From: a virus
IMG/VR virus record: IMGVR_UViG_3300044712_001381
Coordinates: 1-38,197 of that record
Length of the DNA: 38,197 bases
Direction: 5' to 3' (one strand)
In this document: positions 1 through 38,197 of the stretch, in pieces
Numbering within the stretch: the stretch's first letter is position 1
Layout: the number at the start of each line of letters is the position of its first letter
Program-made: the position numbers and the translations under genes
The notes under the pieces: model-generated
Told to the model about the DNA's origin: nothing
The model's database searches: none
Seen by the model: the letters and a program-made list of their open reading frames with translations, nothing else

Positions 1-146
1 TGGATGATTAGTTCGAAAAATAAAGTAAAATACCCGAACGCCGCGCGGCGGTCGCGCGGCGCCCGTAGTGCCCCTCTCCAACAAACTCCCTGGCATCACC
101 TCCTTCAAGGCGATTCCCGCCCAACCAAACCGCCCGCTAGCTACTC
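1..146. repeat. Terminal direct repeat, left copy
   Basis: These 146 bases recur at 38052-38197 with only two differences (127 A versus 38178 C; 140 G versus 38191 A). The block lies between the integrase on the plus strand and the large ParB-like gene on the minus strand, which would be neighbours on a circle. It contains an inverted pair GTTCG/CGAAC (11-15 and 35-39) around an AT-rich stretch, then a 12-bp palindrome CGCCGCGCGGCG (39-50). The simplest reading is the overlap of a circular assembly closing on itself; a real terminal redundancy is the alternative, and the two mismatches would then be genuine divergence or strain variation. Confidence 0.9.
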
Positions 147-179
147 GGGCGGAACATCTTTCTGTCCTTGAGGAGACCA

Positions 180-977
180 ATGATTAACTTAGATGATTTC
201 TTCGCTGAAAATCCCTGTGCGAAAACCACCAGGGACACATATTCCTATGCCCTTCGGCGCTTTGATGCTGCCTGCGCCGACATTGCTCGTTGTACCCCCA
301 ACGAGATATTGAAATTTTTCAAAACAACCGGATGGGGAGAGTCGCTTCAGTACACCGCGGCCACCGCCATCAAAAAATATGTGCGCTGGCAGTTTGGAGC
401 CAGCCACCCGGCCCTGCGTCTCCGCGTCAAACGCGGGAAAGCAAAACCAGGCCGCGTGCTAACTATCGCACGTGCCAAAGAATTGATATCGTCATTTGAT
501 TTATCAAAAATCAAGGGGAAACGCGATTACGCAATTGCTTGTCTCGCGCTGGATACTGGTTTGCGTGTCAACGAACTGGCGACCCTCAAATTCGCCGATA
601 TTGATCTTTCCGCCCGCACGTTGAAAGTCAAAACGAAGGGCGGTGATTGGGATGATGGAACTTTTTCGGATGATACTCGCTCGGCTGTCGCCGATTGGTG
701 CAATTATAGGCGCATGGGGGATGACCGACTCTTTCAGGTCACGCGCGATGGCCTGCGCGTCATCGTCCGGCGCTGGGGTGAAAAACTCGGCTTCCGCATA
801 TCCGCTCACGACTTTCGCAGAAGCTTTGCAACCATTGCCAGCAAGGCCGGCGCGCCTTCTCGCCTGGTGCAGGTGGCAGGCAGGTGGTCAAATATCGAAA
901 TGGTCGAGCGCTATACTCAGTCACTCGTGCCATCCGATTTTGACGAATTTTTCCCGGTCAGACACATCCTTGAGTAA
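180..977 (+). CDS. int: Tyrosine recombinase (phage integrase)
   Basis: Site-specific recombinase of the lambda-integrase family, expected to integrate and excise the element through a covalent phosphotyrosine intermediate. An N-terminal SAM-like core-binding domain (about residues 1-90) is followed by the catalytic domain. Catalytic residues visible are R129 (TGLRVNEL), K153, H210 and R213 (HDFRR), W236 in GRWSN where many relatives have His, and Y245 (VERYT). At 265 residues it lacks an extra arm-binding domain. ATG 180 is chosen because AGGAG (171-175) precedes it; an in-frame TTG at 168 overlaps that site. It is the only large gene transcribed away from the phage gene block, and the attP-like dyad lies just downstream. 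Confidence 0.93.
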   Translation: MINLDDFFAENPCAKTTRDTYSYALRRFDAACADIARCTPNEILKFFKTTGWGESLQYTAATAIKKYVRWQFGASHPALRLRVKRGKAKPGRVLTIARAKELISSFDLSKIKGKRDYAIACLALDTGLRVNELATLKFADIDLSARTLKVKTKGGDWDDGTFSDDTRSAVADWCNYRRMGDDRLFQVTRDGLRVIVRRWGEKLGFRISAHDFRRSFATIASKAGAPSRLVQVAGRWSNIEMVERYTQSLVPSDFDEFFPVRHILE

Positions 978-1059
978 ATAAGACAAATCAAGGTAAAATA
1001 CACTTAGAACCTTGAAAATTGACTCTTAAACTCAGTGTTTAAGAGTCATTGACCCCCAA

Positions 1060-1123
1060 GATCGATTTTTATGGGACTTGAACCGTGAACAGTGGGTTCA
1101 GGGTTCAAGTCCCTGGTCGATCA
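1060..1123 (+). other. tRNA 3'-end-like dyad, candidate attP core
   Basis: Bases 1099-1115 form a perfect T-arm (CAGGG, loop TTCAAGT, CCCTG), followed by GTCGATC plus A (1116-1123), which can pair with GATCGAT at 1060-1066 as an acceptor stem. The middle does not make D or anticodon arms and the total is 64 nt, so this is not a normal tRNA gene. GGGACTTGAACC (1073-1084) is the exact reverse complement of GGTTCAAGTCCC (1102-1113), giving a 12-bp dyad with a 17-nt spacer. Integrases of this family often use tRNA 3' ends as att sites, and int ends 82 bases upstream. Assignment as attP is inference. Confidence 0.5.
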
Positions 1124-1182
1124 CAGGTTGCTTTACCCACCGGCATTTGGTGCGTGGCACCGGTGGTAAACAACGCAATGAT

Positions 1183-1222
1183 GGGGCGGGTGCGTTCCCG
1201 CGTTCCCGCCCCGTAGTTTTTT
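1183..1222 (+). terminator. Intrinsic terminator downstream of int
   Basis: Perfect 8-bp stem GGGGCGGG (1183-1190) / CCCGCCCC (1205-1212) with a 14-nt loop, followed by GTAG and six T (1217-1222). It would stop transcription coming from int. Confidence 0.75.
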
Positions 1223-1343
1223 AAGCGTGTACTTTAACATGCTGAATTCAGCCTTCAGGCCCCCTGACGGCTGTTTTGTTTAACGAGCTTTGTAGTTGTT
1301 AAGGTGCGTGGCAAATGAAAAGAATAAACGTCTTCCCGGACGC

Positions 1344-1556
1344 TTATTCTTGGGGTTGGCTTACTGGGGTAACAACTTGTTTTTCCAGGAAAGCTTCAAC
1401 GGCCTGGCGAGGAATACGAAGACCTGAATTGCGCCGCAATGGGTTGAACTTCCGAGTTCCAGGGAAATATCCCTGCTTGACCAATCGAGTCACATGCACG
1501 ATTGAGCACCCCAACATTTCAGCTGCTTCTTTAGTGGTTAAGTATTCTTCAGGCAT
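1344..1556 (-). CDS. Excisionase-like HTH DNA-binding protein
   Basis: A 70-residue protein with the helix-turn-helix of the excisionase/AlpA/MerR-like group: LTTKEAAEMLGCSIVHVTRLVKQG, then a basic wing ending LRIPRQAVEAFLEK. Such proteins bind DNA and bias integrase toward excision or regulate early genes; its place beside int supports a directionality factor, but a repressor role is possible. An upstream in-frame ATG at 1565 would add three residues. ATG 1556 is preferred because the best promoter (-35 TTGACT, -10 TAATAT, 17-bp spacer) puts the transcription start at or next to it, implying a leaderless message. Confidence 0.75.
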   Translation of the reverse strand: MPEEYLTTKEAAEMLGCSIVHVTRLVKQGYFPGTRKFNPLRRNSGLRIPRQAVEAFLEKQVVTPVSQPQE

Positions 1557-1563
1557 ATTACCC

Positions 1564-1592
1564 ATATTACATATTAATCAGAATTAAGTCAA
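1564..1592 (-). promoter_or_regulatory. Promoter of the excisionase-like gene
   Basis: On the minus strand, TTGACT (1592-1587) and TAATAT (1569-1564) are separated by exactly 17 bp. The expected start point is about 1557, next to the ATG at 1556-1554. Confidence 0.6.
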
Positions 1593-1652
1593 TACTTTTT
1601 TGGCTATCAGAATCGCAATTCGGCGATCTTTTAAGGTTCGGGAGGGAAAAGC

Positions 1653-2162
1653 ATGTCAAAAGTTATTCGAATCAAGGGAGATGGCACCTATCCCCTTGAA
1701 GTAGCTGGGGAGTCGTTCTATCAGGACAATCTCATTGCCATTTGCGGCCCGATTCCATCTGAAGACCCATTTCCCCGTGAGCTGGACGACCCCAACTTAT
1801 ACGACAATGAAGACGAGCCGGTCCCCCAAAAACGCGCTAATGAGCCTCGTCTTTTTGATGCGCTCCTCGTTCCAGAACCAACCAACAAACACGACAAAAA
1901 TGCTGTCAAAGTCATCATCCAGGATAAACAAGTGGGATATTTGCCCAGGCCCGAAGCAGCGGATTACAAGAAAATCTTCACCCTCCTGAAACTCCCCACT
2001 GATACCACACTCGCGGTCAGCGCCCGTATTTTTGGCGGCTATAACGCAAAGAAATCAAACTACGGCGTTTGGCTCGATTTCTGTCCCACTCCCGCTGTAG
2101 CTAATCAGCTCAAGGCTGCGGCCGCAAATAAAAAGAGCTGCTGTTTGTTGCCAATGTTTTAG
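1653..2162 (+). CDS. HIRAN-domain protein
   Basis: A 169-residue protein. Residues about 65-115 carry a HIRAN-type motif: an aliphatic strand FDALLVPEPTN, then KHDKNAVKVII and the turn VGYLPRPEA. HIRAN domains bind DNA ends or modified DNA and are usually fused to SWI2/SNF2 helicases or nucleases; here the domain stands nearly alone. The first 60 residues are acidic and unassigned, and the end is Cys-containing (KKSCCLL). GGGAGG lies just before the ATG. It is followed by a membrane protein gene with almost the same ribosome-binding sequence, so the two probably form a small accessory unit. Function in phage biology, perhaps DNA-damage or defence-related, is unknown. Confidence 0.75.
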   Translation: MSKVIRIKGDGTYPLEVAGESFYQDNLIAICGPIPSEDPFPRELDDPNLYDNEDEPVPQKRANEPRLFDALLVPEPTNKHDKNAVKVIIQDKQVGYLPRPEAADYKKIFTLLKLPTDTTLAVSARIFGGYNAKKSNYGVWLDFCPTPAVANQLKAAAANKKSCCLLPMF

Positions 2163-2176
2163 TTCAGGAAATGAAA

Positions 2177-2204
2177 GCGCGTTTTCCAATGTTGGAAAAC
2201 GCGC
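2177..2204. promoter_or_regulatory. 28-bp near-perfect palindrome between HIRAN and membrane gene
   Basis: GCGCGTTTTCCAA (2177-2189) and TTGGAAAACGCGC (2192-2204) form a 13-bp perfect inverted repeat with a 2-nt centre. It ends directly at the ribosome-binding site GGGAGG (2205-2210) of the next gene. No T-run follows, so an operator or an RNA element controlling access to that site is more likely than a terminator. Confidence 0.6.
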
Positions 2205-2218
2205 GGGAGGGAAAGAAC

Positions 2219-2740
2219 ATGGGGTTTAGCTTTCAGATGCTTGCCAGCCTGGTGGGCTTCGCTGGTGGGCTGTTAGGAATCGTGTCCATCATCATGCAGT
2301 TTCGCGACCGGATACAACATCCAAAGCTTACGATCTGCCAGCGCGAGGAAACTCTAGAAGTTCAAAAGAATGAAATCAACTTTGATTATCCCGCGCTTGT
2401 CCCTGCGATTAGTGCCAACCTGGTCAACATGGGCACTCTTCGCCTTTATCCGAAGACAGATTGTATCTATATAAACGGGCAGCTTATCTTCAAAGTCAAA
2501 AGGCATGATCTGGAAGAAAAGCCGTTCACCGAATTGATCGAATACAACCAGGCAACGACCTTTGCCTATTTTGGCAATGAAATCTGCGAGTGCATCCCCG
2601 TCAATTTGCGCAGTCGGGAAAAGCTAAAGGTTTGGGTTGTCGTCACCTTTAAGAATGGGAAGACATGTCGAAGTAACAAGCTCACCGTTTCCCAAGCATC
2701 CTTGAAGATCGATTTGCCAGTGCTCGAATTTGGGATGTGA
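2219..2740 (+). CDS. One-pass membrane protein of unknown function
   Basis: A 173-residue protein starting at ATG 2219, which has GGGAGG eight bases upstream; the longer frame from 2171 would translate through the palindrome and lacks such a site. Residues about 5-28 (MLASLVGFAGGLLGIVSIIMQF) form one membrane helix, followed by charged residues and a mostly beta-strand soluble domain of about 140 residues. I do not recognise the family. Position right after the HIRAN gene, with a matching ribosome-binding site, suggests they are expressed together. Confidence 0.65.
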   Translation: MGFSFQMLASLVGFAGGLLGIVSIIMQFRDRIQHPKLTICQREETLEVQKNEINFDYPALVPAISANLVNMGTLRLYPKTDCIYINGQLIFKVKRHDLEEKPFTELIEYNQATTFAYFGNEICECIPVNLRSREKLKVWVVVTFKNGKTCRSNKLTVSQASLKIDLPVLEFGM

Positions 2741-2741
2741 G

Positions 2742-3026
2742 CTAAGCGTCCGGTTTGAGCCAGTCCTTGTCAGAAGTCACTTCCTTGTATAGAAAGTTAG
2801 CGGCTTCCAGGTTTCCACCCGTCAGCTTTAGACAGGTCACGTACAGAGAAATCTTTCGGCGCCCCAACTCATTGGCGATTTTTGGGTCGCCAAACATGTT
2901 GGATTTATAGAGTTCCGCTTTTACTTCGCTGGAAATCTCCTGGATCAATTTCGCGCGCGCCGCATCGTTCAACCCATCAACCAACCTGGACGCAAAGAAA
3001 TTTTTGACTGCTCCCAACTTAGACAT
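2742..3026 (-). CDS. Small hypothetical protein
   Basis: A 94-residue, mainly helical protein. ATG 3026 is preferred because GAGGTGA sits just upstream; a longer frame from 3056 is open but lacks a site. The sequence has an amphipathic N-terminal half (DAARAKLIQEISSEVKAELYK) and the ending TSDKDWLKPDA. No family recognised. The gene is convergent with the membrane protein gene, their stop codons almost touching. A TATAAT hexamer lies upstream on the minus strand (3050-3045), but no good -35 is visible. Confidence 0.55.
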   Translation of the reverse strand: MSKLGAVKNFFASRLVDGLNDAARAKLIQEISSEVKAELYKSNMFGDPKIANELGRRKISLYVTCLKLTGGNLEAANFLYKEVTSDKDWLKPDA

Positions 3027-3049
3027 TTTCACCTCGCTCAACCAATTAT

Positions 3050-3235
3050 ATGCCATCTACACCCAACCTGTTTCTAATTTTCCTAGTCAACCTCGCCGGC
3101 GCATTTTCCGCCATATCCATGCTTGTCCTGCCCGTCGCCGCCGTCAACCAGATCCAGCCTCGCCAGGTCGCCAAACTATATGCTTACGCGACTCCCGTCG
3201 CCATCATTCTGGCCCTGGCTTTTTACATTGCCTGA
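3050..3235 (+). CDS. Possible small two-helix membrane protein
   Basis: A 61-residue frame with two hydrophobic segments, NLFLIFLVNLAGAFSAISMLVLPVAAV (6-32) and YATPVAIILALAFYIA (46-61). It sits 19 bp before the receiver gene in the same direction, so it could be its membrane partner. No ribosome-binding site precedes the ATG and it overlaps the upstream region of the divergent gene, so it may be spurious. A small holin-like protein is another possibility. Confidence 0.4.
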   Translation: MPSTPNLFLIFLVNLAGAFSAISMLVLPVAAVNQIQPRQVAKLYAYATPVAIILALAFYIA

Positions 3236-3254
3236 TATCCATAAGGACCTGTCG

Positions 3255-3626
3255 ATGGCTCTAAAAATACTGATGATTGACGACGACCCCTCGACGACTG
3301 TACTTACCAGCCTGCTGCTTGAAAGCTATGGGATGGAGGTCACCGTGGCCCATACGGGCATATCTGGCATTCAAAAGGTCCGGGATGCTGCTCCTGCTCC
3401 AGACCTCGTTTTACTTGATATGATGATGCCCGAGATGGACGGTTTTGAAGTCTGCAAGGCGATTCGCACTTTCAGTAATTTACCTATTCTGGCTTATTCG
3501 GCGGTAAGCGACCCCGAGTATGTTGCCAGGGCACGGGCAGCCGGGGTCAATGATTATATACAAAAGCCCACGCCCGTCGAGATCATGGTCGCCCGCATCA
3601 AGAGACTTACCTCGCCAGGCATATAA
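3255..3626 (+). CDS. Stand-alone response-regulator receiver protein (CheY-like)
   Basis: A 123-residue single receiver domain. The acidic pocket is D9/D10/D11 (MIDDDPS), the phosphoacceptor is D55 (LVLLDMMMPEMDGF), the switch Ser is S82 (AYSA) and the conserved Lys is K104 (QKPTP). No output domain is present, so it probably acts through protein contact, intercepting or supplying phosphoryl signal to a host histidine kinase. ATG 3255 is preceded by AAGGA. A receiver gene is uncommon cargo in a phage genome, and it lies in the accessory end, separated from the tail fibre gene by a bidirectional terminator. Confidence 0.9.
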   Translation: MALKILMIDDDPSTTVLTSLLLESYGMEVTVAHTGISGIQKVRDAAPAPDLVLLDMMMPEMDGFEVCKAIRTFSNLPILAYSAVSDPEYVARARAAGVNDYIQKPTPVEIMVARIKRLTSPGI

Positions 3627-3664
3627 TCCGAGTTCGGACCAGCAAACGCGCTCAACGTCTGACC

Positions 3665-3678
3665 GTTTCCGCTGAAAC
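3665..3678. other. parS-like 14-mer, copy 1
   Basis: GTTTCCGCTGAAAC. It lies between the receiver gene and the terminator, the only one of four copies outside a coding region. Outer bases match the classic bacterial parS core (GTTTCACGTGAAAC); the central four differ. Confidence 0.55.
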
Positions 3679-3689
3679 GCTCAGCAAAG

Positions 3690-3724
3690 AAGGCCCGCGC
3701 CAACCCGCGCGGGCCTTTCCGTTT
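3690..3724. terminator. Bidirectional intrinsic terminator
   Basis: An 11-bp perfect stem AAGGCCCGCGC (3690-3700) / GCGCGGGCCTT (3707-3717) with a 6-nt loop, followed on the plus strand by TTCCGTTTT and on the minus strand by CTTTGCT. It separates the convergent receiver gene (+) and the tail operon (-). Confidence 0.8.
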
Positions 3725-3772
3725 TAATCCGTTTCTCCGCTAAATCCGTTTGTCCGCTTGCTTATCCGTTAC

Positions 3773-5590
3773 TCAGAACCCCGCCGGCACAAACCAAATC
3801 TTCGTCACATCGATAACCCACCCGGTGGTGTTGCTTGCATTCCGACCATTTAGTACGATCCGCAGATGGTGATACCCGGGTGTAGCAACCACGATGGCGC
3901 TGGCCGTTTTGACAACGTTATAGGTCTGGCTTGCTGCATACCAATCCAGACCGGAAGCGATGGCAGTGCTATCCAAATAAATATCTGTTTTTGCACGGTT
4001 CGTGCTGCTGGTACCCATATATTTAAAAGTATAGGTGCCTGCATCCAGCCATACGCGGCCATAAAGCGCTGCTCCATCCGCACCAGGGTTAAATACAGCC
4101 CGAAAACCGTATGCCTGGCTTGCGTCGACCACAGTCGGACTCCAGCTTCCGGTTCCGTCGCTCAGCATCTCATCCCCCATGATGTGCCCCAGCCGATCTA
4201 CCGCTGGCACGCTCCCCGTCGTATTGACCGTTGGCGCCACAGCCCCCAGCGCTGCATCCGCGACAGAATCGATGAAGCTTTGGCTGAGATTGTCAGATTG
4301 CGTGCCTGCTAACTTGAAATTTCCTGGAATGTTTGCCGCCCCTGCCGCGGTCCTGTAAATCCTTCGTCCCACAGTCCCAGCTGGTCCGAGCGGCACAGAC
4401 ACAACAACAGTTTTATTGACCCCGGCCACCACGGTGATGTCATTTGCCAGGCCATTAGGCGTGGTTTCCCCATAAGCATCGTAATACGTAAATTTATAGT
4501 AATGCTTACCTAGATCAACACTTCCTCCCGGCCCGGTCGTCAAGCTGACCATTGGCCCATAAGGCTGGATTTGCCTGCTAACCACCGGGATACTGCCCAC
4601 AGTCTTGCCACGCTGCGCAACCGGCTCCCCGGCAATCGGCTCGAACCCGATCATACCGCTCACCCCGGCCACCTGCAAAGAAACATCGTCGAAAACCACA
4701 TACTCGCCAACATCCCCGCCCGGGCCAGCTGCCAGCGTAATATCTGCTCCTGCGGCGCCCGCCGGTGAGAGCAGCGTCTGCGTAAATTTAAGATACGCAG
4801 CGCTAAAATCTCCCAGCGTATCTGTGCGGAGCAAGTTCCCACCCACCGCCGAATCGTACCATTTGATCTGTACTTTCCCGCTGGGCATGTAGGAATTATT
4901 ATCGATAGTCAAGCCCCTCGCCGAAAAGTTGTATTGGACACCTGCCGAAACCGCCACGCGCTGGGTTAAAATCCCATCCGGCCCCGTCAGTGAAAGCGCC
5001 GTAAAGGTAAACCGTGCCTGCCCATTTACCACACTCCAAACCCCATCCGTCTCGGACGTTTTGACCCAGCTCGTCAGATCGGTCGGGAAATCCCCATTGG
5101 TCACCAGCTCCGTCCCGCCCCCATCGTTGTAATATTTCATCAAGTAACTGTATAGCGACTGCCCCGGCATCAGTTCCATCACGTTTGACCCTGCCCGCGC
5201 GCCCACAACCGACCGGATCACCGGCCCCGCCAGCGTGATCAAGATCCCGCCATTGTCGATCACCGCGTTCCCGGCTAAAAACGTCGCCGCACCGGTATCT
5301 GAAGATATCCAGAACATCGGGTAACCCTCAGCATCGAACCCGGCCAGGTGCGCGTTGATCCCGAACTCATCGAACAGGTTCCGCGCGCTCAGGATCGTCC
5401 GCACCACCGCGTTGTCGTCCACGGCCCTGAACTGCACGTCGCCCAGATCGCCCGAGATCTCGCCTAGTTGCTGCACCTGAAGAAAGCTTTTTTCGAGCGT
5501 TCCCAGCCGCCGGTCGAGCTCGAGCACAATGTTGCGCAGATCGTCGGGTGATGCGCTTGCCAGGAATGCTTCGGTAAAACTAGTAGCCAT
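3773..5590 (-). CDS. Tail fibre / receptor-binding protein with carbohydrate-binding-like domains
   Basis: A 605-residue protein at the end of the tail gene cluster. The N-terminus has a short coiled coil (DDLRNIVLELDRRLGTLEKSF) suited to trimerisation and attachment. A middle block (about 165-310) beginning LVTNGDFPTDLTSW resembles a CBM4/9-like beta sandwich. A fibronectin-III-like block follows (about 355-440: YYKFTYYDAYGETTPN ... GRRIYRT). The C-terminal ~140 residues form another beta-rich module ending in WVIDVTKIWFVPAGF. It probably contacts host surface glycans. Its ATG lies 11 bases inside the end of the hub gene, with GGAGG upstream. The individual domain names are inferred from motif shape. 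Confidence 0.8.
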   Translation of the reverse strand: MATSFTEAFLASASPDDLRNIVLELDRRLGTLEKSFLQVQQLGEISGDLGDVQFRAVDDNAVVRTILSARNLFDEFGINAHLAGFDAEGYPMFWISSDTGAATFLAGNAVIDNGGILITLAGPVIRSVVGARAGSNVMELMPGQSLYSYLMKYYNDGGGTELVTNGDFPTDLTSWVKTSETDGVWSVVNGQARFTFTALSLTGPDGILTQRVAVSAGVQYNFSARGLTIDNNSYMPSGKVQIKWYDSAVGGNLLRTDTLGDFSAAYLKFTQTLLSPAGAAGADITLAAGPGGDVGEYVVFDDVSLQVAGVSGMIGFEPIAGEPVAQRGKTVGSIPVVSRQIQPYGPMVSLTTGPGGSVDLGKHYYKFTYYDAYGETTPNGLANDITVVAGVNKTVVVSVPLGPAGTVGRRIYRTAAGAANIPGNFKLAGTQSDNLSQSFIDSVADAALGAVAPTVNTTGSVPAVDRLGHIMGDEMLSDGTGSWSPTVVDASQAYGFRAVFNPGADGAALYGRVWLDAGTYTFKYMGTSSTNRAKTDIYLDSTAIASGLDWYAASQTYNVVKTASAIVVATPGYHHLRIVLNGRNASNTTGWVIDVTKIWFVPAGF

Positions 5591-6614
5591 ATTGAGCCTC
5601 CAGAGATGCGCCCACGGTATTGTTGGCCTCGTCGTAGGCCAGCGCCGTCAGGCGTGCGATGCCCCGCCAGCCGCTTACGCCGCCGGGGAGATGAATGTTT
5701 TTAGATGCCTGAATAAAAAACGAGTTGCCTGGTTGCAAGTAGCTGAAGGCATCGCCCACATCCAGGATGTTGAGCGTCAGGATCAGCCGTGGCCAGGCGG
5801 AATAAGCCAGATTGATATTGGCGTTTTGCAAAAGCGTGGTGGGGTCGCTCACACCTGAATACTGGATCACGCTGCTGCGCAGACGGTAGGCATTCCGCGA
5901 CGGATCGTCAACCAGCGCGTCGGTTGTGATCCGGCTGCCCTGGGTGCTCTGGTCGCCGATCCCGATCAGCCGGTTGACGATTTTCCCATCGATGGTGGCA
6001 TCCACGATCTGCATGTTGGCGTTCTCGCCATCGTGCAGCAAGAACCCTGTATCGATCCCCGCCCGGTCCTGGATATCTAAGTAAATGACCAACCGGCCAT
6101 CCGTGATCGCCGGTCGCAGAAACATTTCTTTCCCGGCTCGAGCCACCATCTCGTTTAGCCGCTGCCAGTAGCTCTGTTGGTCGAACGTTTGTTCCCGACT
6201 GATATCCGTGCCGCTCATCACGCCCGGGCGCAGATACATCTCCTCCTGCGCGTTGATCGCATCGATGACCTGCCGGGCAATCTCGTAGACCGTGCCCGTC
6301 ATCACCACTGGCGCATCGGGAGTGCGCAGGCTCAACAGGTAGGCCGCATTGTAGAGCGTGATTTGCACCGGTGCGCTCGCCTTCCAGGGTGTATCGATTA
6401 TGCCCACCCAGGGCGGCAGCTTGTCATGCCCTACCAGCACCATTCGCCCGAATTGCAGCCAATCCTTTTGTCCCGTTTCCGCGGAAACACTTACCGTCGT
6501 CTGCCCGCCGCCGGATACCGACTTGCTCCCGTCCAGCATCCACCCGCGGTTGCAGATCGCCGTAAACTCTCCACGGCTCACATTATCCGTCCCAAACACC
6601 ACAATACGACTCAT
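5580..6614 (-). CDS. Tail hub / baseplate protein (Gp37-like)
   Basis: A 344-residue protein between distal tail protein and tail fibre, where siphoviruses encode the tail hub. It has the pattern of the Gp37-like siphovirus hub family: a beta-rich N-terminal half (WVGIIDTPWKA, ITLYNAAYLLSLR), a segment YEIARQVIDAINAQ ... SYWQRLNEMVARAGKEMFLRPAI, then a long beta region ending in YGY. No peptidase or lysozyme motif is seen. A parS-like 14-mer (6475-6488) is embedded in the coding sequence as VSAET. The start ATG 6614 has GGAGG upstream within an intergenic repeat. Confidence 0.7.
   Translation of the reverse strand: MSRIVVFGTDNVSRGEFTAICNRGWMLDGSKSVSGGGQTTVSVSAETGQKDWLQFGRMVLVGHDKLPPWVGIIDTPWKASAPVQITLYNAAYLLSLRTPDAPVVMTGTVYEIARQVIDAINAQEEMYLRPGVMSGTDISREQTFDQQSYWQRLNEMVARAGKEMFLRPAITDGRLVIYLDIQDRAGIDTGFLLHDGENANMQIVDATIDGKIVNRLIGIGDQSTQGSRITTDALVDDPSRNAYRLRSSVIQYSGVSDPTTLLQNANINLAYSAWPRLILTLNILDVGDAFSYLQPGNSFFIQASKNIHLPGGVSGWRGIARLTALAYDEANNTVGASLEAQYGY
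6475..6488. other. parS-like 14-mer, copy 2 (perfect palindrome)
   Basis: GTTTCCGCGGAAAC inside the tail hub gene, where it encodes V-S-A-E-T on the minus strand. Confidence 0.55.
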
Positions 6615-6670
6615 CCGTGCCTCCGCTTGTCCGTCCTGCCCCGCCGCCCTTCGGCGGGGTTGCTCATCCG

Positions 6671-8581
6671 CTACAACCGCCTTTTGAACCAGCTCGCCGC
6701 CACATGCAGCGTTCCGCAGTCCGGGCTAGTCACACGGATGATATTGTTCCCCGCCACCAAAGGCAGCCACGCGCTGCGGCTGGCATCGTCCGGCGCCATT
6801 GCCCCGTGCGCGTTGACCGTGTCATAGTCCACCGTAAAATTCTCGCCGTCCAGCGTGAGCGGCTTGTTGAGCTGCATCAAATACAGGATGTCGATGGCTG
6901 GCACGTTCGGGGCGCTGTCGTTCTGGATGCGCACATTCAGCGTATAGTTCTGCCGTTCCCCCAGCAGGCTCAAGGCCGGGATATTCGCCGTTGTGAATTC
7001 GATGGTGTAGGTTAGTAGCTCGGTTTGGCTGTAACTGTTGGCGACCGCTGGCGATGCTCCGCTCATGCGCAAGAACAAATATCTGCTGGTGTTGGCAATC
7101 GACACATTCGTGTGAGCTGCCCAGTCCTGCCAGGTTGCTGCCACGGTGGGAGCCGCCTCGATAATGGGGTTGGTCCAGGTTGTTCCATCCGGGCTAATTT
7201 GCAGCCCGGAGAACCCAATCCATGTCGCCCCGCTCCGGTATTTTCGCCCGGTCATTGAAATGCGCTGTATGCCTCCCGCCCAGTAATAGGTGTAACCCAG
7301 TTTGACGCTGTCAGCCTGCCAGGCCGCGCCCTTCAGCCAGGCTGCTGCCATCATCCCCAGGGCTGGGTCGCCCGTATCTGCCGCGCCCTTGATGTTGTAC
7401 AGCTTGCTCTTGTCGCCCAACTTCGTGGCGACTGGCACCCAATCCTTGTAGAATAGGGTCGTTGTATCCCCCACCCGCTTGGTATTATCCGAAGACGACA
7501 GGTTGAAGCAGGGCTTTGCCAGTTCATAATTGTCATCGTCCAGCGCTGGGTTGGTCATGGCGGAATTGCCGTAATACAGCATGATCGCGTGCTCCATGAA
7601 ACTCATAACACTCCCTGCTCCATGAGCTTGCATCGTGGTGCCCATCGTCCCGCGCTGCTTGACGGTTAACCGGTAATTGGTCAGGTCTTTGCCGTTGTAG
7701 GAGATCCACTCCGTGCCGCGCACCAGGATGCCGCTCGCTGGCATTGTTTTCAGCGCAGTCAGCATACTGGCCGTTTTTGCAAGCTCCACGGAAGAAATAG
7801 CACCGGAGCTTGCAATTGCCGTGCGGGTTGTCAGCGAGTATCCGGCGCCTAAATTGGCTTTAAACCAGATATGCGTGTGGTTAGTGTTCATGTCGGCCAG
7901 CCAGCGATAGACCTCCACGCCATCCACAAACATCCGCAGATCATCCCCATCCGCCTGCATCTTCCCGGCTGCAACCAGCGCAGCTGTATCCAGTGTGATG
8001 CAGATATCGCGCTGCCCATAATTGACGAGCGGCACGTTGATCAACTGCACCAGGTTGTGATACAAAAATCCGGCAGATGGCACTATTGTCGCTGTCAAAG
8101 TCAGGCTCAACCGTGTCTCATCCGACCCGCCCACGCTGAGCGTATGCGTCCCGCCGGTGCTGGTCGCATCCCAACTGTCGGTGTCGGCTGTCACCGCCCG
8201 CCAGGCCGTGTTCCCGCTCTCCAGCATCGCTGTAAAGAGCCAGGGATCATCGGCATCAGGCATCAGGCTCTTCACTCGGCCGTCAAGCTGGTAATCCGCC
8301 CCATCCTCCAGGGTAGCCACCAACACGCCGCGCGTTCCACGCTTCAGCCAGGCCTTGAGCTGGGAGAGCAGTGTGTACCGGTTTGGATAATCGATCACCC
8401 GCAGGCTGACAGCCACGTTTCGCGTTGCGACCGTGAACGTCCCAGAGTCTACCGGATCCGCCTCGGCCTCGTCGATGAAGACGGTTATCGCTGCCGGCAG
8501 TTCGTTGCTGTTTAGTACCGCGGACCGGTAGCTGGACGAGTTGAGCGTATGCCCGTTGAAAGATTTAAGTATGGTTGGCAT
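6671..8581 (-). CDS. Distal tail protein (Dit-like) with inserted domain
   Basis: A 636-residue protein directly after the tape measure gene, overlapping it as TAATG. The first ~130 residues (FNGHTLNSSSYRS, then RVIDYPNRYTLLSQLKAWLKRG and VKSLMPDADDPWLFTAMLES) and the last ~100 (YTLNVRIQNDSAPNVPAIDILYL ... GNNIIRVTSPDCGTLHVAASWFKRRL) look like the two parts of a siphovirus distal tail protein. The middle (about 160-530) is an insertion; residues 170-265 resemble a DUF2341-like beta domain (INVPLVNYG..DICITLD ... DDLRMFVDG..VYRWLADMN..HTHIWFKA). Usual Dit proteins are about half this length, so this is an evolved form likely to bind glycans. Confidence 0.75.
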   Translation of the reverse strand: MPTILKSFNGHTLNSSSYRSAVLNSNELPAAITVFIDEAEADPVDSGTFTVATRNVAVSLRVIDYPNRYTLLSQLKAWLKRGTRGVLVATLEDGADYQLDGRVKSLMPDADDPWLFTAMLESGNTAWRAVTADTDSWDATSTGGTHTLSVGGSDETRLSLTLTATIVPSAGFLYHNLVQLINVPLVNYGQRDICITLDTAALVAAGKMQADGDDLRMFVDGVEVYRWLADMNTNHTHIWFKANLGAGYSLTTRTAIASSGAISSVELAKTASMLTALKTMPASGILVRGTEWISYNGKDLTNYRLTVKQRGTMGTTMQAHGAGSVMSFMEHAIMLYYGNSAMTNPALDDDNYELAKPCFNLSSSDNTKRVGDTTTLFYKDWVPVATKLGDKSKLYNIKGAADTGDPALGMMAAAWLKGAAWQADSVKLGYTYYWAGGIQRISMTGRKYRSGATWIGFSGLQISPDGTTWTNPIIEAAPTVAATWQDWAAHTNVSIANTSRYLFLRMSGASPAVANSYSQTELLTYTIEFTTANIPALSLLGERQNYTLNVRIQNDSAPNVPAIDILYLMQLNKPLTLDGENFTVDYDTVNAHGAMAPDDASRSAWLPLVAGNNIIRVTSPDCGTLHVAASWFKRRL

Positions 8582-10779
8582 TAGTAGCGCTTTCCCTTGA
8601 TCGACGCGGCCAGCGTCCCGGGCGTCTGCGCACCCTGGAAGATCACCGTCCCGTAGTTGTCGAACCCAAAATTATCGTTCCTGATCGACTGGCTGACACC
8701 TGCCTCTGCCCCGGCCAGGGGCTGCACCTGGAAACCGGTCATTGCTGCGACCAGGCTGCGCCGCACTTCCTCCAGCGCCGGCATCATCCCCAGGCCAATA
8801 CTGCCGCCGAAGTTTTTACCGATGGAAATACCAACCTTTGAAGGCGATGCTATTCCTAGCGCATCTTTAAGGCTCTGCACCAAATCATCGACATATTCCT
8901 GGAAATTACTCACCAGTTGGCCCCAGCTGCCCTGGATGCCCTGCCACAACCCCTGCACCAACCTCGCGCCTGCCTCAACCATGCCCGAGATCGCTCCCTG
9001 GATCGCTCCCGATAGGAACCCGCTGATCATCGGGCCAATGGAAGATAGCTTGGGAAGGCTTTTGACGAAACCGTTGTACAGTCCATCCAAAAGGCTTTTT
9101 CCCATGCCGATTATCTGCTGAACGGCTCCTATGGCGCCGCTGACGACGCCGCCGATAAACTTCAAAGCTGCTTCCTGCCCTTGCCCCTCCAATCGGGAGA
9201 TGGCTTTAGCCAGCGCCACGACCAACATCCCGATGATAGCCCCAGCCGCCAGCATCATCGCCGGGATCAGCGATGGCAAACTCTGGATCAGCAGGTCTCC
9301 TATCGCGATCAACATCTGTGTGATCGCCGGTTCCAGCGTCGTTGCATTCTCGGCCAGCGCATTGCCCAGGGCCGTAATGATCACGATGGCCATATTGACG
9401 AAGATCGGCGCCATTTGCGCCAGCGCGCCGGTGATCGTCACCAATCCCTGCGTTAGCGCCGGGATCAAGATCGGCATGTTTTTGTTGATCGTATCGGCGA
9501 TATTTTTGACAACGCCCGGGGCTTCTCTGGCGAATTCGTCAGCCGCCTTCACGAACCACCGGCTGAATGCCTTCACCATCCCATCCAGTCCCCTGGCGCC
9601 GTTCAACTCCTTCGAAAGGTCCGCCAGCGACCGCTGGGCCGCCGAACCGATCATCCCAAAATACGGCAGGAACGCCCCTGCAATCGTCGAGCCTACGCCT
9701 TTGAGCCCCAGGTCTAGGCTGTCGAGTTGGTCCTTGAAACCGGATAGCGCCTGGATTGTGTCGCTGTCCACCACCGCGCCCATCTCGTGCGCCTGCTTGG
9801 CATATTCAGCCAGCCCTGCAGAACCCGCGTTGATCAGCGGGTTGAGTTCCTGCGCAGACTTTCCGAAGATGGCCATCGCCTGCGCATCGCGCTCGGTTGG
9901 GTTCTGGATCAGCCTCAGCTTGTCCAGCACCTCGCCGAAAACGACTTCCGAATCGCGCAGTTGACCTTTTGCATCCGTGACGCGGATACCCAGCTGCTTG
10001 AATGCCTCCGCCTGGCTGCCGGTCCCATCCCTGGCCGCCTGCATCGAGCGGATCATCTTCGCCTGGCTGCTGGTAAAGACCTCCACCCCGGTTCCCAACA
10101 GCTTCCCGGCGTAATTCATCTCCTGCAGCTTGTCGGTCGATATGCCCGTTTGCGCAGAAAGCTCTGCCAGCTTATCGGCTGCCTCCGCGCTCACGTTGAC
10201 CAGGTTGCTGATCGCCTTGCCCGCTTCAATCCCTGCGCCCGCCATCCCCAACAAACCGGCTGCCACCAGCGCCAATACGGCGATGATGACGGTTAGCGAT
10301 ACCTTCAACGCTGCCATAGCCGCATCGAGCGTTTCGGTGATGGTCGCTGCGGTAGCCTCCTCGGCAGCCATTCCCCCCACGCTGTTCCCTGCCTGGTCGC
10401 TATCCTTTTTGACCTCGACCAGGTCCTTGTTGGTCTGGGCCAGCTCAGCATTCATTTTGTTGAGCGTCTCGGTCTCTTTATTGAGCTTGATCTGCATATC
10501 CTGGGCCGCGCGCGAGTTTTCGCCCGATGTGGATACCAGGCGCTCATATTCCGCGCGTGTGTTGGCCACCTTCTTGCCCTGGATGTCGATCTCGCTGTTC
10601 AGCGCCTTGATCCGCGTTTCCAGGCCGGTGGCGTTCTTCGCCCAATCCCCCATCGATGCCGCTGACGCCCGGAACCCCGATTCCACCACCCGCAGCTCGC
10701 GGTTCAGCGCCGCCGCGTTGGTCTTGAAATCGCTGGTATCCAGCCCTACTTTTCCGCTAAGCTTGTTATCGTCGCTCAT
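8581..10779 (-). CDS. Tail tape measure protein
   Basis: A 732-residue protein that sets tail length and later leaves the tail tip. The N-terminal ~150 residues are a long coiled coil (KALNSEIDIQGKKVANTRAEYERL ... IKLNKETETLNKMNAELAQ). A strongly hydrophobic segment follows at about 155-190 (VSLTVIIAVLALVAAGLLGMAGAGIEAG) and several others at about 435-520. The tape-measure core motif (ISTDKLQEMNYAGKLLG ... QAAKMIRSMQAA-like) is present. It sits between the tail chaperone pair and Dit, the canonical place. The short length predicts a tail of roughly 100 nm or a little more by the usual rule of about 1.5 angstrom per residue. Confidence 0.92.
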   Translation of the reverse strand: MSDDNKLSGKVGLDTSDFKTNAAALNRELRVVESGFRASAASMGDWAKNATGLETRIKALNSEIDIQGKKVANTRAEYERLVSTSGENSRAAQDMQIKLNKETETLNKMNAELAQTNKDLVEVKKDSDQAGNSVGGMAAEEATAATITETLDAAMAALKVSLTVIIAVLALVAAGLLGMAGAGIEAGKAISNLVNVSAEAADKLAELSAQTGISTDKLQEMNYAGKLLGTGVEVFTSSQAKMIRSMQAARDGTGSQAEAFKQLGIRVTDAKGQLRDSEVVFGEVLDKLRLIQNPTERDAQAMAIFGKSAQELNPLINAGSAGLAEYAKQAHEMGAVVDSDTIQALSGFKDQLDSLDLGLKGVGSTIAGAFLPYFGMIGSAAQRSLADLSKELNGARGLDGMVKAFSRWFVKAADEFAREAPGVVKNIADTINKNMPILIPALTQGLVTITGALAQMAPIFVNMAIVIITALGNALAENATTLEPAITQMLIAIGDLLIQSLPSLIPAMMLAAGAIIGMLVVALAKAISRLEGQGQEAALKFIGGVVSGAIGAVQQIIGMGKSLLDGLYNGFVKSLPKLSSIGPMISGFLSGAIQGAISGMVEAGARLVQGLWQGIQGSWGQLVSNFQEYVDDLVQSLKDALGIASPSKVGISIGKNFGGSIGLGMMPALEEVRRSLVAAMTGFQVQPLAGAEAGVSQSIRNDNFGFDNYGTVIFQGAQTPGTLAASIKGKRY

Positions 10780-10794
10780 AGTTCATCTTTCTCC

Positions 10795-10835
10795 CCTTCC
10801 CCCAAATTCCCTGATCTTGGGCATTTGGGGGAAGG
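10795..10835. repeat. Dispersed palindromic element, copy A
   Basis: CCTTCCCCCAAAT (10795-10807) and ATTTGGGGGAAGG (10823-10835) form a 13-bp perfect inverted repeat between the tail chaperone frame and the tape measure gene. It resembles the copies at 11519-11555 and 37827-37861. Confidence 0.6.
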
Positions 10836-10847
10836 CTGGGAAGGGGG

Positions 10848-11150
10848 CTAAAGCTCAACCTGGTCCGCAAACACCTGCCGCGTTCGGCGTGGGTCTCCTG
10901 ACCCCGCCGCTTCCCTGCGCTTCCACTCCGGGTAATACACGATGTAGGGCAGCAGATCATCGACGTCGGTTTCGTTCAGCACCGGGAAACTCCAATGGTG
11001 CAGCTCGAGCAGCATGCACTCGATCTCCAGGATAAAGTCCCCGCCATCCGTGGCTACTTCCGGCGCTTCGGCCTCGGTGGCGGGTTCGAAGGGACCATGA
11101 CCTTCGCCCGGCTGACGATGGCCTGCAAAACCGTCATGATCTCGCTGATT
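10848..11150 (-). CDS. Tail chaperone C-terminal extension reached by -1 frameshift
   Basis: In the -1 frame relative to the upstream tail chaperone gene, the minus strand is open from just after a TGA at 11153-11151 down to TAG at 10850-10848. The translation past the upstream stop runs EAPEVATDGGDFILEIECMLLELHHW and continues with PVLNETDVDDLLPYI and YYPEWKRREA. This matches the layout of phage G/GT tail assembly chaperones, where a minority of ribosomes slip -1 near the end of the first gene. No perfect XXXYYYZ heptamer is visible; weaker candidates are GGTTTTG and the GGTCCCTTC stretch. Independent start at ATG 11015 (GGAG upstream) is the alternative. It lies immediately before the tape measure gene. 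Confidence 0.7.
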   Translation of the reverse strand, partial: NQRDHDGFAGHRQPGEGHGPFEPATEAEAPEVATDGGDFILEIECMLLELHHWSFPVLNETDVDDLLPYIVYYPEWKRREAAGSGDPRRTRQVFADQVEL

Positions 11151-11449
11151 TCAGCCCCGTCCTCCAGCTCCTTGACCGTGAACTGGTTGTTGAAGACATC
11201 CACCACGAACTCGGAAATCACATCGATCATCTGCTCCTCGCTCGAAAGCTTCCGGTCGTTCCGGTGGATCCAGCGTCCGAAGCGCGAAAAGAAATCATTT
11301 TTCTCCGGCTCGGCAGGTTCTTTCCCCGCCTCGATCTGCTCCGAAAGTCGCAGCGCCCGCTTCAGGAACCCCCACGGAATTGTCCTCCGTGTGAAAGTTT
11401 CCCCGGCCTCGTCATTCGGCCCATACAACGTGATTTTTATCTCGCTCAT
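11054..11449 (-). CDS. Tail assembly chaperone (gpG-like)
   Basis: A 131-residue protein between the major tail protein and the tape measure gene. The start ATG 11449 (MSEIKITLYG) has GGGAGTG just upstream; the open frame extends to 11485 without a site. Features include the beta N-terminus with EAGETFTRRTIPWGFLKRALRLSEQIE and a helical C-terminal half (SEEQMIDVISEFVVDVFNNQFTVKELEDGAEISEIMTVLQAIV), typical of siphovirus tail chaperones that bind the tape measure protein. The tail NPPPRPKRRK precedes the stop. A second product by -1 frameshift is likely. Confidence 0.8.
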   Translation of the reverse strand: MSEIKITLYGPNDEAGETFTRRTIPWGFLKRALRLSEQIEAGKEPAEPEKNDFFSRFGRWIHRNDRKLSSEEQMIDVISEFVVDVFNNQFTVKELEDGAEISEIMTVLQAIVSRAKVMVPSNPPPRPKRRK

Positions 11450-11518
11450 GTCACTCCCTTTTTTGAAACCGGCCCGCTCCTGCACAAAACAGAACGGGCC
11501 GGAACTTAGCTTATCTCT

Positions 11519-11555
11519 CTCCCCCTAAATTCGTGCACTTCGAATTTGGGGGGAG
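11519..11555. repeat. Dispersed palindromic element, copy B
   Basis: CTCCCCCTAAATTCG (11519-11533) and CGAATTTGGGGGGAG (11541-11555) form a 15-bp inverted repeat with one A/G mismatch, between the major tail gene and the tail chaperone gene. It could also modulate transcription between the abundant tail tube protein and the downstream genes. Confidence 0.65.
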
Positions 11556-11571
11556 CCGGAGAGGGGCCGAA

Positions 11572-12468
11572 CTAAACCGTCGCGAAGTCGACCACCGTAT
11601 TCGCCAGAGTTTGCCCGAACACATCCTTCACACCGGTCACCGTCAGCAGCCAGGTGGTCCCGCCTGCCAGGTTGCTGGTTGGCGTCACGGTGATGATCTT
11701 CTTGGCCGCGTTGATCGTGATCGTGCAGGCCTTGATCACGCCCGCCGCAGTGGTCAGCACGATCCCCGCTGTCTCGGTCACAATCGCATTGTTGAAAGTC
11801 AGGGTCGGGGCCTTCGTCACAGCCACGCCCGCCGCCCCGTCAACTGGGTCGAACGTGCAGGTCAAAGCCGCCGGCGCGCCCACCGAAGGCACCTGCACCG
11901 CATCGAACCAGGTGGTGGCCACGAAATTCGAGTCGGCAGTATCACCTACTACCTTTTTGACCGAATCGGTCAGCCCGCCTGTCACCGCGAACTGGTGCAC
12001 GGTCCGGATGCCCGTAAAATCCAGCTTCGTGCTCTTCGGGTCCGGAGTATCTGACTTAGTCGCCAGATCCTCTTTCGGTGGCGCAAAGGTGCCCTTTAGG
12101 TACCAATAGTGACGGTACTTCCCATCCGATTTCAGCGCGCGCCAGCCCAGCGCCACGTAGGGCGCCACTCCGCCGTTATCGAACATCCGCCCGGTGGCCG
12201 CATCGTAGACCTTCCCAAGAAGTATGGCCAGCACATCCAGCGGCAGCCCGGTAATTTCGACACCTACCTTGGTCTCACCTTCGCTGGTATCTACGTTAAA
12301 CGGCTGGTTGTCGGCATATTGCGTTTTGGTGTTGACCGATGGTTCTACCGTGATGGCCATCACCGGCGCCAGGTACGCTGGCGCGGCGGCCACATAAGCC
12401 GCGGCATCGTCCTGGGTCACCAGGGCATAATAGACGCTGTCCGCGCCCACAACTGATTTGTAATTCAT
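11572..12468 (-). CDS. Major tail (tube) protein with C-terminal Ig-like domain
   Basis: A 298-residue protein. Residues 1-200 fit a siphovirus tail tube protein (MNYKSVVGADSVYYALVTQDD ... VGVEITGLPLDVLAILLGKVYDAATG ... YRHYWYLKGTFAPPKEDLATK). Residues about 205-298 form a bacterial Ig-like domain of the Big_5/SbsA type (CTFDPVDGAAGVAVTKAPTLTFNNAIV ... ITVTPTSNLAGGTTWLLTVTGVKDVFGQTLANTVVDFAT). Such domains decorate the tail surface and can help reversible binding to cell surfaces. GGAGG precedes the ATG. It is followed by a hairpin and the tail chaperone. Confidence 0.88.
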   Translation of the reverse strand: MNYKSVVGADSVYYALVTQDDAAAYVAAAPAYLAPVMAITVEPSVNTKTQYADNQPFNVDTSEGETKVGVEITGLPLDVLAILLGKVYDAATGRMFDNGGVAPYVALGWRALKSDGKYRHYWYLKGTFAPPKEDLATKSDTPDPKSTKLDFTGIRTVHQFAVTGGLTDSVKKVVGDTADSNFVATTWFDAVQVPSVGAPAALTCTFDPVDGAAGVAVTKAPTLTFNNAIVTETAGIVLTTAAGVIKACTITINAAKKIITVTPTSNLAGGTTWLLTVTGVKDVFGQTLANTVVDFATV

Positions 12469-12477
12469 GGCAACCTC

Positions 12478-12822
12478 CTACGGTTGGTTGAGCAAAATAG
12501 TGTATTCTCGGGCCACCCCATAATGACCCGTCAGGTCATCATAAGGCAGCTCCGTCTCGCGCGAAAATAAAAACCCTGCGGCGATCATCGCCGCATCCGT
12601 TGCGGGCATCGTCCCCGAACGGCTAAAAATGGCAACCTGCATCCTGCAAAAACGCTCAGTCTCAACATTATCCGCGTGCTGTTCCGCAGCGTTGGAAATG
12701 CTCCGATAAACGATGAACGTATCTGGCAGCGGCGACCCCAAAACGCCCCGGTTCGCATCCGCCGCATAAGGCAGTGCCAGCGTGGCCACTGCTGTCTTGG
12801 TCAACACATACGGGTCGCTCAT
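12478..12822 (-). CDS. Tail terminator / completion protein candidate
   Basis: A 114-residue protein between the HK97 gp10-like neck protein and the major tail protein, where the tail terminator is usually encoded. The segment FIVYRSISNAAEQHADNVETERFCRMQVAIFSRSG and the ending YDDLTGHYGVAREYTILLNQP match that family's pattern of a beta sheet with C-terminal strand. It overlaps the upstream gene's stop (ATGA-type overlap), so translation is coupled. Confidence 0.7.
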   Translation of the reverse strand: MSDPYVLTKTAVATLALPYAADANRGVLGSPLPDTFIVYRSISNAAEQHADNVETERFCRMQVAIFSRSGTMPATDAAMIAAGFLFSRETELPYDDLTGHYGVAREYTILLNQP

Positions 12823-13223
12823 AGGATGCCATCCTGCTCGAGCGCAGCCCGCTCAGCAGCTCGCACCTTGCTCTTATCCTCGTCGATTGCTGGGCGAATG
12901 TATGGATGTGCCGGCATGGATGCCGTGCCAAATTCCTGCGCATTCCCGTACCGCGCTGTGTCCGCGTCGGCCAGGTTCTCGCCGTCTAACACGCCAACAT
13001 CGATGTAGGTGTAATTGCCATCCCGCACCGGCTCAGTGCGACTGATGTGCTCCTTCAGGTTTCCAGTCAACACAGCCACCCGCCCCTGCATCCCCTGCAC
13101 CAGTACATCGCCGCCGGCCGTCACCGCGCGGGCAGCCGCCTCGTCAACGTCCTCACCGGCCTGGACAATCTTCTCCAGATATTCGGATAAGCCTTTCAGA
13201 TCAAAAACATAGCGCACGGTCAT
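12819..13223 (-). CDS. HK97 gp10-like neck protein
   Basis: A 134-residue protein. The start ATG 13223 overlaps the stop of the preceding gene as ATGA; the open frame extends further but into the neighbour. The body fits the HK97 gp10 family: KGLSEYLEKIVQAGEDVDEAAARAVTAGGDVLVQGMQGRVAVLTGNLKEHI ... RYGNAQEFGTASMPAHPYIRPAIDEDKSKVRAAERAAL. The motif EFGT..MPAHPYIRPA is diagnostic. It is expected to act at the head-tail junction. Confidence 0.88.
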   Translation of the reverse strand: MTVRYVFDLKGLSEYLEKIVQAGEDVDEAAARAVTAGGDVLVQGMQGRVAVLTGNLKEHISRTEPVRDGNYTYIDVGVLDGENLADADTARYGNAQEFGTASMPAHPYIRPAIDEDKSKVRAAERAALEQDGIL

Positions 13224-13564
13224 CCGTTCACCATTCTCGAGACTTTCATCTCGATATACTCGTGCCGGTTCTCGATATCGTCCATCGAAACAATCTGGTA
13301 CCGGCTGCTGCCCAGGCTCACCGCGCAGGTCACATCCACATCGGCCCGGTATCGGATCAACACGGTTGCCGGTTGCACGGCCTGCACGCTCTCCGCCACC
13401 CACACCTCCGAACCGTGAACGTTCTGCCACTTCGCCCACACCGTTGCAATCACGCTGTAGCTTTTCGCCTTAAATCCACCGGCGTTTTCCGCCAGCACAG
13501 GCCGCTCAAGCACGATCTGCGTTCGCAATTCTCCAGGGTTGGTGGTCTTACTGTTCAGGTTCAT
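13220..13564 (-). CDS. Head-tail adaptor (SPP1 gp16 / head closure family)
   Basis: A 114-residue beta-barrel type protein: GELRTQIVLERPVLAENAGGFKAKSYSVIATVWAKWQNVHGSEVWVAESVQAVQPATVLIRYRADV ... YQIVSMDDIENRHEYIEMKVSRM. The pattern is that of the phage head-tail joining family (stopper). It closes the portal-connector channel and accepts the tail. It overlaps the next gene by four bases. Confidence 0.85.
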   Translation of the reverse strand: MNLNSKTTNPGELRTQIVLERPVLAENAGGFKAKSYSVIATVWAKWQNVHGSEVWVAESVQAVQPATVLIRYRADVDVTCAVSLGSSRYQIVSMDDIENRHEYIEMKVSRMVNG

Positions 13565-13567
13565 CCG

Positions 13568-13864
13568 TTATCTAATCCGTTTTTCCGCTTGATCATCCGC
13601 TACTGAAAAATACCCTTCCACCGCTTGCCAGGCATTCGGCCAGGCTTCAGGCGGAAAACTCCAGGGTTCTGGTCGAAAAGTCACCAGTTTCATTCCCTGG
13701 AACGATCCTACAGCCAGCACCCGCACCTTCTGCCCATCCAGGGCAAACTGCTCCCCGCCGGGCAGCACAATCGCGAGGAAACCTTTTGTGCAGTGCATCT
13801 CGGCCAGATCGCCAGGGACAAGACTCATGGGCGCTGTTCGGCGCTGGTCAGGAGACCAGCGCAC
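13568..13864 (-). CDS. Small hypothetical protein in head-tail junction cluster
   Basis: A 98-residue frame. A GTG at 13864 overlaps the region right after the preceding stop (TAAGTG), suggesting coupling; an internal ATG at 13828 (MSLVPGDLAEMH) gives 86 residues. The core LVPGDLAEMHCTKGFLAIVLPGGEQFALDGQKVRVLAVGSFQGMKLVTFRPEPW looks like a small SH3-like barrel. No family recognised. Adjacent genes are connector and adaptor, so a structural or assembly role is likely. The 3' end runs into an intergenic repeat with AGCGGA/ACGGAT units. Confidence 0.6.
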   Translation of the reverse strand: MRWSPDQRRTAPMSLVPGDLAEMHCTKGFLAIVLPGGEQFALDGQKVRVLAVGSFQGMKLVTFRPEPWSFPPEAWPNAWQAVEGYFSVADDQAEKRIR

Positions 13865-14371
13865 TTAGACAATCGACCCCACGGGTACCAGGTACGCCCG
13901 GAAAAACTTCGCGCTCAGGTCGCTCGTCGAAACCTGTTGGATCTGTTCGGCGACCGTGATCACGGCTTCGAAGGCCGCTGCCTGGCTGCCGGTCGCGCCA
14001 ATCACGCCGATCAGCGTTTGCACCGTATCGCCGAGCTGCGCGCCTGGCACACAGATCGAGCCTGCGCCATTCCGGCCCTGGAACGTTTTATAGCGCAGCG
14101 CCAGCGCTTCCAGCTGCGTCAGCACCGCCAATAAGCCGAAACTCAGCTCTAAAACGTTGCCCTGCATCCCTGGGTTTTCGTGCCACTGCACCAGCAGCAT
14201 CCTGGCCGCGCCTTTGGCCACCTCGTTGATCGGGCTATCGGTAGTCCAATCATGCCCGGTCGCATCGCGGATGAAATTATCCACAGTCGCGAGCATACTG
14301 AGCATCAGCGGATCTGTGGTCTCGCAGCGCAGCACTTGGGCAGCTTCGGCGTCGGTCAGGATGTGGGTCAT
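13865..14371 (-). CDS. Head-tail connector with C-terminal domain shared with neighbour
   Basis: A 168-residue protein. The N-terminal ~90 residues are helical (LTDAEAAQVLRCETTDPLMLSMLATVDNFIRDATGHDW ... GAARMLLVQWHENPG), fitting the gp6/gp15-like connector family that docks on the portal. The C-terminal ~70 residues (GRNGAGSICVPGAQLGDTVQTLIGV ... AAFEAVITVAEQIQQVSTSDLSAKFFRAYLV) are clearly related to the C-terminus of the upstream gene product (14375-15103). Such an appended domain is not usual for connectors. Confidence 0.75.
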   Translation of the reverse strand: MTHILTDAEAAQVLRCETTDPLMLSMLATVDNFIRDATGHDWTTDSPINEVAKGAARMLLVQWHENPGMQGNVLELSFGLLAVLTQLEALALRYKTFQGRNGAGSICVPGAQLGDTVQTLIGVIGATGSQAAAFEAVITVAEQIQQVSTSDLSAKFFRAYLVPVGSIV

Positions 14372-14374
14372 AGG

Positions 14375-15103
14375 CTAGCTCTGGCGGAAGACCAGCGCCA
14401 TAAAGGTCTTGGTGCTCAGATCAGTCGCGGAAGACTGCTGGATCTGGTCGTTGACTGTGACGACTGCTTCGAACAGCGAGGCCTTATCGCCAGCATCGGC
14501 AGCAGCTACACCAGTCACGGAAAGGATCACATCGCTCGCCTTCAGGCCGGTGGCAGTGCAAGCGCCTGCGCCATTTTTGCCAACAAAGGCGATGATGTCG
14601 ATTTTCAGGATGGCGCCCGCAAGGCCGTGCGGCGTAACGGCCCGCGCGGTATCCGCACCGGCTAGCGCTTCGGCATCTGTAGCCAACTCCACCAACCCAG
14701 AGCGGGTGACGCTGGTGGTCAGCGCAGCGAGACCGGCCGGTGTGACTGCCCGGTCGGCGTCCGTGCCGGTAATGGTCTCGGCGCTGGTCGCCAGTTCCAC
14801 TTTGCCCTGCACTGTTGCACTGGCCGCGGGCACGAGGCTCGGTACAGCGGATGCCAGTGTATCCGGCGCAATTACCTTATCGGTAACCACACCTGCGGCG
14901 GCTTCCTCGCCTGAAGCAAAGGTCGTCTGGCCGGTCAGTCCGGTCACGGTGGCACCGGCGTCGACCGTCATCGTTGCGCCAGCTTCGAGCTTCAGCTCGC
15001 CGCCGGTGATGACCTTCAGCTTTCCACCGCTGCCGAAATTTACCAGGGCGCGTACTAGCCACTCAACGCCGCGTGGAAAATGGGGACTTTCTTGCAAAGT
15101 CAT
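14375..15103 (-). CDS. Head fibre / decoration protein with tail-fibre-type repeats
   Basis: A 242-residue protein. ATG 15103 is chosen because AGGGAG precedes it; the open frame begins at a TTG two codons earlier. After a beta-helix-like stretch (GGKLKVITGGELKLEAGATMTVDAGATVTGLTG) come two repeats of about 34 residues, GKVELATSAETITGTDADRAVTPAGLAAL and GLVELATDAEALAGADTARAVTPHGLAGA, of the phage fibre-repeat type. The C-terminal ~70 residues are related to the C-terminus of the connector next door. Location between capsid and connector genes suggests a fibre on the head or collar rather than on the tail. Confidence 0.7.
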   Translation of the reverse strand: MTLQESPHFPRGVEWLVRALVNFGSGGKLKVITGGELKLEAGATMTVDAGATVTGLTGQTTFASGEEAAAGVVTDKVIAPDTLASAVPSLVPAASATVQGKVELATSAETITGTDADRAVTPAGLAALTTSVTRSGLVELATDAEALAGADTARAVTPHGLAGAILKIDIIAFVGKNGAGACTATGLKASDVILSVTGVAAADAGDKASLFEAVVTVNDQIQQSSATDLSTKTFMALVFRQS

Positions 15104-15173
15104 GTTCAATCTCCCTGGGGACCGGCTGCCCGGTCCCCATGAATCGATAATCTAAAATGGACCGTCTAAAAGC

Positions 15174-15608
15174 TTACAGGACGGTCACTACATCGGCCTG
15201 GCTGTTGCAGTCCTTGTTGCGGTCGCGCGCATCCAGTACCATTTCGGCGTAACCCAGCACAGGCCCGGCCGCGTCATTGGTCACCTTGACCGTGGCGAAG
15301 CTTTTGGTGAGCTGCGCAAGCGGGATCGATACCTGGATCTGGACTTTGGTCGCGCCGCCGCCCGGAGCCGTGAAAACAGACGCGGCATCGATAATTTCGG
15401 CTTCGCCATCTGCGGCGATATCGTTCGCCTGGTAGACCTTCACGGTCACTTTCTTGGTTGCAGCCAGCGCGCCGCAAACCACGTTAAACAGGACATCATG
15501 CATCCCGCCTTCGATGGATTTGTACGTGCCGGTGATCGTGGCGCCTGATGCCATGCTTTGCGGGAGTATGACGGGCACAACTTGCTTTTCTTCATGGATA
15601 CGGTTCAT
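15174..15608 (-). CDS. Head decoration/structural protein candidate
   Basis: A 144-residue protein directly after the major capsid gene. It is an all-beta sequence: VVPVILPQSMASGATITGTYKSIEGGMHDVLFNVVCGALAATKKVTVKVYQAND ... VQIQVSIPLAQLTKSFATVKVTNDAAGPVLGYAEMVLDARDRNKD. Similar small beta proteins follow the capsid gene in many siphoviruses and are probably capsid-surface or cement proteins, but I cannot name the family. GAGGT precedes the ATG. Confidence 0.65.
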   Translation of the reverse strand: MNRIHEEKQVVPVILPQSMASGATITGTYKSIEGGMHDVLFNVVCGALAATKKVTVKVYQANDIAADGEAEIIDAASVFTAPGGGATKVQIQVSIPLAQLTKSFATVKVTNDAAGPVLGYAEMVLDARDRNKDCNSQADVVTVL

Positions 15609-15695
15609 GGTTACCTCGTTTGTGAAAGGTGCGAGAGACAGGCCCTCGCACCTGGTTGGATAAAGTGCCGAACGTATTACGTTTTGTGGTTTGTC

Positions 15696-17048
15696 TTACG
15701 CCCGGGCGGCCAGGGTCACGTAAGCCGAGCGCTTGTTGGCGCTGTTCTTGATCGTGATCTGGCTGCGGCGTTTCGGTGCGCCGTTGGCGCGCATGATGAA
15801 GCGGAAGCAGTTCTCCGCGGTCAGGAAAGCCACGTGGATGGAGGAAGCTGCCTGCACCCCACCCTTGGTGATCAGCACGTACTCTTTCGGGTCGGTCAGG
15901 ATCACATCGCCCTTATCGCCCAGCGCCGAGCAGTGGTCGGTCGGCATGATCGGGCGACCATACAACGTCGAGAAGGGCGACCCGGAGATTCCACCGGCGG
16001 GCAGGAACACCGGCACGCCGTTCTGACCAATCGGGAAGTTCATCAGCGGCAAAATCTCTTCGACGTCTGGGTGCATCAACCAGATCGCATTCCTGCGCAA
16101 ACGAGGCAGCAAGCGCCCCCACATGTGCACGAAGTTTTGGTAAACGACCGTATCGGCAGCCTGTGCGCCCCCGGCGGTTTCTTTGGCCACTTCGAGCAGC
16201 GCCGGGCTTTTCAGGATGCCCAGCGGCTTGCCGACGCCATTCGCGGCCACAATATCGCCGGAAAGCTGGCGGTTGATCGCCAGGCCAAAGGCCCGGTTGT
16301 AGAGCTGGCTGGCAAAATTGCTGTCCTGCAGGGTTTCCTCGGTGGCATAGGCGAAGCCCATCAGCTTCTGCAGGTCGATCTTGGTCTCGCGTGTTTCCGG
16401 CTTCGACTTCTCAACCGTCTTTGACTCGGCAGCCCAGTACATCTGCACGCCGCCAAAAACCGTGGTGGAGATATCGCTCTCGTCGATGTCAATCCAGCGC
16501 GCCGAATCGCTGTTCGCACCCACTTCGTAGGTGTCAACGAGCGAGAGCAGATCGCCCTCTTCAGCGGCCGATTCGAACATCCCCACGGTGAAATCGTTCT
16601 GCACCGTGAATCCGAACTCTGCGCCTACGCTTTCGTTGTTGCCCAGCGCGCGCGCCTCGGCATTCACCTGGCTCAGGCGCTCATCCACCCCGCCGGTGAG
16701 CGCCTGGTTGCGCACGGCCACGAGCTGCTCGCCCAGGTTCGAAAACACATGCAGGCGTTCCTTGCTGCGCACCTGCGCCGGGATCTTCCCCGGGGTTTTG
16801 GCCGCTGGCTGTCCACCGGCGCCGCGCTGTTCGCGAGCTTCGATGTCATCGAGCACGGTCTGCCGTTCCTGTTCCGCCTCGAACTCGGTGATATTGGCAT
16901 CCAGGGCGTCCCAGGTGCTCTTGAGTTCGTTCCAGGCGCGGGTTTCATCGGCAGACATTTCCGGCTTGTTGGTGTCACGGAGCTTGTCGGTCAGCTCCTT
17001 GCGCTTTTGCTTGGCCTCGCGCAATTCGGCCGCTGTGTGGATTTTCAT
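15696..17048 (-). CDS. Major capsid protein, HK97 fold
   Basis: A 450-residue protein. The first ~75 residues form the coiled-coil delta domain (AELREAKQKRKELTDKLRD ... WDALDANITEFEAEQERQTVLDDIEAREQR), which acts as internal scaffold and is normally removed by the prohead protease, leaving a mature protein of roughly 340-350 residues. HK97-fold landmarks include the E-loop region (TTVFGGVQMYWAAESKTVEKSKPETRETKIDLQKLMGFAYATEETLQDS), GKPLGILKSPALL, and GSPFSTLYGRPIMPTDHC in the P-domain. The order protease, capsid on the same strand is standard. GGAG with AAAG lies before the ATG. Confidence 0.97.
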   Translation of the reverse strand: MKIHTAAELREAKQKRKELTDKLRDTNKPEMSADETRAWNELKSTWDALDANITEFEAEQERQTVLDDIEAREQRGAGGQPAAKTPGKIPAQVRSKERLHVFSNLGEQLVAVRNQALTGGVDERLSQVNAEARALGNNESVGAEFGFTVQNDFTVGMFESAAEEGDLLSLVDTYEVGANSDSARWIDIDESDISTTVFGGVQMYWAAESKTVEKSKPETRETKIDLQKLMGFAYATEETLQDSNFASQLYNRAFGLAINRQLSGDIVAANGVGKPLGILKSPALLEVAKETAGGAQAADTVVYQNFVHMWGRLLPRLRRNAIWLMHPDVEEILPLMNFPIGQNGVPVFLPAGGISGSPFSTLYGRPIMPTDHCSALGDKGDVILTDPKEYVLITKGGVQAASSIHVAFLTAENCFRFIMRANGAPKRRSQITIKNSANKRSAYVTLAARA

Positions 17049-17059
17049 CTTTCTACTCC

Positions 17060-17674
17060 TTATCGGCTAATTGAAATATCCCGAAGCGCGCGGTTGCGCT
17101 CGAGGTGTTCACGCATACGGATTTGTTCCTGCTGGCGGCGGGCCTTCTCGCCCTTGATGTATTCGGCCACGTCCTGCTCGCTGCGCACGCCAGCAGTGCT
17201 TTGTGGGTAAGCGGGCAATGTCACTGGTGCCACTTCGAACAATTGCGCCTGGCGCACGGTGCGGATCACATAATTGGGATCAGACTCCCAGTCGTATTCC
17301 ACGCGCGTGGCCACAAATGTGAAAGATGACCCGCGCACGTCTCCGCGTTGGATGGTCTCGATGTGGCGTTCGGCCCAGCTGGGCGGATCGATCACATAGC
17401 GCAGCCCAACTTCGTCCTCGGTCACGCTCAGCGTGTTCGGGCTGCGCCCCAATACCTCGCCGAAATCGTGCTGCCAGGTGGCGAAGATATCGCTCGCGCG
17501 GTCGATCAAGGTTTGTGAAAATGCGCCCTTTTCGAACTGTTCGCGAAATGTGCCGTAGATCGGGTTGGAGAGCTGCTGCCATTTGACAGCATAGCCCTCG
17601 ATGGTTTTTTTCCCGTTGGCGCCCTCGCGGATTTCAGGCTGAAACAGTAATACGCGGATCTCTTTTTCTTCCAT
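17060..17674 (-). CDS. Prohead protease (HK97 family)
   Basis: A 204-residue serine protease that cleaves the capsid delta domain during maturation. Catalytic residues visible are H69 (FATWQHD) and Ser in GSSFTF (116-117); the fold motif FREQFEKGAFSQTL and the later LFEVAPVTLPAYPQSTAGVRS are typical. ATG 17674 is chosen because GAGGTGA lies five bases upstream; a GTG two codons earlier overlaps that site. The portal gene's stop codon forms part of the ribosome-binding site, so the two are tightly coupled. Confidence 0.95.
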   Translation of the reverse strand: MEEKEIRVLLFQPEIREGANGKKTIEGYAVKWQQLSNPIYGTFREQFEKGAFSQTLIDRASDIFATWQHDFGEVLGRSPNTLSVTEDEVGLRYVIDPPSWAERHIETIQRGDVRGSSFTFVATRVEYDWESDPNYVIRTVRQAQLFEVAPVTLPAYPQSTAGVRSEQDVAEYIKGEKARRQQEQIRMREHLERNRALRDISISR

Positions 17675-17676
17675 GC

Positions 17677-18915
17677 TCACCTCGCATTCGGCTGGGCTTG
17701 CGCCCCGACCGTCTTGGATAAATCGTCCAAATGGACATAATTGCGGCTGACCAGCAGCCGGTCTGCTGGGTTTTCTGCTCCGGGCTTATAGCGGTTCATC
17801 TCCAGATAGGCCCGTGCTTCGTTCTGGGTATAGATTCCGTTCTGGACCATCCCCTCCAGGTAGGCGCGCAGGGCTGCCAGGTCAGTTCGCAGCAGGGCCG
17901 CGCGGTTGATGCGCCCATACCATTTCGTTTGCTCGCGCCTGGAGAACAGCTTCAAGTCGTATTCCTGTTCGTGCTGCACGCAGATCGGATCGAGCGTGGT
18001 CCCCAGGTAATCGAGGTTCTGCTGCTCATTCGAGTTGTAGGCCTGTTTCCCCTCTCCGAGTTTATAGAGCGGCATTTTCAGAAAGCGGGCGATATCCGCG
18101 ATGTTGGCAATTTTGGTCTCGATATACTGGGCATCCGCGAGCGGCATATCCAGGGCGGTAAATTTTTGCCCCAGGTCGAGAATTGCGATCTTATGCATAT
18201 TGCTCAACCCGGCTGTGGCTTTTTCAAATTCTCGCCGAACCTTGTCCTTCTCATCCGGCCCCAGCTTCGAAGGCGTTTCGAGCACGCCGCCCAGCTTCAT
18301 GCCCTGTTTGTAAAAATTTCCCTGGAACTTTTGCTGTGATAAACCCGATCCCAGGGCTTCGCGCGCGTACCCCAGGTAAGAATTGCCGGTGATTCCATCG
18401 TCTGAAAAGCCCTTGACATGGATGACATCAGATGCGGGCATCTTGCGCATGGTCAAGCCCGGAATGTTGAGCACGTACCAGAGATCGCCATTGTCATCAA
18501 CGTAAGGAACGGTGTAGCCGGGAGGTAACGGCCAGAGTGCCACTGGGTATCCGTTGAAATCTGTCTCCACATAGGCGTAACCGTTGCCCCAGTTGATGCG
18601 ATAGTTTTCAAGAAGCCGGTGAAAACTAAACGGATTCATTTGCGGGTTAGGCTGCCTGTCCAAAAGCCAGTAAGCCGGGTGGTTATAGTCTGGCTGACGA
18701 TCTCCATCGCTGGTACGTTTGAAAACGTGCCGGGGAAGCTTGGCAAAATCGTCGCATAGGATGTTGACGCAGGCAAACCACGCGCTCAGCGTCATCGCCG
18801 AACTTTGGGTAACGTTTTCGCCGCTGTTGGTGGTCAGGTAATCGTCCATCCCGGAGAGCCAACTGGAGATATAGTCCTCGCGCGAGCGCGATTCAAGCAG
18901 GCGTTGAACAATCAT
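17677..18915 (-). CDS. Portal protein, HK97 family
   Basis: A 412-residue protein forming the dodecameric DNA channel at one capsid vertex. Family landmarks: SAMTLSAWFACVNILCDDFAKLPRHVFKR near the N-terminus, the PNPQMNPFSFHRLLENYRINWGNGYAYVE block, DVIHVKGFSDDGITGNSYLGYARE, and the helical C-terminal GEGKQAYNSNEQQNLDYLGTTLDPICVQHEQEYDLKLFSRRE. The start overlaps the stop of the small membrane gene as ATGA. Length is usual for the family. Confidence 0.97.
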   Translation of the reverse strand: MIVQRLLESRSREDYISSWLSGMDDYLTTNSGENVTQSSAMTLSAWFACVNILCDDFAKLPRHVFKRTSDGDRQPDYNHPAYWLLDRQPNPQMNPFSFHRLLENYRINWGNGYAYVETDFNGYPVALWPLPPGYTVPYVDDNGDLWYVLNIPGLTMRKMPASDVIHVKGFSDDGITGNSYLGYAREALGSGLSQQKFQGNFYKQGMKLGGVLETPSKLGPDEKDKVRREFEKATAGLSNMHKIAILDLGQKFTALDMPLADAQYIETKIANIADIARFLKMPLYKLGEGKQAYNSNEQQNLDYLGTTLDPICVQHEQEYDLKLFSRREQTKWYGRINRAALLRTDLAALRAYLEGMVQNGIYTQNEARAYLEMNRYKPGAENPADRLLVSRNYVHLDDLSKTVGAQAQPNAR

Positions 18916-19130
18916 TTCTTCTTACTCCTGCCGATCAACCGCGCGGCGAACAGGCCGAAGATGATCAGCACCACACCCATGGAGTACCAGCCAAAGAGTT
19001 CATTTACCCGAAAGTTGGTCCACAAAATCACGCAGATCCCGGCCAAAAGCAAAAAATCATCCAGGAAAAGGAAGCTTTTTCCCAGGATTTTGGCGATTAT
19101 TTGGAAGAAAAGGCGCGATTTTTTAAGCAT
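18912..19130 (-). CDS. Small membrane protein upstream of portal
   Basis: A 72-residue protein from ATG 19130 (MLKKSRLFFQ); the longer frame to 19226 overlaps the neighbour and looks non-coding. It has two hydrophobic segments (FLFLDDFLLLAGICVILW and FGWYSMGVVLIIFGLFAARLI) and a basic ending GRSKKK. Small membrane proteins of this size often precede the portal gene in HK97-type phages (DUF1056-like), role unknown. It overlaps the portal start by four bases. No clear ribosome-binding site. Confidence 0.6.
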   Translation of the reverse strand: MLKKSRLFFQIIAKILGKSFLFLDDFLLLAGICVILWTNFRVNELFGWYSMGVVLIIFGLFAARLIGRSKKK

Positions 19131-19140
19131 TTTTGGCAAA

Positions 19141-19458
19141 TTATTCGAGATACTTCGTCGCATAAACGCTGATGGTGACGCACTCGTTTGCCCATCCATC
19201 AACATTCTTGTGATACTGATTGGCATGGCCGCTCAAAGAAACCATGATTTCCTTGGCAGCGACAAACCCGCTTTCGCGGACCAACCTGGCGGCCGCCCGA
19301 ATGGCCGCGTCGATCTGCTCATCGCGCTCTTTCACGCATTGCTGGTTGCCAATGTTGGATCTATCTGCTGCCTTAAGCGCCTCAGAAACCTTGAGCGCCA
19401 GCGTACGAGAATTGTCTTCCCCGTCAACTTCCACAGTCTTGCTAACGGACCAGCTCAT
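19141..19458 (-). CDS. Small hypothetical protein at head of capsid operon
   Basis: A 105-residue protein. ATG 19458 (MSWSVSKTVEVDGEDNSRTL) follows the strong site GGAAGGAAA; the open frame begins upstream in the leader hairpin. It is mostly helical in the middle (ALKVSEALKAADRSNIGNQQCVKERDEQIDAAIRAAARLVRES) and ends in beta strands (KEIMVSLSGHANQYHKN ... CVTISVYATKYLE). No family recognised. It is the first gene after the leader/terminator copy 1 and probably opens the capsid-tail transcript. Confidence 0.7.
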   Translation of the reverse strand: MSWSVSKTVEVDGEDNSRTLALKVSEALKAADRSNIGNQQCVKERDEQIDAAIRAAARLVRESGFVAAKEIMVSLSGHANQYHKNVDGWANECVTISVYATKYLE

Positions 19459-19477
19459 TTCGTTTCCTTCCTGGAAC

Positions 19478-19561
19478 AAAAAAAGCGCCTGGCACATGAC
19501 TCTTGCAAGTCATGTGCCAGGCGCTATCCTGGCGATGGCCACGCAACGCGGCCGCTCAATT
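19478..19561 (-). ncRNA. Leader RNA with intrinsic terminator, copy 1 (candidate attenuator)
   Basis: On the minus strand the element starts AATTGAGCGGCCGCG, continues with TTGCGTGGCCATCGCCAG, and ends in an 18-bp perfect hairpin (AGCGCCTGGCACATGACT at 19484-19501 against its complement at 19508-19525) followed by seven T (19484-19478). GCCAGG just upstream of the hairpin can pair with CCTGGC of its proximal arm, an alternative helix that would break the terminator. A near-identical element lies at 24061-24143. The start of translation of the first capsid-operon gene is 20 bases beyond the T-run. A promoter lies just upstream, so the transcript would begin within the conserved block. Confidence 0.75.
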
Positions 19562-19570
19562 GATAAATCA

Positions 19571-19598
19571 ATTATACATCAAACTTCTCTTGGAACAA
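19571..19598 (-). promoter_or_regulatory. Promoter of capsid-tail operon
   Basis: TATAAT on the minus strand (19576-19571) with TTGTTC sixteen bases upstream. The expected start is about 19564, at the edge of the conserved leader. The -10 region GATGTATAAT resembles GATGTAAAAT before leader copy 2. Confidence 0.55.
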
Positions 19599-19600
19599 GC

Positions 19601-19630
19601 GAGACCGCCCGGGTATTCCCGAGCGGTCTC
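19601..19630. other. Hairpin between large terminase and capsid promoter
   Basis: GAGACCGC (19601-19608) and GCGGTCTC (19623-19630) enclose a second stem CGGG/CCCG, leaving one mismatch. No T-run follows on the minus strand, so it is a weak terminator at best; it separates the terminase transcript from the capsid promoter. Confidence 0.5.
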
Positions 19631-19729
19631 TTATCAAAAAGGTTTTCCGGTCGCCCGGGTGGGTGAGGGGGGCACCCAACCAAGCGATGCGCCTATTCTA
19701 GCACGCTAGTTCTAATAATGCAAGAAAAG

Positions 19730-21568
19730 CTAAAAACCAAACTCGTCCGATTTAACATAACTGTCGAAGGCGACCGCATCACGCAGACTTTGTATCTCTG
19801 AGAGCGCATCGATTACAGCCGCGGCCAGGTCAATGCGCTTGGTATCCCCGGCGTTCTTTTTGGTCAGCATAATATTCTCATTTTTGTCAGTCTCGTTCAC
19901 GGCATTGAAAATGCACCACTTTAGCAGCGGAGACCCATCGTGCACCAGCTTCCCGCTGGCCACCAGGTCGCGTAGCAGCTTGGTCGGTTCGCTCAACGTG
20001 CGCATCCCCTGGCGCACCTCGATCACCGTATAGCCTGCCGAGGCCTGCTCGGTAGCAAACATGGTCGCGTTATAGGGATCGTAACAAAGACGATGAATTC
20101 TCCAGCCCTGCTTTTTCTCTGCGTTGGAGATGTGGTCCTGCACCTTATGAAAATCGGTCACATTCCCGGGCGTGATCGTACACCAGCCACCCTTGGCCCA
20201 ATCCCGATAAGGCACCTTATCGGTTTTCTCGTGATTCACAACACCGCCCTCCGGAATAAACCCATGGGCACAGATCGCCACGCGCTCGCTATCCAGGGCG
20301 AATACAAAACCGGTCGCGGTCAGGTCTATACTTTTTGAAAGATCATCGCCGTTATTGCACAGCCGCCCGCGCACCAGCTCCAGGAACTTCTCCCTGGGCA
20401 GCGCGAGAGCATCCCACTTATCGGCATACATGCCCATATAGCTGTTCGCCTGGCCATGTACCCAGATGTTCAAATTCTTGACCCGGAACGCGCGTATCTT
20501 GTCTGGCAGCAGGCTCCCAAAGGCTTCGTCGTGCTGCTCCTTCAGGTCCGCTATTCCCTCCGGAGTGGAGCAGCGCAGCGGGTTTGATTTGATCCAGTTC
20601 TTGGGGTCGTGCTCATCGTCGCCGGTGTCTTTATCTTCATCGTCGGTTGGCTCTTTGGTGTCCAGCTCGCGGATCATGACGAAATACCGCTCCTGCAGCG
20701 ACGGATCTTCGAGGATGCGTTTGCAGTACAGGTATTCCCCGTGGCATGGACTCTCGACATTGTTGCCCGCGGTGGTGATGGTGGTCATCAAGACCTGCGC
20801 GCGCTGCCCGAAAGCCGTTGCCATCAGGTCAAAGATCTCGCTCGTAGGGTGGGCATGGTACTCGTCGATGATGATTCCCGATGGGTTAAATGAGTCCTTA
20901 TTCTTGACTGCCCCTGAGAAAGGTTCGAACTTCCCCCCGCGCGTGCGGTGTCTCATTGAGTGCATCCCGATCTTCAGACGCGCGCTGATATCCGGGCTTC
21001 CTTCGGCCATCGATTTTGATGCTTCGTACAGCTCCCTCGCCTGCTTCTTATCCACCGCTGCGCAGTAAACATCCGGGCTGGCTTCCATATCCCCAACCAT
21101 CAGGTAGAGCGCTACCCCGGCTAACCTGGTTGTTTTTGCGTTCTTCCGTGCCTCTGTCAAAAAAGCTTTTTTGAAACGCCGCACCCCCGTGGTTCGCCCG
21201 TCAGACCGGGTGATGGTCTTTTTCTTCGAGACCCACCCAAACATGCAGCCGATATCGAACACATGCGCCGGGACCAGCACAATCGGCTGGCCAACAAACG
21301 GTCCCTCCACGTGGCGCAAATATCCAAACCACTCCACCGCAACAAAAAGAGCCTGGTCGACGTCGAACTCCCAGGGAAATTCAAGGTCGTATTCCGGCCT
21401 GACTCTAATTCCGATCCGGTGTTCATCCACTCGCCGGGCGAGATCTTCGTGCAATTGCCCGGACCGCGACAGATCAAAAAGATGTCGCTGCGCAGCCAGG
21501 CGCTCCGGCATACCAGCCACCCGAACGCCTTCGAGGACATCGAGCGCATACTGGGTTATCTGGTCCAT
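19730..21568 (-). CDS. terL: Terminase large subunit
   Basis: A 612-residue DNA-packaging ATPase/nuclease. The ATPase part shows an adenine/Walker A-like motif RKNAKTT (141-147) and Walker B IIIDEYH (232-238). The C-terminal RNase H-like nuclease shows DLTATGFVFALD and, near the end, the acidic DLAAAVIDALSEIQ. Overall pattern and length fit the HK97/phage terminase_1 group, which cuts at cos sites in HK97-like phages. Its ATG overlaps the small subunit stop as TAATG. The HNH endonuclease nearby supports cos-type packaging. Confidence 0.95.
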   Translation of the reverse strand: MDQITQYALDVLEGVRVAGMPERLAAQRHLFDLSRSGQLHEDLARRVDEHRIGIRVRPEYDLEFPWEFDVDQALFVAVEWFGYLRHVEGPFVGQPIVLVPAHVFDIGCMFGWVSKKKTITRSDGRTTGVRRFKKAFLTEARKNAKTTRLAGVALYLMVGDMEASPDVYCAAVDKKQARELYEASKSMAEGSPDISARLKIGMHSMRHRTRGGKFEPFSGAVKNKDSFNPSGIIIDEYHAHPTSEIFDLMATAFGQRAQVLMTTITTAGNNVESPCHGEYLYCKRILEDPSLQERYFVMIRELDTKEPTDDEDKDTGDDEHDPKNWIKSNPLRCSTPEGIADLKEQHDEAFGSLLPDKIRAFRVKNLNIWVHGQANSYMGMYADKWDALALPREKFLELVRGRLCNNGDDLSKSIDLTATGFVFALDSERVAICAHGFIPEGGVVNHEKTDKVPYRDWAKGGWCTITPGNVTDFHKVQDHISNAEKKQGWRIHRLCYDPYNATMFATEQASAGYTVIEVRQGMRTLSEPTKLLRDLVASGKLVHDGSPLLKWCIFNAVNETDKNENIMLTKKNAGDTKRIDLAAAVIDALSEIQSLRDAVAFDSYVKSDEFGF

Positions 21569-22038
21569 TAGTCAAACTTCGATCCGAAATCATCCAGGAT
21601 CGCGTCGGCCCTCTTTTTTACGAGCCTGGCCCGCGCGGCTGGGCTGAAACCCAGCTTATCGGTCAACTGCGCCAGGATTCTGGCATACGCCTGCAGGGCC
21701 TTGACACCGTCATTGGTCAGTACCTTCACCGTGCCATCCGCCTCCACCTTGGGTTTGCTCATTTCCTGGTACTTTATGACGGTATCGCAATAAACCGCCA
21801 GCAAAGTGCCGTCGATGTTATCCAGGATATCCAGCCCCCGCACCTGTTTGAGAGTCTGCTTCCAAACGGCCAGGGCCTCTTTGGTGAGCCACTTCGGCGC
21901 CGTTAGTCGTACCTTCGTTTTACGCTTGGCTGCATCCGCCGCGGCCTGGCGCGCATCGATCTCGGCCTGGGTCCAATGCTTCCCATCGCCTTTCTTCCCG
22001 ACCTCCATCGTTTCTGCGGAAACGACCTTTGTTGGCAT
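21568..22038 (-). CDS. terS: Terminase small subunit, P27 family
   Basis: A 156-residue protein. LTAPKWLTKEALAVWKQTLKQVRGLDILDNIDGTLLAVYCDTVIKYQEM is the P27-like DNA-recognition core, and LGFSPAARARLVKK is the usual C-terminal motif. It recognises packaging sites and feeds DNA to the large subunit. A parS-like 14-mer (22010-22023) lies in the first codons, encoding VSAET at residues 6-10. Confidence 0.92.
   Translation of the reverse strand: MPTKVVSAETMEVGKKGDGKHWTQAEIDARQAAADAAKRKTKVRLTAPKWLTKEALAVWKQTLKQVRGLDILDNIDGTLLAVYCDTVIKYQEMSKPKVEADGTVKVLTNDGVKALQAYARILAQLTDKLGFSPAARARLVKKRADAILDDFGSKFD
22010..22023. other. parS-like 14-mer, copy 3
   Basis: GTTTCTGCGGAAAC near the 5' end of the small terminase gene, read as V-S-A-E-T on the minus strand. 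Confidence 0.5.
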
Positions 22039-22043
22039 AGCAT

Positions 22044-22832
22044 CTAATCTCTCCGCTCCATCGCCGCTGCCAGGAATCTCTCCACTTCGGCGATTTCGCT
22101 TTTTGCGATCTCGAAGTATTTAGGGTCCAGCTCGTACCCGATAAACTTTCGCCCATCCAGCAGACAGGCTTTTCCCGTGCTGCCGCTCCCCATGAAAGTG
22201 TCGAGCACCAATTCGCCCGGGTTGCTGAAAGTCTTGACAAGCCACTGGAGCAGATCGACCGGCTTCGCGGTTGGGTGCAGCGACCGCTGCCCGCTGCGGT
22301 TGTTGTAATCGAGCACGCTGATGGGGTAATACTCATCCGTCGCCGATGAAACTGCTCCTGGAATGCCTTTTTGTCCGCCATAATGTTTCATCGGCGTTTT
22401 GGCAATCCGGTTGACGTGGAATTTTCCTTTGCGCATGACCGGGTTGTAAGTGAACTTGCCCCGGCCAGCGCGCGAAAAAACGAGGATGATTTCATGTGCC
22501 CTGAGCGGTCGCCGCTTCGCGTCAAGATGACCCACCGGGCAGTTCTTCCGCCAGATCAAGTCGTACCGAAAGCACGCCCGATTGGAATTTATCAACGTAG
22601 TCGTAAACGGCTGGCACGAGAAGAGAACGACCGCAGCATTTTCCTTGGTAACGCGATCAATTTCTCGCCACCATCGCGGCCAGTTGATCTCTACTTCAAA
22701 AGCCAAGTTAGTTGTGTTGTAAGGTGGGTCTGTTACCACTAAATCAATTTGACCATCCGGCAAGCCGGTCATCAGCGAAAAACAATCACCCTGAACGATG
22801 CTAATCGTCGGGATCTCTATTTTGTCAGACAT
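22044..22832 (-). CDS. DNA adenine/cytosine-N4 methyltransferase
   Basis: A 262-residue S-adenosylmethionine-dependent methyltransferase. The catalytic motif DPPYNT (35-40, in LVVTDPPYNT) comes first and the cofactor motif TFMGSGSTGKACLLDGRKFIGYELD comes near the C-terminus, the order of the beta class of amino-methyltransferases. The region between is the likely target-recognition part. ATG 22832 is preferred; an upstream ATG at 22865 (adding 11 residues) has no ribosome-binding site. No restriction nuclease is beside it, so it probably protects phage DNA or marks it, as orphan phage methyltransferases do. Confidence 0.92.
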   Translation of the reverse strand: MSDKIEIPTISIVQGDCFSLMTGLPDGQIDLVVTDPPYNTTNLAFEVEINWPRWWREIDRVTKENAAVVLFSCQPFTTTLINSNRACFRYDLIWRKNCPVGHLDAKRRPLRAHEIILVFSRAGRGKFTYNPVMRKGKFHVNRIAKTPMKHYGGQKGIPGAVSSATDEYYPISVLDYNNRSGQRSLHPTAKPVDLLQWLVKTFSNPGELVLDTFMGSGSTGKACLLDGRKFIGYELDPKYFEIAKSEIAEVERFLAAAMERRD

Positions 22833-22961
22833 GTAGTAGGTTATCTCTCTTGTATTTTTAAGCATTATTTTGGCTATGGCGCTGCAAAATTACGGCGTTG
22901 ATCGGGGACTTTTTCGCAAGGACGCCACCCCATGCGCTATAAATACCCCACCAAAACATTT

Positions 22962-23318
22962 TTAACCGGGGGGTGTCCATCCAACCTCGACTGACGTTTT
23001 ACGAGAATGGCAACTGTGGCAGAGCGATTCGAATGGTCCTTCGAAGAACTTGGTCAAGTCCCCTTCGTGCCGCTCCTTATGGTCGACATCAGTGGCTGCT
23101 ACATAGTAGCCTTGCTCAAGATGCCTCGCGCACCATGGTTCCTTTGCCAATTGCGCAGCGCGGATCTTCTTCCAGCGAGGATCGTTGTACAACCGTTGAC
23201 GCTCAGGGATGTGAGCATCCCGAAAGGACCTGCTACTATGTTTCTTGCAGCGACCTTTGTGAACTAACTCTTCACATCCTGGGTGAGCGCACTTGCGCAA
23301 TGCGGACCAGGGCATCAT
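22962..23318 (-). CDS. HNH endonuclease associated with terminase
   Basis: A 118-residue protein. Starts at ATG 23318 (MMPWSALRKC), four bases after the preceding stop and with AGG upstream. The N-terminal zinc-binding segment CAHPGCEELVHKGRCKKH precedes the HNH core YNDPRWKKIRAAQLAKEPWCARH ... DVDHKERHEGDLTKFFEGPFESLCHSCHSRKT (Asp-His pair, then Cys pair, then His). Such HNH proteins beside terminase genes stimulate cos cleavage in HK97-like phages. About 100 bases of non-coding sequence follow before the methyltransferase. Confidence 0.92.
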   Translation of the reverse strand: MMPWSALRKCAHPGCEELVHKGRCKKHSSRSFRDAHIPERQRLYNDPRWKKIRAAQLAKEPWCARHLEQGYYVAATDVDHKERHEGDLTKFFEGPFESLCHSCHSRKTSVEVGWTPPG

Positions 23319-23322
23319 GCAC

Positions 23323-23619
23323 CTATTGCTGAGGCAGGCCAAAGGCGGCCTGTATTGGATGCCTGAACTCCGGCTTGCTCCATAGACCGATGAACGTCAG
23401 GAACGCCAAGGCAATAGTGATAGAAGCTTTGGGATGACGTTCCATCCACATCACAATGCTAACCGACTCAACCTTGGCGACCCTGGCCGTTACAGCTTTG
23501 ACGTCGCGGTACATCGACGCCACCATTGTGAACATCAGATCATTGCGCACTTTGACCGGAACACAGCGTTTGCCCTCGAGGATGTCGGTGATAAGGTTAT
23601 CTAACTCCTCGTCTGTCAT
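23323..23619 (-). CDS. Small protein with C-terminal membrane helix (holin-accessory candidate)
   Basis: A 98-residue protein from ATG 23619 (MTDEELDNL), five bases after the preceding stop; the open frame to 23673 overlaps the upstream gene. It is helical and soluble for about 70 residues (coiled-coil-like MYRDVKAVTARVAKVES) and has one membrane segment, ASITIALAFLTFIGLW. The shape (soluble coil, then a C-terminal anchor) recalls XhlA-type phage lysis-accessory proteins, but no clear family match is visible. Confidence 0.55.
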   Translation of the reverse strand: MTDEELDNLITDILEGKRCVPVKVRNDLMFTMVASMYRDVKAVTARVAKVESVSIVMWMERHPKASITIALAFLTFIGLWSKPEFRHPIQAAFGLPQQ

Positions 23620-23623
23620 GGTG

Positions 23624-24040
23624 CTAACCCAACTGCACGCGGAAAAGCGGAAAGGATATCCCATCCAGGACATCCCTCAGCAGCATGTTATAGATCGTCA
23701 TTGCGGCGCCAGTGTATGGGATCAATGCCACGACCACCGCCTGGGAATACGCAAAGAAAACGCTCAATATCATGGCTGGGTCGCTGGGCACAGACGGGAA
23801 GACAGGCAGAACACCCGGGTTGAAGACGATCACCAACAGGAACGCGATCACATACAAACCGCCGGTCACATACTCTCGACCGATCTTGATTCCCTTGAAC
23901 TCGGCCAGGGTATTGATCAGCCAGACAAGGACAATGGTCACCGCAGTTATCACCGCGGCCTGGTTGCTGACAACCCAGGTAAGACCGAAAGCAAAAACGG
24001 ACAGGATGACTTGCAGTACGAGCTTGGTTTTGGTTGACAT
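23624..24040 (-). CDS. Phage membrane protein with four helices (holin candidate)
   Basis: A 138-residue integral membrane protein from ATG 24040 with AGGAGAG just upstream; the longer frame runs into the leader terminator. Four hydrophobic stretches are visible: LVLQVILSVFAFGLTWVV, AAVITAVTIVLVWLINTL, VTGGLYVIAFLLVIVF and MILSVFFAYSQAVVVALIPYTGAA. It is the first gene after leader copy 2 and opens the late packaging block. A holin role is plausible from position and topology, but it is longer than most and no endolysin accompanies it. Confidence 0.6.
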   Translation of the reverse strand: MSTKTKLVLQVILSVFAFGLTWVVSNQAAVITAVTIVLVWLINTLAEFKGIKIGREYVTGGLYVIAFLLVIVFNPGVLPVFPSVPSDPAMILSVFFAYSQAVVVALIPYTGAAMTIYNMLLRDVLDGISFPLFRVQLG

Positions 24041-24060
24041 AAATCTCTCCTTTTGGATTA

Positions 24061-24143
24061 AAGACAAAACGCCTGGCACATGATTTTTAAGTCATGTGCC
24101 AGGCGCTAGTCTGGCGATGGCCACGCAACGCGGCCGCTCAATT
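24061..24143 (-). ncRNA. Leader RNA with intrinsic terminator, copy 2 (candidate attenuator)
   Basis: Reads on the minus strand AATTGAGCGGCCGCG, TTGCGTGGCCATCGCCAG, then ACT (GAT in copy 1) and the hairpin CGCCTGGCACATGA (24070-24083) against TCATGTGCCAGGCG (24092-24105), followed by TTTTGTCTTT. The first 33 bases are identical to copy 1. A 5-bp alternative helix GCCAG/CTGGC is possible here as well. It heads the membrane-HNH-methyltransferase-terminase block. Confidence 0.75.
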
Positions 24144-24149
24144 TCTATT

Positions 24150-24155
24150 ATTTTA
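24150..24155 (-). promoter_or_regulatory. -10 element of leader copy 2
   Basis: TAAAAT on the minus strand (24155-24150), in the context GATGTAAAAT, seven bases before the conserved leader. No good -35 hexamer is visible, so it may need an activator. Confidence 0.4.
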
Positions 24156-24163
24156 CATCCAAA

Positions 24164-24628
24164 TCAAGCCGAATTCATAGGCTTATCTTTAAGCAAAGGC
24201 AGCGACCAATAGACGCAGCCAAATAATGCAGGCACTTCCATGTTCACCTTTTTGCAACTTCCGTTGAAGTCGAGCTGCGTCCAGAATTCGCAAGTCCTGC
24301 ATCGTTCTCGATTTCCCCGTTTGACAGGCATTTCATTCCCTGGCTCAGGCGTTTTCCTGCGCCGGCGCAAGTTCAGCTTTTTCAGCGCTGTCTCCGACAT
24401 ATTCCAGGGCTGCACTGCGCCGCACATTCCGCAAACGACCTTCCCCTGCTCCAGGTCTTTGACCAGGTAGATTTTCTGGGGAGCATACTTCTCCGTGTGC
24501 GGCAATTCTCCGGGAACAATGGATACCCGGAAAACATTAACCTTCAGCCTATGGTCATTCCCCCGGAAAACAATCCCCAAAACCGCTTTGCATCGTTCGC
24601 AGCGATATGGCCTTTCCTGAATCGCCAT
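24164..24628 (-). CDS. Zinc-ribbon protein of unknown function
   Basis: A 154-residue Cys-rich protein. A first zinc ribbon is formed by CERCKAVLG near the N-terminus and CGMCGAVQPW at about 66-75; a second cluster is CRTCEFWTQLDFNGSCKKVNMEVPALFGCVYW in the C-terminal third. A basic stretch (LKKLNLRRRRKT) lies between. GGGAG precedes the ATG. It may be a DNA- or RNA-binding regulator and is the last gene before leader copy 2, so a role in late transcription control is conceivable but unproven. Confidence 0.65.
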   Translation of the reverse strand: MAIQERPYRCERCKAVLGIVFRGNDHRLKVNVFRVSIVPGELPHTEKYAPQKIYLVKDLEQGKVVCGMCGAVQPWNMSETALKKLNLRRRRKTPEPGNEMPVKRGNRERCRTCEFWTQLDFNGSCKKVNMEVPALFGCVYWSLPLLKDKPMNSA

Positions 24629-24718
24629 TGTCCACTCCCGTTGATAAGGTGCTAAGCCAATTCTACCCCAATCACGAACGCTTGTTCTGCTTACACTCTT
24701 GCAAGATACTGACGATGC

Positions 24719-24964
24719 TCATTGATTTTTCTCCGTTTTCGCAGCATCTTCCTTCTTGCGCTCCTGCCACCACTCCCAGGCATCCCTCCTGGAAAACGAT
24801 CTCATTTTGCCACTGTAAACAACCTTACCTTTCCAGAAGCAAGTCATCGTTCTATTCAGATCGGCATCACGCTCGCCGAACACGACATCATCAAACTCGA
24901 TGATTGTTCCGTCCGGCTCATCAATAATCCATGTTTCGGCAATTTTTTCTTTTTTAGCCATCAT
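24719..24964 (-). CDS. Small acidic/basic hypothetical protein
   Basis: An 81-residue protein: EKIAETWIIDEPDGTIIEFDDVVFGERDADLNRTMTCFWKGKVVYSGKMRSFSRRDAWEWWQERKKEDAAKTE. Predicted beta N-terminal half and a Lys/Glu-rich helical tail. No family recognised. Two adjacent ATG codons (24964, 24961) are possible; GGAG lies about 14 bases upstream. Its start overlaps the end of the preceding small gene by 11 bases. Confidence 0.6.
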   Translation of the reverse strand: MMAKKEKIAETWIIDEPDGTIIEFDDVVFGERDADLNRTMTCFWKGKVVYSGKMRSFSRRDAWEWWQERKKEDAAKTEKNQ

Positions 24965-25163
24965 TACTGTGAGATTTTTCTCCTTGATATATTTGCTCGT
25001 ATCTCTCCGCCAACATCAGCCCATACCCAACAGCATCCATCTCGTTGACAAATGCCCGCCGGCTGAAACGCTGACGGCCAGGCCGCGCCATCACCGGCCA
25101 GTACGCCACCAGCCCGGTCGATAAAGCAAAGCAGTACACATCAACGACATCGTACCTCGGCAT
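24954..25163 (-). CDS. Small hypothetical protein
   Basis: A 69-residue protein (MPRYDVVDVYCFALSTGLVAYWPVMARPGRQRFSRRAFVNEMDAVGYGLMLAERYEQIYQ). No family recognised and no strong ribosome-binding site seen, but it fits snugly between neighbours with an 11-base overlap downstream and a 5-base gap upstream, as do the other genes in this compact minus-strand cluster. Confidence 0.55.
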   Translation of the reverse strand: MPRYDVVDVYCFALSTGLVAYWPVMARPGRQRFSRRAFVNEMDAVGYGLMLAERYEQIYQGEKSHSNDG

Positions 25164-25168
25164 CGATG

Positions 25169-25735
25169 CTACACTCCACCGAGGATCATCAGCTCAAGCG
25201 GCGACAGCTCCCACTCGGCAATCACGGCATAGATCCATCCGTGGACGTGCTTGAGAAGGTAAGGGTCAGCCGGGTATTCTTCCCAGCTTTTGACCTCGAA
25301 CAGGATGTGATAGTTTTCTAGTTTGTAGCGAGGACGCGCCGACGGCGGGATGTGCGGAACTGGCGACTTGAGATGCTTATTAGTCAATAGTTCGGCGGGA
25401 TATATCTCATCAGGAATTTCATATCGAATGTAATTTTCCTGCGGCCTATCTATGTGCGAAAAACATCGTTTTCCGCTACGCCACCAGCTAAACGTAAAAA
25501 CCACATCCTTCCAATCTGCCCGCGCAAGCGCAAGCCGCGGCTGGCCTTTTTCGTTCAGACCGGTTTCTTTCAAAGCGGCAGCCACGTTGATCAGCCTGTA
25601 TCCTTTTGCTGCCAGTTTATAAGCTCTCCGCAGCATGACATCCTGCTCATGCCGCTCATTCTTCGTAGCCTGTTTGTATTCGTCCAACTTTTGCAGCGCA
25701 TGAGCTGGATCGACCTGAATAGTTTGAACGTTCAT
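25169..25735 (-). CDS. Hypothetical protein in replication cluster
   Basis: A 188-residue protein from ATG 25735 (MNVQTIQVDPAHALQKLDEYKQATKNERHEQD); the longer frame overlaps the exonuclease gene. It overlaps that gene's stop as ATGA, with AAGGGA upstream. Middle segment DVMLRRAYKLAAKGYRLINVAAALKETGLNEKGQPRLALARADW looks like a helical DNA-binding or nuclease-associated region; the C-terminal half is aromatic-rich (YHILFEVKSWEEYPADPYLLKHVHGWIYAVIAEWEL). FEVKSWEE loosely resembles a nuclease D/E-x-K motif but I do not assign one. Confidence 0.6.
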   Translation of the reverse strand: MNVQTIQVDPAHALQKLDEYKQATKNERHEQDVMLRRAYKLAAKGYRLINVAAALKETGLNEKGQPRLALARADWKDVVFTFSWWRSGKRCFSHIDRPQENYIRYEIPDEIYPAELLTNKHLKSPVPHIPPSARPRYKLENYHILFEVKSWEEYPADPYLLKHVHGWIYAVIAEWELSPLELMILGGV

Positions 25736-26649
25736 TTTTCCCTTTCTTCCTGGTTTGTAATTTCGCTTGACTCGCCGGCCATGCCCCGAATCAGGCCCAG
25801 CGTAGCCTTGCAGTCGCCCAAGGCCGTATGGTCGCCGCCTGGAAGTGGCTGCCATTTATTGCTTTCATAATACTCTGACCACTCCCCAACAAAATCGGCG
25901 TAATAGAGCATCGCATCATGTTTGATTCGGAAGAAGTCCTTCGGCGAATTTCCCCACTGAACAGCCGACTGGATCAGCATGCGCTCATCGAACTCGGCAT
26001 TGTAAGCAATAAGCTCATGCCCTGGCAGCAGTTCGATCAATCGCTTGTGGATCTCGTCAAAATTCGGCGCATTGGCGACCATCTCGTCAGTAATGCCATT
26101 GATCTGCGTTGCTTCTTCCGGAATCGGAAAGCAAGGATTAACGAGAGAGTACAGCACCGTCTCCCCTCGAATGTCGATGATCGCGATCTGGATGACTTCA
26201 TCATCGGCATCCAGCCCGGTCGTTTCCGTATCCAGGATAAGCGCGCTGCCTTCCTCGACCAGCTTCCTGGCCCAAAGAATTGCTTTGTCTCTCCGTTCTT
26301 GCTGGGACCGCTCAAACTCCAACAGTAGGGCGGCATGTCTTTCGACTATCTGCACCCTCCGAAGACGGCTCTGCCGAGCCTTTTCGCGCCGCGCGGCAAG
26401 CTGCTCATCAGTGTACGGCGTAGCCTCAGCAATGTCATACAGCAGCCACTCACCCACGATCCCGCGCGGTTCCCCTGGATTAAGTTTCTGCTTGGTCAAC
26501 TGATTTTTAGTCAGCAGATTTTCAGGTGCCTGATGCCACTCATAGCGCGGATAGCCTGGGCAGTAGCTCCTGGGTGGTTTCTTGTATGGCCAACGACAAA
26601 CCGAGCAGCGGTACCCATCACCGTCTTTTTCAAGGATGTGCTCTTTCAT
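25732..26649 (-). CDS. DnaQ-like 3'-5' exonuclease (DEDD) with N-terminal zinc-binding segment
   Basis: A 305-residue protein. The exonuclease domain (about 135-295) shows ExoI LDTETTGLD (D140, E142), ExoII NAEFDERML and ExoIII HTALGDCKATLGL with His and Asp, as in DnaQ-type proofreading exonucleases. The N-terminal ~35 residues carry C-x2-C ... C (CSVCRWPYKKPPRSYC), and a long helical linker rich in Arg/Glu joins them. No DNA polymerase gene lies in the window, so it probably acts with the host polymerase or in recombination and repair. ATG 26649 overlaps the previous stop as ATGA; GGTGG precedes it. Confidence 0.88.
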   Translation of the reverse strand: MKEHILEKDGDGYRCSVCRWPYKKPPRSYCPGYPRYEWHQAPENLLTKNQLTKQKLNPGEPRGIVGEWLLYDIAEATPYTDEQLAARREKARQSRLRRVQIVERHAALLLEFERSQQERRDKAILWARKLVEEGSALILDTETTGLDADDEVIQIAIIDIRGETVLYSLVNPCFPIPEEATQINGITDEMVANAPNFDEIHKRLIELLPGHELIAYNAEFDERMLIQSAVQWGNSPKDFFRIKHDAMLYYADFVGEWSEYYESNKWQPLPGGDHTALGDCKATLGLIRGMAGESSEITNQEEREK

Positions 26650-26963
26650 GACAGCCACCTTTGCGGATTATCGATACTCACAATGCAGTGCTCAGCCAGG
26701 ATCGGCACGCCTTGAGAAGCCAGCCCCTGGCGAACGTAGTCAACCGGACAGCTGTATTTCTCAGCCATCCAGGCAATCAAACTTTCTCGCTGTTCATCCG
26801 TCAGCAAATCGAGATCCAGCTCGTAAATCTCTGCGCACGGATGCCCAGGCAAGGACGCCAGTACAGGGATCGGCGACTTGATAAAAACCGTTTTGGTGCC
26901 AAGATGCTTTTCCCACTCAGCAGCCCGCTCCGGATCCGTGATCGTGCATCGAAAATCTTTCAT
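26646..26963 (-). CDS. Small hypothetical protein
   Basis: A 105-residue protein from ATG 26963 (MKDFRCTITDPERAAEWEKHLGTK), with GGAG upstream and a four-base overlap with the previous gene. The sequence LLTDEQRESLIAWMAEKYSCPVDYVRQGLASQGVPILAEHCIVSIDNPQRW is mixed alpha/beta. No family recognised. Coupling to both neighbours suggests a replication or nucleic-acid accessory role. Confidence 0.65.
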   Translation of the reverse strand: MKDFRCTITDPERAAEWEKHLGTKTVFIKSPIPVLASLPGHPCAEIYELDLDLLTDEQRESLIAWMAEKYSCPVDYVRQGLASQGVPILAEHCIVSIDNPQRWLS

Positions 26964-27259
26964 AGCAGCTCCGGCGCCAGGCGCACATTCCCTTTCAGGT
27001 AATAAGTGCTTTTTTGAATAATCGCCTTTGGACCGCTCGCCAGCGTATTCCTGGGCAGCAGGTTGATGACCGTCCGCCACTCCATATTCGACGGATACAC
27101 ATCTGCCCTGGAGAGCTGCACCGCCAGAACATCACCGTCGAATTTCAGGGCCACACTCAGTCCCTTCGGCAAGCGCTTTCGCACCGGCTCACCCTGGGCC
27201 GCCTTGGCCGCGTCCACCAACCGCGCCAGAGTCTCCCGTAAACCGCCCCCGCTGCCCAT
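26960..27259 (-). CDS. Small hypothetical protein downstream of ParB
   Basis: A 99-residue protein from ATG 27259, which overlaps the ParB stop as TGATG and has GGAGG upstream. It reads MGSGGGLRETLARLVDAAKAAQGEPVRKRLPKGLSVALKFDGDVLAVQLSRADVYPSNMEWRTVINLLP, a helix followed by beta strands. No family recognised; possibly a partner of the ParB-like protein because of translational coupling. Confidence 0.65.
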   Translation of the reverse strand: MGSGGGLRETLARLVDAAKAAQGEPVRKRLPKGLSVALKFDGDVLAVQLSRADVYPSNMEWRTVINLLPRNTLASGPKAIIQKSTYYLKGNVRLAPELL

Positions 27260-28083
27260 CACAGCCTCCGCAAAAACTGCACCAATGGACACTGCCGGCA
27301 TGTGGCAGGTGACGCCATGTCATAAAGTTCGCACGCCTTGCAGGTCAGGTCCGCGGCCTTGGCGACCGGCTCCTCCAGCATTTTCGAACCGACCAGGTTC
27401 AGGCAGCAGAAATGTTCTCCGGCCTTCACCGGCGTCACACTTTCGGCTTTGGGCACCCGCTTGCGCCGCAACGTGCTCCCGTACCGGTTGCAGAACATAA
27501 CAAACACCGCTTCCGACGCGCCGCGCACAGCTGCACTGGTCGCGATCTGCACCCGCCTGGATGGATCGAGCCGCCGGAGCGCTGCTACAGAGTTCGGGCT
27601 GACCACAATCGCGCCCCGGTCGAATAGTTCCTGGATCTGCGGTTCGAATTCCAGGAGCGCCATATACCCGCTGATCGTCGACTTGCTTTTCCCTGTCTGG
27701 GCCGCAACTTCCTCCTGGCTGCCCAGCTCGTCGAGCATCGCCTTATAGCCCCGGGCCTGCTCCATCGCTGTCATATCGTCCCGTTGGACATTGGCCACAA
27801 ATGCGTGGACCAGTCGCTCGGCACCGTTGTGATTCGTTCCCTGGCGGATAACAGCATCGATGGCATTCCAGCCAATCAACTTTGCCGCGCGAAAACGCCG
27901 CTCACCATCGACGATGACGTACTTGCCTTCGTTCTCCCCCGCCCCAATCTCCACCACGATGGGCTGGATCAACCCCACTTTCGGGTTATTCATCGACCTG
28001 GCTAACTCATCCAGGCTTTTCTGGTTGAACCGCTTCCGCGGCTGCCGCGGGTTCGGTATGATTTTGGATATCAGGATTTGCAT
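27259..28083 (-). CDS. ParB-like partition/DNA-binding protein with C-terminal Cys cluster
   Basis: A 274-residue ParB/Spo0J-type protein. The ParB N-domain has PNPRQPRKRF at 11-19, GLIQPIVV and the CTP-site motif GERRFRAA (60-67). A helix-turn-helix (VAAQTGKSKSTISGYMALL, 126-144) would bind a parS-type sequence. The end has a zinc-binding-like cluster, CKACELYDMASPATCRQCPL. No ParA is encoded. It overlaps the initiator gene by 13 bases. It could load on the parS-like 14-mers in this genome or regulate nearby genes. Confidence 0.9.
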   Translation of the reverse strand: MQILISKIIPNPRQPRKRFNQKSLDELARSMNNPKVGLIQPIVVEIGAGENEGKYVIVDGERRFRAAKLIGWNAIDAVIRQGTNHNGAERLVHAFVANVQRDDMTAMEQARGYKAMLDELGSQEEVAAQTGKSKSTISGYMALLEFEPQIQELFDRGAIVVSPNSVAALRRLDPSRRVQIATSAAVRGASEAVFVMFCNRYGSTLRRKRVPKAESVTPVKAGEHFCCLNLVGSKMLEEPVAKAADLTCKACELYDMASPATCRQCPLVQFLRRL

Positions 28084-29288
28084 GATTTTGTCTCCTCCAC
28101 CACAAAACGCAGCTCCACGCTACCGTTGAGCATCCCAGCCAGCAACCTGGTCACTGTGCTCTCAAGTCGATTTTCAAGCCAGTCCCGCGCGTACTTGCTC
28201 CGCGTGGCAACCGTCAACACCTTCGCCTTGGCATCCCAATCCACTGGCCATGTGCACCTCACATACGCGTCAAAACTCACACGCGGCATATCCAGGATAG
28301 TCTGCTCGAGGACGCTTTTCCACACTTGAGCAATTTTGGGATCGTGGAATTCCGGGATAACTTCGTCCTGATCTGCATCGTCAGGTTCTTCGTCACTCGG
28401 ATCTGGTTCCGGGTGCATTTCCACCAGGTGCGCCTGGAATTCGGCATCCTTGGCAAACTTAGCCTGGCAAAATTCACACGCATACTCAACCAATCCACAG
28501 GCTTCCAGGTATTCTTTCGGCAAAAACGACTGTGGATCCACCCGGAATTGCTTATCAGGTTTCTTTGAGCGCAGCTTTCCCTGCAAACCCTTGAAGGCCA
28601 ATCCCCAGGGACGGTCCGAGCGTTTATCGTGCCAGGCGCAATAACATTGGGCCAGCCATCCCAAAATCTCCAGCTGGTCCTTTTTCGAAAAAGTGTCATT
28701 CCAATTGACCGGTTTCTCAAAAAGCAGGTACGCATTTTCAAGCAGCTGCTTATTTTTCGCCGCTTGCGAGTCTAGACAGTCAGAATCTATTTCAGAAGAA
28801 GATTTAAGATAAGACTCTGTCTGTCTAGACTCTGTTTGAAATTCCCTCTGAGAGGGAATTTCCCTCTGAGAGGGAATTTCGGCCCCGTTTTTAGTCGTTT
28901 TTTGTCCTTCTTCGACGAATTCTCCATCCACAACCACAGCGCCGGAATTTTGAAAATCCCGCTGGGAGGGAATTTCCATCTGAGAGGGATTTTTGGCCCC
29001 GTCCACATCTTCGACGAGCGCATACCCGAGTGGCAGTTGGAAAGCCGAATCGCTGTTGAATACCCATCCGCCGGTTACCCGCTTGGCTAATTGGAATTCT
29101 GGACTGGTCAAAATTCGGAGTGCATCCGTAATGGCATTTTTCCCGAAGCTCGGGGATTTATCCTTCAGCCAATTGGAATCAACCGGCCCCAGCCCTTCCA
29201 GCTTTGCGGCTTGTAACAGCCCCAAGATCACAAACGCCTGCGCCCCCAACAACCGTGGTAATTGACTGTATTGTTGAACTGAGATCAT
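28071..29288 (-). CDS. Replication initiator candidate with C2H2 finger and DnaA domain I-like C-terminus
   Basis: A 405-residue protein. Residues 1-90 look like a winged-helix module (ILGLLQAAKLEGLGPVDSNWLKDKSPSFGKNAITDALRILTSPEFQLAKRVTGGWVFN). Residues 98-152 contain IPSQR(E/D) peptide repeats encoded by palindromic DNA units. A helical middle is followed by a classical C2H2 finger, C271-x2-C274-x12-H287-x4-H292. Residues about 319-398 (VWKSVLEQTILDMPRVSFDAYVR ... LTVATRSKYARDWLENRLESTVTRLL ... VELRFVVEE) match the DnaA N-terminal (domain I) pattern, used for DnaB helicase contacts. Position before parB and internal repeats support an initiator/helicase-loading role; this is inference. Confidence 0.75.
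   Translation of the reverse strand: MISVQQYSQLPRLLGAQAFVILGLLQAAKLEGLGPVDSNWLKDKSPSFGKNAITDALRILTSPEFQLAKRVTGGWVFNSDSAFQLPLGYALVEDVDGAKNPSQMEIPSQRDFQNSGAVVVDGEFVEEGQKTTKNGAEIPSQREIPSQREFQTESRQTESYLKSSSEIDSDCLDSQAAKNKQLLENAYLLFEKPVNWNDTFSKKDQLEILGWLAQCYCAWHDKRSDRPWGLAFKGLQGKLRSKKPDKQFRVDPQSFLPKEYLEACGLVEYACEFCQAKFAKDAEFQAHLVEMHPEPDPSDEEPDDADQDEVIPEFHDPKIAQVWKSVLEQTILDMPRVSFDAYVRCTWPVDWDAKAKVLTVATRSKYARDWLENRLESTVTRLLAGMLNGSVELRFVVEETKSCKS
28842..28990. repeat. Palindromic iterons inside initiator gene
   Basis: Four ~17-bp units of the form TTCCCTCTGAGAGGGAA: 28842-28858 and 28860-28876 (perfect palindromes, 18-bp spacing), then degenerate 28957-28972 and 28974-28990, again about 18 bp apart. 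They encode repeated IPSQR(E/D) peptides. Arrays like this inside or near initiator genes often are origin sites. Confidence 0.65.
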
Positions 29289-29313
29289 ACGTCTAAACCT
29301 TTCTAGGTTGGTT

Positions 29314-29574
29314 TTATGCCAGCGGACAACTATCGATCCCGCACTCCGGCGTCAAATTCCGGTCATGCGCGCACGTCGCAGCGACCGGATCCACGTACTC
29401 GCAGCGCGTCACCGGTCGCTTCTGACAAAAACGGTGCGCCGCATCGAACTCCAGCATCCGCACTGTCAGCTCGAAAATAGCCATTGGCAGCACGATTTCC
29501 AGCTTCTTGCGGCATCCATCGCATTCCAGATAATGCCCGGTCGGGCTGTCAGCGCACAGATTGATGATTGCCAT
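29314..29574 (-). CDS. Small Cys-rich protein
   Basis: An 86-residue protein from ATG 29574 (MAIINLCADSPTGHYLECDGC). It has eight or more Cys (C-x2-C in CDGC, then FCQKRPVTRCEY, ATCAHDRN, ECGIDSC), suggesting zinc binding. It overlaps the RNase H gene's 3' end by 26 bases, with AAGG upstream of its ATG. No family recognised; perhaps a regulator of replication-block expression. Confidence 0.6.
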   Translation of the reverse strand: MAIINLCADSPTGHYLECDGCRKKLEIVLPMAIFELTVRMLEFDAAHRFCQKRPVTRCEYVDPVAATCAHDRNLTPECGIDSCPLA

Positions 29575-30364
29575 TGTCCGGTACCTTATAGAAAAAACTT
29601 GCCTTGAAAATCTTCTCGTTGTCGAATTCGACGCGCGAAACGACCGACCCCTTGGGCAGCATCTCCTTCCACAACTCCACATCCGGGTATCGTTTCGCAC
29701 CCTGGATAACAAGCTTGTTCAGCCCGTGGTACATTCCCACGCTGTCAACGATCCGCGTGTGCCCAATTACCACCCCTTGTCCGGAAAGCGCGGTATTAAC
29801 TGCCGGGTGCAGCTCCGGGTCCGGGAGCGCAGCGACGGGCGCCTGGCTCTGACAGTACCCGCGCAAAAACTTCTCAGCCGCTTCTCCACACAGCTTGTCG
29901 CACTGCACGTTGAAGATGCTGACGGGATGCCCGCGCTTCCCGATTCCCGCCGCCAGCTGCGCCTTGGTCGGGTGTCCATCCAGGAGCACGGGCTTGATCG
30001 CATCCCAGTGCACCAGGTGCTTGCGCACCCGTCGGTAACGCTCATGCATCCACTGCGGGATGTTGTTCCACTTCCAGCCATGGAAAAGCCGCCCCAGGCT
30101 GTTATTGCTGTCGCTCAACACCGTTCCACAGAAATCTGCCGGCAGCCGCTCGAGGCCATACAGCAGCGCGAGCAGCTCCGTCTGGTTATTGGTGACCACG
30201 TCCGTCCGCATTTCGGCAGGCGTGATCGCCCAGCTCTCATGACAGATCTGCTGATCGTTTTCGTCGACCTGGATCCACGCCCACGTCCCCCCGATCGGCG
30301 ATGGGTTTTTCTCGATCACCCCGCCATCGGCATACAATGCCGTAATCCGTTTTTCAGTTTGCAT
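29549..30364 (-). CDS. RNase H-like protein
   Basis: A 271-residue protein from ATG 30364 (MQTEKRITALYADGGV), with GGGAG upstream. The RNase HI active-site carboxylates are visible: D13 (LYADGG), E63 (NNQTELLALLYGLE), D85 (LSDSNNSLG) and D156 (NVQCDKLCG). The C-terminal ~100 residues are extra and unassigned (HTRIVDSVGMYHGLNKLVIQGAKRYPDVELWKEMLPKGSVVSRVEF). It likely removes RNA from RNA-DNA hybrids during replication initiation or R-loop priming. Neighbours are small replication-cluster proteins and the initiator candidate. Confidence 0.85.
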   Translation of the reverse strand: MQTEKRITALYADGGVIEKNPSPIGGTWAWIQVDENDQQICHESWAITPAEMRTDVVTNNQTELLALLYGLERLPADFCGTVLSDSNNSLGRLFHGWKWNNIPQWMHERYRRVRKHLVHWDAIKPVLLDGHPTKAQLAAGIGKRGHPVSIFNVQCDKLCGEAAEKFLRGYCQSQAPVAALPDPELHPAVNTALSGQGVVIGHTRIVDSVGMYHGLNKLVIQGAKRYPDVELWKEMLPKGSVVSRVEFDNEKIFKASFFYKVPDNGNHQSVR

Positions 30365-30689
30365 ATCCGCTCCCGATCTCCATAAAGCTGATCTGATACA
30401 TCCCGGCCAGCGCCACATGCGCCAACCGCTCAAGGCTGATCTGGTAGACAGGCTTCTCGAAATTGAGCCGCCCGTCGGCGTCCTGGCCCAGGCATTTCAC
30501 GGTTCCGTCGATTACCTGGTAGCCAAAACATCCCGGATAGATTTGCTCGGGACTGTACCCTCCCTGCGTGCCCTTGAATTGATTAACCAACCACTTTACA
30601 GGCTCTGCCTTTCTCTTCGCAGCCTTTACCAAATCGCCGAAAACGACCGTTGCCAATTTGTACTCACGCGCGCTGATGATCTGGTCCAT
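30354..30689 (-). CDS. Hypothetical protein
   Basis: A 111-residue protein from ATG 30689 (MDQIISAREYKLATVVFGDLVKAAKRKAEPVKWLVNQFKGTQGGYSPEQIYPGCFGYQVIDG), with AAAGGGA upstream. It overlaps the RNase H gene by 11 bases. N-terminal helical part with a Lys-rich face, then a short beta region. No family recognised. Confidence 0.6.
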   Translation of the reverse strand: MDQIISAREYKLATVVFGDLVKAAKRKAEPVKWLVNQFKGTQGGYSPEQIYPGCFGYQVIDGTVKCLGQDADGRLNFEKPVYQISLERLAHVALAGMYQISFMEIGSGYAN

Positions 30690-30888
30690 GCTTGGTCCCT
30701 TTCGCGAACCGCCCGCGCTCGTCACGTTTGGCGCTGGCCACCCGGGCTTTCCCGCCCAGGCGACCATGCTGATTCGCCTCGCAGCCCATCCAGCCGAATA
30801 CTTTCCGATCCTCAGGAGGTAGCGACCGCAACCAATCCTTTCCTCGCAACGACGGAAAATGCTTCTTGAACAAGTCAGGGTACAACAT
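30664..30888 (-). CDS. Small basic protein
   Basis: A 74-residue protein from ATG 30888 (MLYPDLFKKHFPSLRGKDWLRSL), with GGAGAG upstream. The C-terminal end is Lys/Arg/Gly-rich (GGKARVASAKRDERGRFAKGTKHGPDHQRA), possibly a nucleic-acid-binding tail. It overlaps the next gene by 26 bases. No family recognised. Confidence 0.55.
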   Translation of the reverse strand: MLYPDLFKKHFPSLRGKDWLRSLPPEDRKVFGWMGCEANQHGRLGGKARVASAKRDERGRFAKGTKHGPDHQRA

Positions 30889-31123
30889 CGCTCTCTCCAT
30901 TCTCCAGGCGCATCGCCAATTCATCGAGACCAGATCGGCGCGCCATGTCAGCGGCCAGGTTTAACTCATCGCAAAACAACTCAACAATGCCACTATTGCA
31001 TTCCTGGAAAGCAAGCCAGATAAAGCCTTCGGCCTCGTTTACAGGTGCCGAATTCTTTTCCAAAAAGGCGGCTCGCTCGTCCTCGCCCACCGTGATATAG
31101 CTGTGCATAATCTTCATGATCAT
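30875..31123 (-). CDS. Small acidic hypothetical protein
   Basis: An 82-residue protein from ATG 31123, preceded by GAGGG; the frame opens at a TTG six codons earlier. Sequence: MIMKIMHSYITVGEDERAAFLEKNSAPVNEAEGFIWLAFQECNSGIVELFCDELNLAADMARRSG. No family recognised. Two 16-bp direct repeats lie just upstream, so expression may be controlled by the partition proteins. Confidence 0.6.
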   Translation of the reverse strand: MIMKIMHSYITVGEDERAAFLEKNSAPVNEAEGFIWLAFQECNSGIVELFCDELNLAADMARRSGLDELAMRLENGESDVVP

Positions 31124-31147
31124 GAGATTTGTCCCTCGCAACTCTCT

Positions 31148-31189
31148 ATAGTTTGTTACAAAGAATGGGGTGGATAGTTTGTTACAAAG
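31148..31189. repeat. Two 16-bp direct repeats near parM/parR-like genes
   Basis: ATAGTTTGTTACAAAG occurs at 31148-31163 and 31174-31189, 26 bp apart, each containing an imperfect palindrome TTTGT-x-ACAAA. They lie between the ParR-like gene and the next gene. They are candidates for a small centromere or operator of the actin-type partition system. Confidence 0.7.
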
Positions 31190-31198
31190 TATTTTTAA

Positions 31199-31423
31199 TC
31201 ACGATAGAAACTGTTCCATACTCTCGATCAGCTCATCGTCATCCGGCAGGCCGCCAATATCAACCTGGATCCCGCCCGCCCGCATCGCCGCTTTGATAAA
31301 AGCAGCCCTTTTGCGTGGCGGGACCCGGTTAAAAGCCTTGATCAGGTCGTCATCCTCGCCCTCCCGGAGCGTAATCGCCGTGCGAATGACGAGGGCCATC
31401 GTGGTCAACGCTGTTCGTGGCAT
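31199..31423 (-). CDS. Small ParR-like adaptor candidate
   Basis: A 74-residue protein from ATG 31423 (MPRTALTTMALVIRTAITLREGEDDDLIKAFNRVPPRKRAAFIKAAMRAGGIQ), two bases after the ParM-like stop and with AAAAGG upstream. The segment TAITLREGEDDDLIKAFNRVPPRKRAAFIKAAMRAGG resembles the ribbon-helix-helix part of ParR-type adaptors, which bind a repeat centromere and cap the actin filament with an acidic tail; the end DDDELIESMEQFLS is acidic. The two direct repeats lie just downstream. Confidence 0.65.
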   Translation of the reverse strand: MPRTALTTMALVIRTAITLREGEDDDLIKAFNRVPPRKRAAFIKAAMRAGGIQVDIGGLPDDDELIESMEQFLS

Positions 31424-31424
31424 A

Positions 31425-32390
31425 CTAACCTTTTGCCAGCGACATTTTGTACAGGCCGCGCGCGATAGCCATGACCGGGTCATCCGGCATGTGGGCTTTG
31501 CCGTTGAATTTATGGGGCAAAGAGTCCTTGAGTAAGATGGCCCCGCCACCCATAACCAACACCGCCGCGAAACGCCGCCAGGCTGTGCCCCATTGCTTCT
31601 CGATCACGCCCATCACTTCCCGCTGCCAGATCGGCAGGGCCTCGGTTGTATTCAATTGTCCGGCCCGCAGCATGATATCCATCTCTCCCAGGGAATAAAG
31701 CCGTTCCCCGTTCAAGATCTCCAGCAATCGCCGCACACCCGATGTTGCGCCAGCCGTGAAGCGCTGCACAGGCGCGCGGTTGCGCACCGCCAGCAATTCG
31801 ACCGTTCCAAAGCCAACGGAAATAATGCCCACCTCCCCGGTGAAGGCGGGTTTGCGCGCGGGGATGAATTTCCCCGCTTCGTCCAACAGGTAGTCGAATA
31901 GACCGCCCGTTACCTGGCTTGCGATCCGCGCCTCGCCAACTTCAACATCGTATTTCTTCCCGTCGGCGACCCAACTGTGGCAGCCCTTCAGCCAGCGCTT
32001 CACGTTCTCGCGTGTGGTCTCAGCCGAGTCGCCGGTGAGCGTTTCCTGCGGCAGGCCCACGATCAGGCTCAGGGGTTCGGTGATCGGCCCCCACTGCAAT
32101 TGATAGCGCGTCATGGCGCCATGGAAAAGCGCTACCATTTCAGGTGTGCCGTTGAAGCGCTCCACATCCAGGTTTTCCACCGGCCGGCCGTAATCGTGAG
32201 AGTTTGCTCCCACGTAAAACGAACCGAAAGCGTTTACAACGTGCAGCGGCGCCTTGGTGCGCTTTAGACCCAGCGTGCTGGCCACGTGCTGGCCGCCGTT
32301 GATGGCGACCTGCGAAAGAGTTTCCTGCCCGCCATGCGGACCGTACAGTTTCATTGCACCGTTTCCTGCGTCCAATCCCAAATTAATCAT
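31425..32390 (-). CDS. ParM/StbA-like plasmid-segregation actin
   Basis: A 321-residue actin-fold ATPase. Phosphate 1 motif GLDAGNGAMKLYG (5-17), phosphate 2 motif VGIISVGFGTVELLAV, and adenosine motif AAVLVMGGGAILLKD are present, as is a connecting helix. Members polymerise into filaments that push plasmid copies apart when linked through an adaptor and a centromere. The ParR-like gene follows immediately and the FtsK-type gene precedes with a four-base overlap, so all three should be co-expressed. Length matches ParM (about 320). Confidence 0.9.
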   Translation of the reverse strand: MINLGLDAGNGAMKLYGPHGGQETLSQVAINGGQHVASTLGLKRTKAPLHVVNAFGSFYVGANSHDYGRPVENLDVERFNGTPEMVALFHGAMTRYQLQWGPITEPLSLIVGLPQETLTGDSAETTRENVKRWLKGCHSWVADGKKYDVEVGEARIASQVTGGLFDYLLDEAGKFIPARKPAFTGEVGIISVGFGTVELLAVRNRAPVQRFTAGATSGVRRLLEILNGERLYSLGEMDIMLRAGQLNTTEALPIWQREVMGVIEKQWGTAWRRFAAVLVMGGGAILLKDSLPHKFNGKAHMPDDPVMAIARGLYKMSLAKG

Positions 32391-33808
32391 GCTGTTGCTC
32401 CTTCCCCTTGTGGGGTCTTGGCTGAGGGATTCACCCCCAGCAAAATATCGTTATCGGTTGTTCGGGTTGTTTGCCCGGTTGTTTGGGTTGTTTGGGGGTT
32501 GTTCGGGGTTGTTTGGGTTGTTCGGTTGTTCAGCAAATTGACCAGTTTAGGCGTTATATAAAAGCCGTTCGCCCTCTGTGGGTCCTTGGCGGCCCAACCT
32601 TTCAGCGCCCAGGCATCTTGAAGGCGTAAAATCTCTTGCAAGCCCATCCCCCAACCTGTCAGAACATCTCGGCTGATCTTGCCTTCAGTTTCGCGAAGCG
32701 CTCTTTCCGCGTATCCGCGCTCATCCGTTGTCAACAGCTCCACTACCTGACCGTCGACGATCAACTTGTCTTTATCCAGGAAGAACGCCTGGATAAGCCC
32801 CCATCGGTCTGTCAGCGCCCGGCCTGGCCGGTTAGGGTTTATCTTCGCCGCGGCCGCCATCCCGATATTCTGGGCCACACTCGCGTTTTTTACTCGATGA
32901 ACGATCATCACGCCGACCTGGTCGCGGATTTTCCCCATAAGTTCGGCGCTGAAATCCTGGCTGCCCATCACCAACTGGATACCAAATTTCCGGCCTCGCC
33001 ACACGATCTGCTTTGCCAGGTTCGCCAGCGAACCATTCACGCCGCCGCTGTTATCCACTGCGCTGTTGAATTCGTCCAGCACCACCAGGACTCGTTTCAA
33101 CGGCTCCTGGCCCGCTTTGAGCGCCCACCGGTTGTATTCTTCGATGTTCTCGGGAAAGTTGGCTGCCGTGGTATAGAGTGCCTTTCGGTGTTCTATTTCA
33201 GCGTATGCCCTTCGAAGCGCATCGATGAAACCGTTCTCGTTCTCAGCCAGCCCGATCAACAGCGCCGGGTGTCCTGCCAGCATCGGGAAGGTGTTGTTAT
33301 CCAGATCACCGAGGATCAGGTTGAAATCCTGCCTGATTGCTTGGTAGACAATTTCGCGCAGGGTGTAGCTTTTCCCGCTCCCGGTCATCCCGGCCACCAT
33401 CATGTGATTCAGCTCTCCCCACTTCGCGCCTGCCAGGCGGCCATTGGCGCACTGGCCAATCATCACGCGGCCGGCCGCGATCTGCTCTGGTAGCTCGATG
33501 CGCTTTGGTAGTTTCCGCACCGGCGAGAGCAAAAACGCCAGGCGGATGCCTGTATGATTGCTGACCAGCACTGGCATACCTTTCAGTGAGCTGCTCAGGT
33601 GGTGCGTGGCCTGTTCATAAGGCTCGAATTTCGGGATGCGCTGATCATCCAGCTCAGCGAACAGCCAGACATCTCCGGTTGCTGTTTTGGTCAACAGCCA
33701 CTGGCGCACCGCAGCCGGATCTGTTCCTGGTCGCTGCGTCAGCACATTCCCTGTGATCTGCGCCACGGCGATGGCCGTGCGCTGGTATTGCTCAATAGTT
33801 CCGTTCAT
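32387..33808 (-). CDS. FtsK/HerA-type DNA-translocating ATPase
   Basis: A 473-residue protein from ATG 33808 with GGAGG upstream; a longer open frame runs into the lipoprotein gene. Walker A is GMTGSGKS (140-147), Walker B VLVVLDEF (240-247), followed by the KQIVWRGRKFGIQLVMGSQDFSAELMGKIRDQVGVMIVHRV region typical of FtsK/HerA sensor-like strands. There are no membrane helices in it. C-terminal ~60 residues are Asn/Thr/Gln-rich (NNRTTQTTPNNPQTTQTT). It may move DNA during segregation, packaging or transfer. Its neighbours supply the membrane anchor. Confidence 0.88.
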   Translation of the reverse strand: MNGTIEQYQRTAIAVAQITGNVLTQRPGTDPAAVRQWLLTKTATGDVWLFAELDDQRIPKFEPYEQATHHLSSSLKGMPVLVSNHTGIRLAFLLSPVRKLPKRIELPEQIAAGRVMIGQCANGRLAGAKWGELNHMMVAGMTGSGKSYTLREIVYQAIRQDFNLILGDLDNNTFPMLAGHPALLIGLAENENGFIDALRRAYAEIEHRKALYTTAANFPENIEEYNRWALKAGQEPLKRVLVVLDEFNSAVDNSGGVNGSLANLAKQIVWRGRKFGIQLVMGSQDFSAELMGKIRDQVGVMIVHRVKNASVAQNIGMAAAAKINPNRPGRALTDRWGLIQAFFLDKDKLIVDGQVVELLTTDERGYAERALRETEGKISRDVLTGWGMGLQEILRLQDAWALKGWAAKDPQRANGFYITPKLVNLLNNRTTQTTPNNPQTTQTTGQTTRTTDNDILLGVNPSAKTPQGEGATA

Positions 33809-34806
33809 TCGTCCTCCTCTCGCGAGGTGATTTGACCCTGCACATCCTCGAGCCAACCCTGCACCTGCCCGGGCTGAACCACTTGGATGTTTATCGCCGG
33901 GCTGCCTGGCGCTGAAAGATTTGCCGTCATTCCCAAAGCCTGCCGCGGGTATCCTTGGGGCAGTTCAGCAATGGCATCCACAATGTTGCGCTCGTGAACG
34001 ATCTGCTGTTGCATATCCGGGGATACACCCAGGACCGGCATGGTTACCTGGCGCTTATCGCTGAAATCAATCACCGGCCCGGGCATTAAGCCTGGTTGCA
34101 GCGCACGCTGGTTGATCATCACTAAACGAACCTTGCCATTTTCATCGGCGATCACACCGATCTGGCTGCGCTTCCAAACCACAAAGACGCCCACAATCAA
34201 ACAGATGGTTCCGAATATCCAACCGCCCCAGGCCGATACCCACATCGTTGCTTTTTTCTGCTCCAGCTCTATCTGCACCTTCTCACTTTCTGCATAGATG
34301 GCTGTTTGCTTGGCCCGTATGATGGGTGCTTCCTCGGTCTTTTTGTCTGCGATCTCCGTTGACTTCGCTTCGAAAGTGGCAGTCAGGCCGATAGAGTGAG
34401 CCTCCGCGGTCGCCATCGTGTTAATCTGCGCCTGTTGGGTCGCCGCCGCCTGTGCCTGGGCCGTTGCAGTGTCCTGCGCTTTAGCGGCTGCAACTGTCAC
34501 CTGAAATGCTTGTTGGGTGGCGTATTCCGCTTTCTGGGTTGCTTGCTGGTTTTCAACGTGCCGCGCCTGTGTTGCCGTGGCATCCATGATTTGCTGTGTC
34601 GCAGTCATCCGCGCGCCCATTTCCACACGATCCTTATCCAGTGCTTGCTGAGTGGCTACCTGCCACATCTGCTGCTCGATAAACCCGACTGCGGCCGCGC
34701 TGATTGGTGGCGTTGGCGTTGCGGTTGGCATGGGTTTGGATCCAGCTCCGCAAGCTGTCAAAAGTAATGCCAGCAAAAGGCTAAAAATAAATTTGGGGTT
34801 CTTCAT
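33805..34806 (-). CDS. Lipoprotein with coiled coil and a transmembrane helix, coupled to FtsK-type ATPase
   Basis: A 333-residue protein. The N-terminus (KFIFSLLLALLLTACGAG) is a lipoprotein signal with lipobox Cys at residue 19, then a Pro/Thr linker (PMPTATPTPP). Residues about 40-185 are a long Ala/Gln/Thr-rich coiled coil. A membrane helix spans about 189-211 (WVSAWGGWIFGTICLIVGVFVVW). The last ~120 residues (SQIGVIADENGKVRLVMINQRALQPGLMPGPVIDF ...) would be cytoplasmic. It overlaps the FtsK gene by four bases (ATGA) and the previous gene by 26. ATG 34806 is chosen after AAGGCGG. Role: probably envelope docking for the ATPase; inference. Confidence 0.7.
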   Translation of the reverse strand: MKNPKFIFSLLLALLLTACGAGSKPMPTATPTPPISAAAVGFIEQQMWQVATQQALDKDRVEMGARMTATQQIMDATATQARHVENQQATQKAEYATQQAFQVTVAAAKAQDTATAQAQAAATQQAQINTMATAEAHSIGLTATFEAKSTEIADKKTEEAPIIRAKQTAIYAESEKVQIELEQKKATMWVSAWGGWIFGTICLIVGVFVVWKRSQIGVIADENGKVRLVMINQRALQPGLMPGPVIDFSDKRQVTMPVLGVSPDMQQQIVHERNIVDAIAELPQGYPRQALGMTANLSAPGSPAINIQVVQPGQVQGWLEDVQGQITSREEDE

Positions 34807-35236
34807 TTTCACCGCCTTGAGTGGTTATCTGTGGTCGTGGCGGAGGCTGCCCCTGCCCTGCCAGGCTGCGCATCAGCGCCATCCGCATCAATTCTGTCTC
34901 GCTTGGGGCCCTGGGCATTCGTTCCCACTGCGCATTCGGGCCGCTTTTCCAGTTACCACGCTTGGGATTATTCTCCGCGCGCCATTTTCGCCTTGCCCAG
35001 CTGATCACCCACACCGTTGCCGCTGTTACAGTCCCGCCGATGATCGTGCCGACGATGGCCTTCACTACCCACTGTCCTGCGACCATCACCGGCTCAGGAG
35101 CTGCCTGCCCGGCGATGGTCGCGTTCAGTGCCGCCACCGAGAAATCGACCTGCATCCCGGCCCATATATTCCACAGCGAAACCAATATCGCGACCACGAT
35201 CACGCCGATCAAGGGGTATTCCATCCCGGTTTTCAT
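34781..35236 (-). CDS. Two-helix membrane protein in FtsK module
   Basis: A 151-residue protein from ATG 35236 (MKTGMEYPLIGV), directly after the preceding stop. Two membrane segments: PLIGVIVVAILVSLWNIWAGM and WVVKAIVGTIIGGTVTAATVWVISW; a Pro/Arg-rich cytoplasmic tail follows (RRKWRAENNPKRGNWKSG ... MRSLAGQGQPPPRPQITT). Likely a membrane partner for the lipoprotein and ATPase. No family recognised. Confidence 0.7.
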   Translation of the reverse strand: MKTGMEYPLIGVIVVAILVSLWNIWAGMQVDFSVAALNATIAGQAAPEPVMVAGQWVVKAIVGTIIGGTVTAATVWVISWARRKWRAENNPKRGNWKSGPNAQWERMPRAPSETELMRMALMRSLAGQGQPPPRPQITTQGGENEEPQIYF

Positions 35237-35463
35237 CACAGCCCCCACTTCGAGCACACCCCAACCGTTTTACAGCCTGTTACAAGTTTGACCAGCCAAC
35301 CGTGCCGAAGCCAGGTGTAAGGTACCGGATGACAGACTGAGTCTTGCGCATCGAATGACCAGCCGCATGACTTTCCGTAAACTGTTTCTTCGTGGGGGAT
35401 GATCCCGCTGATAATCACCAAAAGCAGGAACACGAATATCGAAATTAAAGCAAACCTTTTCAT
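35236..35463 (-). CDS. Small secreted or membrane-anchored Cys protein
   Basis: A 75-residue protein from ATG 35463 with GGAGG upstream; a much longer open frame upstream is not supported. An N-terminal hydrophobic segment (RFALISIFVFLLLVIISGII) is a signal or anchor; the mature part has four Cys (C33, C44, C64, C70) that could form disulfides. It opens the membrane/FtsK/ParM unit. No family recognised. Confidence 0.65.
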   Translation of the reverse strand: MKRFALISIFVFLLLVIISGIIPHEETVYGKSCGWSFDAQDSVCHPVPYTWLRHGWLVKLVTGCKTVGVCSKWGL

Positions 35464-35902
35464 ACAGCCTCCTTCCCCGATAGTTTTCGGGGCCTGCCCC
35501 GGATGCTCTTTCCGGGGACTCGCCCCGAAAATGATCTTTTTCCGGGGTAAAATGGAGGCGCATCGGATACCCGTCCATGCACTGAGTGGCCTGCCCGCAA
35601 AGCAGGCCACTCGCATTATCTGATACGCCTTATTTGAAATGCCACCGGTAACAGTTTGTCCATACCTGTTCCGCTTGATTACATCCCGCAGGGGCGGCTC
35701 CCCGCGCATCAGTTGGCCCCGGTGGCCCGACCGATGATGTTGATGTCGTTGAAAAGAGAGAGCGTATTTTCGGCCTACGGCCCAGCCATCAACAGCCGAT
35801 TTCCGCTCTCTAAAACCGCATCCAGGCGATAGTACGGCTACCACACAGGGGATTTACACCGCGATGCCGCCAAGGTCTTACTCGTTACCTACCCAGATGC
35901 TC
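35464..35902. other. Non-coding interval with strong inverted repeats
   Basis: No gene is supported. It contains a nested hairpin TTTTCGGGGC (35484-35493) / GCCCCGAAAA (35522-35531) with inner stem CCCCGGA/TCCGGGG, an 11-bp perfect hairpin GAGTGGCCTGC (35584-35594) / GCAGGCCACTC (35602-35612), and a long-range pair AGAGAGCG (35757-35764) / CGCTCTCT (35804-35811). It separates the large ParB unit from the FtsK-ParM unit and could hold a promoter, regulatory RNA or origin element. Confidence 0.5.
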
Positions 35903-36127
35903 CTAATTCAAACTGATCGTGCTGATCAACCCCAACTTGCGGGCAGTCATTTCGACACCCACAACGTAGTTGTAGCGGTCGCTGGAAAAGGTATTGACGA
36001 AGTCTGGTCTGAACATGGTCCGCTCAATACCCAGCAAGTGCAGCTCCACGATAGGTATGTGCCAGGGTCGCTTTCCAAAACTGGGATATTTGGGTACCAA
36101 CAGGGTTATGGCTGCGATCCTTCTCAT
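35903..36127 (-). CDS. Small basic protein coupled to large ParB-like gene
   Basis: A 74-residue protein from ATG 36127, overlapping the ParB stop as ATGA. Sequence begins MRRIAAITLLVPKYPSFGKRPWHIPIVELHLLGIERTMFRPDFVNTF. Net basic, mixed beta. No family recognised; translational coupling suggests it works with the large ParB-like protein. Confidence 0.6.
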   Translation of the reverse strand: MRRIAAITLLVPKYPSFGKRPWHIPIVELHLLGIERTMFRPDFVNTFSSDRYNYVVGVEMTARKLGLISTISLN

Positions 36128-38031
36128 GCCGCCACCGTTTCCGCTGAAACGGGCACCGCGATACTCACATCCGATGACGGCTCCTGGGGAAATTGCTCGT
36201 CGATTTCGGCCATCATCACCCTCGCGATTTCGGAAAAGGTAGTTTCCGGTAGCTTGCACCCCAGATCTACCGACGCCTTGCAGATCAGTTCCGCCACCTT
36301 CATAAGGTCTGCGTTGTAGTAAGCGTGGCCAATACTCTTTATGAGCATGTTACAGGCCATTTTCCGGCGTAGGAAATCGAGATGATAATCGTCGTGAGAA
36401 GTGGCTTTCGCTTGCGCCCATTTTGGGGCTGTCGCTTGCCAGCCATAAGCACTTTCATGCAGGGCCTGCATCGCTGCCAGGCCAAACCCGTTGAATATTC
36501 GCGAGAAATCACCGGCAGCTTCCCACATCAACCGCTCCTTTTTATCGGATACCAGGTCGTATCGACCGCGGATGATCTTCTCACCAGACCTTTCCCGCGC
36601 CCGCTCCTCTTTGCGCTTGGCCTTGAGCTTTTCAAGTTCTTTCCCTACAACCACCACGTAAAAACTATCCGTATCCACGCCCTTGAAATTCCACTGTGAT
36701 GGATACCCTTTCACCTTGTCGTGATCGATCAAACGCAGATCCGGCCCGCGCTTCTCGAATAGCGCCTGGTGGACGCTGCTTTCCATCGCTAAGAAAGGCC
36801 CGTCACTCTCTTCCTTGTAGATCAATATCCCCAGGCTCGCGCTTGCCGTGTGCAACTTCTCGCGTTTCCAGGCAAACTGCTTCCGCAAGTTGCAGGCCTT
36901 CAGCCCGCAGTAATGCTCCCCGGCGATTCTTGTATACATCGGGCACGTTGCGCAGCTCGGTGGGTCGAGTAGGATGTCGATCTTCCCTGCCAGATTTCGC
37001 AAACCTGCGGCATCGGCTTGGCCCAGCTTCAGCCCGGCATCGACAACGTTCTCTGAATGGGCAATGACCCGCAGCAAACCCAAGTGAGTCGGATCGTCGC
37101 TAACCTCTCCGCTTTTATATCCGAGCGCTACCGGTAGATCTGAAAGCGTCAGTTCCGGGAGATACTTGTTCGGGAAATTCTTCATATCCAGCAGCCAGCC
37201 CTTGTACCCCGCACGCGGCTTTTCGTCGCCGCTCGGAGAGCACAAGTGAGTGGAATTTGTCCGGTACTGAATGGCATCCCTTACAACGCTGTCCGGGGTG
37301 CTGGCTGAGCCGGTTGCCACGATCTTCTTCGCCGTTGCGACGATAGTTTCCTCCGTTGCCACCCGCTGCATCGAGAGCAGCGCCCTGGCCGCTCCCTGGC
37401 TGATCTCGCCCTTGCCGAGCATGTTCTGGGCTTCGAGCGGGAGTTCCAACAGCCTGATCGTTCCGCGCACTGTAGCATCGGCGCATCCAAAAAGCTCGCC
37501 GATCTCTGCCGATGATTTGTGAAACTCATCCCGGTAGCGCACCATCGCCCGCCCGCGTTCGACCGCGCTCAGGTCCTTGCGCTGCTCATTTTCTGCGACC
37601 GCCGCCCGGAACATGCCCTCGTCATCCATATCGATGATATTGAGCGGCATCTCCTCGAAATCAACCAGGTTGTCTTTCGCTGCGTGAGCTGCCTTCCATG
37701 CCCGCGCCAGTGCTGACTCCGTTTCGCTCTGGTCGCATATTTCGCTCAGGTGTTCTATAATCTGCAATCGGATGAGCAGCCTGAAAGCCGCCAGGCGGCT
37801 GTGCCCAAATGCCAGTTGGTATATCTCTCCCCCTAAATCCCGATCCTGGATTTGGGGGGAGTTGGAGGGGGGGGAGTTGGAGGGGGGTGCCTTTCGCGCG
37901 CTGGGGATTTGCATCAACGTGTCTATGGCGATGCTGGCCGCCAGGTTGGCGATATGTTCAAGATCCTCGGATTGCCGAGGCTGCCATGGATTTGCAACGA
38001 TTAAAGCGACTGGAATATTTACGACGCCCAT
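36124..38031 (-). CDS. Large ParB-like protein with in-frame palindromic insertion
   Basis: A 635-residue ParB-domain protein, more than twice the usual size. The N-domain has NPWQPRQSEDLEHIANLAASI (14-34), then an unusual Pro/Ser/Asn stretch (48-70) encoded by the palindromic element copy C, then YQLAFGHSRLAAFRLL. A helix-turn-helix is at 173-195 (SSAEIGELFGCADATVRGTIRLL). A Cys cluster (PPSCATCPMYTRIAGEHYCGLKACNLRKQ) lies mid-protein, and a long C-terminal region has no clear family. The parS-like copy 4 lies in its last codons (PVSAETVAA). AAAGGA precedes the ATG. It may bind the 14-mers and regulate segregation or gene expression. Confidence 0.82.
   Translation of the reverse strand: MGVVNIPVALIVANPWQPRQSEDLEHIANLAASIAIDTLMQIPSARKAPPSNSPPSNSPQIQDRDLGGEIYQLAFGHSRLAAFRLLIRLQIIEHLSEICDQSETESALARAWKAAHAAKDNLVDFEEMPLNIIDMDDEGMFRAAVAENEQRKDLSAVERGRAMVRYRDEFHKSSAEIGELFGCADATVRGTIRLLELPLEAQNMLGKGEISQGAARALLSMQRVATEETIVATAKKIVATGSASTPDSVVRDAIQYRTNSTHLCSPSGDEKPRAGYKGWLLDMKNFPNKYLPELTLSDLPVALGYKSGEVSDDPTHLGLLRVIAHSENVVDAGLKLGQADAAGLRNLAGKIDILLDPPSCATCPMYTRIAGEHYCGLKACNLRKQFAWKREKLHTASASLGILIYKEESDGPFLAMESSVHQALFEKRGPDLRLIDHDKVKGYPSQWNFKGVDTDSFYVVVVGKELEKLKAKRKEERARERSGEKIIRGRYDLVSDKKERLMWEAAGDFSRIFNGFGLAAMQALHESAYGWQATAPKWAQAKATSHDDYHLDFLRRKMACNMLIKSIGHAYYNADLMKVAELICKASVDLGCKLPETTFSEIARVMMAEIDEQFPQEPSSDVSIAVPVSAETVAA
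36137..36150. other. parS-like 14-mer, copy 4
   Basis: GTTTCCGCTGAAAC in the 3' end of the large ParB-like gene, encoding V-S-A-E-T. Confidence 0.55.
37827..37861. repeat. Dispersed palindromic element, copy C, inside ParB-like gene
   Basis: CTCCCCCTAAATCC (37827-37840) and GGATTTGGGGGGAG (37848-37861) form a 14-bp inverted repeat with one mismatch. Next to it are tandem GGGGGGAGTTGGA units. It is translated in frame into the APPSNSPPSNSPQIQ region and interrupts the normal ParB N-domain. Confidence 0.7.
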
Positions 38032-38051
38032 GATTTATCCTTTCTGTGGGG

Positions 38052-38197
38052 TGGATGATTAGTTCGAAAAATAAAGTAAAATACCCGAACGCCGCGCGGC
38101 GGTCGCGCGGCGCCCGTAGTGCCCCTCTCCAACAAACTCCCTGGCATCACCTCCTTCAAGGCGATTCCCGCCCAACCCAACCGCCCGCTAACTACTC
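38052..38197. repeat. Terminal direct repeat, right copy
   Basis: Second copy of bases 1-146 (144/146 identical), ending the window inside the region between the large ParB-like gene and int. Confidence 0.9.

Follow-up and report, generated by a model that had tools for sequence, protein, structure and literature searches.

The window, a stretch of 38,197 nucleotides of viral DNA, carries two similar elements on the minus strand, each of them ahead of a late operon. This locus raises the question whether both operons are controlled by one type of RNA switch, and by which mechanism. The following features were assigned to the two copies, termed A and B.

19477..19563, minus strand: leader RNA copy A, match of model R1 (E 8e-11), heading the portal/protease/capsid/tail operon
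19571..19576, minus strand: -10 box TATAAT of the putative copy A promoter, with -35 TTGTTC at 19593-19598 (sequence and promoter scoring)
19537..19553, minus strand: hairpin P1 of copy A (fold and family covariation)
19516..19533, minus strand: alternative (antiterminator) hairpin of copy A, GCCAG(G) with (C)CUGGC (fold and family covariation)
19484..19525, minus strand: predicted terminator hairpin of copy A, 19 bp, 4-nt loop, followed by TTTTTTG
19141..19458, minus strand: first ORF after copy A, 106 aa, ATG at 19458, no PHROG match, upstream of the portal gene
24061..24143, minus strand: leader RNA copy B, match of model R1 (E 2e-11), heading the membrane protein/HNH/methyltransferase/TerS/TerL operon
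24150..24155, minus strand: -10 box TAAAAT of the putative copy B promoter, with -35 ATGAAT at 24173-24178 (sequence and promoter scoring)
24119..24135, minus strand: hairpin P1 of copy B, GGCCGCG-UUG-CGUGGCC (fold and family covariation)
24098..24115, minus strand: alternative (antiterminator) hairpin of copy B, GCCAG (24115-24111) with CUGGC (24102-24098) (fold and family covariation)
24068..24107, minus strand: predicted terminator hairpin of copy B, 15-16 bp, 8-nt loop, followed by a T-rich tail
23624..24040, minus strand: first gene after copy B, small membrane-like protein of 138 aa, ATG at 24040, no Pfam match

The 33-nt block AATTGAGCGGCCGCGTTGCGTGGCCATCGCCAG has the same letters at 19561-19529 and 24143-24111 on the minus strand, as had been described in the initial annotation, and the two copies are 96% identical across 55 aligned nucleotides. 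The 29-nt core had no match in 100 shuffles with up to three mismatches allowed, and the folding z-scores of the two copies were -7.0 and -7.6. The near-identical hairpins of that annotation were found, with slightly different pair counts (15-16 and 19 bp instead of 14 and 18 bp). The tail of the copy B terminator reads TTTTG or TTGTCTTT, according to the chosen stem end. In a scan of 19-38 kb, terminator hairpins A and B had the most pairs among the terminator-like sites, and few further strong terminators were present in the late region of the window. The alternative helix of GCCAG(G) with CTGGC in the terminator arm, which had likewise been annotated, is contained in both copies; RNA cut before the terminator 3' arm folds into it.

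Transcription starts predicted from the -10 positions lie near 19564 (copy A) and 24143 (copy B), in agreement with the earlier placement of the starts at the shared block. Both -35 boxes are weak. Promoter scores of at least 9 out of 12 were reached upstream of 20 of the 46 leaders, compared to 8.7% in shuffled upstream DNA. Copy B is followed by the genes for the small membrane protein, HNH, methyltransferase, TerS and TerL, and copy A by the 106-aa ORF and then portal, protease and capsid genes, which matches the annotated packaging-side and structural blocks. Across the family, the gene 3' of the leader usually encodes a small membrane protein and is followed by terminase. The ribosome binding site is positioned outside the terminator hairpin.

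A covariance search, which had been suggested together with the initial annotation, returned dozens of homologues with compensatory changes in P1, the terminator and the alternative helix. The leader was found in 34 of 42 related viral records and also in Chloroflexota prophages. Searches of viral contigs for the exact 29-nt block and for near-exact blocks gave 0 matches. Rfam release 15 gave no match for the window at the gathering threshold, consistent with the earlier remark that no described RNA family has this sequence; at E up to 10, only miRNA, lncRNA and sRNA models appeared for the window, far under their cut-offs, and seven homologue loci had no Rfam match even at E up to 5. The leader represents a widespread RNA family that Rfam does not contain. 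Within this family the window copies are divergent, with a linker 2 nt shorter and a loop less conserved than in the family. Pattern matches L087, L088, L096, L099, L105 and L111 had no hairpins and were dropped as chance, and L120, a pattern match in Vreelandella, is a terminator matched by chance, as it lacks P1 and the linker. A leader peptide starting at ATGAGC in the linker was rejected because the ATG is not conserved and GGAG directly abuts it.

P1 and the terminator were paired in 97.5% of cells across the family. Two-sided changes were seen in 15 of their 18 pairs and in 170 cells, compared to 46 cells in shuffles, and the P1 loops are variable. The alternative helix between the linker and the terminator 5' arm was paired in 79 of 80 cells with 20 distinct linker/arm combinations. 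Watson-Crick pairs were counted in 73 cells versus 46 in shuffles, and none of 20,000 shuffles did equally well. Slid controls were paired in 18-34 of 80 cells; a fifth pair is unsupported (8/20). In L106, L009, L006, L103 and L184, the linker holds A-U where the terminator offers G-U only. The two copies of L112 differ in a compensatory manner (ATCGG/CCGAC versus GACGG/CCGTC), and prophage leaders outside the model have the pairs GGCGG/CCGCC and GCCGG/CCGGC. For L222, the automatically chosen alternative helix was discarded as spurious. The small hairpin overlaps the terminator 5' arm, and the two folds are mutually exclusive. Its loop is mostly 10 nt long, AGAUGAGCGC, with the variants AGAUUGACGC, AGUUUACCGC and the 6-nt AUAGCG, the latter in window copy A only. 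Judged from this pattern of sequence change, the predicted antiterminator is a genuine evolved feature.

GC-rich hairpins with a directly following U-tract are present in both window copies and in 34 of the 46 members, and these leaders would be expected to terminate transcription. Classical intrinsic termination is not a general rule for the family, because the remaining 12 have fewer than five T among the 8 nt that follow the hairpin.

A candidate for a trans-acting factor is encoded directly upstream of copy B.

24164..24628, minus strand: zinc-knuckle-like protein gene, proposed trans-acting factor (hmmsearch, BLAST clustering, alignments and co-occurrence with the leader)

The gene ends 21 nt before the leader on the same strand, and across the window, L094, L013, L121 and G633 this gap is as short as 7-38 nt. 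The protein has 154 aa in the window and about 75-122 aa in most relatives; its cysteine spacing suggests zinc binding. This family and its association with the leader had been missed in the initial annotation. No match was obtained in Pfam, PHROG, NCBIfam or PDB, nor to a known RNA-binding family. The AlphaFold model of the window protein was weak (pLDDT 66), and that of the L154 protein was good (pLDDT 88) with no PDB match. For the viral scan, alignment A4 was used instead of the full protein alignment A3, because A3 was too divergent. Searching by protein alone yielded 14 new viral contigs, 13 of them with a leader downstream on the same strand; the protein match L197 was without a recognisable leader. 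Within one bacterial order (281 genomes), the leader was present in 9 of 12 genomes with the protein versus 3 of 269 others (p = 1.8e-12, with shared descent ignored); three genomes had the leader but no protein was detected, and another three had the protein but no leader. The protein search gave no hit in the TerL-relative loci L011-L084, L013 excepted, or in three whole phages without leader. Inheritance of a linked block could explain part of the co-occurrence.

We know of no account of how Chloroflexota phages switch to late transcription, and a literature search on this subject found nothing. These phages probably use a two-part late-gene switch, in which a leader terminator is combined with protein-stabilised antitermination, with a layout similar to ANTAR leaders and a role similar to Q/PR'. 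The leader transcript would start at an ordinary sigma70-type promoter and consist of P1, the linker and a strong hairpin, mostly a U-tract terminator, just before the first late gene. In the default state, RNA polymerase would terminate after about 85 nt. Alternatively, the linker would pair with the terminator 5' arm to form a short hairpin (4 bp, loop AGAUGAGCGC) incompatible with the terminator. The zinc-knuckle-like protein, whose gene lies upstream on the same strand and is probably expressed earlier, would bind P1, the loop or both and stabilise the short hairpin, and polymerase would then enter the late operon. With one leader type at two promoters, packaging and structural genes of the window would be switched together. 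An RNA family with two mutually exclusive folds, promoter-like sites upstream, a position before late genes and a genetic link to the protein are apparent at the sequence level; termination, protein-RNA binding, readthrough and timing are the predicted steps. The shared attenuation or antitermination switch proposed in the initial annotation thus gains support from the covarying leaders, with the terminator and its relief as presumed parts. The co-occurrence of the zinc-knuckle-like gene with the leader favours a protein factor, rather than a small ligand or a put element acting without protein.

The same protein could act in a Q-like manner, by binding promoter DNA and loading on RNA polymerase near the leader start to confer terminator resistance, with the RNA structure as pause and terminator only. 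The promoter-like sites directly preceding the leader and the order of regulator gene, promoter, short terminator leader and lysis or late genes, as for lambda Q/PR' and AlpA, would fit, and a zinc finger is present in lambda Q (PMC9371919). Conservation, however, concerns RNA pairing in P1 and in the alternative helix with its loop, and an antiterminator helix with compensatory changes would be superfluous to a Q mechanism; the scanned window proteins were without Pfam match to Q or other antiterminators, and we regard this explanation as unlikely. It appears quite improbable that the leader RNA itself modifies RNA polymerase for processive antitermination, as put does, the small protein being accessory or an unrelated early gene. 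The size of about 70-90 nt, the promoter-near position, the two stem-loops and the two copies per genome in several phages agree with this, and such an element may act on later terminators because some members have no U-tract. Against it stand the leader's usual own terminator, which shares a strand with the alternative helix, the scarcity of other strong terminators in the late region of the window, and the protein family that tracks the leader RNA, whereas put works without protein.

A small-ligand riboswitch or a translational switch, at least in members without U-tract, was given hardly any weight. The conserved loop AGAUGAGCGC and the variable output (U-tract or none) resemble a changing expression platform, but the hairpin does not include the ribosome binding site, the loop is variable among copies (AGAUUGACGC, AGUUUACCGC and, in window A, AUAGCG), and the downstream genes are phage late genes and not metabolic ones. 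The protein would then regulate something else nearby, which leaves its co-occurrence unexplained. It is highly improbable, too, that the terminator only closes the early operon upstream, with a stable small RNA as product, and that the shared sequence is an ordinary duplication. The hairpin would also terminate early transcripts because the upstream gene has the same orientation, and the short leader transcript would be similar to lambda 6S RNA. This explanation accounts neither for P1 and the covarying alternative helix, nor for the promoter directly before the leader, nor for the conservation across divergent phages.

For the switch of leader and zinc-knuckle-like protein, we lean towards an undescribed class of late control, in which a new RNA and a new zinc-binding protein family mediate protein-dependent antitermination in diverse Chloroflexota phages with different terminase types, and members without U-tract acquired a different output, either processive antitermination or translation. 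With about 85 nt for the RNA and about 90 aa for the protein, both found in metagenomic phages and prophages, this is a small and testable pair. The pair marks late operon starts, can aid annotation and host assignment of unclassified phages, and is a possible orthogonal expression switch.

Several known systems are comparable in part. In phage Mu, the small zinc-finger protein Com regulates the mom mRNA via a hairpin (PMC6483171). Its selected RNA motif GAG(N)2CC fits GAGCGCC of the leader, possibly by coincidence; Com activates translation, and no Com-type zinc-finger model was included in the Pfam hits of the new proteins, which were listed up to E = 1. HK022 put consists of two copies of about 70 nt with two stem-loops (PMC9378689), and both systems have short structured RNAs near phage promoters in two copies per genome; put works independently of protein and lacks a built-in terminator switch. 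Lambda Q, 21Q and 82Q at PR' and AlpA at PalpB have a regulator gene, a promoter, a short-leader terminator and late or lysis genes (PMC9371919). The layout is shared, with a presumed regulator in our case, but those systems use a promoter DNA element and a sigma-dependent pause, whereas the conserved signal here is paired RNA, and the partner protein belongs to an unrelated family of about 75-154 aa. In ANTAR (EutV) leaders, a trans-acting protein stabilises a small hairpin overlapping the terminator 5' arm and prevents termination (PMC8934654). The order is alike in that P1 comes first and is followed by a small hairpin, which shares the 5' arm of an intrinsic terminator and is mutually exclusive with it. 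The A1/G4 hexaloop rule does not apply here, with a second loop of mostly 10 nt (AGAUGAGCGC), and no ANTAR domain was matched by Pfam in the partner proteins or 20 further window proteins. A protein that chooses between terminator and antiterminator is thus known from ANTAR leaders; what appears to be new is this RNA, its protein family and their role in switching phage late genes.

Both leader RNAs proposed in the initial annotation were found on the minus strand, which carries the late region of the window:

24061-24143, minus strand, leader copy B
19477-19563, minus strand, leader copy A

The copies have an identical 33-nt block in common, are 96% identical over a 55-nt core, and each contains a hairpin (19 bp in copy A, 15-16 bp in copy B) followed by a T-rich tail. 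In a scan of 19-38 kb, these hairpins had the most pairs among all terminator-like sites. Each copy is preceded by a -10-like box at a spacing which places the predicted start at the shared block, and the assignment to the two late operons held as well: copy B stands at the head of small membrane protein, HNH, methyltransferase, TerS and TerL (terminase) genes, copy A at the head of a short ORF, portal, protease and capsid. With a terminal repeat of 146 nt, the record is consistent with a complete genome.

A TerL scan yielded 80 viral loci, and several of the nearest ones proved to have homologous leaders when screened for GC-rich hairpins that carry T-tracts. The core common to these relatives, GTCRGAGATGAGCGCCYGR, is absent as such from the window; a pattern scan with it provided further members. 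With the covariance model R1, for which 26 sequences were used and whose E-values are rough, 34 of 42 whole records were positive for the leader, often in two copies. One copy then precedes the membrane protein/terminase block and the other the portal block (the window and phages G003, G005 and G033); in phage G002 the two lie 0.5 kb apart. The leader was also present in prophages of Chloroflexota genomes. No Rfam family matched it, in agreement with the earlier claim that it belongs to no known RNA family.

The consensus comprises a promoter, the first hairpin P1 (GCAGGCC...GGCC), 3-5 nt, a linker (e.g. GUCGG) and AGAUGAGCGC, followed by the terminator 5' arm (CCGGC...), a variable loop, the 3' arm, usually a U-tract, a ribosome binding site and the first late gene. 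The pairs of P1 are kept while its sequence varies. Over the 46 members of alignment A6, pairing amounted to 94% in P1 and 99% in the terminator stem versus 37-45% in slid controls, with two-sided changes at 15 of the 18 pairs, counts which lean towards the structure to which the alignment was fitted. The U-tract is missing in 12 of the 46 members (e.g. loci L086, L092, L085, L119, L188, L178), with P1, linker and hairpin retained; examples are GCGCAAACGTTT and GCGCTCGCCGTTTAAG, and GTTT recurs a few nt 3' of the stem. The output may therefore differ in some lineages.

The linker can pair with the terminator 5' arm and so mimics the 3' arm, an arrangement typical of leaders in which antiterminator and terminator compete. 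This alternative helix lies outside the covariance model and was counted in the 40 members whose loop measures 10 nt, which represent 20 distinct linker/arm combinations. Its four loop-adjacent pairs were formed in 79 of 80 cells, compared to a shuffled mean of 58 and 18-34 in slid controls, and none of 20,000 shuffles, uncorrected for relatedness, reached this value; a fifth pair was without support. Position 2 had GC, AU or CG, position 3 had CG, UA or AU, and position 4 had six pair types, a variety independent of any one lineage. Linker-arm pairing is Watson-Crick where the terminator has G-U in five loci (L106, L009, L006, L103, L184), and compensatory changes distinguish the two leader copies within phage L112. 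Prophage leaders found later had GGCGG/CCGCC and GCCGG/CCGGC as linker/arm, and the public record Virus Rctr41k (KX853513) GACG/CGUC.

A promoter match of at least 9/12 within 75 nt before P1 was obtained for 20 of 46 leaders; the corresponding rates were 8.7% in shuffled upstream DNA and 2.4% in random windows. Palindromes just after the -10 box, overlapping the predicted start, were seen in L086, L092, L183 and other loci (e.g. TTCAATTGTTGAA; ATTGATTTATCAAT in copy A) and are possibly operators. An inverted repeat without T-run at 19600-19630 (GAGACCGC...GCGGTCTC), between TerL and the copy A promoter, possibly marks where the terminase operon stops. The first ORF after the leader most often encodes a small membrane protein (MKELFTSRKFW..., MDATIMAGAAG...), which, judged by gene order before the terminase, occupies a holin-like position.

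Fold energies were -47 to -52 kcal/mol for the full leader and -21 to -25 kcal/mol for truncated RNA with the alternative helix. The antiterminator (4-5 bp) is far weaker than the terminator, so that a stabilising factor would be needed, which could be a co-occurring protein. Two knuckles of the C-x-x-(C/G/H) type characterise this small protein, which emerged from clustering the proteins of whole phages. Members have its gene upstream of the leader; three leader-less TerL relatives (whole phages) lack it.

24164-24628, minus strand, gene of the zinc-knuckle-like protein, which ends 21 nt upstream of copy B

Scanning viral sequences with the protein alone returned 27 loci, 14 of them on contigs new to the analysis; on 13 of the 14, the leader lies downstream of the protein gene on the same strand. 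The protein was found in 12 of 281 genomes from one Chloroflexota order, and the leader likewise in 12, with 9 genomes having both (p = 1.8e-12, common descent of prophages ignored). When 400 genomes sampled from the phylum were examined, two had the protein, and strong leader matches occurred in just these two. L013, which has the leader, was the only one of the TerL-relative loci L011-L084 in which the protein was detected; absence of leader or protein is weak evidence because many records are fragments. The leader-bearing phages G041 and G006 gave no profile match, and a different small C-x2-C protein ends within about 16 nt of their leader. In Virus Rctr41k, which encodes the protein, a stretch without genes before the terminase contains a weak match to the leader. 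No relative was found at meaningful scores in Pfam, PHROG, NCBIfam or PDB. The AlphaFold model of the L154 protein was confident (pLDDT 88); one viral model and no PDB fold matched it.

Another conserved terminator leader, GTCCAAGACGGAAAGCCTGCGGACACTG...GGTGTCCGTTTTTTATTTG, was observed in TerL-related phages:

L073, 1280-1325
L074, 1845-1893
L075, 335-383
L078, 1590-1628
L083, 2989-3038
L084, 119-160

One close match was Bacillus phage PBP180, and Rfam gave none. Since GTCC, located upstream, can pair with the GGAC in the terminator arm, this leader may be a further switch organised in the same way but unrelated to the first.

Further features of the window were:

168-977, integrase
1653-2162, plus strand, HIRAN-domain protein (short plus-strand block)
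3123-3626, plus strand, response regulator receiver protein (same block)
27259-28083, 31425-32390, 32387-33856, 36124-38031, ParB-like proteins, actin-like ALP, FtsK-like protein
3742-3775, 13573-13606, 30343-30376, dispersed 34-nt repeat (79-82% identical to the reference), each copy at the 3' end of a minus-strand ORF
28835-29002, two 54-nt repeats of inverted GAAATTCCCTCTGAGAGGGAA units within a 405-aa ORF region

The predicted partition set and integrase suggest a phage-plasmid-like lifestyle.

The system thus consists of a conserved RNA with two mutually exclusive folds, upstream promoter-like sites, a downstream late operon and a linked protein. The leader would terminate transcription by default, and the protein would be expressed early, bind it and allow readthrough into the late genes. 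No description of this system was found in the open-access papers searched. Among known systems, put is protein-free (PMC9378689), and Com, a small phage protein with a zinc finger, binds RNA but acts on translation (PMC6483171). The leader loop GAGCGCC fits GAG(N)2CC, the motif selected in vitro for Mu Com (PMC6483171), which may be a coincidence. Closest in role are Q/PR' and AlpA (PMC9371919), whereas the signal conserved here consists of RNA pairing, with a protein unrelated to theirs. ANTAR leaders are closest in layout, with P1, P2 overlapping the terminator, and stabilisation by a protein (PMC8934654); however, the hexaloop rule does not apply and the ANTAR domain was not found. By this comparison, the leader would work like an ANTAR leader without being one.
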